A DNA stretch of 53,842 nt, taken from Candidatus Borkfalkia avistercoris. GTDB taxonomy: Bacteria > Bacillota > Clostridia > Christensenellales > Borkfalkiaceae. Positions 1-53,842 of this stretch are shown here, one piece after another. Position numbers and translations under genes: made by a program. How positions within the stretch are numbered: position 1 is the first letter of the stretch; every line of letters begins with the position of its first letter. The notes under the pieces were generated by a model, which worked only from the letters and a program-made list of their open reading frames with translations, was not told where the DNA came from and did no database searches. Location: contig DXCL01000041.1 in the NCBI GenBank assembly GCA_019115995.1, positions 1 through 53,842 of the forward strand, in the 5' to 3' direction.

Positions 1-306
1 AACGTGGTGCTTCGGAAGATACCGTTTACCCCGCAGGTGAAAAAGGTTTTGCCGTTTATCGACTTTGAGAAAGCAAAAAACACCAATCTCAACACGATCT
101 CCACGCGCATGAAGCGGCTTTTGCCCGAACGACACCCGCACGAACTGAGACACACGTTTATCAGTCGTTGCAAAGAATGCGGCGTTGCCTCAGAAGTTGT
201 GAGTATCTGGGCGGGACACAGTTTGAGCGGCACAATTACATCGACGGTATACACGCATTATTCGGACGAATTTCAGCTCAAAGAAGCCGAGAAAGTAATT
301 TACTGA
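1..306 (+). CDS. Tyrosine recombinase/integrase, C-terminal part (5' end outside window)
   Basis: The reading frame is open from the first base of the window and stops at 304-306, so only the last ~100 residues are present. The segment HPHELRHTFISRC holds the H-x-x-R pair of the catalytic box. AGHSLSGTITSTVYTHY holds the second histidine and the nucleophilic tyrosine of phage-type integrases. Enzymes of this family integrate and excise mobile elements by strand exchange at an att site, often inside a tRNA gene. The gene ends about 220 bp from the 3' end of tRNA-Gln, the usual arrangement for an integrated element whose int gene lies next to its attachment site. The family call is firm; which element it belongs to cannot be read here. 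Confidence 0.85.
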   Translation, partial: NVVLRKIPFTPQVKKVLPFIDFEKAKNTNLNTISTRMKRLLPERHPHELRHTFISRCKECGVASEVVSIWAGHSLSGTITSTVYTHYSDEFQLKEAEKVIY

Positions 307-312
307 CAAAAA

Positions 313-450
313 TTTCCCCAATCCCATTTTTGAAAAAGATAAAAAACAAACAAAAACGCCTGCTTTTGCGGGCGAAATAAGCAAAATACAGGGCAACGGA
401 CAAAAATTGCTCCGAAAAGTTTCCCCAATTTTTTCCCCAATTTGGGGAAA
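313..450. repeat. TTTCCCCAA repeats downstream of the integrase
   Basis: The 9-mer TTTCCCCAA occurs at 313-321, 420-428 and 432-440. Its inverse TTTGGGGAAA follows at 441-450, making a near-perfect palindrome at 432-450. Clustered short repeats between an integrase and its att site often act as arm-type binding sites for integrase or excisionase; that role is inferred. No gene is visible between 307 and 527. Confidence 0.5.
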
Positions 451-473
451 TGCTAAAAAAGTCACAAAAATAA

Positions 474-525
474 AGACACTATATATTGTGTTTCATTTTT
501 TAGAAACTCTCAATATATAGCGTCT
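474..525 (-). terminator. Intrinsic terminator after tRNA-Gln
   Basis: Arms 474-488 and 511-525 pair over 15 bp with one mismatch, and a nested GTTTC/GAAAC pair sits in the loop. On the minus strand the hairpin starts right after the tRNA CCA end and is followed by a T-rich stretch. Confidence 0.7.
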
Positions 526-527
526 GC

Positions 528-602
528 TGGCTGGGGTAGCTGGATTCGAACCAACGAATGACGGAGTCAGAGTCCGTTGCCTTACCGCTTGGCGACACCC
601 CA
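528..602 (-). tRNA. tRNA-Gln (anticodon CTG)
   Basis: Read on the minus strand, the 7-bp acceptor stem TGGGGTG pairs with TACCCCA. A D-arm follows, then a 5-bp anticodon stem ACGGA/TCCGT with loop CTCTGAC, giving anticodon CTG, which reads CAG. The T-arm is GTTGG-TTCGAAT-CCAGC. The discriminator is G and the 3' CCA is encoded in the DNA (528-530). The 3' end faces the integrase fragment, so it is a plausible attachment site. Confidence 0.93.
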
Positions 603-620
603 ATGTTTGGTTACCACGAT

Positions 621-649
621 ATTTTAACAAAGTTCCTTGATTTTATCAA
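621..649 (-). promoter_or_regulatory. Promoter of tRNA-Gln
   Basis: On the minus strand, -35 TTGATA (644-649) and -10 TAAAAT (621-626) are separated by 17 bp, about 18 bp upstream of the tRNA 5' end. The palindrome CTTGATTTTATCAAG (636-650) overlaps the -35 box. Confidence 0.65.
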
Positions 650-798
650 GCATTTTTGCATGCTTTTTAAAATTTTTTTTCGTAAATCCTCTTTCGGGTT
701 TTATTTGGAAAAGTGCCGTTCCCTTATTACGACTGTTATTTCAAAAACCGGTTCGGAAAAGAAAAATGGCTGCCTATGTGTATTTTACAAAAAAACGA

Positions 799-827
799 TT
801 TACAAGAAATCGGGCGTATGTTATAAT
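799..827 (+). promoter_or_regulatory. Promoter of the GH20-type gene
   Basis: -35-like TTACAA (799-804) and -10 TATAAT (822-827) have a 17-bp spacer. The -10 ends 46 bp before the start codon at 874. The -35 match is weak and the -10 is perfect. Confidence 0.55.
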
Positions 828-873
828 ATTTTATAATGGAAGTAAACGTTCACACATCAATGGAGGAATTGAG

Positions 874-2484
874 ATGAAAGAGCTGAAAAAATTGGGCGTT
901 ATGCTCGATTGCTCGCGCGGCGCGGTATATACTGTAAATTCGATCAAATCATTTATCGATATTTTGTCAAAAATGGGCTACAAGCAATTGCAGCTGTATA
1001 CGGAAGATGTGTATACGCTTGAAGACGAACCGTATTTCGGATATATGCGCGGCAGATATTCGGACGCCGAGTTGCAGGAATTGGATACTTATGCCTCGGA
1101 AAAAGGCATCGAACTCATACCCTGCATTCAGACGCTTGCACATCTGGGCGGGATCATGCGTTGGGACGTTTTCAGCGACGTTTCCGATAATGCAGATATT
1201 TTGCTCGCGGGAGAGGATAAAACTTACGAGTTGATCGATAAGATGTTTGCCGCCTGCGCAAAAAATTTTAAGAGCCGCCGCATCAATATCGGCATGGACG
1301 AGGCGCATACGGTCGGGCTCGGCAAATATTTGGATAAACACGGGTATACCAACCGTTTCGAGATCCTTTCGAAGCATTTGACGAAAGTGTGCGCGATCGC
1401 GGAAAAATACGGTTTCCGCCCCATGATGTGGTCAGATATGTTTTTCCGCCTTGCCAACGGCGGAGAATATTCGGCAAAAGGGATCGACGACAAGATGATA
1501 AACGAAGTTTCCGCTCTCATTCCGAACAACGTTGACCTCATTTACTGGGATTATTACAGCACGGACGAGGCGCATTACGATGCGATGCTGCAAGCGCACA
1601 AAAAACTGAAAGGCGAAGGCCTTGTATTTGCCGGAGGCGCGTGGGCCTGGATAGGCTTTGCCCCCTGCAATGCGTTCAGCCTCAAAGCATCTCGCGCGGC
1701 GCTCTCCGCATGCCGCAAAAACGATGTAAGGGATATATTTTTTACAGTATGGAAAGATGACGGTTCGGAAAGCTCCCTGTTCAGCGTGCTGCCCTCGCTG
1801 TATGCCGCAGCACAGTACGTGGAAGGAAATTTCGACGAAGAGTCGCTTCGCGCGGGGTTCAAAAAACTGACGGGCATAGCGTGGGAAGATTTTATGGCGA
1901 CCGATCTTCCGAATTTCTATGTGGGCGAGGACTTTCCGAAAAACGCCTGCAAATATATGCTGTACAACGACCCGTTCATAGGATTGCTCGACCGCTCTTG
2001 CGATGCGGAAAAGAAAGCAAAATTTACCCAGGCAAGGGCGATTTTGGAGCGCGGCGCACAAAACGAGCAGTTCGGGTATCTCTTCCGTACGCTTGCAGAT
2101 CTTTGCTCGGTATTGGAAATCAAATACGACCTCGGCGTGCGTACGCGCGCCCTTTATAAAAGCCGCAATATGGACGGGCTTTGCATGCTGATCTCCGACT
2201 ATACCGAATGCGAACGCAGGCTGGAAACTTTTTACGAGAGTTTTTGCGCACAATGGAACAAAGAGGCCAAGGGATTCGGCTTCGAGCGGCACGATATTCG
2301 GTTCGGCGGAGCGATACGCCGTCTGCGCCATTGCCGCAGAATCCTGGAAAAATATCTGACGGGCGAATTGCTCGAAATCGAAGAGCTCGAGCAGGAAGTT
2401 CTGCCGATCGGAAAGGACGCCAAGGACAAAGAAACGCTCTGTTATAACAATTGGGCGTTGACGGCAACGGTACTCGGTCATTGA
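874..2484 (+). CDS. GH20-type beta-N-acetylhexosaminidase (cytoplasmic)
   Basis: 536 residues. The ATG at 874 is chosen because GGAGG lies at 862-866; longer in-frame starts have no ribosome binding site. There is no signal peptide, so the enzyme should be cytoplasmic and act on imported amino-sugar oligosaccharides. GH20 enzymes remove terminal GlcNAc/GalNAc by substrate-assisted catalysis using an adjacent Asp-Glu pair, seen here as D142-E143 in GMDEAH. The N-terminus enters the TIM barrel almost directly, without the usual non-catalytic N-terminal GH20 domain, as in short Firmicute members. The ~180-residue C-terminal tail is mostly helical and unassigned. It is a single-gene unit with its own promoter and terminator. 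The exact substrate is not readable. Confidence 0.78.
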   Translation: MKELKKLGVMLDCSRGAVYTVNSIKSFIDILSKMGYKQLQLYTEDVYTLEDEPYFGYMRGRYSDAELQELDTYASEKGIELIPCIQTLAHLGGIMRWDVFSDVSDNADILLAGEDKTYELIDKMFAACAKNFKSRRINIGMDEAHTVGLGKYLDKHGYTNRFEILSKHLTKVCAIAEKYGFRPMMWSDMFFRLANGGEYSAKGIDDKMINEVSALIPNNVDLIYWDYYSTDEAHYDAMLQAHKKLKGEGLVFAGGAWAWIGFAPCNAFSLKASRAALSACRKNDVRDIFFTVWKDDGSESSLFSVLPSLYAAAQYVEGNFDEESLRAGFKKLTGIAWEDFMATDLPNFYVGEDFPKNACKYMLYNDPFIGLLDRSCDAEKKAKFTQARAILERGAQNEQFGYLFRTLADLCSVLEIKYDLGVRTRALYKSRNMDGLCMLISDYTECERRLETFYESFCAQWNKEAKGFGFERHDIRFGGAIRRLRHCRRILEKYLTGELLEIEELEQEVLPIGKDAKDKETLCYNNWALTATVLGH

Positions 2485-2506
2485 TGATTTTTTTGATCTG
2501 AACAGC

Positions 2507-2542
2507 AAACGCCTTCCGCAATAACTTTGCGGAAGGCGTTTT
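2507..2542 (+). terminator. Terminator of the GH20-type gene
   Basis: The hairpin AAACGCCTTCCGCA / TGCGGAAGGCGTTT has a short loop and ends in TTTT, 23 bp after the stop codon. Confidence 0.85.
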
Positions 2543-2564
2543 AAAAGGTTCGCGAAAAGCCCGG

Positions 2565-2612
2565 AAGCGGTGCTCGGCGGGACATTGCATAACAGTCCTC
2601 CGAGCGCCGCTT
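2565..2612 (-). terminator. Probable terminator of the Crp/Fnr gene
   Basis: The imperfect inverted repeat AAGCGGTGCTCGGCGGGAC (2565-2583) / AGTCCTCCGAGCGCCGCT (2595-2612) lies just beyond the stop of the minus-strand regulator. The T-tract is weak, so this is less certain than its neighbour. Confidence 0.5.
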
Positions 2613-2637
2613 TAACGTTTGCTTTAAGGTGATCTTT

Positions 2638-3279
2638 TTATTTTACGGTTTTCATTTTGACGTTGCGCCGTTCGATTTCTATGAGCCCCTCGTCCGTCAT
2701 GCGTTTGAGTTCCCTTACCATGGCGCTCCTGTCTACACAAATATAATCCGCGAGGCTTGTCTGCGAAAAGGGCAAGGTAAAATAAGAACTCTTATTTTTT
2801 GCAGCCGTCATCGTGAAATAAGCGAGCAGCTTTTCGCGTATCGTGCGGCGGCTGAGGATTTCAAGATGCTCGGAAAGCGCCTGCGTCTTTTCACTCATCA
2901 GTTTTACGAGATTGGAAACTACGGTGCTGTGATGCGCACAGGCTTTGTAACATCTTTTTACGATGTGCTCATAATCGATATAGAGTATCTCGCTGTCTTC
3001 CTCAGCAATCAAAAAAAAGCTTGCGTCCGCCCACGCAAAACCCAGAACGTCTCCGAACACGCCGCCCTTCCCTAACTGTTCAAAAATCGTACGCACGCCG
3101 TCTATATCCGTTTTGATCAGATTGATAAATCCTTTCTGCACCACGGCAACGCGGTCGTGCGGCATGGGGATCTCCTCTCCCTTGCGGTAAGTTTTCGTTA
3201 CCGTTTTAAAACATATCATCATGGCGGCATATTCTTCCTTGGATACCCCGTCAAAAAGCGAGGTCACGGCTTTTTCCAT
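2638..3279 (-). CDS. Crp/Fnr-family transcriptional regulator
   Basis: 213 residues, the usual length for the family. An N-terminal cyclic-nucleotide-binding-type beta-barrel (about 10-125) carries the segment KGGVFGDVLGFA in the place of the phosphate-binding cassette. A long helix follows, then a C-terminal winged helix whose recognition segment is SLADYICVDRSAMVRELKRM (about 173-192). There is no N-terminal cysteine cluster like that of Fnr, so it is probably not an oxygen-sensing Fe-S type; the effector is unknown. The gene is divergent from the YcxB-like gene. A perfect palindrome sits on its own transcription start, pointing to autoregulation. ATG at 3279 was used. Confidence 0.88.
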   Translation of the reverse strand: MEKAVTSLFDGVSKEEYAAMMICFKTVTKTYRKGEEIPMPHDRVAVVQKGFINLIKTDIDGVRTIFEQLGKGGVFGDVLGFAWADASFFLIAEEDSEILYIDYEHIVKRCYKACAHHSTVVSNLVKLMSEKTQALSEHLEILSRRTIREKLLAYFTMTAAKNKSSYFTLPFSQTSLADYICVDRSAMVRELKRMTDEGLIEIERRNVKMKTVK

Positions 3280-3301
3280 ATCTAACCCCCTGCAAACATC
3301 T

Positions 3302-3352
3302 GTTATGTTGCATTTGCAACATAACTATAACGAAAACAAGAGAAAAAGTCAA
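3302..3352 (-). promoter_or_regulatory. Promoter of the Crp/Fnr gene with a perfect palindromic operator
   Basis: On the minus strand, -35 TTGACT (3347-3352), a 17-bp spacer and -10 TATAGT (3324-3329). The perfect inverted repeat GTTATGTTGCA-TT-TGCAACATAAC (3302-3325) overlaps the end of the -10 and covers the predicted +1. Family knowledge says Crp/Fnr proteins bind 2-fold symmetric sites of about this size; that this one is autoregulatory is inferred. Confidence 0.8.
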
Positions 3353-3418
3353 CTTTGTCGCGCATCTTTTTCGGAAAAAACTATGCGAAAAAGCTATCCA
3401 AACGGTCTGAAAATGTGT

Positions 3419-3424
3419 TATAAT
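3419..3424 (+). promoter_or_regulatory. -10 element of the YcxB-like gene
   Basis: A perfect TATAAT lies 22 bp before the start codon. No convincing -35 lies 17 bp upstream, so the promoter may need an activator, possibly the divergent Crp/Fnr protein. Confidence 0.4.
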
Positions 3425-3446
3425 TTTTCGGAAAAGGAGAAGGTCG

Positions 3447-3950
3447 ATGATAGAATTTTTCGGGGAGATTTCCCTTGCCTGCAAAAAAAATGCCTACAGG
3501 CGGAAAAAGAGATATTATGCGGTATGGACGGCCGTTCTTACCGCAGTCGTGGCCGGCCTCGCCGTCGTTGCCGGCACAACGGGCGGAGAGTTTGTCATGT
3601 TTACCGTATTCGCGGCGCTGCTGTTGGCTCTCACCGTTTTTTTATTTATCGCGCCCAGCCCGAAGTCACTTTCAAAAGAGCAATGGCTTTTCCGCATACA
3701 GATCGAGGGAGAAGAGATCCGCTTTACGCAGTATCTTGCGGAAAAGGAGGTCTCGAAAAAGCGTGAAGTCGGAAAAGTGCGTAAGGTCGTAAAAGACGAG
3801 CGCTGCTATCTTCTGTACACGCCGAATGCGGGCAACATCATCGTTTGCCAGCGGAATTTACTGAAAAAAGGAACTTTCGAAGAATTAGAATCCATTTTTT
3901 CGGGCAGGATACGGGAAGCAGCCGAAAAGCCAAACAAAAATCAAAAATAG
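3447..3950 (+). CDS. YcxB-like small membrane protein
   Basis: 167 residues with AAGGAGAAGG just before the ATG. Two transmembrane helices at about 25-45 and 49-68 are followed by a soluble C-terminal domain of about 95 residues. The stretch KVVKDERCYLLYTPNAGNII, followed by a cysteine-containing strand and a short helix, resembles YcxB-family C-terminal domains, whose function is unknown. A hydrophobic hairpin near the N-terminus followed by a PH-like beta domain is typical. It is divergent from the Crp/Fnr gene, so the two may be co-regulated. Confidence 0.6.
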   Translation: MIEFFGEISLACKKNAYRRKKRYYAVWTAVLTAVVAGLAVVAGTTGGEFVMFTVFAALLLALTVFLFIAPSPKSLSKEQWLFRIQIEGEEIRFTQYLAEKEVSKKREVGKVRKVVKDERCYLLYTPNAGNIIVCQRNLLKKGTFEELESIFSGRIREAAEKPNKNQK

Positions 3951-3955
3951 CAGCT

Positions 3956-3985
3956 GCCCGCGCACGGTCGTGCGCGGGCGCTTTT
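3956..3985 (+). terminator. Terminator of the YcxB-like gene
   Basis: The perfect 10-bp stem GCCCGCGCAC / GTGCGCGGGC with a GGTC loop is followed by GCTTTT, immediately after the stop codon. Nothing further is recognised between 3986 and 4144. Confidence 0.88.
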
Positions 3986-4144
3986 CGTGTAGCACCAAGG
4001 AACCGTCTTGGTTGCCTGTAAATTGCAATCGAAAACGAAGAGCCCGGCATACCCCCTCTCGCCGCTATTTAAGCAACTCGCCGGGAAAATCTGTTCTTTT
4101 CCGTTCTGTCTTACTGTTTTCAGCCCGGAACGGCGCCGCAAAGC

Positions 4145-5373
4145 CTATTCGATCTCTTCGCCGTATTTGTTGAAAATATAGCAGGCGACCGCAGACCATG
4201 CATGGCATAAGCTTCCGGCAAGCCCGAAATCGTCGGCGCCCTTTTCCGTTTCATAGAAAGTTGTGTCGCCGTTCAGCACCATTTTTCCGTATACGTTTTC
4301 TATATCCCGAACGATCCATTGCAGATACCCCTGCCCCTCTTGCAGCAGAGCCTCATAGACCCACGGCTTACAGCTGAGCGTTACCGGGATCAGCGATTCG
4401 TCGAACAGGCTCTCCGTAATTTCCTTTTCTATGCCCTCGCAAACGCCTGCCAGCAGAGCAAGCGCCTGCGTCAGCTGCGCATACATTTTATCCGCGCGTT
4501 TACCGTCATGGCTCACGACAAAGGCGTGCCGCTGCGAATCATAAAAATAATTGCGGATACTGCGTTTCATCTTTTCGACCTGAACGATGTATTCCTGCGG
4601 CAATTTTCTGTTCAGCTGCCGATACAGCCTTTCCAACCGCTCGATCACGATCACATACATTAAATTCAGGCATGCGTCGTACCGCTTGGGGATCTCATGA
4701 TCGCGCATTATGGGCTCGCCGTCCAGCCCGTCTCGCCACTCGTAAAAATTCCAATACGGCGGCTCTGTAAACCTCGGCAGAAGGCCCGCATCGTCTATCC
4801 TTCCGGAAAAACAAGCCGTTATTTTTTCGACCGTTTGCAGCATCTCTTCCGTAAACTGCCTGTCTTTTGCAAATTCGTAATTTTCGATAACGGCAAGAAT
4901 ATAGTACAGGCTGAACGCGGGGATCGTGATATACATGCGCGAAGGGAAGCACAGCTGCAACAGGCCGTCGCTCCGCAGCCCCTTTGAAATCAACCGCAAA
5001 TTTGCCTGCGCGTATTGCAGATTTCCGCCCGAAAACGTTTCATAACCGAACAGCATCTGATTGCGGCTGTCGCACGCGTAAAGCGCCTGTTCGCGCCAGG
5101 GGCAATCTTCATAATGCTCATGCATGCAATTGCGCAGAGTGCGCACCCCGCACTCATATATTTGCCGATGCCAGCGATCCTTTGCCTTCGCCGGCAACGC
5201 TTCGACCGGATATTCCGTTTTTACGATCCTGCAATCGTATATTTTGACCTGCGGAGCAGAAAAATGGATCTGCAAATACCGCAAGCCGAGCCTGCGCATA
5301 CAGCCCAGCCAACGGTTTCTGCCCCGATGCGCGATATACGTTGCCGCAAAATTCCTGCCGCCGATCTCCGCGC
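4145..5373 (-). pseudogene. GH78 alpha-L-rhamnosidase, C-terminal fragment fused out of frame
   Basis: GH78 enzymes remove terminal alpha-L-rhamnose from pectic and flavonoid glycans. The fragment begins near AEIGGRNFAATYIA and continues through MRRLGLRYLQIHF, the strand before the barrel. It then runs through the (alpha/alpha)6 catalytic barrel, with CMHEHYEDCPWREQ and ACDSRNQML marking the catalytic region, to GSLCHAWSA near the end. The N-terminal beta-sandwich domains (some 150-300 residues in relatives) are missing. Upstream of ~5373 the same frame encodes no rhamnosidase-like sequence, while another frame encodes the C-terminal coils of the GH110-like protein. A deletion has therefore joined the two genes. 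The frame itself is open up to 5455. An active product is unlikely. Confidence 0.72.
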
Positions 5374-6722
5374 GTTCCGCATGCAAGAAAGACATTATTG
5401 CAAGTTTCCACATGTTCCGAAGATGTCCCCTCTCCCCAATTCTCTTCGGCGGCAACCACCACCGCCGTCAGGTCGGAGTGCTCAAAAATATTCTTTTCGA
5501 CCGTTGCCCTCCGCGTTTTGATGAGTACCGATCTCGCGAAATGATTGCGGGTGCGGCAATGCGAAAACACAAATTCAGGACAGGCCGTAGCATTTTCGAG
5601 ATAATACTTCCCTTCCGAACCCACAGGGAGGGACCGGTCAAAAGTGACGTCGCACGTTCCGTCCGCATTGGCTTACGCCGCTATGACGACAATTTTTTCC
5701 CCTTTGTCGAGCGTGCCGTGCGCTATGAGCTGCATTTCGTCGCCGACGGAAGGAAGATCGACTGCCTGTGTGTGCGTGCCGTCCGCCGCAAGGCAAGCGA
5801 GCCTGTAACGGTTGCCGCCAACAAGCGCAAAGGCATGCTCGTAGTTATGAACGTTGACTGCATCGTCGCCATGCCCGTCGAACACGCAATTTTGCAAGAT
5901 AAGTTGCCCGTAACAAGAGGAAAAGTGCGTGGCGTCCGTATTGGTAGACATGCGTTCCCCTGCCGAAGGAACGACGGATACGCCGTCCAAAACAATATCG
6001 CGCGACAAATGCCCCACGACGCCCATGCCGGGCTGCGCGTGAATAACCACATTGCGCAGGGTGACTCCCTCCGCATTTTGAATGCACACTGCCGGGCGGG
6101 AATGGTAGGAATGCCACACATACAGCTCCGCCCCCGTATATATTTTCGGATCGCAGTCAACCTGCACGGCAAAAGTATTGCCTTCGAGCCGACGCCACCG
6201 CTTTATGCCGAAAGGATAATAACGGAACAAACCCGTATGCGGATCACATACCGCATAACGGGGAAAAGGAAAGCCGTCCGGCATATCTGCCGTAAAACGT
6301 ACAACGCATTCATCGTCCGCAACTTTTTCAATGTACCCGTGCGAATAGGGCTTACGCTTGTAGTCGATGATCAGCCCGCGCACAGAAACGTTTTTGCAAT
6401 GCCGCAAGGAAACGGGTTCAAAAAAACCGTCGAGAAGCAGCGTGACGCCGTCTACAATCAGACGCGTCCCTTCCTGCCCGTAAAAATCCAAAACCCTCGT
6501 ATAGGGGAAATCGGGGCGGAACATGATATCCTGCGGGTTGCCGCCATACTTTCCCGAAAGCATGTCCGAAAAGACGGCGCGGGCGCGGCTTTCGGTCACT
6601 TCATACACCCCGGGCGGAATCACAAGTTCACTCCCGGGATACGCTTTCAGCCACGCCATGGCATTTGCAAATTTTTCTAAATGATCTTTCCCTTCCAATT
6701 CCAAAAAATTCATTTTGCCCAT
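5374..6722 (-). pseudogene. GH110-like right-handed beta-helix glycosidase, broken by an in-frame stop and truncated
   Basis: The intact part (start 6722 or 6713, overlapping the upstream stop) runs to a TAA at 5673-5675. It has a beta-helix pattern with DATHFSSCYGQLIL and VFDGHGDDAVNVH, matching the DD-containing catalytic region of GH110 alpha-1,3-galactosidases. The same frame continues past the TAA without a start codon as NADGTCDVTFDRSLPVG and then as further helix coils (VLIKTRRATVEKNIFEH, then SEHVETCNNVFLACG), as expected for the family's C-terminus. The frame is lost at ~5373, where rhamnosidase sequence begins in another frame. There are thus two lesions: a nonsense codon and a deletion junction. 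The first 350 residues could still be made but would lack the last coils. GH110 is a best guess among beta-helix families. Confidence 0.68.
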
Positions 6723-8221
6723 CGTACAGTCTTTTTCCCTTCCTTCCAAATAATTTCGACGGTAACGGGTTCGTCGCTCCTGACCGTTACCTGCGGCTCC
6801 TCACACTCCGACATCCTCGCGTCGCACATAAGAGACACTGTATAGTCGCCGAACGGATAATTTTCAATCCCGTGTTTCTCCTTACAGTTGACGCGCCAAA
6901 CGATCTTCTTTTCCTGCATATCCGTCTGGATCCCGAACACGTACTCAAACAGAATATTGATTGGCGCAAGTCCCGTCCAACCGACAAAATCCGCCTTTGC
7001 AGCCCCCTGTGCCGCATATTCAGGAGAATAGTTTTCCCATAAAGTTCCCGTTTTTTCATACACTTCAACGACATTTTTCAGATAATCCCGCGCGATCTCA
7101 TAAGCCAAAGTATGATAACCGTACTTTGTCAACCCGCGCAAAACCATATAATTGGTGGGAGCCCATACGCCGCCCAGCCAGTATCCTCCGTCCTGCGCGT
7201 TATAGTGCGGATCGTCCGCCGAAAGAGACGGAATGCGATTGGGCCGCTTGAATTCCTTTTCGTTATCAAGATGTGCGACGAACGCATCCGCGCGCTCATT
7301 GGGAACAAGCCCCGCAAGCAACGTCCAGTAAGCACCCACCGTCTTTACTCCGCTTAAATTCCCGTTTCTGCGGCGGTCGTAATAAAACGCAGTCTTTTCG
7401 TCCCACATTTTATCGTTGATGAGCTTTTCGAGCATGGCGCTCTCATCTTCCAGCCATGCGGTTTCCTCCTGTCTGCCTAAAAGCTTGCCCATTTCGATCA
7501 GCGTTTTTCCGCTCAGCCACATCTGCGCACAGGAATCGATCCACGTCATGAACCCGTGCGAACTCCAAGGGTTGTACCCCTCCTCCTGCCGCGGCTGGTT
7601 GTCCATGCCGCACGCGTTCCCGCAGCTCCAATACCCGCCGTTCGGCCAGGAACGATTGAGTTGCAGCCACTTATGATATGCGAGCAGCGGATCGAAAACG
7701 CGTGCAATACGCTCCTTGTCGCCCGTCAGCAAGTAATATTCCCATTCTGCCCACGGCAGCACGTTCGGACCTGTGGAGCACGGATCGTCCCGCGTCCATT
7801 GTTCGCCCGCCTGTTCCTCGCAGATCTCGCGGCAGATGTAACCGTCTTTATGCTGATGCGAATAAAAATTGTCTAACGTTTTATGAAAATCGAATACTCG
7901 TCGGCCGTATTTACCGAACATGACGATAAACGCGGAATCCCACATAAAGAGATATCCGTTAAACGCCGTATCGATGAAGTCAGACACAAATCCCGCCTCT
8001 TTTTTCGCCTTGCGTAAATTCCCGAACGCGAGTTTCCACGCTTTATAGTAACAATCGATGACGCTTTCATGATTCTCCCAAATCGGGCGAGGAAGTTTAT
8101 CTGCATTCTCTTCAAACGCCGGCAACTCTCCATCCGCCGGTTCTTTCCCTATAAAAGTATTCTTTTTTACATGTTCATCTTCTGCATAATCCAAATTATC
8201 GTTTACTTGAAATAATTTCAT
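6710..8221 (-). CDS. GH63/GH37-like (alpha/alpha)6-barrel glycosidase
   Basis: 503 residues with no signal peptide. The motifs are those of trehalase/mannosylglycerate-hydrolase-like (alpha/alpha)6 glycosidases: DDPCSTGPNVLPWAEWEYYL, GNACGMDNQPR, a YWLGGVWAPTNYMV segment late in the barrel and TLWENYSPEYAAQG near the end, with a small C-terminal beta domain after about 440. Members hydrolyse alpha-glucosidic or alpha-mannosidic bonds by inversion; the substrate here cannot be read. It is first in a unit with the GH110-like and GH78 remnants, whose reading frames follow with overlap. It has its own perfect-spacing promoter. It is probably cytoplasmic, acting on sugars imported by the ABC system encoded upstream. 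Confidence 0.72.
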   Translation of the reverse strand: MKLFQVNDNLDYAEDEHVKKNTFIGKEPADGELPAFEENADKLPRPIWENHESVIDCYYKAWKLAFGNLRKAKKEAGFVSDFIDTAFNGYLFMWDSAFIVMFGKYGRRVFDFHKTLDNFYSHQHKDGYICREICEEQAGEQWTRDDPCSTGPNVLPWAEWEYYLLTGDKERIARVFDPLLAYHKWLQLNRSWPNGGYWSCGNACGMDNQPRQEEGYNPWSSHGFMTWIDSCAQMWLSGKTLIEMGKLLGRQEETAWLEDESAMLEKLINDKMWDEKTAFYYDRRRNGNLSGVKTVGAYWTLLAGLVPNERADAFVAHLDNEKEFKRPNRIPSLSADDPHYNAQDGGYWLGGVWAPTNYMVLRGLTKYGYHTLAYEIARDYLKNVVEVYEKTGTLWENYSPEYAAQGAAKADFVGWTGLAPINILFEYVFGIQTDMQEKKIVWRVNCKEKHGIENYPFGDYTVSLMCDARMSECEEPQVTVRSDEPVTVEIIWKEGKKTVRWAK

Positions 8222-8247
8222 TGTCTTACCCTTGTTTATTCTATACT

Positions 8248-8276
8248 ATTATATAATAAAATACGTGCGTTTTCAA
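8248..8276 (-). promoter_or_regulatory. Promoter of the GH63-like unit
   Basis: On the minus strand, -35 TTGAAA (8271-8276), a 17-bp spacer and -10 TATAAT (8248-8253), about 26 bp upstream of the ATG at 8221. Confidence 0.8.
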
Positions 8277-8317
8277 TAGGTATATTGGGAAACTTTTTTG
8301 CAAAATTTGATAGAAAA

Positions 8318-8345
8318 GCAGGGAGCGCAAACAAGTTCTCCCTGC
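8318..8345 (-). terminator. Terminator of the ABC/lipoprotein operon
   Basis: The stem GCAGGGAG / CTCCCTGC reads into TTTTC on the minus strand, 12 bp after the stop of the lipoprotein gene. It separates block A from the GH63-like unit. Confidence 0.82.
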
Positions 8346-8356
8346 CATTCTGTAAT

Positions 8357-9385
8357 TTACTCCTCGTATACGGAGGAAAAATCAAAGTTTGCATCGGTGA
8401 TACCGACTACCAACGCAGTCTGTGTAACGGAAGGAACCCAGCCTGCCGTCTGCCCGTCATGGTTGGCCGTAATGCGGACGATCGCCTCGGAACCGAAACT
8501 CGATTCACTGCACATAAGTTGCGCATTACCGTCCGCGTCTTCAAAATAGAAAGAGATTGTGCCGCCGTTGCGCACGATACGGAAATAGATCCCTCCCTGC
8601 GTTTCAAAGAGGCTCGTGAATTCTTCCGGCGCCGCAAGATTGTCTGCCGTAGCCATCTTTCCGTACATAAGACCGCCTTCTTTTGTGTAACGAATACGAC
8701 AGTTGTACCAGCCCGTACCGTTTAACGTACATTCACGGTTCAAATTGATATTCACCTGCAAAACGCCGTTTGTAGGAAATTCCGCAAAAGATAATCCGTT
8801 TTCATTCGTCCAACTCATGAATCCGCGCAACACGAAATCGTCATAGAGATCTGCATACTGCGATTCGGAATTATAGCTCTTTCCTTCAAACAGGTTGTGG
8901 CTGATCGTCCCCGCGCTTGTTCCCGTCCCGTCCGTAAGGCGTATGGGTGCCAGATCGTCGCCGTAAATATCTGAGAATGTGATTTCGTTCTCGGCTGCTT
9001 TATCGGAAAAATACTTTCCGCAGACAAAACAGTGATAATACTCGCTGTGCGGACGGTTGATGCCGTCTCCCTCCGCCGCCGCATAGTACTCCACGGAATG
9101 CGAAACGGTGGGAATAGAAGCAACTTCCTGCGTAAGCTCGATCTCCGCATCTTCGTCAAAAAATATCTTTCCGCACAAAGAGCACGTATAATACCCGATA
9201 TGCCCCGGCTCTGTACAAGTGGGCTCCTGACGCTCCACTCGTTGCAATTCGTGTTCACAAACCACAGCGGGATTGTTGTTTTCTCCGCCGTTTTCCGTTC
9301 CCTGCCCACAAGCGGCAAGCCCCGTAAGCGCGCCGCAAGACATGACAAGCCCCAATAAACAACTCAAAAATTTCTTTTCTTTCAT
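8357..9385 (-). CDS. Surface lipoprotein with zinc-ribbon-like tags and a laminin-G-like domain
   Basis: 342 residues from the ATG at 9385, preceded by AGAGGA. Signal peptide with lipobox LAAC. After an Asn/Gly-rich linker come two CxxCG modules of about 45 residues (YTCSLCGKIFF and YHCFVCGKYFS), a tag often seen repeated in lipoproteins of gut Firmicutes. The C-terminal ~190 residues form a beta-rich jelly-roll like the laminin-G-like units of the 1302-residue protein of the same operon (GIYFRIVRNGGTISFYFED corresponds to LKLTLVRDGNVFYIFAD there). The likely role is glycan binding at the cell surface. It is last in the operon, 16 bp after the permease. No enzyme motif is seen. Confidence 0.7.
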   Translation of the reverse strand: MKEKKFLSCLLGLVMSCGALTGLAACGQGTENGGENNNPAVVCEHELQRVERQEPTCTEPGHIGYYTCSLCGKIFFDEDAEIELTQEVASIPTVSHSVEYYAAAEGDGINRPHSEYYHCFVCGKYFSDKAAENEITFSDIYGDDLAPIRLTDGTGTSAGTISHNLFEGKSYNSESQYADLYDDFVLRGFMSWTNENGLSFAEFPTNGVLQVNINLNRECTLNGTGWYNCRIRYTKEGGLMYGKMATADNLAAPEEFTSLFETQGGIYFRIVRNGGTISFYFEDADGNAQLMCSESSFGSEAIVRITANHDGQTAGWVPSVTQTALVVGITDANFDFSSVYEE

Positions 9386-9401
9386 GAGCATTTCCTCTAT
9401 T

Positions 9402-10349
9402 TTACTCCTTCCCGCCGCCAAAAGAGATACCCTCGATAAAAAACTTTTGGCAGAACAGGTACACGATGATCAGCGGAAGCATCGCCATAAGCGCCGTAGC
9501 GCAACGGAATGCGTAATCTCCGCTTACAGAAGTGGAAAGATATGCAATGAGTTTTTGCAATGCAAGCTGCAATGTCCACATGGATTCGATCTGATCGTTC
9601 AGATAGAGCAGAGCGCCCGAATAATTGTTATAACCGCCGACGAACCCGAAGATGAACTGCGCTATAAGGGCGGGTTTAGAAAGCGGGATAATGATCGCAA
9701 AGAAAATTTGCCAGAACCCCATACCGTCGATCTGCGCCGCCTCGACGATCTCGCCGCTGATCCCCTCCAAATACGGCCGCAGGAAGAATACCGTTCCCGC
9801 ACTGGCGAACATCCCCGGTACGATCATCGGGAGCCACGCCGCATATCCTTCCGTCCAGCCGATATTCTGATAAAACATATAACTCACGAAACCGAATGCA
9901 CCAAGAGGGACGAACATCAGTGTGACCGTGACCATAAAAAGAACGTTTTTGCAAGGAAAATTGTATCTGGAATAGCAATATGCCACCAAAAGGGACTGCA
10001 ACAATCCCGAAAAGAGAGGCAGCAACGTGATCCACATGGTATTGATAAACCCGCGGAACAACGACGGTATTCCGCCGATCATGTACGGGTCATCGGAAAA
10101 GAGGCGCAGATACCCTTCTATCGACGGGTTTTGCGGCCACCAGATATAGCCCGTAGCGTCTGCGTATTCCGCATTCGATGTAAAGGAGGTCACGAGAATG
10201 ATCAAAAACGGCGCAAGGATCCAAAGTGAATACAACAAAAGGATTGCATAAATGACGATGCGTCCGACATGGATCTTTTTGCCACTTTTCCTGCGGACGG
10301 ACGATTCTTTTTGCTTCGGCCCTGAAATCGCAATTGTTTCCTGTTTCAT
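9402..10349 (-). CDS. Carbohydrate ABC transporter permease, MalG type
   Basis: 315 residues. The ATG at 10349 follows AGGAATAAGAAA and sits 4 bp beyond the stop of the partner permease. Six membrane helices; the EAA loop that contacts the ATPase reads EIVEAAQIDGMGFWQIFFAI. With the preceding permease and binding protein it forms a CUT1-type importer for oligosaccharides. As is usual in Firmicutes, no ATPase is encoded with it, so a shared MsmX/UgpC-type ATPase elsewhere in the genome is expected. Confidence 0.92.
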   Translation of the reverse strand: MKQETIAISGPKQKESSVRRKSGKKIHVGRIVIYAILLLYSLWILAPFLIILVTSFTSNAEYADATGYIWWPQNPSIEGYLRLFSDDPYMIGGIPSLFRGFINTMWITLLPLFSGLLQSLLVAYCYSRYNFPCKNVLFMVTVTLMFVPLGAFGFVSYMFYQNIGWTEGYAAWLPMIVPGMFASAGTVFFLRPYLEGISGEIVEAAQIDGMGFWQIFFAIIIPLSKPALIAQFIFGFVGGYNNYSGALLYLNDQIESMWTLQLALQKLIAYLSTSVSGDYAFRCATALMAMLPLIIVYLFCQKFFIEGISFGGGKE

Positions 10350-10353
10350 TTTC

Positions 10354-11325
10354 TTATTCCTCCGCAGCCTTATTTCTTGCACGAATGACAAAGAATGAGA
10401 TCGCAAACGTAACGATAAACAGTACCCAGCTCATCACCGCGGCGTATTCCATTTCGCTCTGCTGTACGCCCTTGATGTAAATGTAGTAGTTTACGGTAAG
10501 CCCGATGTCCCCGGGCCCGGCAACGCCCGTCCATGACAGCGGCGCCAAAACCGTGACCGCATCGAAAACGGCAAGACCGCCGGTAATACTCGCCAAAAGC
10601 AAAAACAATGTTACCTGTTTAATCGCCGGAAGCGTAACGTACCAGAAACGGTCGAAACCGTTTGCCCCGTCCAGCGACGCGGCCTCGTACAGAGACGGAT
10701 TCACATTTTTGAGCGCAGCCTTGAACATAACGATGCCGTATGCGGGCGCCGACCAAACGGTAGTAATATAGACACACCATACGAGACGCGACGGATGCTC
10801 CGCATCGTTCAGCCAATCGATATTCGTGCCGAAAATAGCGTTCAAAACGCCAAAATCTTTGGAAAACACCCACTGCCACATGATCGCAACGGCAACTGCC
10901 GAGCAAATATACGGAATAAAGAACAGTACCTGCATTGCCTTCGCGCCCTTGACTTTCTGTTCCAAGAGAACCGAGATGATCAACGCGATCACCAGAGTCA
11001 CAAGCTGTGCACTTGCGAGCCAAAACGTCGTTTTCCATGATCTCCAAAAACGCTCATCATGGAATACTTCTATAAAATTCTGAAATGAATTCCACTCCAT
11101 TGTGGAAAGGTCGTTATTTTCCATATTCGTGAACATGGAAATGAAAGACAGCACCACCGGTACCCCGCTGAATACAGCGAAACTGACGATAGGAATAAGC
11201 GCAAGGCCGAAACACAGCCATTGTACAGATTTCCATTTTCTCTTTTTGGGCAGTTTCCGCCGGACGGCGAGCCCGGCTTCCGCGCTGCAACCGTCCGCAG
11301 CCATTGCTTCATCTTTGGTAACCAT
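10354..11325 (-). CDS. Carbohydrate ABC transporter permease, MalF/UgpA type
   Basis: 323 residues with a basic N-terminal tail, six membrane helices and the EAA motif EAASLDGANGFDRFWYVTLP. Its start overlaps the stop of the binding-protein gene by one base (TGATG), indicating translational coupling. It is the partner of the MalG-type permease that follows. Confidence 0.92.
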   Translation of the reverse strand: MVTKDEAMAADGCSAEAGLAVRRKLPKKRKWKSVQWLCFGLALIPIVSFAVFSGVPVVLSFISMFTNMENNDLSTMEWNSFQNFIEVFHDERFWRSWKTTFWLASAQLVTLVIALIISVLLEQKVKGAKAMQVLFFIPYICSAVAVAIMWQWVFSKDFGVLNAIFGTNIDWLNDAEHPSRLVWCVYITTVWSAPAYGIVMFKAALKNVNPSLYEAASLDGANGFDRFWYVTLPAIKQVTLFLLLASITGGLAVFDAVTVLAPLSWTGVAGPGDIGLTVNYYIYIKGVQQSEMEYAAVMSWVLFIVTFAISFFVIRARNKAAEE

Positions 11326-13223
11326 CAGCGGATCCCCTTGATGACGCAGTACATATTATTGAGGGCATTCTTTGCGTCATCTGCTTTTTCTGCAAGAAAC
11401 TCACTGATGGTATTTCTGCCGTAACGCAAGTTATTATTGAAATAGTCCGACCAGTCGGTCACCCAACTGCCGTTTTCAAAATAGCCCCAGTCGCCGCGAC
11501 TGACATTGCTCGCCATCATAGCAACCGCATAAAAGTTTTTCCCCTGCGCGATCGCCTCGTTTTCGACGTATGCGTCACTGAACAGAACGTCCGTCGCCAC
11601 GGGAGAGAGCGTATTCGTATAGGCGATATATTGCTGGCCCTCGGTCGCGACCCAGCTGATGAAATCCCATGCCGCCTGATACTTATCGGGATCGGAGCAT
11701 GCAGGAATGACAAGCCCCTGCGAAATGCCTGCCGTCGTCGTATTGCCGACGATCGGCGTTCCGTCTACTACTTTTAATTCGCCCGTGTACTCCTCGCCGT
11801 CATACGTTTCGCCGATGACTTTCAGATATTCGTTGGCGAATGTCTCCTCGCCGTCATAGTACACGCTGCCGCCCTCATATTCGCGGTACGTTTCGGCGGG
11901 ACAAATGTCGAAATCCGCCGCAGAATCCGACTCAAAGCGGTTGCGGATCCCTTCCGTCGTGCCGCGCACCATGACGATCTGCGCCGTATTGAACCAGTTA
12001 TCCGCGCTGCCCAGCTCAGGCGTAGCCACGCCGTAGCCCTTATAAGTCACGCCGTCCTTGACGTCAACCGTATTTGCCGTAGGCACCTGCACGGAAAGGT
12101 ATTCTTTGACCGCATTGTAGATCGATTCGATCGCATACACGCCGTCCATGGAGGCGATGTTGCTTTGATTGACCTTGTCCTCATAGCGCACGATCTCGCC
12201 CGCTGCGTATGTGTTGCCGTTGATCACGGTGCCGTCTTTCGTTACAATATAGTTTGCAGAATCGTCCATGAGCGTGAAGTCGTAATCCTGCCCGTTAAAG
12301 CCCATGACATCGCCGCCGACAGACCACCCGTAGTTGAACCAATACTCAGACGCAAAACCGTAATTCGTGGGAGAAGAAGAGGAATTATATTCCTTCGTGA
12401 AGCACTTGAACAGATAGCGCTGTTCCTCCCAATTCATGCCGATGCGGTTATTGAATACTTTATAGACTTGCTCCCCCGCGAGGTTTTCGGACTGCACGGC
12501 GCCCTCGAAAGGCGCCTCCTTGTATTCTGCATACCCGTGCGGCTGCACGTTCGGATATTCCTCAGCAAGCCGCTCCTCTTCGCAGGAGATCACGTTAATG
12601 CCCGACTCCTCGAACAGGCGCTCATTATACCAGTTGAACTGCGGATTTGTGCCGTACGGAACACCCAGCAAAGTCTGCCCCGCGCCGATGACATGTTTTT
12701 CCTGTCCTGCCCCCTGGCGCGCGTTCTGATTGTACGTCATTCTCCACCAATTCATCACATTTTCAGGAATGGTATTGTTTTGAAAATCCTCGTCCGCCTC
12801 CGCATAGGGCGTAAGGTCGAGAAAATAACCGTCAGGCGCATGATTGCTGTCCCGGCGGATCGCGAGCGTCTGAAAAGCGTTCTGCGAATCGCACACGGCG
12901 ACAACGTTGTACGCATAATCTTCGCCCCGGGTAAAGATGCTCGCCGCGGGAGACGATGCCCCGGCCTGCATTCTTGCCGATACATAAACACCGTCTTCAA
13001 GCCCCTGTCCGTCGTTATACGCCGTGATGAGGCCGACCCATGCATCTTCGGATACGGCGTTCGCATCGCACAAGAATGAGATTTCGATGCGGTCGCCCAC
13101 TTCATGTTCGCCGAGGTTGGAACCTCTTGACCCGCCGCCGCAAGCGGCAAGCCCGAACGATGTACTGATCAGCATCGCCGCCCCGACGCATACGGACAAT
13201 GCCTTGCCTTTCTTACCATTCAT
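11325..13223 (-). CDS. Extracellular sugar-binding lipoprotein of the ABC importer (large type)
   Basis: 632 residues, longer than usual for CUT1 binding proteins (about 400-450). ATG at 13223 with GGAGG before it. Signal peptide and lipobox LAAC followed by a Gly-rich linker. The MalE-like fold is supported by the sequence order and by WDFISWVATEGQQYIAYTN near the end, typical of the C-terminal hinge region of solute-binding proteins. The extra length lies mostly in loops of the first lobe and middle, which suggests a bulky ligand. It is first of the transporter trio. Upstream is the GH3 remnant and no clear promoter, so it is probably read through from the lipoprotein genes. Confidence 0.85.
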   Translation of the reverse strand: MNGKKGKALSVCVGAAMLISTSFGLAACGGGSRGSNLGEHEVGDRIEISFLCDANAVSEDAWVGLITAYNDGQGLEDGVYVSARMQAGASSPAASIFTRGEDYAYNVVAVCDSQNAFQTLAIRRDSNHAPDGYFLDLTPYAEADEDFQNNTIPENVMNWWRMTYNQNARQGAGQEKHVIGAGQTLLGVPYGTNPQFNWYNERLFEESGINVISCEEERLAEEYPNVQPHGYAEYKEAPFEGAVQSENLAGEQVYKVFNNRIGMNWEEQRYLFKCFTKEYNSSSSPTNYGFASEYWFNYGWSVGGDVMGFNGQDYDFTLMDDSANYIVTKDGTVINGNTYAAGEIVRYEDKVNQSNIASMDGVYAIESIYNAVKEYLSVQVPTANTVDVKDGVTYKGYGVATPELGSADNWFNTAQIVMVRGTTEGIRNRFESDSAADFDICPAETYREYEGGSVYYDGEETFANEYLKVIGETYDGEEYTGELKVVDGTPIVGNTTTAGISQGLVIPACSDPDKYQAAWDFISWVATEGQQYIAYTNTLSPVATDVLFSDAYVENEAIAQGKNFYAVAMMASNVSRGDWGYFENGSWVTDWSDYFNNNLRYGRNTISEFLAEKADDAKNALNNMYCVIKGIR

Positions 13224-13264
13224 AATTAAACCTCCAATTACTTTTGAAACGTGTACCCCGTACC

Positions 13265-13458
13265 CGATTTAACCGATCCTGATCTTTTTCCGCAGACGCT
13301 TGATATTCACGCCGGGCCCGAGCAAAACACCGACATCCTGCCCGATACGATCGTTGCCGAGCTTTTGCCCTTTTCATACGCAAGAGATGTGTCCTACGTC
13401 TAATTGGTCCAGAAGTCCGCGCCCATAAGCAGTTTTACTTTCTGTTCCGCGGTCGGTT
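13265..13458 (-). pseudogene. Remnant of a GH3 beta-glucosidase
   Basis: Two short pieces match the N-terminal region of GH3 enzymes in different frames: AEQKVKLLMGADFWTN (about 13402-13449), then KLGNDRIGQDVGVLLGPGVN ending in IKR (about 13298-13361). In intact GH3 enzymes these lie roughly 80-100 residues apart, with a conserved DGPHGLR segment between; here that segment is gone and stops interrupt both frames. The rest of the enzyme (about 700 residues) is absent. This is a scar of a lost gene in the middle of the operon and gives no product. Confidence 0.62.
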
Positions 13459-13517
13459 TTCAAATATCTGTATTACCTTTTTTGTTTCGCACATGCGGTG
13501 CGCAGATTTTCAGTCTC

Positions 13518-13538
13518 GGGCGGGGAAATCCCCCGCCC
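13518..13538 (-). terminator. GC-rich hairpin after the 1302-residue lipoprotein gene
   Basis: GGGCGGGG / CCCCGCCC with a 5-nt loop lies 18 bp past the stop. No T-tract follows on the minus strand, so it is better seen as a partial terminator or an mRNA-stabilising 3' hairpin that lets some transcription pass to the ABC genes. Confidence 0.45.
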
Positions 13539-13555
13539 TTAACCGTTTTTCAACT

Positions 13556-16500
13556 CTACTCAGCGCTTGTATCGCCGAGGATCTGAATTCCTGCAAACGG
13601 AAGCTGATTATAACCGTTTCCGTTAAAGTGCAGCGTATACTCACGAACCTCGTCTTCCGCCCAATCCGTTGTGTCGACATCGATAACGATCATCTCGTTG
13701 ACTTGTGACACCGAACTTGCACGCTGATAACTGAATTTTATAAAGTCTTCCCCTTCCAAAATGAAAGTACCGCCGTGATTGGACATCCACCAGCCGCCCA
13801 CGAACAAACGGATCTGCTTCACGTCTTTCGCGATCTTGATGGCCATATCGAACTCTCCGGTGATACAGGGAGCAACGCCCGCCGTATCTCCGTCGTATAC
13901 GCCCCACGCATGCGAATCCAGATCGTAATCACTCGCTACCCCTTCCTTATTGGACGCAGCCGCAGAAATATCGAGTAAATCGCTCGGGTCGCCGCTCGTT
14001 TCGGCCGCACATTCATTTTCGCCCGTCGATTTGAAATATTCGTAAGCCAAAACTGACATGCCGTTTACGGCATCACCGAGTTGGATATCCTCCGTGTTGT
14101 CTGAAACCTTTGTGACTTCAAAAGCGGTGGCCGGTTTCATAAAGGTCGCGGCAACGGTAATATCCGTACCCAACGCATACGACAGTTTGCCGTCAACGAT
14201 GGAAGACGTTACGTCAATACCGTTGATCAGAAGTTCCGCGCACACATATCCATCTGCCGGCGTTATTGTGAGTTCGATCATGCCGAGGGGAACATTCTCC
14301 GTTTGGGGAGCGGTGACGGTTCCGTTCTCGGGAGATCCGATCGAGACCGTGAAATTGTAATTCTCCGCAATCATCTCCGCATCGAGATACTCATACACGG
14401 GAGGAACGTTCGTCGCACCGTCGATCCAGAAAAACACCGTACCGTCTGCCTGCGCATATTTTTCGTCAAGGACGAGCGTATCCGCAAGTCTTTCGCCGAT
14501 ATAAATATACAGAACGTTCGCGTCGCGTATGAGCGTCACTTCCAACGTGCCGTTATTGAATGCGTCGACTTCTTCCGCCGTAAAATCACCGACTCCTTCG
14601 CCACCGGGTTTCGACCAATCCGCTTTCAGTGCGGCTCCGCCCATTTCGCCATTGATCGTATCGTCCCATGCATATTGCAGATATCCGTTTGTACCACGGA
14701 ACTCAGTTCTGATCACGACATAGTCCAATTTTCCGGCATCATTTACAAAGCCGTAGATAAACCCATGACGATACAGGTTCGCCTCCAAGGAATATGCGGT
14801 GGACATGGTGATGGTCAAGCCCTCGGTATACGTCGTGTTTTCTGCGCCGATCGCCTTTTGTCCGGTCGTCTCCTCTTCCACGATCAAGGTATACAATGCA
14901 ACGGAATCTGTCGGCGTATCTCCTCCTATCGTTATTTCCACTTCATAGTACCCGTCAGCAATAAGCGTGTAGGTACCCGCAAGGAACTCGCCGACGATCC
15001 TCCCGTCCGTCAACTGTACGTTGTATTCAACCCCGTTCCCATTCAGGATAACCGACGTTATCGCGCCCGTTTCCGCATTGCGGTAAATATCATAGGACGT
15101 TACGTCGATATCGGCTTCGGCCAATGACCCTTGTGCAAAACTTACCTCAACGGTATAAGTACCCGCCGATGTAGTTGTGAATACATACCTGCCGCCTTCT
15201 ATTTTGTCGAGAAGGCTCTCCCCGTTGATTTCAAAAAGCGTAATGATATAACCATCATCGGGGGTGACGGTGATCACCATTTCGTCCCCGATTTTTCCGC
15301 TCGTTTTGTCAGCCGTGATCGTACCGCCGTTCGCACTTTCGGGCAGAACAAGCGTGATATCGACCCAATCGGCGACATTTTCGGAAGAAATATAATTATA
15401 ATCTATTGCGTTTCCGGACGCCGTCCAGACGGCAACGCCGATCGCACCGTCCATTTCGGCATAAATCGCCGGGGCAACGAATGTGGTCATCAAACGGCTG
15501 TCCGCAAAGATATAGAACACGTTTCCGTCGCGTACCAACGTCAATTTCAGCGTCCCCGCGTCGAACGCGCTGCGTTCGTCGTTAGTAAAGGAAACCGATG
15601 ACCAGTCGCCCTTTAAGCTATCGCCCGACGCCGCAGAATTTCCGGCGTTATCGGGTGCGAACTGAACATAAAAACCGTTGCTGCGGTACTCGATACGGAT
15701 ATCCAGCCAGTTGCCGTTGCTGAAAGTATAGAAAATACCTTGTTGATACAAATCGGAATTCGAATTGTTTTTCGAAAGCGTGAGCGTAAGACCTTCGGAA
15801 TAGACTGTTTCGTCCGCACATATATCGGCAACGCCCGATATTCCCGCGTCAAGCAAAAGTTCTTCGAAAGCAAGAGCGCCTTCGTAACCGCCTTCTTCGA
15901 CAGTGATGCTCAGTTTATAATATCCGTCGATTTCCGCCGTATAAGAACCGGGCGCGACGCTGTCTGCGGCGATCTTACCGTCGGCAACGGACAAAGTATA
16001 TTCATATGCCTGGTTATACAGCAAAACCGTCTTACCCGCAGAATCGGAAGAACCGTCCTTATTTTTAACCGTTACCGTTGCAGAGAAAGAAACAGGATCC
16101 GCAACCTCTCCAAATGTTGCGCCGACGCTGTAAGTCGTGCTGTCGGCGCGGAACGTATAAACTCCGCCCTGAACGACGCTCGTAACCTCTTCATCGTTCA
16201 ACGTCACGCTCTGCAATGCATAACCTTCTGCTGCCGTGAAAGTGACCGTTACCGTGTCGCCGATCTTATAAGCCGACTGACCAAGCGTCGCAGAACCGTT
16301 TACCATCTCGTCCAAATCGACCGTAACCGCTTTTAGATATGACGAAACATCTTCCTCGATCCTGAAATGCCACTGGGGATTTATGCTGTACACAGCGTCC
16401 TTTGCCCAAAAACCGACCTGTACGCCGTCGTCCGCATACTGTTCGTCGACGGTGATCACATCCGCCAGACTGCCGTCGACAAAGGCATAAATGCGGGCGC

Positions 16501-17464
16501 CCTGCCGGACGAGGGTGATTTCGAGGGTGCCTGCCTCGTGTTTTGCGATGATCTCTTCGGGCGTCGAATTGTAATAAATCGAATTCCCGTTTCCGTCGAG
16601 AAAAGTATTTCTGCCGCCCGTCGCATCAAGGGTAATATTCTCTCCGTCTGCGATCCATTGGTCATTATAATAGTCGGTTCCGTCCCATTCGATTCTCGTG
16701 TTGCTGTCTCCGATTGCAACGGAAATAAAGTTACCGTCTTCAAAGAAGATCCAAAGCCCCTCCGCATTGTTCGCATACTCTCTGTTTACCGTCATCGTTA
16801 GGGCAACGTCATCATACCGATCGACTGTCTTTTCCGCCAACGTATTGCTTGTCGTTCCGATACGGCCGTCCTCTTCATTGACATAGGTATAATTCGGGCT
16901 GTTCCAACCTACGGCGCTTGTGAACGCCGCATATTCAAGCGTACTTGCCGCCTGCCCGAGCACCGTATTTTTTCCCGCCTCGACCTGAATTTGCGCGGAA
17001 GTGGAATTGTAGCCGAGTTTGGAGATCGTAAGCGTATACGACTGTCCCGCCACAAGATCGGAAAGCTCGAATTGCCCCGTCGCGCTGTCATAATCGACGG
17101 TAACACTGTCGTCGCCGAGGTCGATCGTTACCCCCGTATAGTCCTCGACGTACTGACCGAGTTTGTGCAGATAGATCTGCCCGCTGGCTGTGCCGTATTC
17201 CTTAGGCACAGACGGATCGCCGCCGCTCTCCTGTGCCCCGCACTCGCATTCACCCGCCACAAAAACGTGATCCCCATAGGAACTTTCGTCGATCGCGCCG
17301 TCGTCGGGGCATACTTTCCAATGCTGTTCGTTGTCATACGCCCACTGCGTATAACTGTGCACGTGTGTTTCTTCGTTCCCGCCGCACGCCGCGAAAAGGC
17401 CGAGACATGCGAAACAAAGGAGCGCTAAAACAGACATTGTCAACATTTTCAGTTTTTTGCTCAT
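13556..17464 (-). CDS. Giant surface lipoprotein with three laminin-G-like modules
   Basis: 1302 residues; AAAGGAGAAAGGG precedes the ATG. Signal peptide and lipobox FAAC. A short His/Cys tag follows (HVHSYTQWAYDNEQHWKVC then CECGAQ), then a carboxypeptidase-regulatory-like beta domain (SGQIYLHKLGQYVEDYTGV). Three jelly-roll modules of about 190-200 residues come next (around 185-370, 540-700 and 885-1060), each with a TLxxTLVRxGxxxYxFxxGR-like core strand. Each is followed by a ~50-residue beta unit of the pattern GYxxxxLxINGxxV...GxYxF...V..F, like divergent InlB B-repeats. A final galactose-binding-like domain (about 1130-1300) ends the protein. No catalytic motif is visible. It is probably a glycan-capturing scaffold on the cell surface, within an operon of lipoprotein enzymes. 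Confidence 0.75.
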   Translation of the reverse strand: MSKKLKMLTMSVLALLCFACLGLFAACGGNEETHVHSYTQWAYDNEQHWKVCPDDGAIDESSYGDHVFVAGECECGAQESGGDPSVPKEYGTASGQIYLHKLGQYVEDYTGVTIDLGDDSVTVDYDSATGQFELSDLVAGQSYTLTISKLGYNSTSAQIQVEAGKNTVLGQAASTLEYAAFTSAVGWNSPNYTYVNEEDGRIGTTSNTLAEKTVDRYDDVALTMTVNREYANNAEGLWIFFEDGNFISVAIGDSNTRIEWDGTDYYNDQWIADGENITLDATGGRNTFLDGNGNSIYYNSTPEEIIAKHEAGTLEITLVRQGARIYAFVDGSLADVITVDEQYADDGVQVGFWAKDAVYSINPQWHFRIEEDVSSYLKAVTVDLDEMVNGSATLGQSAYKIGDTVTVTFTAAEGYALQSVTLNDEEVTSVVQGGVYTFRADSTTYSVGATFGEVADPVSFSATVTVKNKDGSSDSAGKTVLLYNQAYEYTLSVADGKIAADSVAPGSYTAEIDGYYKLSITVEEGGYEGALAFEELLLDAGISGVADICADETVYSEGLTLTLSKNNSNSDLYQQGIFYTFSNGNWLDIRIEYRSNGFYVQFAPDNAGNSAASGDSLKGDWSSVSFTNDERSAFDAGTLKLTLVRDGNVFYIFADSRLMTTFVAPAIYAEMDGAIGVAVWTASGNAIDYNYISSENVADWVDITLVLPESANGGTITADKTSGKIGDEMVITVTPDDGYIITLFEINGESLLDKIEGGRYVFTTTSAGTYTVEVSFAQGSLAEADIDVTSYDIYRNAETGAITSVILNGNGVEYNVQLTDGRIVGEFLAGTYTLIADGYYEVEITIGGDTPTDSVALYTLIVEEETTGQKAIGAENTTYTEGLTITMSTAYSLEANLYRHGFIYGFVNDAGKLDYVVIRTEFRGTNGYLQYAWDDTINGEMGGAALKADWSKPGGEGVGDFTAEEVDAFNNGTLEVTLIRDANVLYIYIGERLADTLVLDEKYAQADGTVFFWIDGATNVPPVYEYLDAEMIAENYNFTVSIGSPENGTVTAPQTENVPLGMIELTITPADGYVCAELLINGIDVTSSIVDGKLSYALGTDITVAATFMKPATAFEVTKVSDNTEDIQLGDAVNGMSVLAYEYFKSTGENECAAETSGDPSDLLDISAAASNKEGVASDYDLDSHAWGVYDGDTAGVAPCITGEFDMAIKIAKDVKQIRLFVGGWWMSNHGGTFILEGEDFIKFSYQRASSVSQVNEMIVIDVDTTDWAEDEVREYTLHFNGNGYNQLPFAGIQILGDTSAE

Positions 17465-17511
17465 TTCCCTTTCTCCTTTTTTATTTTATAAAAGCCGTAA
17501 GGCATTTTACC

Positions 17512-18555
17512 TCAATTCAGTTCCACGCGGATCTCCACGTCTTCCGTCGGAACCCCGATTGAAAACTGATAGACCCCGCTCGACAAGACCAGGCTGTCAA
17601 TATAATCTTGTCCGTTTACCGTCAGCGCAGTGACCGACGCTCCGTTCAGCGGCGTAATGGTAAACGTTACCGCATTATCGACCAGCATATAGGGTAAACC
17701 ATGGCTCTCCTGCAACGTTCCCGTACCGGTTCCGCCGTACTCCACGGTATAATCGTAGGCAACCAGACCGTTCTTGTCGAATTTAAAGAACGTGGAAGGA
17801 TTCTGCCACAAACTTCCGATATAGTCCGTCGACCACCTGGACCAATAACGGTCGTTCGACTGATCCGTACCCTCATAATTAAATGAAAAGATGTGTGCAG
17901 GATCGATTCCGAGGACGAGGGAATCCCGTTCCTCCTGCGTTTCCACGTCATATCCTGCAAATTCAAGGAACGTCCACGGGAAAAGCGCCTCAACGGTGTA
18001 ACCATAACATTCGGGCGTATTCACCTCGCCGCCGAGTGCCTGCGAAGCCACAACCGGCATTTTATCCCATGTCGTCTTTGCATCATTCCAACCGTTATAG
18101 TTGAGGCGGGAACTGTATGTGCCGTCCGCCTGAAAATCGAATTCAAAAATGCGGCGGCTTCCTCCCGGATCGGTGGCGGGGCCCATATACATCTCAATGC
18201 AGCTGTTCATGACCGAACCCCTGTCATGATTGACATAGATATTGGTGCCGTGCTCCTCAACCCTCATCGCAAAATAGACGCCCTGTTCCCCGTACGATGT
18301 CGTAAAAGAAATATCGGCATACTGAACGGCATTGATCCTGTCTACCGCATACAGCCAGCGCACTTCATTCCAACGTGCTTCATCAAATATGCCGTCGATC
18401 GTCATATCCGCATCGACTTGTGCCTGCGGCTGCTCCGGATTTGTAAAGGTATAGGCATTCGGATCCTCGACGATCGTCGTTCCGCAACCGGCAAGAGATG
18501 CCGAAAGCAACGCACAACAACTCATAAGCGCCGCCGCTTTTATCCACTTTTTCAT
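17512..18555 (-). CDS. CBM9-like surface lipoprotein
   Basis: 347 residues; AAGGAGG precedes the ATG; lipobox LAGC. The region 45-260 starts with DADMTIDGIFDEARWNEVRW and has VYFAMRVEE and YTVEALFPWTFLEF, the hallmarks of CBM9/DOMON-like carbohydrate-binding modules. A C-terminal ~60-residue beta unit (VTALTVNGQDYIDSLVLSSG) is the same small module found in two neighbouring proteins. No enzyme domain is present. It likely binds saccharide ends at the surface. Eleven bp separate it from the GH43 gene. Confidence 0.75.
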   Translation of the reverse strand: MKKWIKAAALMSCCALLSASLAGCGTTIVEDPNAYTFTNPEQPQAQVDADMTIDGIFDEARWNEVRWLYAVDRINAVQYADISFTTSYGEQGVYFAMRVEEHGTNIYVNHDRGSVMNSCIEMYMGPATDPGGSRRIFEFDFQADGTYSSRLNYNGWNDAKTTWDKMPVVASQALGGEVNTPECYGYTVEALFPWTFLEFAGYDVETQEERDSLVLGIDPAHIFSFNYEGTDQSNDRYWSRWSTDYIGSLWQNPSTFFKFDKNGLVAYDYTVEYGGTGTGTLQESHGLPYMLVDNAVTFTITPLNGASVTALTVNGQDYIDSLVLSSGVYQFSIGVPTEDVEIRVELN

Positions 18556-18566
18556 GTTTTTCCTCC

Positions 18567-20453
18567 TTATTTGCCGAGAATGCGAATTTCGGAAATCCCG
18601 ACCCGTTCCTGCCCTTCGGGAAGATCTACCGTGATGCTGACGGACGTCACATCTAAGTCATAGAACTCGGCAAATGCCGCCGCCCCCGAAGTGACGTAGT
18701 TGATCTCTCCCGAAAAATCAGAAACCTCGCAATACTGATCGACGTCGAACGAAAGATCGCGGATCACTCGCGTACTTCTGTCTGCGAGCGTAAACTCGAT
18801 GCGCGAAATATTCAAGAAAATGTCTCGGTAGGACGCCGAATTGTACACCATGACCGCACGGATCGTGCGAGCGGAGCCAAAAGCAAAGGTAAACGTCGTC
18901 TGAGTATCCGACGAATACGTTTCCCGCACATAGCTCATGAATGTCGGATCCGCTGTCTTATGTACGGAAAGGAATCCGTCCGTCACGCAGGAGATCTCCG
19001 CTTCTTCGTTGCTGCAAGACACCTGTGCCTCCGCAGCTATGTTTTTATAGCCGCTGACAGATTCCGGAAGGGGCTGCAACGTATCGGTAGGCCCGTTGGT
19101 ATACGGCACGACAAGATCGTTTCCGTTTATATCCTTGACCGTAAGCCATTTGACTTCATCCATCGCCGTATAACGGTCGGACCCGCCGACAAGATAGTTC
19201 CTATGACGGTGATAGATAATATACAACTGATCGCCCACATATGCGAAGGAATGATGCCCCGCGCCGGAAACGGAGTTGCTTTCCGTTGTACTCGAACACA
19301 ACAACAAGCCGCCTTCCTCTTCCGTCAGTTTGCGGAAAGGCCCCATCGGGCTGTCGCCCACCGCAGTCGCCACGCGATAGTTGCTCGACCCGTATCCGTT
19401 CGCGGAAAACGTGAGATAATAAACGCCGTCGCGATAGAGCATATGCGGCCCTTCGTTACAGTTTTCCGATTCATAGGAGACACCGTAATTTGTGTTATTG
19501 CGCCAATCCTCTACCGTATAATAGTTGACCATGAGCACGATCTCGGCATTGTCCCAGTCGGGCGTAAGCCAGTCAAACATGTGCACGACCATGATCCCGT
19601 TCGTGCCTTCCATCTTCACATAGAGGTACTTCTCTCCCGTTTCGGGGTCTTCAAAGGGGGACGGATCGATATTTCCGAAATATCCTCTGCCGTTCAATCC
19701 CGTTTCATCGGAAACTCCGTTGTTGCGGTTGAATTTGTACAATTCATCCGGGCTGAAAAGGCAATACTTCGCAAAATAGTGCGGGAATGCCGCCTCATAG
19801 TACACACCGTCCTGACGAACCCATGCATACTCGGAAAACTCGTTTTCATCAAGCACGATGCCGGCAGTCGTATTGTAATCATGCAAAGCCGATTCTCCGC
19901 AGCTTGCCGCATCCATGAAATTTACCATTTCAAACGGGCCTTCCGCGCTGTCGGACGTTGCCACATAGAGGTTGCAATAGCTTACGCCGCTGACGATGCC
20001 GCTTCCCTCCGTATACGTTGTATCCTCTTCGGCCGTTGCACTGAAAAACAGATAATAAAGTTCTGTTTCATCGTCGTAGATCACCTCCGGCGCCCACATA
20101 TCCGCATGCAGAAGCCGGGGGATCTCCCCGTCGACGGGCGGGACGAGAGTCGGGCCGACGTCTTCCCACACCGCAAGATCTTTGGATCGCATGATGGAAA
20201 AGCTGCCAGAAGTCCCGTACAAATAATAGTAACCGCTCCGCGCCGTATCGTCGAGCACGAACGGATCGGGATACCCCTGCTGCAACGTATTGCTGTAAAA
20301 AAGCTGCTCATTGTAAACGGAATCACCGCTTTCGTCCTTGTTCTCTCCATGATAATAAGAGAGCGCATATTCCTCCGAAGCACAACCGGCAAACGCAGTT
20401 AAACCGAGCAATGCCGCCATGCATACAGCCAATACAGTTCTTTTTTTTCTCAT
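18567..20453 (-). CDS. GH43-family lipoprotein glycosidase (arabinanase/xylosidase type)
   Basis: 628 residues; lipobox FAGC; AGGAG before the ATG. GH43 five-bladed propeller enzymes cleave alpha-L-arabinofuranosyl or beta-D-xylosyl bonds by inversion. The three acidic residues are recognisable: D63 in GYPDPFV (base), D263 in NIDPSPF (pKa modulator) and E334 in ENCNEGPHML (acid). WAPEV (about 120-124) is the usual propeller motif. After about residue 460 a discoidin-like beta-sandwich follows (NIAAEAQVSCSNEE to VGISEIRILG), probably a carbohydrate-binding module. The enzyme is anchored outside the cell. Among the complete genes it is the clearest pointer that block A targets arabinose- or xylose-containing plant polysaccharide. 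Confidence 0.85.
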   Translation of the reverse strand: MRKKRTVLAVCMAALLGLTAFAGCASEEYALSYYHGENKDESGDSVYNEQLFYSNTLQQGYPDPFVLDDTARSGYYYLYGTSGSFSIMRSKDLAVWEDVGPTLVPPVDGEIPRLLHADMWAPEVIYDDETELYYLFFSATAEEDTTYTEGSGIVSGVSYCNLYVATSDSAEGPFEMVNFMDAASCGESALHDYNTTAGIVLDENEFSEYAWVRQDGVYYEAAFPHYFAKYCLFSPDELYKFNRNNGVSDETGLNGRGYFGNIDPSPFEDPETGEKYLYVKMEGTNGIMVVHMFDWLTPDWDNAEIVLMVNYYTVEDWRNNTNYGVSYESENCNEGPHMLYRDGVYYLTFSANGYGSSNYRVATAVGDSPMGPFRKLTEEEGGLLLCSSTTESNSVSGAGHHSFAYVGDQLYIIYHRHRNYLVGGSDRYTAMDEVKWLTVKDINGNDLVVPYTNGPTDTLQPLPESVSGYKNIAAEAQVSCSNEEAEISCVTDGFLSVHKTADPTFMSYVRETYSSDTQTTFTFAFGSARTIRAVMVYNSASYRDIFLNISRIEFTLADRSTRVIRDLSFDVDQYCEVSDFSGEINYVTSGAAAFAEFYDLDVTSVSITVDLPEGQERVGISEIRILGK

Positions 20454-20487
20454 AATTTACTCCTGTCCTTTTATTTCCGGCAACGCT

Positions 20488-21495
20488 TTACGCATCTTTT
20501 GCCGCGATCTCGCACCCGGCATTTACGAGAGTATCCGTAAATATAGAATAGTATTCCGTAAGCGGATGCACGCCGTCACTAAGCATCGATGTACTGATTT
20601 TCGGCGAGGTATTCACGCAAGTGATCCAGTCATACTGCGCGCACCAATTCGCAAGATCGGCATTCGTCTGGGTAACCTGCGCCGAATACGCCGTATCCTG
20701 CCGCTGCGTGATATTGAACCAATAGATATTCGTTGTGGGATAACTCGTGTGCAGATACTTGAAAAGACGTATCAGGCTCTCTTCCGTCTGCTCTACCGAA
20801 GCGCGGATATCGTAAAAATTATTTGTTCCGAGATGAATGACTATGTTTTTGGGCGATGTTTCCCCGATTATGTCGGAGTACATTGCCTCCCAATGGTAAG
20901 AATTCGTGGAACTGATGCCCGCATTCAGCACGTCTTTGTCCGCCGCATAAGAAGACATATATTCGCCTATATATGCGTCGTCCATAAAGCTGTCGCCCAA
21001 AAAGATGGTCGTATCATCCGTTACGGCACTGCATCTCGTTGCATTAGCTGAAATTTTTGTAGTGAATTCGGATATATCGTACCACGGGTCCGCATCAGAA
21101 CCTGTCAGCGGGATATAGTCAACCGTTACACGGAAAGTCGTCGAGAAGTGTTCGCTCTCCGCGCGCACGTTTACCGTCGCATCTTCACGTTTGAGCGGAG
21201 TTACGATATCGTTCTCGATCTTAATTTCTTCCGCATCATAAGTATAGGTGAGTTCCTCCGCCTTATCGGGAACGGTGAAGATGGGTGTGATCTCCGCGAA
21301 AGTGTAGGCGCGGTCGGTGTTGATATAGACCGTCAGATCTTCGATACACAGATATCCGTAGCCATTCGTTTCATCCGTCTGCGGCTGACCGGAGCCGCCG
21401 CTCTGTTCACTCTGATTCCCGCCGCACGCCGCAAACATGCCGACAGACAGCGCAAGAACGAGCGCCAAAGGCAATACCTTCCATTTTATTCGCAT
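20488..21495 (-). CDS. SGNH-hydrolase lipoprotein (esterase/deacetylase candidate)
   Basis: 335 residues from ATG 21495, preceded by GGAGG; a longer in-frame start lacks a ribosome site. Lipobox FAAC. An N-terminal beta-sandwich (about 45-130) is followed by an SGNH/GDSL domain with block I FLGDSF (Ser169), block II NAGIS (Gly193), block III HLGTNN (Asn225) and block V SDGVH (Asp307, His310), so all four catalytic elements are present. In glycan loci such enzymes often remove acetyl or feruloyl groups so that glycosidases can act. It is a paralogue of the C-terminal half of the next upstream gene. Confidence 0.82.
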   Translation of the reverse strand: MRIKWKVLPLALVLALSVGMFAACGGNQSEQSGGSGQPQTDETNGYGYLCIEDLTVYINTDRAYTFAEITPIFTVPDKAEELTYTYDAEEIKIENDIVTPLKREDATVNVRAESEHFSTTFRVTVDYIPLTGSDADPWYDISEFTTKISANATRCSAVTDDTTIFLGDSFMDDAYIGEYMSSYAADKDVLNAGISSTNSYHWEAMYSDIIGETSPKNIVIHLGTNNFYDIRASVEQTEESLIRLFKYLHTSYPTTNIYWFNITQRQDTAYSAQVTQTNADLANWCAQYDWITCVNTSPKISTSMLSDGVHPLTEYYSIFTDTLVNAGCEIAAKDA

Positions 21496-21583
21496 AATTT
21501 CCTCCCTTGAAGAATGGGAACATACTCTGTTCCCATATTTCGTTATCTGCAAAAATCCCGGTATAAAACTCAATTGTCTTATA

Positions 21584-23443
21584 TCATTTCCTCTCTACGA
21601 CGCACCCTGCCGCTTCCAATGCAGGCACATAAATATTGGCGTACGTTTCATTTTTCGGGTGCAATCCGTCCTTCAAATCGCTCGAAGAGACTCGGCCCTC
21701 CACATTCACAAACGTGATCCAATCTTTATATTCGCACCACTGTTCCATTAAATCGTTTACCGAGGATATTCTTGTTGCGTGCGCCGTGGTATCGACTCGC
21801 TGCGTGATCGAGAGATAATAAATGTTTGTATTCGGCATTTTATCGTGCAGCAACGTAAACAGCCGCTGCAAATTTTCAGCCAATCCTTCTGTCCTGTCCC
21901 AGTCGGCGGCCAAATTGTTTGTGCCGAGGTTGACGACAAGATTTTTCGGCTGCATATCGTCGAGAATGCCGTCGAACAGGAAGTTCTCCCAGTCGTAAGT
22001 CGTCGTGGCTCCGATACCGAGTTCGAGCGCGTCATATTCGTTTGCATACGACGTATAGAAGTTGCCCCAGTTCCCCTCGGTATTGTCGAAGAAGGAATCG
22101 CCGAGGAATACCGTAGTCGTGCCGTTAGTCCCGTCGGACGCATACCGCGACTTTATATTGTTTGCCTTTTGAGAGTAAGCCGAAGAATCCCACTTGCCCG
22201 TTCCGGTCCTGCTTACACTCGAACCGATCACATTGAAACTTGCCGTGTCGCTGCCGCTCGTTACCTTTACTTCAAACGTTCCCTCGGCGAGCGCTTTTAC
22301 GGTTTTCGCGTCTTTGTCGATCGTAAGTTTGGAGGTATCGTATTCGAGTGTATAATCGTTCTCCCCGTTGTTGAGTTCCAGCGTAAATTCCGACGCGGGG
22401 TAGTCGATCCAGGCATATACGTCGCTGACAACGATATTTTCAACTTCCTCAGCCGTAAATACGGGTACGACCGTCGTATCGTCCGCTGCGGTAAAGAAAT
22501 AGACGTCTGCAACTACGTCATCGATGCATTCTTCACCATTCACCAGCAAAGAGGTGAGCGCGTATCCCTCATCCGCGGCGATATTCAGATTGACCACGTC
22601 GCCCGTTATCGTCCAATCATAACCCCACTCTTCGGTAACGCTGCCGCCTTCCGCCTCCGCAATGTCAAGGCTGTTGGAAACGAATCCGTTGCTGTCAAAC
22701 ACATACCCCGAATTCGGTTTCCCCCACTCGTATAGTGTGCTTTGCTGCTCGCCGAAGTTATACCAAGTACGTAAATCGGCGATCGCCTCGCCTTTGTCGT
22801 CAAACGTGGCGGAGATCATGGTAGGATTAAAATACACCGTGTCCGGTTTGCCGCTCCTGCCGAACAGCGCATAGGGCATAAAGTATTCCACATAATACTC
22901 ATAACATTCGCCGTTTTGGATGTCGCCGATGCAACGCACTGCATGAACAGGCGTTACGTCTGCCTCCGTGTCCATTACATGCAGCTCTCCCGAAATAAAT
23001 TCGGAAATCTTGAATATATTGGAGGCGGTGTTTTCCACTTCATACACGTCATCGCCCGTCGAAGTCGTATCACCGAACGCGAAATACCCGCTGAAACACG
23101 TTTGGTCACTCGTCTCGACCGAACTGCCGGACACAGCGGCGCGGCTGTCGACGATGTGTGCGGCAACCACTATCCCCGTTTCGGAAAAATATGTCGTCAT
23201 TTCAAGCGTACCCGTTTCCGTCTGATCGTTTTGCAGCACTCTCTTATTAAGGGTCAGCCAGTTCCTGCCAGTATAAAACGATTCGTCAAAAGTACCGTCG
23301 ACCGCGATCCCCTTATCGACTTCAACCGTCTGCCCCGTAGTATCTGCTGGCCCGTCCGCAGATCCTCCGCATCCCGCGAACACCGTGCACCCCATCAACA
23401 GCGTACCAAGCATGATTGCTGCGACTTTCCCTAATCTCCTCAT
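21584..23443 (-). CDS. CBM9-like plus SGNH-hydrolase fusion lipoprotein
   Basis: 619 residues; GGAGG before the ATG; lipobox FAGC. The N-terminal CBM9-like module (about 45-270) opens with GIAVDGTFDESFYTGRNW. The shared ~50-residue beta unit (YALTSLLVNGEECIDDV) and a Big-like Ig unit come next. The SGNH domain follows at about 415-619, with FLGDSF, LGIGAT, NLGTNN and KDGLH as blocks I, II, III and V. It combines in one chain what the operon also encodes as separate proteins. It is extracellular and membrane-anchored. It is the first structural gene after the LacI regulator and is probably co-transcribed with it (33 bp gap, no promoter seen). Confidence 0.8.
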   Translation of the reverse strand: MRRLGKVAAIMLGTLLMGCTVFAGCGGSADGPADTTGQTVEVDKGIAVDGTFDESFYTGRNWLTLNKRVLQNDQTETGTLEMTTYFSETGIVVAAHIVDSRAAVSGSSVETSDQTCFSGYFAFGDTTSTGDDVYEVENTASNIFKISEFISGELHVMDTEADVTPVHAVRCIGDIQNGECYEYYVEYFMPYALFGRSGKPDTVYFNPTMISATFDDKGEAIADLRTWYNFGEQQSTLYEWGKPNSGYVFDSNGFVSNSLDIAEAEGGSVTEEWGYDWTITGDVVNLNIAADEGYALTSLLVNGEECIDDVVADVYFFTAADDTTVVPVFTAEEVENIVVSDVYAWIDYPASEFTLELNNGENDYTLEYDTSKLTIDKDAKTVKALAEGTFEVKVTSGSDTASFNVIGSSVSRTGTGKWDSSAYSQKANNIKSRYASDGTNGTTTVFLGDSFFDNTEGNWGNFYTSYANEYDALELGIGATTTYDWENFLFDGILDDMQPKNLVVNLGTNNLAADWDRTEGLAENLQRLFTLLHDKMPNTNIYYLSITQRVDTTAHATRISSVNDLMEQWCEYKDWITFVNVEGRVSSSDLKDGLHPKNETYANIYVPALEAAGCVVERK

Positions 23444-23476
23444 TTTTACCTCCTACTATTATTTTTATCGTTGCCT

Positions 23477-24436
23477 TTATTTACTGAGTTCGACGGGAAA
23501 TATCTCACGCACAATTTTCCCGTCATACTTTTCAATCTTACGAATCAGAAGTTGAGCGCTTCGTTTACCGATAGTTCCAAGTTTGCCGCCCACACTCTTC
23601 ACTTTGCGGCAATAGGAAAGATATTCCGAAAAACGGTCTACACCGTAAATCTCTCCCCGAAAATTCTTTTCCGTCTCCATCGCTTCCTGTACCCCCGCCG
23701 CGATCTCATCGTTAAAGCAAAAGATAAAGTCGTTTTCGTTCTCCTGCACGCTGCGCTTGATTTTTGCCAATGACGGCTCTTTATTATAATAATTATAGGA
23801 ATATATATCGCAGCTCAGGCCGCTGTTCCTTAATATAGAAACAAAACTATCCCGCCGCTCGTCATTGAGATTGCTTTTAATGCCGTTCACATAGCACGGT
23901 TTTTTTGCTCCGCAGGCAAGCGCTTCCTGCGCTACCAGTTTCGAGCACTGATGCTCGTCCGAATAAATGGCGCATACTCTGTCGCGACGGGGCTTCTGCC
24001 CGCAAATGAGCAGCGGCACTTCATTCTGTTCGCAATAATCTATACTATCGTCTGTAACGTCCAAAAAAGATAATATCCCGCAGGCGCCGTTCTGAATGCA
24101 GGATATGATGTCTTCCACATCTAAATCTTCTCTCACGATAGAAATGAGAGGCCGATATCCTTTTTCGTTCATATAATCGATACAATGATCCATGCAGATA
24201 GAAAAAAACGGATTCGTGAGCGAATTGATAACGACCGCAATGATGTTCGATCGTTTGGAACGCAAAAAGCCGGCGATCCTGTTCGGCACATACCCCATTT
24301 CCATCGCCGTCTGCTTTACCCGATCCTTCATAGGCGCGCTGATGTCTGAACAGTCGCGCAACGCCCTGCTGACCGTGTTTTTCGAGGTTCCTATCCTCTC
24401 CGCTATATCGTCTAACGTAACGACTCTTTTTTGCAT
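23477..24436 (-). CDS. LacI-family transcriptional regulator of block A
   Basis: 319 residues. The N-terminal helix-turn-helix TLDDIAERIGTSKNTVSRAL and hinge helix (NRIAGFLRSKRS) are typical. The periplasmic-binding-protein-like effector domain runs from about 62 to the end, with NPFFS and FCFNDEIAAGV at the expected places. Members sense a sugar and release DNA. It heads the block A operon, so it probably controls itself and the downstream lipoprotein/transport genes. A 16-bp palindrome lies between the -35 and -10 of its promoter. Confidence 0.9.
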   Translation of the reverse strand: MQKRVVTLDDIAERIGTSKNTVSRALRDCSDISAPMKDRVKQTAMEMGYVPNRIAGFLRSKRSNIIAVVINSLTNPFFSICMDHCIDYMNEKGYRPLISIVREDLDVEDIISCIQNGACGILSFLDVTDDSIDYCEQNEVPLLICGQKPRRDRVCAIYSDEHQCSKLVAQEALACGAKKPCYVNGIKSNLNDERRDSFVSILRNSGLSCDIYSYNYYNKEPSLAKIKRSVQENENDFIFCFNDEIAAGVQEAMETEKNFRGEIYGVDRFSEYLSYCRKVKSVGGKLGTIGKRSAQLLIRKIEKYDGKIVREIFPVELSK

Positions 24437-24493
24437 AATGCCTTTCCCGCCAAATTGAATTTCTGTTTGTTTTCTTGACTGCCGATAAAGATA

Positions 24494-24536
24494 TTTCTGC
24501 TATCCGTAACGGATAGCAGAAAGGGCGCCCTTTCTG
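24494..24536 (-). promoter_or_regulatory. Two overlapping perfect palindromes in the LacI leader
   Basis: Palindrome 1: TTTCTGCTATCCGT-A-ACGGATAGCAGAAA (24494-24522, 14-bp arms). Palindrome 2: CAGAAAGGGC|GCCCTTTCTG (24517-24536). They share CAGAAA (24517-24522), so in RNA the two hairpins exclude each other. Both lie in the predicted 5' untranslated region of the regulator mRNA. They may be operators or an RNA switch. Confidence 0.7.
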
Positions 24537-24558
24537 ACCTGTATTTAATTCTGCACAG

Positions 24559-24587
24559 ATTTTATCATACATTACCAGTAATGTAAA
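24559..24587 (-). promoter_or_regulatory. Promoter of block A regulator with operator in the spacer
   Basis: On the minus strand, -35 TTTACA (24582-24587), 17-bp spacer, -10 TAAAAT (24559-24564). The inverted repeat ACATTAC-CA-GTAATGT (24569-24584) fills the spacer, a position where a bound repressor would block polymerase. Confidence 0.65.
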
Positions 24588-24771
24588 TAGAAATCGAAAA
24601 AATTTCCGAAAAAAATTTTAGCTGACTCCGTTTTTTTATCTGTTTATGTATATTTATCTATAAATCGTGTTATTTTTAGCATATTTTACATATCAGCGCT
24701 CATTACTTGAAATTATCGGTATCACGAAAAAATTGATTTTTTGTTTTGTAATGTAAAAAGCGAGGGTTTTT

Positions 24772-24933
24772 CACAAGATTTTTTACCGACAAAGCAAGGC
24801 TTTGAACAACCTCTTGAAAGCTATTGAATCGGGGATCTTTACCGAAACCACAAAGCAACGCTTGGAAGAACTCGAAAGCACACACTTTACGATATACGCC
24901 GCAGGCTCCGGGCCATACGCCGTCCAAAGGTAA
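24772..24933 (+). pseudogene. C-terminal remnant of a large serine recombinase
   Basis: The frame reads RQSKALNNLLKAIESGIF then TETTKQRLEELE, the coiled C-terminal segment characteristic of large serine (resolvase/integrase-type) recombinases, and ends at TAA 24931-24933. A stop lies just upstream of the frame (24754-24756) and no catalytic domain is present. It is a leftover of a mobile element at the boundary between block A and the rhamnulokinase unit. Confidence 0.65.
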
Positions 24934-24981
24934 AACCGAATATATCTTATATTGTTTAAAAAGTTCACATATACGAAGTCA

Positions 24982-25205
24982 AAACCACCAGTGAACTGGT
25001 GGTTTGCACAGACCCTAAAAGGGTAAACTACCAGCCAACCCGTTAACGGGTATCGCTTTTGCTATAGCGTCCTATCGCACGGCGCACCTGTAAAACAGGT
25101 TCCTCTTACTATAAAGGGGCAAAATCGCATTAGCAATATGGTAAACTTCTATAATTATAAAATTTGCTAAAGCATTTTTTTATCTTCCCCCAGTAAAACT
25201 GGGGG
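24982..25205. mobile_element. Hairpin-rich IS200/IS605-like non-autonomous element
   Basis: Small hairpins are strung along the segment: AAACCACCAGT/ACTGGTGGTTT (24982-25005), ACCC/GGGT (25012-25024), the perfect palindrome ACCCGTTAACGGGT (25038-25051), CGCT/AGCG (from 25054), ACCTG/CAGGT (25086-25100) and CCCCCAGT/ACTGGGGG (25187-25205). Subterminal hairpins without terminal inverted repeats are the ends recognised by TnpA of IS200/IS605. No tnpA or tnpB frame is present, so it would need to be mobilised in trans. Exact ends cannot be set; the element may extend some 10-20 bp on each side. Confidence 0.55.
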
Positions 25206-25229
25206 TTTATTCATGCTAAAGCGCCAAAT

Positions 25230-25267
25230 AAAATTCTCAGCCGACGCGAACCGCGGCTGAGAATTTT
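25230..25267 (-). terminator. Terminator of the rhamnulokinase unit (bidirectional)
   Basis: AAAATTCTCAGCCG / CGGCTGAGAATTTT with a 10-nt middle. T-rich sequence follows on both strands. It lies 78 bp after the kinase stop. Confidence 0.78.
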
Positions 25268-25344
25268 TGAAAAGCATTTTTATTGCAGATAATTTTACCC
25301 GGCGATATGCGCTGCAAGCCCGCCATACATAGGAATAAAGCACG

Positions 25345-26754
25345 CTATTCGGGAAAATATTCTTTCACCTCGCAGGAACGGCGCGCTATGCGGTGCGCCT
25401 CCTCTTCGCCGTGTACCGCGCCGAGCGCCGCGAGCTGGCAGAGGATATTCCCGAGCGCGGTCGCCTCCGTAGGCCCCGCCGTTACACGGATCCCGAGCGT
25501 TTGCGCGACCGCCCGATTGAGCATTTCGTTATTGGCGCCCCCGCCCACGATGTGCAATACGTTAAACCGTTTACCCGTGAGCGTTTGAAGATCCAGCAAG
25601 CTCCGCTTATAAGCCATCGCCAGCGAATCGTATACGCAGCGCGCGATCTCGAATACTGTTTTCGGTACGGCTCCGCCCGACTTTTCGCAATACGCCTCCA
25701 CCTTTTTAGGCATATCGTGCGGTGCAAAAAATTCTTCCGCGTCGGGATCGATATAAAATCTTCCGGGCGCGACCTTTTCCGCGCCCGCCGCGATCTCCGC
25801 AAACGAAAGGGATATCCCGGCCTTTTCCCAGCTGCGTTTGCACTCCTGAATGATCCAAAGCCCTACGATATTCCGCAAAAAGCGCACCTTTCCGCCAAAA
25901 CCGATTTCATTCGTATAGCCGCTTTTTTCCGCCTCTTTTGTCAAAATCGGCTTATCGATCATCGCGCCGAACACAGACCACGTGCCGCTCGACAGGAGCG
26001 CCGCGTTTTCGCTCTCGGCGGGGGCGGCAAAAAAGGCCGCGCCGGTATCGTGCCCGAGCCCTGCGATAACGGGGATACTCTTTTTTAAGTGCATTTCGCG
26101 GAAGATCTCCTCGCGCAGCATGCCCGCAACGCTTCCTGACGGCACCGTTTTCGGGAACAATCTTTTCAGCCCGTACGCGCGGCGCACCTTGTCGCTGAAA
26201 GCGGGCTCGCCCGCCCGCAAGAGCTGAGACGTGCTCGCGATAGAGCGTTCGCATACCGCATTGCCCGTCAAAAAGTAAGTGAACAGGTCGGGCATAAACA
26301 GCGCCCTGCGCGCAATTTTCAATGCGGCGTCTTCCCGTTTTTGCAGCATGACGAGCTGGCAGAGCGTATTGTATTTATTGAACGCGATCCCCGTTTCCTC
26401 ATACAGCGCTTCGCCGCTCATCGTTTTTACGAGCTCCTCCTGCGCGCGTTCCGTCAGAGCCGAACGATAATGCAGCGGATTCGAAAGCAGCCGGCCGTCT
26501 TTATCCAGCAGCCCGAAATCGACGCCCCATGTGTCTACGGAAATACTGTCTGCGCCGCCCTCGCTCTCCGCCTTTGCGATCCCCCTTTTCAGTTCGTGAA
26601 ACAGCCGCGGAAAATCCCAGTACAGCTCGCCGCCCATTTCGACCGGCTCGTTTGCAAAGCGGTGCAGCTCTTTCATCGTTACCTTTTCGCCGTCGAATTC
26701 TCCGAGCACCGCCCTTCCGCTCGACGCGCCGAAGTCAAACGCCAATATCCTCAT
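25345..26754 (-). CDS. rhaB: Rhamnulokinase
   Basis: 469 residues, normal for RhaB. Ribosome site GGGAGGGAG. This FGGY-family kinase phosphorylates L-rhamnulose to L-rhamnulose-1-phosphate in the cytoplasm. The N-terminal phosphate loop is FDFGASSGRAV, SVDTWGVDFGLL carries the sugar-contacting acidic residue, NKYNTLCQL is the RhaB-type substrate loop, and SSGTWS and GGGANNEMLN belong to the ATP domain. The isomerase (rhaA) and aldolase (rhaD) are not in the window. It is cotranscribed with the DeoR-type regulator (12 bp gap). A broken GH78 rhamnosidase lies 20 kb away. Confidence 0.88.
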   Translation of the reverse strand: MRILAFDFGASSGRAVLGEFDGEKVTMKELHRFANEPVEMGGELYWDFPRLFHELKRGIAKAESEGGADSISVDTWGVDFGLLDKDGRLLSNPLHYRSALTERAQEELVKTMSGEALYEETGIAFNKYNTLCQLVMLQKREDAALKIARRALFMPDLFTYFLTGNAVCERSIASTSQLLRAGEPAFSDKVRRAYGLKRLFPKTVPSGSVAGMLREEIFREMHLKKSIPVIAGLGHDTGAAFFAAPAESENAALLSSGTWSVFGAMIDKPILTKEAEKSGYTNEIGFGGKVRFLRNIVGLWIIQECKRSWEKAGISLSFAEIAAGAEKVAPGRFYIDPDAEEFFAPHDMPKKVEAYCEKSGGAVPKTVFEIARCVYDSLAMAYKRSLLDLQTLTGKRFNVLHIVGGGANNEMLNRAVAQTLGIRVTAGPTEATALGNILCQLAALGAVHGEEEAHRIARRSCEVKEYFPE

Positions 26755-26766
26755 TTTGCTCCCTCC

Positions 26767-27534
26767 CTATTTTTGCGGATATAAAACATCGGTATTATTT
26801 TCGGCAAATGCCGCAAGCCATTCGCCGCTCGGCTCGGCATCTGTAAGAACGGCGTCCGCCGCCGAAAACGAACAAATCTGCGCGAACGCCCGCCTGCCGA
26901 ACTTGCTTGCGTCTGCCGCAAAAATTTTCTGCCCGGCACAGGCGAGCATCTTCCTCTTTACGGACGCCTGGCTGTCGTCCGCGTCAAAAAAACCCGCCGC
27001 GGCATCGATCCCCTTGCAGGAAAGGATCGCCTTGTCTACCCGATAACGGGAAAGCGATTCCTCCGCCTGCGGCCCGACAAGGGCGCAGGAACTACCGTGC
27101 AAAACGCCGCCCGTGGAGAGGATCCTCCACCCCGCCGCATCGGACAGCTCTGCGAGCACCTCCGCGGAATTTGTAACGAGAGTGATATTCTTTTTGCTTT
27201 TAAGTGCGCGCGCTATGAAAACGGCGGTCGAGCTTGCGTCTAAAATCAGGGAGTCGCCGTCCTGCACGAGGCGAGCTGCGAGCGCGGCGATCGCCTTTTT
27301 TGCCTCCACATTGATTTTCCTGCGCTCCACGTATGGCAGCTCGCGCTCCGTTCCGTCGCGCAGCAGCGCGCCTCCATACGTCTTGATGACGCCGCTTTCC
27401 TTTTCGAGTTTATCGAGATCGCGGCGGATCGTTTCCTCCGAAACGCCGAATTCCTTAGCCAATTCGCCGACAAGAACGCTCTTTTCCTCCCTCAGCCTGC
27501 CGAGTATCTTATTCTTTCTCTCGATCGCGAGCAC
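26767..27534 (-). CDS. DeoR/GlpR-family transcriptional regulator
   Basis: 255 residues when started at GTG 27534, which has AAGGAGG (27544-27550) at 9 bp. An upstream ATG at 27564 would put that ribosome site inside the gene and has none of its own. The N-terminal winged helix contains LVGELAKEFGVSEETIRRDL, the DeoR signature. The C-terminal DeoRC domain has DSLILDASSTAVFIAR and the conserved lysine-aspartate region (KAILSCKGIDAAAGFFD), typical of sensors of phosphorylated sugars. It probably represses the rhamnulokinase gene downstream. Confidence 0.88.
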   Translation of the reverse strand: MLAIERKNKILGRLREEKSVLVGELAKEFGVSEETIRRDLDKLEKESGVIKTYGGALLRDGTERELPYVERRKINVEAKKAIAALAARLVQDGDSLILDASSTAVFIARALKSKKNITLVTNSAEVLAELSDAAGWRILSTGGVLHGSSCALVGPQAEESLSRYRVDKAILSCKGIDAAAGFFDADDSQASVKRKMLACAGQKIFAADASKFGRRAFAQICSFSAADAVLTDAEPSGEWLAAFAENNTDVLYPQK

Positions 27535-27598
27535 CGCGCCGCACCTCCTTTTTGTGAAGGGCATCTATTATCGTACCCCTTATTGCCCCTGTTTTTGC

Positions 27599-27627
27599 AT
27601 TATACCACATCATTCCACATAAAACAA
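27599..27627 (-). promoter_or_regulatory. Promoter of the DeoR-rhaB unit
   Basis: On the minus strand, -35 TTGTTT (27622-27627), 17-bp spacer, -10 TATAAT (27599-27604). Confidence 0.7.
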
Positions 27628-27652
27628 CACAATTTCAAAAAAATATTTATTT

Positions 27653-27702
27653 AAAAGAGTTATCCGCCCGAACGAAGATTCATTCGGGCGGATAACTCTT
27701 TT
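27653..27702 (-). terminator. Strong terminator of the LacI gene (block B)
   Basis: A 20-bp perfect stem (27653-27672 with 27683-27702) carrying GTTATCCGCCCGAA, with a T-rich tract on the minus strand. Confidence 0.88.
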
Positions 27703-27769
27703 ACTCCATGCGCAAGGGCCGACCCTCAATACGCACGTAAAATATCAATCAGATCTACAACGCCGATTT

Positions 27770-28774
27770 TTAATAACAGGTATCGCCGATCAGCAGTTTT
27801 GTGGGAATTACGATCTTTTCGTTTTTTTCGGAACTGTCCGTCATAAGTTTGAGAAGCTTCTGCGCAACGGCTTCTCCGATCGCCTTGCTGTCCTGCTGTA
27901 CGGTGGTAAGTTTAGGGTACAGCATCTGCCCGACCTTAATTCCGTCAAAACCCACGATGGCGAGATCTTGCGGAACGTTGATATGCAGATCGCGCACCGC
28001 CTGCAACCCGCCGAGCGCGGCATAATCGTCCGTAAACATGATACACGGCCTTTTCAGGTTCTTTGCCGCCGTTTCTTTTACGATCCTGTATCCGTCTTCC
28101 ATCGAGCAGTATTTGCCGTTTTCAAAATAAAGATTTTTAAACCCGTATTCATTGCACGTATCCGTTGCCGCCTGCACCCTTTCGTTGCGGATCAGCGATT
28201 CTACATCGCAGCAAAAAATAATGTTCTCATACCCGCGGGAAATCACCTCGCGCAGCATGCCGGAAATTGCCTGCCCGTTGTCGCTCATCACCGTGCTGAT
28301 GCGCGGATCGAGATAATCGAAAGCGATGATCGGCTTTTCGTAATCGAGCAATTCGCGGACGATCGGTTTATTAAAATCGGCACAGATGATAAAGATCCCG
28401 TCCAGCCGCTTGGAACGGCAATGCGTCAGGTAGCCGCTTTCCAGATCTCCGATCTTATCGGACACAAAAACGAGGTCGTAACCGTGGTTTTCCATCTGAT
28501 ATTTGAAGCTATTTAAAACCTCTGCAAAAAAGCAGTGGGTAAGCCCGAGCTTGTCCTTTTCCTCCACGCCGTCGTACAGCAGAACGCCCACGTTATATGT
28601 ATTGCCGAGTTTTAAATTCCGCGCCACGGCGCTCGGATAATACCCCATCGATTTTGCCAACGATTGGATCTCGTCTTTGACTTTTTCCGATACGTCGGAA
28701 TAATTATTCAGCGCTTTGCTCACGGTCGAAACCGAATAGCCGCTCTTTTTGGAAATATCTGTAATAGTTACCAT
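27770..28774 (-). CDS. LacI-family transcriptional regulator of block B
   Basis: 334 residues from ATG 28774. The helix-turn-helix is TITDISKKSGYSVSTVSKAL, and the hinge (SAVARNLKLGNT) and effector domain (about 60-334, with FTDDYAALGG and IVGFDGIKVGQM) are complete. An alternative ATG two codons upstream lies only 6 bp from the -10 box and would start before the transcript. With ATG 28774 at the predicted +1 the mRNA would be leaderless, and no ribosome site is present. Its location after the beta-glucan operon makes it the best candidate to bind the three CGAAAACG-type operators at 40425-40482. Confidence 0.9.
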   Translation of the reverse strand: MVTITDISKKSGYSVSTVSKALNNYSDVSEKVKDEIQSLAKSMGYYPSAVARNLKLGNTYNVGVLLYDGVEEKDKLGLTHCFFAEVLNSFKYQMENHGYDLVFVSDKIGDLESGYLTHCRSKRLDGIFIICADFNKPIVRELLDYEKPIIAFDYLDPRISTVMSDNGQAISGMLREVISRGYENIIFCCDVESLIRNERVQAATDTCNEYGFKNLYFENGKYCSMEDGYRIVKETAAKNLKRPCIMFTDDYAALGGLQAVRDLHINVPQDLAIVGFDGIKVGQMLYPKLTTVQQDSKAIGEAVAQKLLKLMTDSSEKNEKIVIPTKLLIGDTCY

Positions 28775-28780
28775 ATACAT

Positions 28781-28809
28781 ATTATATAAAATACCGCCGT
28801 CTAAGTCAA
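28781..28809 (-). promoter_or_regulatory. Promoter of the block B LacI gene (predicts leaderless mRNA)
   Basis: On the minus strand, -35 TTGACT (28804-28809), 17-bp spacer, -10 TATAAT (28781-28786). Transcription seven bases downstream would begin at the A of the start codon at 28774. Confidence 0.75.
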
Positions 28810-28825
28810 GTTAAAAAATATTTTC

Positions 28826-28857
28826 CCCCGTCCTCCCGAAAATTCGGGAGGACGGGG
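28826..28857 (-). terminator. Terminator of the beta-glucan operon
   Basis: Perfect 15-bp stem CCCCGTCCTCCCGAA / TTCGGGAGGACGGGG with a 2-nt loop, 16 bp after the last gene. It separates the operon from the LacI gene. Confidence 0.85.
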
Positions 28858-28872
28858 TTTTTATAAGAACAT

Positions 28873-31002
28873 TTATGCCGTTTTGCGAAGAGCCGGATAC
28901 TTTCCGTCTTCGATATTCCAAATCTCCGCATCGAACGCGCTGCCGTAAGTTGCCTCGCTCTTCATTTCCGCCGTCGTTTTGAGCATGTCGAGCAGCGTAT
29001 CCGGCTGCTGCCCCGCCGCATACTGTAATCCGCTCGTTTCTTTGTCTGCCAGACAATTACGGATCGTTCCTTCATTGTTCACGGCAAAGGCTCCGTTATG
29101 CACATTGGGATACTTGGAAGGGGTAGAAGTGATCGCCCCGAGCACGACGCAGTTTTCGATCACGCCGCCCGGTTTATTGTTGCAGCAGATGCCGCCGCCG
29201 TAAGAATCGTTGTTGGCCCCGCCTAAGGAAACATTGGTCATACAGTTGCGGATCGTACCGGAGTTGTCTACCGTAACCGTACCGAACCACGAACCCGCGT
29301 TTTCGATCGTACCTTCCAAGCATACGTTTTCCACGACCGCGCCCGCATTGATCTTTTTGAAGAGCGCGAAGCCCACATTGCCGGGCGTAAATTCAAAATT
29401 CTTGATCGTGTATCCGTTTCCGTTAAACGTACCGCTGAAACCCTCCTCTCCGCCGAGTGCCTGCCATGCGATACCGGTAAGGTCAATGTCGGCGGTGAGC
29501 TCATAGCTGCCGGAAAGATCGTCTGCAATTTTCAGCAACTGCTGCGGCGTGGAAATGCTGATTACCTCTTTGGGGAAGCTGACCGTAAAGCCAGCTTCCG
29601 CCGCGGCGGAAGAAACCGAAGCCACCACGGTAAACGTTACGTCCTGCTGCGCCGTTACCGTAACGGTGCCGTCCGACGCGACGTCAACGCCTGTGACGGG
29701 CGCTTTCAGCGAATAGCGCACATCTGCAAAATCGGCGTCTATGACGGCGACCTTTACCTTAAACCTGCCCTCCTCCAATGCAGAACTTTTCAGCTCCGTC
29801 TGCGCGTTGACGATATAAATTTCGGGCGTTTTTACGCCTTCCGTCTCCCTTTTCAGAGTGGGGAAGCTGCCGTTTTCAATGTTCCATACGTCGGTGTCCC
29901 ACGCGGCGTAAAGGCTCGCCTGTTTCATCTCCTCCTCTGTTCTGTAAAGAGACGCGTCTTTCGACTTGCCGATCGCATACGGCATTTCGTTGTTGTCGGA
30001 AAGCACAAAACAGCCGCTTACCGAAGCAGACGCCGCGCTTTCGAGGAGCATGGCGCCGCGATCGAGCGAAAATTCCGTGCCGTATGCAAGATTTGCGCCG
30101 ACGGTATAACAATTTTCGATCGCACCCTTTCCCATGTTATTCAGAGCGATCATGCCGGCATAACCTGCGATCTGCGTCGTTTTCAGCACTACGTTCGTCC
30201 AGCAGTTGCGGATCGTGCCGTAGTTATCCACACAGATCACGCCCGCCCAGGCGCCCGCGTCCTCCACATAACCCGTTACGCCCAGATTTTCCACAACGCC
30301 GCCCTGTGCAATGCTCGTAAAGATCGCAAAGCCGGAGGCCTGCGGCGTATATTGAAAGTTTTTAAGCGTATAGCCGTTGCCGTTCAGCGTTCCGCTGAAC
30401 GCACCGAGCACCGTCCATTCAACGGAAGACATATCGATGTCGGAGGTCAGCTCATAATTTGCCGTAAGATCGTTTCCGATCGCCGCAAATTCCGACGCGC
30501 TCGAAATTTTTATTACATTGCTGAGCATAGCGTCGAGCGCGCCGCGCGCAGCGGTAAGTTTGGCATACGCCTCCGCAACGCCGTTTGCCTGTTTTGCCGC
30601 TTCGCTCAATGCGTTGTAAAGATTTTCCGCCATTTCTATGACCGCCTGATCGTCCTTTGTTACATTCTCTGCGGCAGGGACTTTTTCGCACGCCGCGAGA
30701 AAACCGGACGCAGCGTCTGCGGCGACGAGCGCGTCGTACTGCGCTTTTTTGCCGTCGAGCGTCGCCTTTGCCTCCGTAACGCCCTCTGCCTGCTTCTCCG
30801 TTTGGGTCAGTTCGTCGTAGATCGCATAGGCGTCGTCTATCTTTACGCGGCTTTCAAGGCTGACCTCGCCGATCTCCTCCACTGCCGCGATAAACGCCGC
30901 GCTTTCAGATTGTGCGACTTCGCCCTCTTTGCTGCACGCGGCAATGCCGAACGCCAGCATGAGCGCCAGGCAAAGCGCTATCCACTTGAACAACTTTTTC
31001 AT
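28873..31002 (-). CDS. Surface lipoprotein: helical repeats plus two GLUG-type beta-helix modules
   Basis: 709 residues; AGGAGGAAAT precedes the ATG; lipobox IAAC. Residues about 30-160 are three-helix repeats (TQTEKQAEGVTEAKATLDGK) of FIVAR-like style that could act as a stalk. Two copies of a beta-helix module follow at about 165-385 and 480-709. Each opens with LTANYELTSDIDMSSVEW or SGSYELTADIDLTGIAW, then NGNGYTLKNF/NGNGYTIKNF and NxGTIRNC coils, and ends with DTDVWNIENGSFPTLKR-type sequence. These resemble GLUG repeats of Gram-positive adhesins. A beta-sandwich separates the copies. No catalytic residues are recognisable. It is probably a polysaccharide-binding surface protein of the beta-glucan operon. 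Confidence 0.72.
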   Translation of the reverse strand: MKKLFKWIALCLALMLAFGIAACSKEGEVAQSESAAFIAAVEEIGEVSLESRVKIDDAYAIYDELTQTEKQAEGVTEAKATLDGKKAQYDALVAADAASGFLAACEKVPAAENVTKDDQAVIEMAENLYNALSEAAKQANGVAEAYAKLTAARGALDAMLSNVIKISSASEFAAIGNDLTANYELTSDIDMSSVEWTVLGAFSGTLNGNGYTLKNFQYTPQASGFAIFTSIAQGGVVENLGVTGYVEDAGAWAGVICVDNYGTIRNCWTNVVLKTTQIAGYAGMIALNNMGKGAIENCYTVGANLAYGTEFSLDRGAMLLESAASASVSGCFVLSDNNEMPYAIGKSKDASLYRTEEEMKQASLYAAWDTDVWNIENGSFPTLKRETEGVKTPEIYIVNAQTELKSSALEEGRFKVKVAVIDADFADVRYSLKAPVTGVDVASDGTVTVTAQQDVTFTVVASVSSAAAEAGFTVSFPKEVISISTPQQLLKIADDLSGSYELTADIDLTGIAWQALGGEEGFSGTFNGNGYTIKNFEFTPGNVGFALFKKINAGAVVENVCLEGTIENAGSWFGTVTVDNSGTIRNCMTNVSLGGANNDSYGGGICCNNKPGGVIENCVVLGAITSTPSKYPNVHNGAFAVNNEGTIRNCLADKETSGLQYAAGQQPDTLLDMLKTTAEMKSEATYGSAFDAEIWNIEDGKYPALRKTA

Positions 31003-31023
31003 ACATTTCCTCCTGTTATATTT

Positions 31024-34000
31024 TTATTTGAGATAAATATCAATCTTTTCGTATTTTCCGGCGCGGAGTTTTTCCGCCCGTTCCCCGCGGAGCGTTCCGC
31101 CCGCAACCGTTTCCGACACGCCGCCGGAAGTCAGAATCATTTTTTCGGCCGTACAGCCTCCCCCAAAGGTATCCTTGCGCAGAGGATTTTTGTATACGAC
31201 CTGTATTTTACCCAAAAACGCACAGCTTACCTCGCCCGCCTCATCGAAAAATTCTCCTTTAAGAACAGGCATCAGCCTGCATACCAGCTCGCCGTTCTCC
31301 AAACAGAACGGTTTTTCCCCGAACATCATGATATGCCACATGCTGAGCATTTCCGCATTGGCGCCCGTAAGCCGCGCATAAAAACCCTGCCCGACCACGG
31401 CGGGATCGGGATTGTTCGACGTAGCGATAAAGGAAGAATGTTCCAGCGTGCTTCTGCCGTAAACGGAGGGATCCATAAACGCAACGATATTTTTTGCCGC
31501 CTCCTGAAAGAACTCTTCATACAGCCCCGCCTTTAACAGACCGAGCAGATATTTATAATCCATGTGCAAAAAGCACGATTCCCTTTCCAGATGCCCCGGC
31601 GTAAACTGTTTGATGCGGCCGATCTCGTAAATTTCCCCCTCCAAACTCTCGCATGTTTTATAGAGCCCGAGGTTTTTATCATACAGATCTGAGCCGTGTA
31701 CGGCAGCGTGCATTTTTTTGCATGCTGCGGCGTCTTCGATTTTATAGCTTCTGGCAGGCGCTTCCAGAAACAGCGGCAACGTATGCCGTTTGAATTTTTC
31801 AACGCGCACGAACGGGCGCCCCTCGGCGTCTGTTTCCGCCTCGCCGTTCTCGCCGTAAATCGGGGAGTATTGCTCTGCCTCGTAATAGAAGTACGTTGGA
31901 TACAGCCCGCCGCCGATCTCCTTTGCGCGGCGCAGGGCGCGCGCCAGCCTTTTTTCCATTACCTCTGCCGCGTGCCGCACCGTATCGGGCGCAAGCTCTG
32001 CCGATGCGCCGCATACGCCACCCGCCACGGACAGCCGGTATTCCTCCCGCAGATCAGATACCCTGTTCCAGTACGCAAAGCCTTCCCTCTCCGTTTCCGC
32101 GGCGAGCACGCCGTCGAGCAGCGTGCGCTGTTCTGCGAACAGAGAAACGCCCTGCCAGTTCCTTTCTGCCAGTTTTTCCTTCACATAGCGGAGCAGACGG
32201 TACAGTTCGATCGTTTCGCTCATGCCCGAACCGAAGATCCCCGCAAGTCCGTTCATCGCGTCGTTCCAGCCGACACGGTCGGCCTCCATTTCCACGCCCA
32301 GTCCTTCGCAGTCGAGCGTGGCGAATTTGATGAGCGCAAGAAAGAACAGCTTGGAGATGAGGTTGACCCGCACCTCTGTGCCGCTCTCGTATCGCAGCCA
32401 GTTCGTTTGATTGATATCCGCCGAAACGCCGCCAACGGGCAGCCGGTCGCACCCGATGCCGAGCGCCGCATACTGGCGCGGTTTGCCCTCCTTGGTCAAA
32501 ACGTATTTTTGCGAACGGGGCCGCACGTATACGGGGCTGTAAAAGTACCGGTAGCTCCCGTCCGTAAAAAGCAGATGCTCGCTTCTGTCCGGAAAAATCC
32601 TTTCATATGCCTCGATCAGGTCGAGACAGTATGTCCAGTGATCCGTCCAGTATCCCTCTCCGAAGCTCGCTTCCGTATTTTGCCTTGCCGCAGACAGAAC
32701 GGCGCTTAAAAATTCCTGATACGATATGCTCGTTTCAATATGCAGGCCGCACAGCAGCCGCGCGATTTCACCGGGCGTAAATTTCCCCGAAAGCGCCTTC
32801 GACAACAGCGCGTTCCCGCCGGCATATTCGCGCACGAGCTTTTCCGCTTCCTGCCTGTTTGGTATTTCGAACGAGTCCCCCTTTACGTTATGCGGGTTGT
32901 AGCCGTCCGCCTGAATGAGCGAAAGAAAGAGTTTTACGTTGTATTCGCCCACAAAGGGATTGATCAGCACATCGTTGCGCCGGTTTTGGTTTACGTCTCT
33001 GTAATTTCCGTTTCCGTGCGAAAAAAATTCGGGCTCAATCGTAAACCAGTTATAGTCTCGCTCCATATCGCCGTGCTTGCGCGAATAGATATAAAAGACA
33101 GACTTTTTTTCCGCATTGCCGAGAAGAACGGGATATCCTCCCCGCAGGGCATTGTCTAAATAGCAGTTCCCTATGTAAGCGTCAAAAACGGGGAAAGCCG
33201 TCTTCGTTTTTACGCCGCTCGTCATGTCCGCAACGATCCGCTCGTTTTCGCGCAGTTTTTCCTCAAAATATGCGGGCGTTAAAAACATTTTTCGCTTTTC
33301 CGCAAGCGCCTGCGCGCTGCAAGCGTTGCCGATCAGCGTGTGAATGACGCATTCTTCGCCGGGAGCGAGGACTACCTTTCGAACCGTGAAGCCGCAGGCG
33401 ATCTTATTTGCAAGCGCCTGCTCTCTCTGCAATACCGCGGCGCCGTCTTTTTTGAATCCGAAAGGAATACGCAGAGATGTATCGTGCCCGAAAACGGCGG
33501 TAAGATCCGCCACGGGGGGCACGAGGGCGCCGTCCGATTCGGAAAGGTAAAAATTTCCGCTGTCGAACAGCTTGATCTCGCTGCCGTCGGCAGTGCTCGC
33601 CCTCTGTTTTGTAAAGAGTATATCCCCTCCGATGAAGCTCGTTTCCGCCCAGCTACGCAGCAGATTGCCCGCACATTTGTATTCGTTGTTTGTAATGCCG
33701 TAAGGGAGCAGCATCGTTATACCGTCGCAGATCTCCATGACGCGCTCCGCCCCGCCGATATTTTTAACGGAGACGCGGCGGATCAGCCCGCCGATGTCTT
33801 CGGTCGGCAGCATGCAATAGTCTGCACGGATCTCGTATTTCCCGCGGTCATTTTTTTCGGAAACGCCGAAAGAGGCGGGGGCGACGTACATACGGCGGGA
33901 AAGCCCTTCCCTGTCGTCCGTTACGGCAAACGGCTCGTACAATTCCTTTCCGAATTTCAAAAAAGTGCGAAATCCTTGCACGGATACGCGTTCGCTCGCG

Positions 34001-34203
34001 ACGACGGCGGGACTGAACTCCAATATCGGGCCGTCTTTGTCCCTTACGCCGAAAGAGGCGATCCCTTGCCCGCGGTTTAGATAAAAGCTCCAAATCGGAA
34101 CGCCGTACATGCCCGCAACGCCCGGCAAAAAACTGTAAAAGGGCTTTTTCGTATCGTAATCGTCTATAATGAATTTGTTATTCTCGTAAAAATATCCGGC
34201 CAT
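31024..34203 (-). CDS. Large beta-glucan oligosaccharide phosphorylase (GH94/GH149/GH161 type)
   Basis: 1059 residues from ATG 34203; a TTG two codons earlier is less likely. No signal peptide. Such enzymes split beta-glucosidic bonds with phosphate to give alpha-glucose-1-phosphate, saving ATP. The order fits the clan: an N-terminal beta-sandwich (RDKDGPILEFSPA, SVQGFRTFLKF), a linker, then the (alpha/alpha)6 barrel with YRDVNQNRRNDVLINPF, FGEGYWTDHWTYCLDLIEAY and the catalytic-acid motif GWNDAMNGL (Asp648). The length exceeds that of ordinary GH94 cellobiose phosphorylases (~800) and matches beta-1,3-oligoglucan phosphorylases of GH149/GH161. The GH16 partner supports a beta-1,3 or mixed-linkage glucan substrate. 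Family choice is left open. Confidence 0.75.
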   Translation of the reverse strand: MAGYFYENNKFIIDDYDTKKPFYSFLPGVAGMYGVPIWSFYLNRGQGIASFGVRDKDGPILEFSPAVVASERVSVQGFRTFLKFGKELYEPFAVTDDREGLSRRMYVAPASFGVSEKNDRGKYEIRADYCMLPTEDIGGLIRRVSVKNIGGAERVMEICDGITMLLPYGITNNEYKCAGNLLRSWAETSFIGGDILFTKQRASTADGSEIKLFDSGNFYLSESDGALVPPVADLTAVFGHDTSLRIPFGFKKDGAAVLQREQALANKIACGFTVRKVVLAPGEECVIHTLIGNACSAQALAEKRKMFLTPAYFEEKLRENERIVADMTSGVKTKTAFPVFDAYIGNCYLDNALRGGYPVLLGNAEKKSVFYIYSRKHGDMERDYNWFTIEPEFFSHGNGNYRDVNQNRRNDVLINPFVGEYNVKLFLSLIQADGYNPHNVKGDSFEIPNRQEAEKLVREYAGGNALLSKALSGKFTPGEIARLLCGLHIETSISYQEFLSAVLSAARQNTEASFGEGYWTDHWTYCLDLIEAYERIFPDRSEHLLFTDGSYRYFYSPVYVRPRSQKYVLTKEGKPRQYAALGIGCDRLPVGGVSADINQTNWLRYESGTEVRVNLISKLFFLALIKFATLDCEGLGVEMEADRVGWNDAMNGLAGIFGSGMSETIELYRLLRYVKEKLAERNWQGVSLFAEQRTLLDGVLAAETEREGFAYWNRVSDLREEYRLSVAGGVCGASAELAPDTVRHAAEVMEKRLARALRRAKEIGGGLYPTYFYYEAEQYSPIYGENGEAETDAEGRPFVRVEKFKRHTLPLFLEAPARSYKIEDAAACKKMHAAVHGSDLYDKNLGLYKTCESLEGEIYEIGRIKQFTPGHLERESCFLHMDYKYLLGLLKAGLYEEFFQEAAKNIVAFMDPSVYGRSTLEHSSFIATSNNPDPAVVGQGFYARLTGANAEMLSMWHIMMFGEKPFCLENGELVCRLMPVLKGEFFDEAGEVSCAFLGKIQVVYKNPLRKDTFGGGCTAEKMILTSGGVSETVAGGTLRGERAEKLRAGKYEKIDIYLK

Positions 34204-34218
34204 TCCCAAACCCGTCCG

Positions 34219-35550
34219 TCAAATTTCGAATACTCTCTTCAAGGTCGGATACGCGCCGTCGGCAATGTTCCACACGGCCGTATCAAACTTTGCGTCAATG
34301 TAGTTCTGCGCCGTTTTCATTTCGGCAAAGCTCAGCATTTGGCAGTTGACCATGCGCCCCGTAAAGGCGTCGCCTCCCTCGTTCGGATCGTCGTCCAAGC
34401 GGGAAAAGCCGAAAAATTCCAGATCTGACGCCAACGGCAGGCGCTCCGTGATCTCAAACGGCTCCTCCGTTCCCTCGATCGAAGAGACGATTTTTTCTTC
34501 CATATATTCCGGCTGTACCACGCCGTGATCGAGCGCAAAGCAGTTCTGTATCAGCCCCCACGTTTTTCCGCAGAAAGCGAGCTGATAAATAGTGTTTGCC
34601 GTAAAGGTCATGTACATATCCGTTACGCCGTCTTCCGCCTTGACCAAAACCCAGCCGCCGCGGTTGATGGCGGCGCTGTCTGCCGCGTAGCAATTTTCGA
34701 TGATCCCGCCGCCCGCATTGATGCCGACGGCAACGGCGGCGTTGCACGTAACGCCGAATCCGCAATCCTGCGTGACATAGCTGTCCAAAACGGCGCAATT
34801 CTGAATGCGGCCCTCGTTGTTGCCGCAGATCGCGCCCGCTATGGTACGGGAATCCACGCGAATGTTCTTAAACGTCGTATTGCGGACGATGCCCGCGGTG
34901 CCTATATTCGTAAATATGCCGAGCACCTGCCCCTGATTATAATAGGGATCGTCTTCCAGATCGCGGTAATCTATATTGATATTGGATACGGTATAACCGT
35001 TCCCCTCAAATACGCCGTGGAAAAACCGGTTGTTCTGATCCAGCGCGTCGCCCGAATTTCTGCCGAACGGCTTAAAGCTTTGTATAGACGAGCAGTCTAT
35101 ATCGTTTGCGAGGATATACGAACCGTTCAGGTCTTCCCCGATCTGCTGAAATTCCTGAGCGGTGCGGATCACCTTGTCTACGAAAAGGATCTTGCAGGAA
35201 TCGTCTAACACGTCTCTGTCCGCATCGTTTTCCTTTTCAAAATAAACGCGGAGCTGCCGTTCGCCCGAGGATACCGTCTGCATGAGGCTGTTCGCTATGG
35301 TGAGAACGCCGCCGCTGTAAGAAAAATCTTCGGTATAATTTTTTGAGCCGATGACGATCCGTTCCACGCTGCCCGTTCCCTTTTCGGGTATGCTGACGGA
35401 AAAATTCTCCGTATTCGCCTCTCCGAGCTCGAAAACCGCATTCCCATCGTATACCTTGCTCCCCTGTTCAAGCGCCGCGCCCTGCCCGCAACCGGCAAGA
35501 ATACAGCAAAACACGGCAAGAGCCGCCAATATCGTAAATAACTTTTTCAT
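34219..35550 (-). CDS. Surface lipoprotein with one beta-helix (GLUG-like) module
   Basis: 443 residues; AAAGGAG before the ATG; lipobox LAGC. An N-terminal beta-sandwich (about 28-125) is followed by a beta-helix module starting at LNGSYILANDIDCSSIQSF, with FEGNGYTVSNI, GIVRNTTFKNIRV, EGRIQNCAVLDSYV and an AVWNIADGAYPTLKR end, matching the modules of the 709-residue protein in the same operon. A Cys- and Asn-rich middle may form stacked Asn ladders. No enzyme motif is visible. It lies between the permeases and the phosphorylase gene, so it is likely a glucan-binding accessory of the importer. Confidence 0.7.
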   Translation of the reverse strand: MKKLFTILAALAVFCCILAGCGQGAALEQGSKVYDGNAVFELGEANTENFSVSIPEKGTGSVERIVIGSKNYTEDFSYSGGVLTIANSLMQTVSSGERQLRVYFEKENDADRDVLDDSCKILFVDKVIRTAQEFQQIGEDLNGSYILANDIDCSSIQSFKPFGRNSGDALDQNNRFFHGVFEGNGYTVSNINIDYRDLEDDPYYNQGQVLGIFTNIGTAGIVRNTTFKNIRVDSRTIAGAICGNNEGRIQNCAVLDSYVTQDCGFGVTCNAAVAVGINAGGGIIENCYAADSAAINRGGWVLVKAEDGVTDMYMTFTANTIYQLAFCGKTWGLIQNCFALDHGVVQPEYMEEKIVSSIEGTEEPFEITERLPLASDLEFFGFSRLDDDPNEGGDAFTGRMVNCQMLSFAEMKTAQNYIDAKFDTAVWNIADGAYPTLKRVFEI

Positions 35551-35563
35551 ATCATTTTCTCCT

Positions 35564-36487
35564 TTAACCTTTTAGTCCGCCGACCGTCGTGTTGACCATG
35601 ATCGTTTTGGAAAAACCGATGTAAATCGCCAGCACGGGTATCAGCGCAATAATAACGCTCGCAAATATCTGCGGGTATTCGTGTTTGTTGGTAAGATCTT
35701 CTATGATCTGCTGCATGCCTACCGCAAGGGAGGGCATGCTCGGCAAAAACAGCGCGGGATTTGTGTAATCGTTCCAAAGGCCTATCAGCGTGATAATGGC
35801 GATCGCCGTGAGCGGGCCCTTTGCCAGCGGAATCATGATGCGGATAAATATCTGAAAATCCGAAGCGCCGTCGATATAAGCCGCCTCCGCATATCCCCAA
35901 GACAATCCCTTGAAAAAGCTGTATAAGAGCAGAAAATTCATGCCGAAGCCGCCCGAGCTTAAAAACAAGACGGCAACGGGCGTATTGTAAAAGCCGAGCG
36001 TGCGCAGCAGCTGCAATGTAGCGGGAAGCGTTCCTACGATAGGTACGATCAGCGAAAATATCACGATGCTGTAAATGATCTCTTTGCCTCTGAAATTATA
36101 CTTTGCCATGGTATACGCCGCCATGGAGGAGGAGAGCACCGTTAAAATCGTTCCGCCGAAAGAAAGCATTACGCTGACCAAAAACATTTCCGGAATGCTG
36201 AACCGCGTGGTGGGCGTGCGGTATCTGATCGCGGATATAAAATTTTCAAACGTCCATGTCTGCGGCAAACCGTTGAAGTTAGACGTAAATTCCGACGTCC
36301 TCTTAAACGCGTTCATCACGATATAAAAAAATGGATAGATCAACGTAACCGCATAGATCAAGAAAACGACAAGCGCAATGCAGATCGCAACCCTCTGCGG
36401 CACGGTGCGCATTTCGCGCGAATCGTTTTCGTCCTCACGCCTGTGAACAAATATCTTTTTGGATTTGTGTACTTTCGTCTTTATCAT
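35564..36487 (-). CDS. Carbohydrate ABC transporter permease, MalG type (block B)
   Basis: 307 residues; GGGGGAAC before the ATG. A charged N-terminal tail (about 1-30), six membrane helices and the EAA loop YAEAAYIDGASDFQIFIRIM. It pairs with the following upstream permease and the binding protein for oligosaccharide import. No ATPase is encoded in the operon. Confidence 0.92.
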   Translation of the reverse strand: MIKTKVHKSKKIFVHRREDENDSREMRTVPQRVAICIALVVFLIYAVTLIYPFFYIVMNAFKRTSEFTSNFNGLPQTWTFENFISAIRYRTPTTRFSIPEMFLVSVMLSFGGTILTVLSSSMAAYTMAKYNFRGKEIIYSIVIFSLIVPIVGTLPATLQLLRTLGFYNTPVAVLFLSSGGFGMNFLLLYSFFKGLSWGYAEAAYIDGASDFQIFIRIMIPLAKGPLTAIAIITLIGLWNDYTNPALFLPSMPSLAVGMQQIIEDLTNKHEYPQIFASVIIALIPVLAIYIGFSKTIMVNTTVGGLKG

Positions 36488-36506
36488 ATCCGTTCCCCCT
36501 GTACGC

Positions 36507-37436
36507 TCAGAAATCCACGTCTTTAAAGCAACGCTCCATCAGCTTGCGGATCAGCAGAATGATCGGGGCGCCGATCAAAGACAGGAACAAACCGAACGTC
36601 GCCCAGTATTCCATGCCCGAGCCGCCGCCCTGCGTCACTTCAAAAATTTTGAAGGAGATCGTTTTCGTGTTGTGCATGCCCTTTGTAAGAAACATGGGCT
36701 GCAAGTAAACGCTGAACGGCGCCATCAGCGCCATGACCGTGATCGTCGTAAAAGTCGGCCAGACGAGAGGGATCACGAGGCTGAACAATTCGCGCATATA
36801 GCCTACCCCTTCCAGCTTGCCGTAGTCTACGACGTCTTTCGGAATGCGGGAGATCGCCGAGCTGAGCAGAATGATGTTGTAGCCCAGCCCCGCCCAAATG
36901 CAGAACACCCAAATGGAGTACTGCGCGATCGGTTCGCCGCCGAACCAGACGGGCGGATTTTCGACGCCCGCCCATTTTAACAGGGCGGTCACCACGCCGT
37001 ACAGCGGATCCAGCGCCATCGTAAAGGCAAACGCCAGAATTACCAAAGGCAATATAGACGGGAGATAAAATATAACGCGGAATGCCTTGGAAAGGGGCAC
37101 TTTTTTATAGATAAAGAATGACGCGAATACAGACAGAGCCAAGATGACCAGATTGACTGCCGCGTACGAAAGGGAGTTGAGGATCACCGTCTGCGTGACT
37201 TTATCATAGGCGAGAGAGTCGAAGAGCATACGGTAATTATTCAACCCCTGCCACTCAAAACCCGCGGGCGTCCATATTTTGAACGTCATCAATACGCTGT
37301 CGATATTGACGAATATCCACATGATCAGAAACTGGCATACGGGATACGCCAACATGCAGACGATAAAAACATTCCTCTTCGTAAAAAATTTTTTCTTTTT
37401 CTTTGACGTTTCTTTTTCGTTTGCTTTGCCAAGCAT
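36507..37436 (-). CDS. Carbohydrate ABC transporter permease, MalF type (block B)
   Basis: 309 residues from ATG 37436. A longer start at 37460 overlaps the binding-protein stop and has no separate ribosome site. The chosen start is preceded by a run of nine G followed by AGT. Lys-rich N-terminal tail, six membrane helices; the EAA-type loop is weaker than usual (VVDYGKLEGVGYMRELFSLVIP), with Asp/Tyr replacing the usual Glu-Ala-Ala, though the Gly and Pro positions are kept. Confidence 0.9.
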   Translation of the reverse strand: MLGKANEKETSKKKKKFFTKRNVFIVCMLAYPVCQFLIMWIFVNIDSVLMTFKIWTPAGFEWQGLNNYRMLFDSLAYDKVTQTVILNSLSYAAVNLVILALSVFASFFIYKKVPLSKAFRVIFYLPSILPLVILAFAFTMALDPLYGVVTALLKWAGVENPPVWFGGEPIAQYSIWVFCIWAGLGYNIILLSSAISRIPKDVVDYGKLEGVGYMRELFSLVIPLVWPTFTTITVMALMAPFSVYLQPMFLTKGMHNTKTISFKIFEVTQGGGSGMEYWATFGLFLSLIGAPIILLIRKLMERCFKDVDF

Positions 37437-37439
37437 ACT

Positions 37440-37448
37440 CCCCCCCCC
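37440..37448 (-). repeat. Nine-base G tract in the ribosome-binding region of the permease
   Basis: Nine C on the plus strand (G9 on the mRNA), lying 4-12 bases before the permease ATG and just after the binding-protein stop. Homopolymers of this length can gain or lose bases and would change ribosome-site spacing. Confidence 0.7.
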
Positions 37449-37456
37449 TTGCGCCG

Positions 37457-38869
37457 TCAACGGAGCCCCGCCATGATCGTCCAGCGGTTCCAGTTGTTCT
37501 GCACGTACGAATAGAGATAATCGAAAACGGAATCGGGCGTTATATTCCCGTTGATCAGCGAACTGCTGTTCGTATACGCCGCCGTGTAAAAATATTGATT
37601 GCCGGGAAACGTCATCAGCTCGTTCGTCATGTAAGAGATCTTTGCGGAGGAATAGGTACTGAACGAAACGCTCGTTTCCAACTTATCCTTTACAGATTGT
37701 ATAAATGTCATTGCCTGCGGCGTTACAGCGCTGCTGTCGATGGTAACGCTCGAATAATCGAAAGCAAGAAAAGTCCCGTTCGTCTTTTCCGTAAACGAAG
37801 CGCAGCTTTCCGGCCTTGCCAAAAACTTCAAAAAGCTTTTGACTTCCTCATAGTTGGGCGTATTTGCAGAGACCACGATGCTGTCTCCGAAGCCGACCAG
37901 ATAGTTATACTTCGTCTCTCCTGTGGTGCCGGGCGCGGCGGGCGTAGGCATGAAGCCCATTTCAAAACCGAGATCGAGCGAACTCATTTCGTTATAGATC
38001 CAGTGCGCATTGGGGATCATCGCCGCCAGCCCGTTTTTGAACGCTGCCTGGCTCGTCGTTTTGGTAAGCCCCTCCACGCCGCTCACGCTGTTGCCCTTTT
38101 CCGCCGCGATCAGATCATACCAAAGCGAATAGGCCTGCTTGAATTCCTTGTAATTGCCGTTCGGATCGAATACCTCCATGCTCTCGTATTGCACCGTCTT
38201 TTCGATCTTATCCACGCCGACCATTTGCGCCCACCATTCGTTGACCAGATAATCCCACATATATTCTTCGCCGTTGCCCGACCACACGAAAGGCGCAACG
38301 TACGAATCTTCCACCTCTATTTTCGCATCTCGTATCGTCTTGCAGAGAGCCACGAGACCTTCATATGTATCCGGAACGGGCCATTTATTTTTTTCAAACA
38401 TCGTTTTGTTGTAAACGATGCCGCCCACGCCCTGCGTATACGGCACTTTATAATAATGACCCTCGTATTTAGACACTTCAAGCGCGCTATCGATGACCCT
38501 GTCTTCAAAGGTCACTCCTTCGGAGACCTCCTCCGTATACAGATCGTCGAGATTTTTAAGGTAACCGGAGGCCGCGTATCTTTCCATCGGGATCCCGTGC
38601 GAAATGTAGATGTCGTAAGCGTTGTCGTCGCGCAGGTCGGATTCCATCGTCGCCAGTACGGAAGAATTTGCGTCGTAAACGACTTCCCCTCCCGTTTCGG
38701 CACGGTATTTATCGATGACGTCGTCCAGCCACGCCGTGCCGTAGCCGCCGTCGTAATAACCGATGGTAACGACGCCTGCCTGACTCTTCTGCGGCGCGCA
38801 CCCTGCGCCCGCGATGAGTACCGATACGGCGACCGCCGCACCCAGCATCAAAGAAATGATTTTTTTCAT
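37457..38869 (-). CDS. Extracellular sugar-binding lipoprotein (block B)
   Basis: 470 residues; AGGAGG before the ATG; lipobox GAGC. Typical solute-binding protein of CUT1 importers: YDIYISHGIPMERYAASGYL for the first lobe, YKVPYTQGVGGIVYNKTMFE as the family motif at about 140-160, a ligand-lobe Trp-rich stretch (EWWAQMVG) and a C-terminal hinge. Together with the two permeases it forms the importer of block B, presumably for beta-glucan oligosaccharides. Confidence 0.9.
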   Translation of the reverse strand: MKKIISLMLGAAVAVSVLIAGAGCAPQKSQAGVVTIGYYDGGYGTAWLDDVIDKYRAETGGEVVYDANSSVLATMESDLRDDNAYDIYISHGIPMERYAASGYLKNLDDLYTEEVSEGVTFEDRVIDSALEVSKYEGHYYKVPYTQGVGGIVYNKTMFEKNKWPVPDTYEGLVALCKTIRDAKIEVEDSYVAPFVWSGNGEEYMWDYLVNEWWAQMVGVDKIEKTVQYESMEVFDPNGNYKEFKQAYSLWYDLIAAEKGNSVSGVEGLTKTTSQAAFKNGLAAMIPNAHWIYNEMSSLDLGFEMGFMPTPAAPGTTGETKYNYLVGFGDSIVVSANTPNYEEVKSFLKFLARPESCASFTEKTNGTFLAFDYSSVTIDSSAVTPQAMTFIQSVKDKLETSVSFSTYSSAKISYMTNELMTFPGNQYFYTAAYTNSSSLINGNITPDSVFDYLYSYVQNNWNRWTIMAGLR

Positions 38870-38884
38870 ATCGTTTTCCTCCTT

Positions 38885-40327
38885 TTAACCCTGCCCTTTA
38901 TAGGTACAGGTCATATCGTCAAATACTCCCGAACGAAGGGAAAGCCTGATTTTTGCACACCCTTCGGGCGCAGTGATCGCCTTTTCATACATCGCATATT
39001 CCGCAGAAGTTATAGAGATCGTCTCCTCCGAGATCGTACTGCCGTCCTTCGTATAATAACGTATCAGCAGCTCTCCGTTTTCGCTTCCCGCCTTTTTCGC
39101 CCAAAATTTGAGATCGTAACGAAATCCCTCGAAGGCTCCCTCTACTTCCTGTTCCACAGCCCCCTTCGTAACGCGCAGCGCCCTTTCTCCGCTGTATGCG
39201 TCTAGTACGGAGGTACCGTCGCTCTCGTCCTCACGGATCGTTCTCTTTTTCCAGCCGACCGCGGCGAACGACTCGTAATCTTCCACAAACGGTTCTTTCG
39301 GTACCGTTTCTTCGGTATCCACATTCTCAAAGCCGCTGTTTGCCAGGCGCTGATTTAGCATTTCGTCCGTCATCTCGATGCGTTCAAGCGGAAAATTCTT
39401 GTCGTAGCTGTTGAATTCGCTCCGATAATCCGTTTCGATCCACCCCGCCTGATCCAAAAAAGGCGTATAGCGCACCCAGTCGACGAGCATATATGTCGTT
39501 TCGAAGGAGGAATCTCCGGCAAACTCCGAAGGCCGCCACGCGCCTATCCAAAGGTTGCCCGATTTGAGCGCGACCGTCTTTTCCGTATAATACACGAGCT
39601 CCCCGTCTATATACCAGTCGATCCTGCCCTGCCCCGTACCCATATAATCGGTATACCAGTCGAAGGTGTGCACGTGCCATTCGTTGTCGCTCAAACGCAC
39701 CTCGTCCAGCGCGGGAGTTGCGGTATTCGGCTTGGTCGCGCTCTGCCATGTGGTATACATGATGCTGTCAAAAGAGTTTGCCCCGCCGCCCAAAATCTCT
39801 ATATCGATCTCGTTCCAGCCGTTTTCCGAAGGGTCGGCGCTGTCGTACTGATACGTCCAAAAAGCGGAGCAGACGCCGCTTCTCGGCGCTGCCTTCATGC
39901 GCACCTCGAATCTGCCGGGGCCCATGTCGAAGTCGGTTACGAGGGCCGCGCCCGTGCGGATCCCGTTCGTATTGCCCACGCCTTCGCCCCGATAATAGTC
40001 TCCGTTAATACGGATCGCCAGATCGCCGCCCGTCGTGAGAAATACGTTGTCGGCCTGAACGCCCTGATGCTTTAAAAAGCCGTCGTTCCCCCAAATTCCC
40101 GTGACCATGGAAAAGCGCTCGTCGATCCCCTCCGAAAAATCGTTATACAGATAATCGGGAGAATCAAAATCCAGAGTCGTTCTCTCTCCGATGCTTCGGA
40201 AATATTCGTCGCCGTAATTATAAATATCCGAATAATCGTTCCCGCTCGGTTCTGTCGGCTGTGTGCAGCCGACAAAGCAGCCCGCCGCAAGCGCGGCAGT
40301 AACTGCGATCGCCAACATTTTTTTCAT
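38885..40327 (-). CDS. GH16-family endo-beta-glucanase lipoprotein
   Basis: 480 residues; AGGAGGAAAT before the ATG; lipobox at Cys17 or Cys21. The catalytic jelly-roll (about 55-300) has NEIDIEIL, giving nucleophile E173, D175 and acid/base E177. The E-x-D-x-E spacing without the extra residue is that of lichenases and related enzymes, not the bulged form of typical laminarinases. YYTEKTVALKSGNLWIGAWR is the late-barrel strand. The C-terminal ~120 residues are a beta-sandwich of CBM4/CBM_4_9-like look (WAKKAGSENGELLIRYYTKD). It is anchored outside the cell, first gene of the operon, and controlled by the three-operator promoter. It should release oligosaccharides for the importer. Confidence 0.85.
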   Translation of the reverse strand: MKKMLAIAVTAALAAGCFVGCTQPTEPSGNDYSDIYNYGDEYFRSIGERTTLDFDSPDYLYNDFSEGIDERFSMVTGIWGNDGFLKHQGVQADNVFLTTGGDLAIRINGDYYRGEGVGNTNGIRTGAALVTDFDMGPGRFEVRMKAAPRSGVCSAFWTYQYDSADPSENGWNEIDIEILGGGANSFDSIMYTTWQSATKPNTATPALDEVRLSDNEWHVHTFDWYTDYMGTGQGRIDWYIDGELVYYTEKTVALKSGNLWIGAWRPSEFAGDSSFETTYMLVDWVRYTPFLDQAGWIETDYRSEFNSYDKNFPLERIEMTDEMLNQRLANSGFENVDTEETVPKEPFVEDYESFAAVGWKKRTIREDESDGTSVLDAYSGERALRVTKGAVEQEVEGAFEGFRYDLKFWAKKAGSENGELLIRYYTKDGSTISEETISITSAEYAMYEKAITAPEGCAKIRLSLRSGVFDDMTCTYKGQG

Positions 40328-40424
40328 CTTATTTCCTCCTCTTTCCCTATGAAATATTTTTTGCTTTGGAAATCTTATTTTATCATTTATTTCTTCGCTG
40401 CACCGTATTTTTACATGACTTATT

Positions 40425-40482
40425 TCGAAAACGTTTTAGACGCATTCGAAAACGTTATCGGAATGTACGAAAACGTTTTCGT
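40425..40482. promoter_or_regulatory. Three LacI-type operators spaced 21 bp apart
   Basis: Sites CGAAAACGTTTTAG (40426-40439), CGAAAACGTTATCG (40447-40460) and CGAAAACGTTTTCG (40468-40481) have centres exactly 21 bp apart, two helical turns. The third is a perfect palindrome and covers the predicted +1; the others lie in the leader of the GH16 mRNA. Confidence 0.88.
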
Positions 40483-40486
40483 GTAG

Positions 40487-40515
40487 ATTATATCATGCAC
40501 TTTTCGTTTTGTCAA
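40487..40515 (-). promoter_or_regulatory. Perfect consensus promoter of the beta-glucan operon
   Basis: TTGACA (40510-40515), 17-bp spacer, TATAAT (40487-40492) on the minus strand. Both boxes match the sigma-A consensus fully, so strong repression is expected to be needed. Confidence 0.92.
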
Positions 40516-40561
40516 TACCAAATTTAAAAATTTTTCAAAAATTTTTTGCATAAATAAAACA

Positions 40562-40592
40562 GAGAGAGCCGGGCAAGTAGCCCGGCTCTCTC
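40562..40592 (-). terminator. Terminator of the nucleoside-transport operon
   Basis: A 13-bp perfect stem GAGAGAGCCGGGC / GCCCGGCTCTCTC, followed on the minus strand by TGTTTTATTTAT. It lies 57 bp past the permease stop. Confidence 0.9.
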
Positions 40593-40648
40593 AGAGTTTG
40601 ATAAAATTCTGTTCTTTTTCCGTTTAATTCATGCTGCTCTTTTTGCGC

Positions 40649-41623
40649 TCATCTGTCCTCTCGGAAATACGAAAGCCCAAGGCTCGTGGGCGGCTGGGTT
40701 TCACGGCGGCCCGCGATGCTCGTAGCGATCAGCACGATGATCGTAACGACGTACGGAATCAGCTCAAGAAGTTTGGTCTGCACAAACGAAATACCCGTAA
40801 TGCGTGACGATAAAATGTACAGCGCACCGAAGAGAATGGAACCTATGATGGCGAGCGCGGGCTTCCACATCGTAAAGATGACGAGCGCGATAGAGAGCCA
40901 ACCGATGCCTTGTATCGTCTGGTCGACCGTAGCGTCGACAATGCCGTTCATATACCCCATGATATAGCACAGCCCTCCGAGGCCCGCGACTGCGGCGCCC
41001 GCAAGAATAAAGGTATACTTATAACGGGTCACGTTGATGCCGACTGCATCTGCCGTGGCGGGATTTTCTCCGACGGCGCGAAGGTGCAACCCGACTTTGG
41101 TATAGCGCAGCATGAGCGCCGCCAATACGGCGATGACGATCGCGAGATAGACGAGAACGCCGTGCTGTAAAAAGATGGTGCCGAACCATCCGAGAGAATC
41201 CGCGCCCGGTATGTGCGCGTTGAAATAGCTGCGGCCGGCTTGCGCAAGTTTTGCGCTCACCCCTTCCGTAAGCACGATGTTATTAAGAAAGAAAGAAGTA
41301 AAACCGACGCCGAAAATGGTGCAGGCAAGCCCCGTTACGTTCTGATTACAGCGAAGGGATACCGTCAGAAAGCCATATATGCCGCCCAAAGCCCCCGCAA
41401 AGATCATGGCAAATAAAACGGAGACAAGTACGGTCAGAACGCCGTTCGGATCCGCTCCTGCCATGCACAATTTTGCGCCGAAGCAGCCGCCTGCCGCACC
41501 CACGCACATGATCCCCGGGATACCGAGATTGAGATGCCCCGACTTTTCCGTGAGTATTTCGCCTACGCAGCCGAACAGAAATATGACGCCGAATTCAATG
41601 GCGTTTGAGAAAAAAACGTCCAT
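40649..41623 (-). CDS. nupQ: Nucleoside ABC transporter permease, NupQ/YufQ type
   Basis: 324 residues. The start follows the preceding stop directly (TAAATG) with GGGGAGGG upstream. Eight or more membrane helices. The stretch EILTEKSGHLNLGIPGIMCVGA and GLHLRAVGENPATADAVGIN are the conserved parts of BPD_transp_2 permeases of BMP-type nucleoside importers. It forms the channel together with the next upstream gene. The gene symbol is by family similarity. Confidence 0.85.
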   Translation of the reverse strand: MDVFFSNAIEFGVIFLFGCVGEILTEKSGHLNLGIPGIMCVGAAGGCFGAKLCMAGADPNGVLTVLVSVLFAMIFAGALGGIYGFLTVSLRCNQNVTGLACTIFGVGFTSFFLNNIVLTEGVSAKLAQAGRSYFNAHIPGADSLGWFGTIFLQHGVLVYLAIVIAVLAALMLRYTKVGLHLRAVGENPATADAVGINVTRYKYTFILAGAAVAGLGGLCYIMGYMNGIVDATVDQTIQGIGWLSIALVIFTMWKPALAIIGSILFGALYILSSRITGISFVQTKLLELIPYVVTIIVLIATSIAGRRETQPPTSLGLSYFREDR

Positions 41624-42907
41624 TTAATTTCCCTCCCCGTCGATACAAATTTCCGAAGCGTCCGCCCCGTTCGCGGAGCACTGCTCTTGTTTCGCAGATA
41701 TGCTCTCAGCGTCTTCTGCCCGTTCGAACGACACCTCCTGCGACTCTTCCTCAGGTGGATCTGTCCGGGATTCCGGGTCTTTTCCGCCGCTTTTCTTTTT
41801 CGGACGGAAAATGTTAGCGATTTTTTTATTGTTGATATGCACTTTATAGCGGATAAAAAATTCGCAAGCGATAAAGAAAAAGTAAATTATGCCGATGACC
41901 GTATCGGAAAGCGCCTCGCTGGTATACCCGAAATCGGTGCACACCTGCGCCATGCCGCGGGAGAGAAAGATGATGAAAAGCGAAACCGCAGCCATGATGA
42001 GCGGGTTGAAATTGCCCATCCACGCGACCATGATGCCGGTAAAGCCCATATTGCCGTCCATAGAGGTGCTGACCATGTGGTTGACGGAACCCACGAGCAA
42101 TACGCCCACCAGCCCGCACAGCGCGCCCGAAAGGATCATCGTGCGAATGATAACTTTTTTTACGTTGATCCCCGCATACCTTGCCGTATTCGTGCTGTCG
42201 CTTACGACGGAAATTTCAAAACCGTGTTTATGAAAGCGGAGATAACAGTAAATAACGGCGGTAACCAACACCGCTACGAGCAAAACGGGAAGCGTTCTGC
42301 CCATCTGCCCGCTGCCGAATGTGGGAAAAGTCGCGTCCTCCAAAGGCGGCATCGCGCCCGTACCGTTCGGATACCACAACGCGATAAAAAACGCTACCAG
42401 GCAAACGGCGATATAATTCATCATGAGGGTAAAGAGCGACTCGTTCGTATTGAAAAACGCCTTGAATATTGCGGGAATGAGCGCCCATATCGCCCCGGCG
42501 ACGACGCCCGTAACCAGCATCAAAAGCCATACGACGGGATCGGGAAGCTTGCCGCCCAGATAATACATGCACATCGCACAGGCAAGGCAGCCCATGAGTA
42601 TCTGCCCGTTGCCGCCGAGGTTCCAGAACTTCATTTTGAACGCCACGACGAGCGCCACCGCGACCGCGAGCAGAAGCGCCGTGTTCTGCAACAGGATCCA
42701 GATGCGCCGCTCGGTGCCGAATGCGCCCGAAAAGAGCGACCCGAAATAATCGAAAAATCCGCGCGAACGGGGCGACGCAGCCGAAATGAACGCCGCGCTG
42801 ATGCAGAGAGCGACAACGATCGCCGCAACGCGGATAAGCAGCCCTTTCCATACGGGCATATCTTCCCGACGGGTAATATGAATCAGCGGTTCTTTTATGC
42901 GTCCCAT
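41624..42907 (-). CDS. nupP: Nucleoside ABC transporter permease, NupP/YufP type
   Basis: 427 residues; GAGGAGC before the ATG, which overlaps the end of the ATPase gene by 13 bp. An N-terminal cytoplasmic segment and about nine membrane helices. VVAFKMKFWNLGGNGQILMG and the loop EISVVSDSTNTARYAGINV are conserved in this permease type. Unusual is a ~65-residue acidic C-terminal tail rich in Glu, Ser and Asp (PPEEESQEVSFERAEDAESI) with no known role. Confidence 0.83.
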   Translation of the reverse strand: MGRIKEPLIHITRREDMPVWKGLLIRVAAIVVALCISAAFISAASPRSRGFFDYFGSLFSGAFGTERRIWILLQNTALLLAVAVALVVAFKMKFWNLGGNGQILMGCLACAMCMYYLGGKLPDPVVWLLMLVTGVVAGAIWALIPAIFKAFFNTNESLFTLMMNYIAVCLVAFFIALWYPNGTGAMPPLEDATFPTFGSGQMGRTLPVLLVAVLVTAVIYCYLRFHKHGFEISVVSDSTNTARYAGINVKKVIIRTMILSGALCGLVGVLLVGSVNHMVSTSMDGNMGFTGIMVAWMGNFNPLIMAAVSLFIIFLSRGMAQVCTDFGYTSEALSDTVIGIIYFFFIACEFFIRYKVHINNKKIANIFRPKKKSGGKDPESRTDPPEEESQEVSFERAEDAESISAKQEQCSANGADASEICIDGEGN

Positions 42908-44571
42908 GTGTGCTCCTCCCCGATCTGAGAATCTTTCGCAATGCCCATCGGCTTACCCTTTTCTTCCATGAGGTCGAGCGCGCCCGCCATCATGAGCCCG
43001 AGCTGTTCCTTCGTCGTCTTTTCGGCATGCACGACGCCCATGAGCCTGCCGTGGCAGAGCACCATGATCTTGTCGCACAGAGCGAGCATCACGTCGAGGT
43101 CTTCCCCGATAAACAGAACGCCCGTACCGCTCTTTTTCTGGCGGTTGAGTATATCGTAGATGAGATAAGACGAGTTGATGTCGAGCCCGCGCACCGGGTA
43201 CGCCGTGATGAGCACGTTCGGCTCGGTCAGAATTTCCCTGCCGAGCAGCACCTTTTGCAGGTTGCCGCCCGAAAGTTTCCTTACGGGCGTTTCGGCGGAG
43301 GGCGTAACGATATCCAATTCCTTTATGACGCGTTCCGCGTCTGCGCGCGCGATTTTGCGGTTCACGAAAATACAGTGGCGGTTCAGCCACGCGCCCGTTT
43401 TATTGACGGCGCGCCGCATTTTCGCTTTCAAAGACTTGTCCCCTTCCTCTACTGCGAGCGGTTTTATGCCGTAGGTGTGATCCTGATAATTTTTCAGCAT
43501 CATATTGTCGGTAATGGACAAAGACGGCGCAAGCCCCATGCCCAACCTGTCTTCGGGGATAAAGCTCATCGCAATGCCCTTGTGCGAGATCTCCTTGGGA
43601 GAAAGCCCCACGATACTCTCGCCCTCGTGGTAAATGCCGCCCGATTCGATCTTGCGCAGCCCCGCGATCGCCTCGCACAGCTCCCTCTGCCCGCAGCCGG
43701 CAATGCCCGCCACGCCCAGGATCTCTCCGCCGCGGATAAAAAAGCTCAGATCGTCTATGGCGCGGCTGCCCTCGTCGCTGTCGACGCAGAGATCGCGTAT
43801 CTCCAAAAGCGGCTTGTCGAACCTGGTTTCGGGGCGCTCGATGTTGAGCGCGACCTTCTGCCCCACCATCATTTCGGTGAGGGCGGACTCATTCGTCTTT
43901 TCCGTATCCACGCAGCCGATGTATTCGCCCTTTCTAAGGACGGCCACGCGGTCGGAGATCGCCATGACTTCGTGCAGTTTATGCGTGATGATAATGATGG
44001 ATTTGCCGTCTGCCTTCATCGCGCGCATGACGGAAAAGAGCTTTTCCGTCTCCTGCGGGGTGAGAACGGCGGTCGGCTCGTCGAGAATGAGGATATCCGC
44101 GCCGCGGTAAAGCACTTTTATGATCTCCACCGTCTGCTTTTCGGAAACGGACATATCGTAGATCTTCTTTTTCGGATCCAGCTCGAAGCCGTACCTTTCG
44201 GCGATGGCGCGCACCTCGTCGTTGATCTTTTTCAGGCCGTATCGCCCGCCCTTTACGCCGAGCACGATGTTCTGCGCGGCGGTAAAGAGGTCGATGAGCT
44301 TGAAGTGCTGGTGCACCATGCCGATCTTACAGCGGAACGCGTCTTGCGGGGAAGAGATGGCGACCTGACGCCCGTTCACGAAGATCTGACCCTCGTCGGG
44401 ATAGTAGATCCCCGAGATCATGTTCATGAGCGTGGTTTTGCCGCTGCCGTTTTCTCCGAGCAGGGCGAGGATCTCCCCTTTGCGGAGCGTGAGGTCTATC
44501 CCCTTGTTCGCCGCGACCGAGCCGAAATATTTGCTGATGTTTTTCAGTTCGAGAGCGAGATTTTCGTTCAC
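42895..44571 (-). CDS. nupO: Two-domain ATP-binding protein of the nucleoside importer, NupO/YufO type
   Basis: 558 residues from a GTG start with GAGGTG upstream. Domain 1 has Walker A GENGSGKTT (about 39-47), signature-like MSVSEKQTVEI and Walker B ILILDEPTAVLTPQE. Domain 2 has a degenerate Walker A (GIAGCGQREL), an LSGGNLQK signature and a Walker B region where NVLITAYPVRGLD lacks the usual acidic pair. Such asymmetry is normal for ribose/nucleoside-type ATPases (RbsA-like), where one site hydrolyses ATP. It is part of the BMP-type transport operon. Confidence 0.88.
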   Translation of the reverse strand: MNENLALELKNISKYFGSVAANKGIDLTLRKGEILALLGENGSGKTTLMNMISGIYYPDEGQIFVNGRQVAISSPQDAFRCKIGMVHQHFKLIDLFTAAQNIVLGVKGGRYGLKKINDEVRAIAERYGFELDPKKKIYDMSVSEKQTVEIIKVLYRGADILILDEPTAVLTPQETEKLFSVMRAMKADGKSIIIITHKLHEVMAISDRVAVLRKGEYIGCVDTEKTNESALTEMMVGQKVALNIERPETRFDKPLLEIRDLCVDSDEGSRAIDDLSFFIRGGEILGVAGIAGCGQRELCEAIAGLRKIESGGIYHEGESIVGLSPKEISHKGIAMSFIPEDRLGMGLAPSLSITDNMMLKNYQDHTYGIKPLAVEEGDKSLKAKMRRAVNKTGAWLNRHCIFVNRKIARADAERVIKELDIVTPSAETPVRKLSGGNLQKVLLGREILTEPNVLITAYPVRGLDINSSYLIYDILNRQKKSGTGVLFIGEDLDVMLALCDKIMVLCHGRLMGVVHAEKTTKEQLGLMMAGALDLMEEKGKPMGIAKDSQIGEEHTWDA

Positions 44572-44609
44572 TTCGGCACCTCGTAAAAATTTTGTGCGAA
44601 AACAACAAG

Positions 44610-44632
44610 CGGCGGAGAGAGACTCTTCGCCG
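44610..44632 (-). other. mRNA hairpin between the BMP lipoprotein and ATPase genes
   Basis: CGGCGGAGA / TCTTCGCCG pair with one mismatch in the 85-bp gap. No T-tract. It is probably a 3' stabiliser that lets the binding-protein message outnumber the transporter message, as in many ABC operons. Confidence 0.4.
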
Positions 44633-44656
44633 TCTTGCCGTCAGATTTAATTATGA

Positions 44657-45865
44657 TCAGTTATCCGTATGCGCGTTGATACCGTCTATTTTAAGATCGA
44701 AATAAGGCGCGGAACGGAGTTTGGATTCGTAGTAGATGCCGTCCTCGACAACCTGTGTCTCCGCCGTATAATCTCCGTCAATATCTGCCAAAGCGGAAGA
44801 TATGGTCTGCCCGCCCACCGTGAACTTCGAGCAGTCGAACACATGCAGTTCGCCGCTCATCAGCTTTGCCTTGACCTCGTCGAGCTTTGCCTGGGTGCCT
44901 TCCGCCGCGTTTTTGCCGAGCGCTTCCACCACCACGGAGCCGGTTGCAAGCGTGCCGCACCAGTCGTAATCTATTTCCTCACCTTCGAGCACGCAATCGA
45001 TCATATATTCGAAATACGGAACCCAGTTGATCCTCGTGGCAACGAGATACGTTTTCGGGCAGGTCGTGCTTGTGTTTCCGTTGTAAGCGACGTTGGGAAC
45101 CCCCTTCTCTTCGCAGGCGGAAGGCGCCCCGAGAGAGTCTGCATGCTGCGAAATGAGCGCCGCACCGTTCGTGATAAACGTAGTTGCCGTTTCCTTTTCC
45201 TTCGTCTGATCGTTCCAGGAACCGGTAAATTCGACGTCCATTATGAGATTTTCTACGATCGATTTCGCGCCGAGATAGAAAGCCGTGTAACCGGAAATGA
45301 CCTCCGCATAGGGATACGCGCCGACGTATCCGATTTTAATGTTGCCCTGTCCGAGTACTCCGCTGTCGTAATTTGCGGCCGTCAGCTCATTATTGTCTCT
45401 CATTTCCGCAAGTTTCATGCCGGCCGCAACGCCCGCAAGATACCTGCCTTCATAGATGGACGCGAACGCGTTGTGGAAGTTTTTGACTTCGCCCGTATGC
45501 CCCGTAACGCCCGTTGCGTGGCAGAACTGTACTTCGGGATATTCTTTTGCCGCTCTGACCACAAACTGTTCGTGCGAGAAGGAATCGGCAAAGATCACGT
45601 CGCAGCCGTCGTCGGCAAGTTCGCACGCGGTCTGATAGCAAGTATCGTCTTCGGGGATACCCGTTCTCAGATCGAGCGTAACGTTTTTCTCCTTACACAC
45701 CTGTTCGATCGCTTCGATAAAGTTTTTGTCGTAAGTCGAGTTCTTGTCATGCAGAGCAATAAAACCCACCTTTACGGTACCGTCGTCTCTGGAACAGCCC
45801 GCAAACACGCTGATGCCCGCCACCGCAAGCAGCGCGGCGAGACACAAAGCCAACAATTTTTTCAT
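44657..45865 (-). CDS. BMP-family (PnrA/TmpC-like) nucleoside-binding lipoprotein
   Basis: 402 residues; AAAGGAG before the ATG; lipobox FAGC. The Basic Membrane Protein fold (periplasmic-binding type I) shows in VKVGFIALHDKNSTYDKNF, the DVIFADSFSHEQFVVRAAKEYPE motif, KNFHNAFASIYEGRYLAGVAAGM and YVGAYPYAEVISGYTAFYLG. These lipoproteins bind purine nucleosides and feed the ABC permeases encoded next. Purine use is supported by the adjacent xanthine phosphoribosyltransferase. Confidence 0.9.
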   Translation of the reverse strand: MKKLLALCLAALLAVAGISVFAGCSRDDGTVKVGFIALHDKNSTYDKNFIEAIEQVCKEKNVTLDLRTGIPEDDTCYQTACELADDGCDVIFADSFSHEQFVVRAAKEYPEVQFCHATGVTGHTGEVKNFHNAFASIYEGRYLAGVAAGMKLAEMRDNNELTAANYDSGVLGQGNIKIGYVGAYPYAEVISGYTAFYLGAKSIVENLIMDVEFTGSWNDQTKEKETATTFITNGAALISQHADSLGAPSACEEKGVPNVAYNGNTSTTCPKTYLVATRINWVPYFEYMIDCVLEGEEIDYDWCGTLATGSVVVEALGKNAAEGTQAKLDEVKAKLMSGELHVFDCSKFTVGGQTISSALADIDGDYTAETQVVEDGIYYESKLRSAPYFDLKIDGINAHTDN

Positions 45866-45878
45866 ATCGTTCTCCTTT

Positions 45879-45894
45879 TTGCATTAAAATGCAA
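45879..45894 (-). promoter_or_regulatory. Inverted repeat in front of the BMP gene
   Basis: TTGCATT-AA-AATGCAA lies directly upstream of the AAGGAG ribosome site. It could be an operator or a small leader hairpin affecting translation. Confidence 0.4.
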
Positions 45895-45910
45895 TTTATT
45901 CCCTGAAAGC

Positions 45911-45939
45911 AAAAAAACCGCGCCGTTTATTGCGCGCGG
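45911..45939 (-). terminator. Terminator overlapping the last codons of xpt
   Basis: Stem CCGCGC / GCGCGG (45918-45923 with 45934-45939) followed by seven T on the minus strand. It overlaps the xpt stop codon, so only part of the transcription should reach the BMP operon unless the hairpin is melted by ribosomes. Confidence 0.7.
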
Positions 45940-46502
45940 AATTCGACCCTGCCGCCCTCCATCGACTGCACGATGGCGAGAGAGTCCACACGGATCCCCT
46001 GCGCGCGGAGCTCGTCTCCGGCGCCCTGAAATCCCTTTTCTATGGCGATGGCGCAACCCGCAAGGCGCGCGCCCGCTTTTTCTATAATGCGCATCAGCCC
46101 GCGCACGGCGTTTCCGTTGGCGAGAAAATCGTCTACGATAAGAACGTTGTCTTCCCTGCCGATATATTCCTTCGCGACCGCGATCTCGTACGTTTCTTTA
46201 TGCGTATACGAGTAAACGGGCGCGGTAAAGACCTCTTTGGGCATATTGGCGCTCTTGTGCTTTTTGGCAAACACGGAAGGAACATGCAGAGCGATGCCCG
46301 CCGCCACCGCGATGGCGATCCCCGAGGACTCCACCGTGAGCACGCGCGTGATCTTTTCGCCCGCGTACAAGCGTGCGATCTCTTTGCCGATCTCCATGAT
46401 GAGATCGGAATCCATCTGCTGATTGAGAAAGCTCCCTACTTTGAGCACGTTGCCCGGAAGCACGGTTCCTTCCGCCATAATTTTTTCTTCAAGCGCCTTC
46501 AT
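45927..46502 (-). CDS. xpt: Xanthine phosphoribosyltransferase
   Basis: 191 residues from ATG 46502 (GGGGATC upstream), the usual Xpt length; upstream in-frame starts precede the promoter and are rejected. It converts xanthine plus PRPP to XMP for purine salvage. The start KALEEKIMAEGTVLPGNVLK, TVESSGIAIA, FAKKHKSANM and the PRPP loop VLIVDDFLANGNAV are diagnostic. It sits upstream of the nucleoside importer. The leader is only about 20 bases, so there is no purine riboswitch. Confidence 0.93.
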   Translation of the reverse strand: MKALEEKIMAEGTVLPGNVLKVGSFLNQQMDSDLIMEIGKEIARLYAGEKITRVLTVESSGIAIAVAAGIALHVPSVFAKKHKSANMPKEVFTAPVYSYTHKETYEIAVAKEYIGREDNVLIVDDFLANGNAVRGLMRIIEKAGARLAGCAIAIEKGFQGAGDELRAQGIRVDSLAIVQSMEGGRVEFRAQ

Positions 46503-46529
46503 TCGTGATCCCCGTAAAAGTATGCTAAC

Positions 46530-46558
46530 ACTATACCACAATCGGAAAGTTAAGTCAA
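46530..46558 (-). promoter_or_regulatory. Promoter of xpt
   Basis: TTGACT (46553-46558), 17-bp spacer, TATAGT (46530-46535) on the minus strand. No aptamer-like structure fits between it and the ATG. Confidence 0.85.
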
Positions 46559-46689
46559 TTAAAATGCCCGAACTCGGCAATTTTCTTTGGATCGGCGCGC
46601 CGTCTGCGGCGAGAAAAGAACACTCTTTCCGAAATCTCGCTTTTTGCCCGCGCTCCCTGCGTTAAAATGCAGTGGTTTAAATAAAAAAC

Positions 46690-46717
46690 GCGCGGAAAAG
46701 CGATCGTTTTTCCGCGC
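46690..46717 (-). terminator. Terminator of the HAD/metallo-hydrolase unit
   Basis: GCGCGGAAAA / TTTTCCGCGC with an 8-nt loop, then GTTTTTTATTT on the minus strand. Confidence 0.88.
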
Positions 46718-46747
46718 AAACATGCCGTCCAAGACGTTTACAGGCTT

Positions 46748-47479
46748 CTAATAAACCCGTATTTTTCTTTCTAAAATTCGGGGAAGCTCGCAGAAATCGC
46801 CGATCACCTCGTCGGCGAGCGGCGCGAGCAGCCTCTTTTCCCGCTCGTTCTGCGCGTAACCTATCCCCAAAATGCGCCCCCGCCTCGCAAAAAACAGATC
46901 GGTGCGCGTATCTCCCACCATTGCAAGGCCTTCCCTCTCCGCGCCGTGCTCTTTTACGATCATATCGATGATGAAAGGATCCGGCTTTGCGGGGTATCCC
47001 GCGCCGTCGGTGTATACGCCGTCGAAAAGGCCTTCGATCCCCAGCTTTTGCAGGCACGCGGCGGTGATGCCGGCATTGTCCGTCGTAGCGACGAACAGGC
47101 GATAGTCCTCTTTTTTCAGCGCGAGCAGCGTATCTTTAAGACGCGCGGAGGAAGGCAGGATCTCCCCGCGGTGCATATTTTCTTCAAAGGCGCGGCACAC
47201 CTCGCGGTACATTTCCCGCTCGGCGGCTTCCGTGCCGTATTCGGAAAAAACTTCCCGCACGATTTCCGCCATCTGCGCGTACGTTCCCGCACAGAGCACG
47301 CCGTTCCTCTCCGCCCTTCCGCAGCTGATCCCCAGTTTTTCCTCCGCTGCTCTTACCGCCTGCTCCGATACGCAGAACTTATGCGCCAGCTCGTTGAGCG
47401 CGCCCTCCGTAACGGGCAGCCAAAACGCCTCAAAGTCGAGCAGCGTTCCGTCTTTATCGAAGATAACTCCACGTTTCAT
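46748..47479 (-). CDS. HAD-superfamily phosphatase (phosphoglycolate phosphatase-like)
   Basis: 243 residues. Motif I FDKDGTLLDF (nucleophile Asp8 and acid Asp10), motif II near LFVATTDNAG, the conserved lysine in GAGYPAKPDPFII and motif IV MVGDTRTDLFFARRG complete the catalytic set. A helical cap (about 18-90) as in Gph-type enzymes determines specificity, which cannot be read. It is four bases downstream of the metallo-hydrolase gene and translated together with it. Confidence 0.87.
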   Translation of the reverse strand: MKRGVIFDKDGTLLDFEAFWLPVTEGALNELAHKFCVSEQAVRAAEEKLGISCGRAERNGVLCAGTYAQMAEIVREVFSEYGTEAAEREMYREVCRAFEENMHRGEILPSSARLKDTLLALKKEDYRLFVATTDNAGITAACLQKLGIEGLFDGVYTDGAGYPAKPDPFIIDMIVKEHGAEREGLAMVGDTRTDLFFARRGRILGIGYAQNEREKRLLAPLADEVIGDFCELPRILERKIRVY

Positions 47480-47482
47480 CGC

Positions 47483-48307
47483 TTAAAATTCTATCTCCAA
47501 TCCGTCGTATGCTACGATATAGCCGTCTTTTTCCGCAATCTCACGCATCTCGTCGTACGTCTGCCCGCCGTTATGCGAAAAATGGCTTACGACCTTGACC
47601 GTAGCCGCGTCTGCCGCGCCGAGCGCGCACAGACGTTCGAATACTTCCTTTACCGTTTTCAGGCTCATGTGCCCGCGGCGCCAGTCTCGCGTTTCCCCGA
47701 GGCAGCCCGTACAGTCGAAAGAAATAAAATCCAGCCTGCCGAACGAACAAAGACCGTTAAACGTCTCTTCGGGGAACACGCCCGTGTCGTGCGCGTAGAG
47801 CATGCGTTTTCCGTCTCTTTCGATCGCGTAAATCAGGGGGGAAGAGGACGGGTCGTGATCGGCGGCGAGCGGCAAAACGCGGTATCTGCCCTCCGCTGCC
47901 GTAAACTCCCTGCCCGCCTCCGCGAGAGAAACGCTCGCGTTGCTGTCCTCTTTTTCCGTGATCGGGCGCAGCATCTGATATCCGCTTTCCGCCGCGTAAA
48001 AACGAATGGGCGGGTGCTCGTGGCTGTACGCGCGCGAGGCGATCTCCGCGTCGTCGGGATACAGATGATCGCAGTGGCTGTGGGTGATGAGACAGTCGCC
48101 GATCTTTGACCAATCCAGGACGTACCTGTGCGAATGATATACGGTATCCGCATTGAAATCGAGCAAAAGCACGCCGTCTATAAGCGCCTGCTGACGGGAA
48201 CGGATATTCCTGCCCCCCGCCGCAAGCGCCCTTTTACATGTTTCGCATTGACAGAAGGGAGAAGGAACCCCCTCGTACGCCGCCGTTCCCAAATATTTGA
48301 TCTTCAT
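47483..48307 (-). CDS. Metallo-beta-lactamase-fold hydrolase, PhnP-like
   Basis: 274 residues; GGAG before the ATG. The N-terminal GTAAYEGVPSPFCQCETCKRA is the Cys-rich zinc site region of PhnP-type phosphodiesterases. THSHCDHLYPDD (about 75-86) is the HxHxDH metal motif, and LYAHDTGVF and VVSHFSHNG supply the remaining ligands. Relatives hydrolyse cyclic phosphodiesters of sugars. No phosphonate genes are near; pairing with a HAD phosphatase suggests two-step removal of phosphate from a sugar phosphodiester, which is inference. Confidence 0.82.
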   Translation of the reverse strand: MKIKYLGTAAYEGVPSPFCQCETCKRALAAGGRNIRSRQQALIDGVLLLDFNADTVYHSHRYVLDWSKIGDCLITHSHCDHLYPDDAEIASRAYSHEHPPIRFYAAESGYQMLRPITEKEDSNASVSLAEAGREFTAAEGRYRVLPLAADHDPSSSPLIYAIERDGKRMLYAHDTGVFPEETFNGLCSFGRLDFISFDCTGCLGETRDWRRGHMSLKTVKEVFERLCALGAADAATVKVVSHFSHNGGQTYDEMREIAEKDGYIVAYDGLEIEF

Positions 48308-48344
48308 CGCAGTATCTCCGTTCTTCTCCGCCGTGCGCGGAATC

Positions 48345-48392
48345 GTATAATGATTGTTTAATCATTATACGCCAACTTTTTTGCCGTGTCAA
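48345..48392 (-). promoter_or_regulatory. Perfect consensus promoter with palindrome over the start site
   Basis: TTGACA (48387-48392), 17-bp spacer, TATAAT (48364-48369) on the minus strand. The inverted repeat GTATAATGATT-GTTT-AATCATTATAC (48345-48370, plus strand) includes the whole -10 box and the +1 region: a likely repressor site for the PhnP-like/HAD unit. Confidence 0.85.
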
Positions 48393-48417
48393 CGGAGAAA
48401 ACGCAGGTTCGGAAAAA

Positions 48418-50589
48418 TCAGAGCCACAGGATCTGCATGGGGGCGAGAGAAATTTTTTTCGCATTGCCGTTCATATCGTAAAAGACGGTTTCCTGTTCGC
48501 TTTCCGCATTGTTCACCAACGCATATTTTCCGCTCTCTTCATAGAAATGGCAGTCTACATTCGGGTTTTCGCTGTACGCTCTGCGCGCATGCTCTTCCTT
48601 TTTCGTCACCCACAGCAGCGCCCGGTACAGCAGCCGCGCGTTCTCTAACGTATACGGAAGGCCCGTAACGTAAAAGCTCCTTCCTTCTCCGTATTCGTTC
48701 ACCGCCGCTTTTACCTCGCCCACGTTCACCTTTCTGTTACACCGCGCCGAATAAGCCATTTTGAGCACCTGCGCGCCTTCCAGCGCGTAGATGTTCTTCT
48801 TATCCTCGCCGTAGTCCGGCTCCGGCGTTTCCGCAAAGATGAAGTGTTCACCCATTGCCGTTACGTTGTATTTGTCGGTGTTCAGGGACAGTCCTCTCTC
48901 CTCGTCTACCCCCAACACGTCTGCAAGCTGAAAATATCTGCCGTTCTTCGCGCAGGCCGTCGGCTCTCCCACGCCGATGAACCCGCCGCCGCGCGCAACG
49001 AATCCGCGCACCTTTTCCTGCACCGCTTCGTCCAGCCAGTTCTCTCCGCCCGACCAAGCCGTGTATGCGTCTCCCGCGTTGAGCACAGCATCTACCTCTT
49101 CCAGGGCGCCCGCCTTTACGTCTTCAAAGTTTATGAACCGCACCTCTGCGGGCATGCCCGACAGCGCTTCCGTGAGCCCCTGGTACGAATACGTCTGCTG
49201 ATACCACAGCTCGTGCGCCGTCATATAGCATTGCCAGCTCCTGAGCCTGCCCCAGCTGTTCAGCACCGCGAGCTTTACCGCGTTGTGCGGTTTTTTGCCC
49301 TTCGCGTTTTCGTATATGCTCCGGAATTCGTCGCAGACCTCGCCCGCGCGCTCCACGAACTTCGGGAACTTTGCCGCCAATGAAAGATATCCCCCGAAAC
49401 CGATCCGGTCTATCGGGTTGCGCATCATCGCCCGCCGCGCCGTCAGCCAGTTCCCGTTCAGCTCCGCCACCGCTTTCGATTCGTTCCCTTCGTAAAACGT
49501 ATCCGGGAAAAAATACGGCAGCATGCGCCCTTCGGTGTATCTCAATCCGGGCATGTCTGAGAGCATGCGCACCGTCACGCCGCCCCCGACGCTCCCCACG
49601 ACCGCGTCCAGCCCCAGCTCCGTAAAATACTTCCCGTACGGTTCCGTTCCGATCCACGAATCGCCCAAAAACATCATCGCTTCCCGGCCATATGCGTGCA
49701 CGATCTCCACCAGTTCCTTCACCGTCTTTGCCACGTAGCGCATCGTATAGTCCATGTAGTCTGAAAATGCCTTCTTCGGCACGCGGTGCGGGCTGTTGTA
49801 ATACCCTTCGTCTATAAAATCTTCCGCCGTGAGCGCATACCCGTATTCCTTTTCGAACCCTTCCAGGGCGCGCGGGCTCACCGTCGCGTTGTATCCGAAC
49901 CAGTCTACAATCTTTTCCTTTCCCGATCCGTTGAATACCAGAAAAAAGTGGTACAGGAACGTCGTGAACCGTACCACGTTCACCTGCGGGTGCGTTTCCA
50001 GCCAGCTTTTCAGCTGCGCCTTGATATGCTCCGCCGTCTTCGGATACCTCGGATCGTACGGGCTGTGCTTATCCGTTTCCCATCCGTTCGTGATGTAGTT
50101 GTACATCTGCGTGGAATCCCACACGTTGTGCGCCAGAAACGACACCGTGTACTCGTGATACGGCTTCGCTCCCTCTATGTATACGCAGCCTTCCTCCGCC
50201 GATACATGCCAAAGCTTGTGCTCTTTGCCCGCCGTGCGGTCGTATACCTGCCAGTACCGCAGCGATTCCGCCGAATAGTCCGGCTTCACCTGCTCCGCAT
50301 AATACCCTTCCGCGGGGAAGATCGCAAGCTTTTCGCTCCGCGCGGTCTTCCGCTCGCTCATCAGGAAAAAATGCTGCAATTCCTCGGGGTGCGATTTCGC
50401 CCACGCCACGTCGCCGCGCGTTACGAAATACGTTTCGTATACCTTTTCCGCCAGTTCCCCGGCGTTTTCGGGAAGCTTCGTCCCGTCGCAGTCGCGCACC
50501 GCGTCCGCTCCCCACTTCAACGCTATCTCCTTCGTTTCCGCTTCGTATCCCGCGTCCGTGGGGATCGTAACCCGACCTTTCCTTTCCAT
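48418..50589 (-). CDS. lnpA: GH112 galacto-N-biose/lacto-N-biose phosphorylase
   Basis: 723 residues, the family length; GGAGAGG before the ATG. It phosphorolyses Gal-beta-1,3-GalNAc (mucin core) or Gal-beta-1,3-GlcNAc (milk oligosaccharide) to galactose-1-phosphate plus the N-acetylhexosamine. GRVTIPTDAG at the N-terminus, the (beta/alpha)8 barrel with VRFTTFLYHFF and DWFGYNATVSPRALEGFEKE, and FLGDSWIGTEPYG with proton donor Asp310 identify it. A glutamine-amidotransferase-like middle domain and a C-terminal Ig-like region complete it. It is cytoplasmic. It is downstream of the GDPD and Gfo/Idh genes (28 bp gap). GNB, LNB or galactosyl-rhamnose (D-galactosyl-1,4-L-rhamnose) specificity cannot be settled by eye. 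Confidence 0.92.
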   Translation of the reverse strand: MERKGRVTIPTDAGYEAETKEIALKWGADAVRDCDGTKLPENAGELAEKVYETYFVTRGDVAWAKSHPEELQHFFLMSERKTARSEKLAIFPAEGYYAEQVKPDYSAESLRYWQVYDRTAGKEHKLWHVSAEEGCVYIEGAKPYHEYTVSFLAHNVWDSTQMYNYITNGWETDKHSPYDPRYPKTAEHIKAQLKSWLETHPQVNVVRFTTFLYHFFLVFNGSGKEKIVDWFGYNATVSPRALEGFEKEYGYALTAEDFIDEGYYNSPHRVPKKAFSDYMDYTMRYVAKTVKELVEIVHAYGREAMMFLGDSWIGTEPYGKYFTELGLDAVVGSVGGGVTVRMLSDMPGLRYTEGRMLPYFFPDTFYEGNESKAVAELNGNWLTARRAMMRNPIDRIGFGGYLSLAAKFPKFVERAGEVCDEFRSIYENAKGKKPHNAVKLAVLNSWGRLRSWQCYMTAHELWYQQTYSYQGLTEALSGMPAEVRFINFEDVKAGALEEVDAVLNAGDAYTAWSGGENWLDEAVQEKVRGFVARGGGFIGVGEPTACAKNGRYFQLADVLGVDEERGLSLNTDKYNVTAMGEHFIFAETPEPDYGEDKKNIYALEGAQVLKMAYSARCNRKVNVGEVKAAVNEYGEGRSFYVTGLPYTLENARLLYRALLWVTKKEEHARRAYSENPNVDCHFYEESGKYALVNNAESEQETVFYDMNGNAKKISLAPMQILWL

Positions 50590-50617
50590 AGATACCTCTC
50601 CGCGCCCTTGCGCGCAG

Positions 50618-51832
50618 TTACACTTTTTTTACTTCTCCGCCGCTTTTTCTGCTCTCTTCCGCCGCAAAAGCGATCTTATGGCTCTGCATGGAGGCGCCGA
50701 TCGAGGTGTCGCTGAATTTTTTTCGCCCCTCCATGATCTCGCAAACGTCGTCGATCAGGCGCGCGTCTCCGCCGCCGTGCGCGTCGGAAAACGCGTCGGA
50801 AAGGTCGATGATCTCCTCTTCCTGCCCGAAACGGCAGACGCGCAGCTTTTTGTCGCGCATGTCTCCCTCGATCACGCCCTTTTCAAGGCACACCTTGATG
50901 TTGCGGTAAAAATCTTTGGTGAACGCCGTGAGCGTGAGGTGCGCCGTGGCGCCGTTTTCGAACTGCATGTTGACGATCTGATGATCGACGACGTCGTTAT
51001 CGCAGGCGTACACGCAGCGGGCGTACGGATTCTCCTTCCGGTTGACCCAGCTGCGGATAAACTCCTCCCTCCCCTCTTCGGGAAGCGCGGGCACCTTGAC
51101 CCACAGAGGGTTTGCAAGGTAAAATTTTTCCGCGTTGTAAGGGCAGTCTTTTTTTGCGCATTCGAAGCAGAAATCCGCGCCTTTTTCGGGATTGCCCGGA
51201 TAAAACCAGGAAAGTTCCCCCATCGAGCTGACGGCGGAACAGTTCGCGCCGATAAGGTAAACCAGAATATCGAGGTCGTGGCAGCATTTTGCGAGCAGCA
51301 TGAAGGTGCTCTCCTCCTCGTTGCGCCAGTTTCCGCGCACAAAGGAATGGGCAAAATGCCAATAGCCCACGTTTTCGGTGTGGTTGACGGTAACGACCTT
51401 GCCGAAGCCGCCGCCCTCGATCAGCTCGCGTATCTTGCGGAAAAAGGGCGAATAGCGCAGGACGTGGCACACGATGACCCGCCTGCGGTATTTCTGCGCC
51501 GCCGCCTCGATGCGCCCGCACTCCTCTTTCGACGTTGCGATGGGCTTTTCGAGCAGGATGTCGTACCCCAGCTGCATGCCCCGCACCGACGGCTCCGTAT
51601 GCGCGCGGTCGGTCGTGGCGACGATGAGAAGATCGGCGAGTTTTCCCTTTGCAAAAAACGACGCGCTGTCGGTAAACAGCTGTTCCTCTTTCAGCCCGTA
51701 GTCTTTACGGGCGACGGAGAACACGGCTTCGTCGCAGTCGCACACGGCGACAAGCTTTGCGCCACGCTCTTTGAGATAGGCGGAATATTTCCTGCCGCGG
51801 GCGCCGAATCCTATGACCGCATAAGTAAACAT
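50618..51832 (-). CDS. Gfo/Idh/MocA-family oxidoreductase with a cysteine cluster
   Basis: 404 residues; GGAG before the ATG. The N-terminal Rossmann fold (FTYAVIGFGARGRKYSAYL) binds NAD(P), LLEKPIATSKEE holds the catalytic-lysine EKP motif, and CCHDLDILVYLIG holds the conserved H-D-x-D region. An insertion with four cysteines (CFECAKKDCPYNAEKFY plus a nearby Cys) may bind zinc. Family members oxidise sugars or cyclitols or, in GH109, cleave alpha-GalNAc using NAD. Its place beside GH112 suggests processing of an amino sugar or galactoside. Substrate unknown. Confidence 0.85.
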   Translation of the reverse strand: MFTYAVIGFGARGRKYSAYLKERGAKLVAVCDCDEAVFSVARKDYGLKEEQLFTDSASFFAKGKLADLLIVATTDRAHTEPSVRGMQLGYDILLEKPIATSKEECGRIEAAAQKYRRRVIVCHVLRYSPFFRKIRELIEGGGFGKVVTVNHTENVGYWHFAHSFVRGNWRNEEESTFMLLAKCCHDLDILVYLIGANCSAVSSMGELSWFYPGNPEKGADFCFECAKKDCPYNAEKFYLANPLWVKVPALPEEGREEFIRSWVNRKENPYARCVYACDNDVVDHQIVNMQFENGATAHLTLTAFTKDFYRNIKVCLEKGVIEGDMRDKKLRVCRFGQEEEIIDLSDAFSDAHGGGDARLIDDVCEIMEGRKKFSDTSIGASMQSHKIAFAAEESRKSGGEVKKV

Positions 51833-51835
51833 GGC

Positions 51836-52567
51836 TTACATCTCCGGTAAAAAGTCTTCAAAAATGATGTTGGAAACCTGCTTTTTACATTGCTCGTACT
51901 GCAACTGGCTGCGCACGACCCACGCAAAACAGGGCATTTTTCCGTGCACGCTGTTCCACAGCGGGCTGCCGATCTTTCCGACGCAGTAGTCGAAAAAGTC
52001 TGCGCGCCGTTCGCCCGTAAACAAAATTTTCTCCACCGCCGCGCGGCTTTCGGGGAGGTAATCTTCCAAACTGTCGTATTCAGACAAAAAGCCGACGGTA
52101 AACTCGGGCGCGTGCTCTAAAAACCACAAAACGGTAAACGGATTGAAAGATTTTACGACAAATTCGCCCTCGTAGGCGCGGAGCGTTTGCAAAATTTGCG
52201 GCTCCATGTCGATTACGTTTGCTTCGTACGCGCACTTTTTTACTTCTATCATCAGCCCCGCCCTGCCCTTGCAGACGGCGAGCGCCGAAGAAAAATCGGG
52301 GATGCTCTGCCCCGTGGCGCGGTAACGGATATCCTGCATCAGGGAGCGGTAATCGGTTTCGGATACGTTCTGCGCGCAGTTGGTGAGCCTGCCGAGGTTC
52401 AAATCGTGATAGACGACGAGTTTGCCGTCTTTCGACTGCTGAACGTCGAGCTCGATGTTATAGCCGTGCGCGATCGCGTTTTCGAAAGCGAGGAGGGTGT
52501 TTTCACTGATCGTTTCGGTGTGCAAGCCTCTGTGTGCGACAAATTTGCCGTATAACCAGTTATTCAT
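51836..52567 (-). CDS. Glycerophosphodiester phosphodiesterase (cytoplasmic GDPD)
   Basis: 243 residues. FVAHRGLHTETISENTLLAF carries the catalytic HRG and the metal-binding ENT. NIELDVQQSKDGKLVVYHDL supplies the E-x-D metal ligands and the second catalytic histidine. The GDPD TIM barrel is complete, without signal peptide or membrane segment. It releases sn-glycerol-3-phosphate from phospholipid head-group diesters. It is first of a tight three-gene run (3-bp gap to the oxidoreductase), and no promoter fits in the 24 bp before the upstream hairpin. Confidence 0.9.
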   Translation of the reverse strand: MNNWLYGKFVAHRGLHTETISENTLLAFENAIAHGYNIELDVQQSKDGKLVVYHDLNLGRLTNCAQNVSETDYRSLMQDIRYRATGQSIPDFSSALAVCKGRAGLMIEVKKCAYEANVIDMEPQILQTLRAYEGEFVVKSFNPFTVLWFLEHAPEFTVGFLSEYDSLEDYLPESRAAVEKILFTGERRADFFDYCVGKIGSPLWNSVHGKMPCFAWVVRSQLQYEQCKKQVSNIIFEDFLPEM

Positions 52568-52591
52568 ATTTTCTCTTTTCCTTAAAAAGCT

Positions 52592-52619
52592 CTCGGGAGG
52601 GCTCTGCGGCCCTCCCGAG
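52592..52619 (-). terminator. Terminator after the partial exported protein gene
   Basis: CTCGGGAGGGC / GCCCTCCCGAG, an 11-bp perfect stem with a 6-nt loop, then AGCTTTTT on the minus strand. Confidence 0.85.
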
Positions 52620-52635
52620 GCCTGCCGTCTGTTTT

Positions 52636-53842
52636 TTATACCGTTAACGTGATGTCTGCAATATAATAGGTGATGTAGCTGCCGCTGTTTCCGTTGTTGA
52701 TATAGATAAAGTAGTTGCTCAGCGTCGTATCATAGCTTCCGATCACCGTGTCGATGGGGATTTCCAGCTCGACCCACTCGCCGGTGGCAACAGTGGTTAC
52801 GTTGCTATCGTCTGCCCCGTAGCAAATGCCGATCGAAGCCGCGGACGAATCTGCGATATATACGGGAATGACCATCGTGGTATAGCCCTGCTCCTTAAAC
52901 CACTGCAAATCCGCAACGGTCCAGGGAGTGTGAATGTCGATACCGGGCCACTTGTAAGAATTGCCGTTGGAATCCGACGTTTCGGGATTTGTTTCCGCCA
53001 TGATCGCGTCGCGGCCGTTGAAGTCTGCCACGTAAGAGTTATCGGTCTTGTCTTCTCCCCAACCGCGAGGCACGATCTGCGAGATCGTATCTTCCGCCTC
53101 GGCGACGGTTATCGTGCCGAAAGCTTCGGGCTCAAATATGGTAATCGTAAACGTCTGTTCGCCGATATAGCCGGGCGTTGTGACCGAAGCCGTCAACGTA
53201 TACGTACCCGCGGCAGAAAATTCAAATTCTTCGGCAGGCGTTCCGTTGATGGTATAGTCGTAAGCGAGATCGGGATATTTTTCGGATTCTACGGCAAAGG
53301 AGCTCCAATCGATCGTTTCCCCAAGCGTATACGCCGTGCGCGTATCGGAAGAGAGCTGTATATCGTCTGCCATGCGTACGCCGTACACTGCGGAGATGTT
53401 TGCATAGAATCTGCCCGCTTCATTCCACACCGAACCATAACCGTTGCTACCATCAAGCGTATTAAAAGCAACTGTCAGCAGACTGAGATCGGTGATATTA
53501 TTCGCCGTAAGGTCGATCGTTACCTCCGTCCAACCGGAAGTGAGAGAAACGGGTTCCGTAAAACGTACGCCGTTATACGCCAAGAAGTAGGTAACGGGAC
53601 GGGCGGCACTATAAGTATATCCTCTGAGATAGAAGCGGATATGCGTATAATCGCTGAGGTCTGTTGCCGAATCCACATACGAAAAGTTCAGGCGGAAAGG
53701 ACCGAACCATGCATCGGGTACGTCGGTAAACTCGATTTTTGTGGTGGGAGCGCCGTTATACGTCGTTGCCGTATCCAGCGTGATGCCGTTCTTCGTAGGT
53801 ACGGGGGTATTGATGTTATATTGCGTTGTAACCTGCTCTCTG
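52636..53842 (-). CDS. Exported multi-domain beta-sandwich protein, C-terminal part (5' end outside window)
   Basis: The frame is open to the right edge of the window, so 401 residues of the C-terminus are visible and start and signal peptide are missing. Three beta-sandwich units are visible. A CBM-like domain (to about residue 155) has SGWTEVTIDLTANNITDLSL, with relatives in carbohydrate-binding repeats. A Big-like Ig unit follows (YTLGETIDWSSFAVESEK to YTLTASVTTPGYIGEQTF). A second CBM-like domain has VTTVATGEWVELEIPIDTVI. No catalytic motif is seen. It ends in ITLTV with no LPXTG, so it is probably a lipoprotein or secreted protein like its neighbours. Confidence 0.7.
   Translation of the reverse strand, partial: REQVTTQYNINTPVPTKNGITLDTATTYNGAPTTKIEFTDVPDAWFGPFRLNFSYVDSATDLSDYTHIRFYLRGYTYSAARPVTYFLAYNGVRFTEPVSLTSGWTEVTIDLTANNITDLSLLTVAFNTLDGSNGYGSVWNEAGRFYANISAVYGVRMADDIQLSSDTRTAYTLGETIDWSSFAVESEKYPDLAYDYTINGTPAEEFEFSAAGTYTLTASVTTPGYIGEQTFTITIFEPEAFGTITVAEAEDTISQIVPRGWGEDKTDNSYVADFNGRDAIMAETNPETSDSNGNSYKWPGIDIHTPWTVADLQWFKEQGYTTMVIPVYIADSSAASIGICYGADDSNVTTVATGEWVELEIPIDTVIGSYDTTLSNYFIYINNGNSGSYITYYIADITLTV

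Follow-up and report, generated by a model that had tools for sequence, protein, structure and literature searches.

A putative lipid-anchored glycan-capture locus that pairs GH43 and a CBM9-like lipoprotein with an ABC importer in Candidatus Borkfalkia avistercoris

Results

Gene content of the locus

The window analysed here, 53,842 nucleotides of contig DXCL01000041.1 from Candidatus Borkfalkia avistercoris, carries on its minus strand, between positions 8357 and 23443, the genes of an ABC importer (the solute-binding protein SBP1 and the permeases PermF and PermG) together with six further lipoproteins, all in the ORFs as first listed (Table 1). The whole unit spans 6710–24436, with LacI1 at one end and the GH63-like gene at the other, so that the preliminary description was right about ORF positions and slightly narrow in extent. 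Nearly the whole unit lies within a 17.7 kb block (6732–24432) that is common to Candidatus Gallimonas merdae, a member of another genus, with 83–89% DNA identity; the GH63-like gene, in which the block ends, is 94% identical there.

Table 1. Features of the locus, from LacI1 downwards in coordinate
Feature	Coordinates	Strand	Lipobox	Basis
LacI1, LacI-family regulator, first gene of the unit	23477..24436	-		Pfam LacI E 2.2e-11
CBM9+SGNH lipoprotein: CBM9-like domain, Flg_new_2-type module, SGNH esterase	21584..23443	-	FAGC	Lipase_GDSL_2, motifs, lipobox
SGNH2, SGNH esterase lipoprotein	20488..21573	-	FAAC	Pfam Lipase_GDSL_2 E 6.2e-9, motifs, lipobox
GH43 lipoprotein	18567..20453	-	FAGC	Pfam GH43 E 2.5e-34
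CBM9-like lipoprotein, conserved partner of GH43	17512..18555	-	LAGC	predicted fold, linkage, lipobox
Giant lipoprotein, 1302 aa	13556..17464	-	FAAC	repeat alignment, Pfam, fold search
Decayed GH3 gene relic between Giant and SBP1	13224..13555	-		match to intact GH3 in L041
SBP1, lipoprotein solute-binding protein of the importer	11325..13223	-	LAAC	family profile to 6rjy, lipobox
PermF, ABC permease	10354..11325	-		Pfam BPD_transp_1 E 1.1e-13
PermG, ABC permease	9402..10406	-		Pfam BPD_transp_1 E 9.1e-14
354-aa lipoprotein: two Cys/His-rich modules, unassigned C-terminal domain	8357..9421	-	LAAC	lipobox
GH63/MGH1-like enzyme, last gene of the Gallimonas-shared block	6710..8221	-		Pfam MGH1-like_GH E 3.5e-42
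GH28-like ORF	5673..6749	-		Pfam GH28 E 1.6e-4, below cut-off
GH78-like catalytic-domain ORF	4145..5455	-		Pfam Bac_rhamnosid6H E 3.6e-11

The true starts of SGNH2 and PermG are likely the ATGs at 21495 and 10349, respectively. Two pieces of the GH3 relic match, with 82% and 69% identity, an intact 649-aa GH3 that occupies the same place in a related locus (L041). A single transcript is not assured, because Giant and SBP1 stand 332 nt apart. Promoter-like sites are not enriched (21 against a shuffle mean of 23.1). Several perfect inverted repeats lie upstream of LacI1; none recurs within the operon. Elsewhere in the window, a first label of GH94 for a 1061-aa protein at 31024–34209 was dropped when a later search pointed to GH149.

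Lipoprotein signals

Under a strict rule, an N-terminal lipobox is present in seven of the ten genes from LacI1 to that of the 354-aa protein, as against 6/255 ORFs when 311,781 bases of this genome were sampled and 1/292 in reversed sequence. The cluster therefore exceeds chance, and the proposal that six lipoproteins are encoded together besides SBP1 is borne out. The strict rule undercounts, having missed SBP2, the binding protein of a neighbouring locus; a looser one was abandoned for counting because the reversed-sequence control scored nearly as high (20/292, against 23/255 ORFs). Across the related loci described below, the strict lipobox recurs in all 47 SBP1 ORFs, in 36 of 44 CBM9 ORFs and in 45 of 85 GH43 ORFs, the last set taking in signal-less GH43 proteins of about 300 aa. 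The GH63/MGH1-like enzyme has no lipobox.

Sortase was detected in none of the 101 family genomes sampled, which would explain the use of lipid anchors. LspA was detected in 38/41 and Lgt in 37/41 sampled family genomes, the latter above its curated cut-off in only 16/41 and by two models that both missed the control Bacillus subtilis; neither was found in the assembly of the locus itself, which is 88.6% complete. Lipoboxes and genome context together support the earlier suggestion that the lipoproteins would sit on the same membrane face as the ABC importer.

GH43, its CBM9-like partner and the esterases

GH43 and both SGNH domains pass their Pfam cut-offs, in agreement with the names first given to them. 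In GH43, the residues D63, D263 and E334, which we take to be the catalytic triad, are intact and invariant in 24 aligned rows; the family profile has its best solved match in 4qqs (E 1.1e-57), and the lipoprotein carries a conserved C-terminal domain.

The CBM9-like protein has no Pfam match at E ≤ 1, to an enzyme family or otherwise; its name is backed by the predicted fold. The AlphaFold2 model (mean pLDDT 90.4) finds first 7nwn, a CBM9 (E 3.7e-6, probability 1.00, TM by target 0.64), and second 4jpq, a putative carbohydrate-binding protein (E 5.1e-6). The family profile reaches known CBM9 weakly, 7nwn being its only match below E 0.1 (E 0.0075). The aromatic clamp or ligand site of CBM9 could not be mapped onto the protein, and W238, present in 31/32 aligned rows, was not placed on a ligand site. 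Among 72,556 plasmid records the protein had no match at E 1e-5. A second copy of the domain forms the N-terminal part of the CBM9+SGNH protein (E 2.7e-13, 25% identity to the CBM9-like ORF), whose esterase part has GDSF, GTNN and DGLHP motifs (Pfam Lipase_GDSL_2 E 4.2e-14).

A conserved core across related loci

Genes in the related loci were counted with profiles run against every ORF of at least 70 aa, a procedure that replaced a greedy picking of longest ORFs that had yielded some antisense ORFs. We compared 62 loci with a long GH43 and 15 with a distant one; this split of 77 loci was made after the table had been seen, and a few matches among the 62 are shorter (L119, L136 and L137), so the 15 serve as a comparison group rather than a blind control. 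SBP1 was present in 49/62 against 1/15, permeases in 48/62 against 2/15, the CBM9-like domain in 45/62 against 0/15 and SGNH in 22/62 against 0/15, counts that come from loci that are not independent (several, such as L080, L089 and L122, are from one genome, and L126 and L129 overlap) and from profiles iterated on these very ORFs, a procedure that can raise the numbers. As the iterated permease profiles match the same ORFs, the permease count stands for the transporter type in general. The CBM9-like domain was not found in 17/62 loci and SBP1 in 13/62, of which stretch ends explain only some. First-look counts of at least 67/398 and, from the CBM9 side, at least 27/151 are lower bounds.

Gene order is similarly recurrent. 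The CBM9 ORF directly follows GH43 in 35/62 loci and is fused to it in five (L109, L110, L116, L133 and L146), 40/62 together; a permease lies directly ahead of GH43 in 39/62, and both neighbours are in place in 26/62. Seen from the CBM9 side, 18 adjacent and 4 fused copies make 22 of the 24 examined, which were hand-chosen from at least 61 matches, mostly in places not among the earlier loci (L180 and L197 share contigs with L134 and L107). The gap between CBM9 and GH43 is 3–22 nt in 17 of the 18 adjacent pairs; in L190, L192 and L193 the GH43 neighbour is on the other side of CBM9 and matches in pieces only, and L185 and L189 have no GH43 neighbour. CBM9 is also fused to SGNH, in the present locus, and to Giant-type repeats, in L081 and L082. 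By these sequence comparisons, the conserved core is SBP–PermF–PermG–GH43–CBM9 lipoprotein.

The preliminary description had singled out the 1302-residue Giant. It comprises a Cys/His-rich N-terminal module, three mutually alignable repeats (transthyretin-like, putative laminin-G-like and Flg_new_2 parts) and a C-terminal domain. Pfam gives Flg_new_2 (E 1.6e-6, over cut-off) and CarboxypepD_reg (E 6.5e-7, below cut-off). The modelled repeats (pLDDT 69 overall) match the glucanase fold and neurexin LNS with E values between 3e-4 and 3e-3, interspersed with unrelated matches, and the GH16 active-site motif was not found in them. Of the two laminin-G-like binders proposed earlier, the Giant repeats are weakly supported by fold; the 354-aa protein has a weak profile–profile match to them (probability 39.6% over 30 columns), which does not support the name. 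Giant does not belong to the conserved part and is ruled out as a hallmark of the system: its repeats occur in 6/62 related loci, against 45/62 for the CBM9-like domain, and its C-terminal domain in 1/62; the C-terminal domain of the 354-aa protein was detected in 4/62. Co-occurrence of Giant with permeases, proposed earlier as a check, was seen in four of the six loci with Giant-type repeats; of the other two, L080 showed a binding protein only and L079 neither, and the fetched stretches of both end early. Giant is best seen as a variable add-on to the CBM9 partner.

Importer and flanking enzymes

SBP1 by itself had no convincing Pfam match. Its family profile (27 rows) placed 6rjy, an arabino-oligosaccharide-binding protein presumably of Geobacillus stearothermophilus, first of 109 matched sequences (E 2.1e-36). 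The relationship suggests transport of arabino-oligosaccharides as a putative function. The genome has one OB_MalK ATPase match, unlinked to the locus.

The 62 fetched related stretches yielded no GH63-like, GH78-like or rhamnulokinase gene (the stretch of L078 ends before the position of the GH63-like gene), and a GH28-like gene in one case; the cytosolic half is therefore not conserved.

Discussion

A published definition of Gram-positive polysaccharide utilisation loci (gpPULs) combines enzyme, transporter and regulator (PMC5320581). The locus contains a polysaccharide-degrading enzyme in GH43, carbohydrate transport in SBP1 and two BPD_transp_1 permeases with the ATPase elsewhere, and a transcriptional regulator in LacI1. 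Hence the class is already known, and the earlier idea of an undescribed system does not stand. What endures is the picture of a Gram-positive surface locus, putatively glycan-binding, whose lipid-anchored parts genome context couples to an ABC importer. The linkage of GH43, CBM9 and importer at its core appears less expected than the gpPUL class itself.

We consider it likely that the locus is a lipid-anchored gpPUL for capture and trimming of an arabinose- or xylose-bearing plant polysaccharide at the surface, followed by import. The CBM9-like lipoproteins and the Giant repeat protein would hold the polysaccharide at the membrane, where SGNH esterases may strip acyl groups and GH43 may cut chains or side chains beside the binders. 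SBP1 would then catch oligosaccharides for PermF and PermG, driven by the MalK-type ATPase, whose gene lies outside the locus, and cytosolic enzymes, here the GH63-like one, would complete digestion, with LacI1 as the putative regulator of the unit.

The substrate might instead be a rhamnose-containing pectic polymer of RG-I type rather than free arabinan or arabinoxylan, a reading that we regard as possible though doubtful. Immediately downstream of the unit come the GH78-like and GH28-like ORFs, and upstream of it, at 25345–26754, there is a rhamnulokinase gene (NCBIfam E 2.2e-123, short of the curated cut-off). However, none of the three falls within the block common to Gallimonas merdae and, save for the single GH28-like gene, none was found near the 62 related cassettes; moreover, the GH28-like ORF is shorter than the 509-aa relatives to which it aligns, and the GH78-like ORF probably lacks part of its N-terminus. 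Both readings would accommodate the arabinan side chains of RG-I.

The part played by the binders is likewise open to other readings. That the CBM9-like lipoprotein and Giant are adhesins or stalks, fixing the cell or an enzyme instead of capturing food glycan, seems quite unlikely to us. Flg_new_2 (InlB B-repeat type) and transthyretin-like modules, which are common in adhesins, are repeated in Giant, and the CBM9 sequence signal is weak; yet the pairing or fusion with GH43 in nearly all CBM9 copies examined and the repeated association with an oligosaccharide importer suggest a function in using glycans, and the closest fold match is itself a CBM9. We also think it improbable that the CBM9-like lipoprotein is chiefly a docking subunit that gathers GH43 or SBP1 into a surface complex, with carbohydrate binding secondary. 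Short-gap adjacency and the GH43–CBM9 fusions fit one complex, but such a complex is compatible with carbohydrate binding, and the protein interface is putative. As a predicted non-catalytic lipoprotein encoded with enzyme and importer, and by its signal probably at the surface, the CBM9-like protein resembles a surface glycan-binding protein (SGBP).

More tentatively, and with slightly less than even confidence, we propose a widespread class of monoderm gut PULs with SGBPs of their own, from Borkfalkiaceae to Erysipelotrichaceae and Acholeplasma, in which a CBM9-like lipoprotein goes regularly with one GH43 family and an ABC importer, becomes part of giant repeat proteins through fusion and is lipid-anchored for want of sortase. 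If so, monoderm bacteria would possess an independently arisen counterpart of the Bacteroidetes SGBP, and separate surface binding proteins of this kind would be new within the known gpPUL class. Should CBM9-like lipoproteins bind glycan, monoderm gut bacteria do have SGBPs, flagged by a searchable gene pair, which would help to account for the ability of gut bacteria with small genomes and no sortase to compete for fibre. The locus offers a clear protein set for testing. The titles and abstract openings searched held no description of the GH43 and CBM9-like pairing; most subscription journals lay outside that scope, and the result is not proof that it is unpublished.

The resemblance first drawn to the Bacteroidetes Sus-type PUL is one of logic (surface enzyme, surface binder and importer) and does not extend to components: none of the ten locus proteins has a SusC/SusD-type Pfam match, and Omp85 was found in 0/41 sampled family genomes. 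Closer are the gpPULs of Roseburia and Eubacterium rectale, which likewise unite enzyme, ABC importer and regulator in one locus without SusC/SusD; Ros-2 has GH28, two GH43, CE12 and an ABC system (PMC5320581). In the view of its authors, polysaccharide binding there depends on CBMs that form part of the enzymes, and putative sortase signals occur on some of the starch enzymes (PMC5320581); here, by contrast, the candidate binders are separate lipoproteins and the sampled family genomes yielded no sortase. The mixed-linkage glucan gpPUL of Blautia producta also combines a surface enzyme, a lipid-anchored SBP and an ABC importer; its authors describe it as lacking an SGBP, for which a CBM on the enzyme often substitutes (PMC10318527), unlike the candidate SGBP-like lipoproteins of the present locus.

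The closest fold to the CBM9-like domain, 7nwn, is CBM9.3 of the Caldicellulosiruptor kristjansonii xylanase-esterase, which has an aromatic clamp and forms one domain of a larger, multidomain enzyme (PMC8280721); its counterpart here is predicted to be lipid-anchored, and the clamp could not be mapped. The arabinan system of Geobacillus stearothermophilus similarly brings together GH43 and an arabino-oligosaccharide-binding protein, the latter related to SBP1 by profile (6rjy), and AbnA is described as an extracellular GH43 whose ConA-like-fold domain binds arabinan (PMC9110388). In AbnA the binding domain lies inside one enzyme, whereas in Candidatus Borkfalkia avistercoris the enzyme, the candidate CBM9-like binder and the putative ConA-like repeats are mostly separate lipoproteins.

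Lipoprotein signals and gene content

The preliminary description had pointed to a cluster of lipoproteins around an ABC importer, and this observation holds: a strict lipobox is present in 7 of the 10 genes running from the regulator LacI1 to the 354-aa lipoprotein, compared with 6 of 255 ORFs in a same-genome sample and 1 of 292 ORFs in the reversed-sequence control. The window lies on contig C27 of an assembly of 1.77 Mb in 46 contigs, and the 77 related loci that we fetched are mostly from gut metagenome assemblies.

Sortase was found in none of 101 sampled Borkfalkiaceae genomes and Omp85 in none of 41. LspA was detected in 38 and Lgt in 37 of 41 genomes, the latter above the curated cut-off in 16; the Lgt models failed on a Bacillus subtilis control. 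Because the window's own assembly, 88.6% complete, gave neither LspA nor Lgt, the evidence for lipid anchoring holds at the family level; both were found in the two other sampled genomes of the genus. The pattern suggests that lipoproteins here fill the role that cell-wall-anchored enzymes play in other bacteria.

Features of the window, with the genes of the unit in transcription order
Feature	Coordinates	Strand	Remarks
Unit under study	6710-24436	minus
LacI1		minus	regulator heading the unit
CBM9+SGNH		minus
SGNH2		minus
GH43		minus
CBM9-like		minus
Giant (P0005)	13556-17464	minus	1302-aa repeat lipoprotein
Giant-SBP1 gap	13224-13555		332 nt; decayed GH3 gene
SBP1		minus	solute-binding lipoprotein
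PermF, PermG		minus	ABC permeases
354-aa lipoprotein (P0001)	8357-9421	minus
GH63-like		minus
GH28-like ORF, then GH78-like ORF	4145-6749	minus
Rhamnulokinase and DeoR-type regulator genes	25345-27564	minus	separate the two glycan loci; DeoR assigned by sequence reading alone
Second glycan locus	27770-40327	minus	LacI-type regulator, two permeases, SBP_bac_1 protein, GH16 lipoprotein; a 709-aa lipoprotein and one of 443 aa with sub-threshold CBM_X2 and Glug matches; a protein of 1061 aa with weak resemblance to GH149 beta-1,3-glucan phosphorylase

The second locus neighbours the unit, is of like style and probably serves beta-1,3-glucan uptake.

A conserved GH43-CBM9 pair beside the importer

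Of the 77 loci, all with GH43 relatives, we grouped the 62 whose matches are mostly long, set the 15 distant ones apart for comparison, and counted presence over the fetched stretch of each. SBP1 occurs in 49 of the 62 against 1 of the 15, permeases in 48 against 2, the CBM9-like domain in 45 against 0, Flg_new_2 in 33 against 0 and SGNH in 22 against 0. Within the fetched long-match stretches, LacI1-type regulators (14/62), Giant-type repeats (6/62), the 354-aa-type domain (4/62) and GH28-like ORFs (1/62) are less frequent, and GH63-like, GH78-like and rhamnulokinase genes were each found in 0/62. A CBM9 ORF directly follows GH43 in 35/62 loci and is fused to it in 5/62; a permease directly precedes GH43 in 39/62, and both neighbours are in place in 26/62.

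A search with the CBM9-like model returned at least 61 matches in at least 27 of 151 family genomes. Among the 24 copies examined, in 20 fetched regions, GH43 is adjacent in 18 and fused in 4, and the two copies in L185 and L189 have none. Three of the adjacent cases (L190, L192, L193) have GH43 on the opposite side of CBM9, with piecewise matches. One genome, G003 (L180-L184), holds 13 of the matches listed, several as consecutive GH43-CBM9 pairs or fusions, an abundance that is a lineage expansion. Fusions of GH43 with CBM9 (L109, L110, L116, L133 and L146, with SGNH also in L110) or with SGNH (L121) encode proteins of 1140-2771 aa, in records labelled Erysipelotrichaceae, Oscillospiraceae or Tyzzerella. 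L136, which carries the cassette, comes from a named and culturable strain, Acholeplasma granularum ATCC 19168.

GH43 residues D63, D263 and E334, which we take to be catalytic, are invariant in 24 aligned rows. The family profile, which matched 48 sequences at E <= 1e-10, is nearest to 4qqs (E 1.1e-57); entries bearing the name xylanase or xylosidase/arabinofuranosidase come next, and arabinanases rank lower. Both SGNH domains carry GDSF, GTNN and DG-HP motifs. As a single sequence SBP1 had no convincing Pfam match; its 27-row profile retrieved sugar-binding proteins, headed by the arabino-oligosaccharide-binding protein 6rjy. The substrate would be arabinose/xylose-bearing hemicellulose or pectic side chains.

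No ATPase gene was found in the locus, and the sole OB_MalK match of the assembly sits on a different contig; in one relative, an ABC ATPase domain is encoded by an ORF within the cassette (L052:16701-18545). A further importer locus of the same genome (L036, C8:10000-27503) has permeases 28-32% identical to PermF/PermG, adjoining GH43 genes and several ORFs that are lipoprotein-like by a loose rule.

The giant and 354-aa lipoproteins

In Giant, a Cys/His-rich module at the N-terminus is followed by three repeats, each built from transthyretin-like, laminin-G-like and Flg_new_2 modules, and then by a C-terminal domain detected in 1 of 62 related loci. The predicted structure of the last repeat and C-terminus has a mean pLDDT of 69 (repeat mostly 70-96, C-terminus poor). 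Its fold matches, among them beta-glucanase and neurexin LNS folds and a carboxypeptidase D transthyretin-like domain, are all weak (best E 2.3e-4) and interspersed with unrelated proteins. Because the repeats lack the GH16 active-site motif, although the window's GH16 protein has one, they are probably non-catalytic. The 354-aa protein has a weak profile link to them (probability 39.6%). Cys/His-rich modules lie just after the lipobox in both proteins (P0005 residues about 27-80, P0001 about 40-150); similar N-termini occur in other family ORFs (for example in G140, G105 and G123), and for P0001 Pfam gave only weak zinc-finger matches.

Of the CBM9 ORFs that no stretch end truncates and that are not fused to GH43, 11 fall below 450 aa and 26 are larger. 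Giant-type repeats form part of the large CBM9 ORF in L081 and L082. In the window, L078-L080 and L083 the giant is encoded next to the CBM9 protein as a protein of its own, and both carry a lipobox. The giant is therefore most plausibly an extension of the CBM9 partner that has either split off from it or not yet fused with it.

Probable horizontal transfer and decay

Window positions 6732-24432 match Candidatus Gallimonas merdae, of another genus, at 83-89% DNA identity with short gaps and unmatched flanks. Because rpoB is only 77.5% identical in protein between the two, and a congener (G106) with 93% identical rpoB has locus proteins merely 39-49% identical, comparison of these sequences indicates probable horizontal transfer of the unit, mis-binning in either assembly being a possible alternative. 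The decayed GH3 gene between Giant and SBP1 has an intact 649-aa counterpart at that place in L041. The GH28-like ORF (358 aa) stops short of its 509-aa relatives, the same frame aligning on to 5367, and the adjoining GH78-like ORF seemingly misses its N-terminal part; decay or assembly error is possible for both.

Comparison with known systems

The preliminary description's interpretation is supported in part: a surface glycan-capture locus with lipid-anchored parts around an importer is supported, an undescribed system is not. Because the locus falls within the published Gram-positive polysaccharide utilisation locus (gpPUL) definition (PMC5320581), it is not a new class. We regard it as a variant of the gpPUL in which the conserved GH43-CBM9 lipoprotein pair is the part most worth attention. 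In a later paper, PMC10318527, the authors say that their gpPUL has no surface glycan-binding protein (SGBP) and that an enzyme-borne CBM often substitutes; here, in contrast, the CBM9-like lipoprotein, with a predicted fold at pLDDT 90.4 that matches 7nwn (E 3.7e-6), is a candidate SGBP. Geobacillus AbnA, as described in PMC9110388, combines GH43 and a ConA-like arabinan-binding domain within one protein, whereas, by working analogy, similar functions would here be mostly divided among neighbouring lipoproteins.
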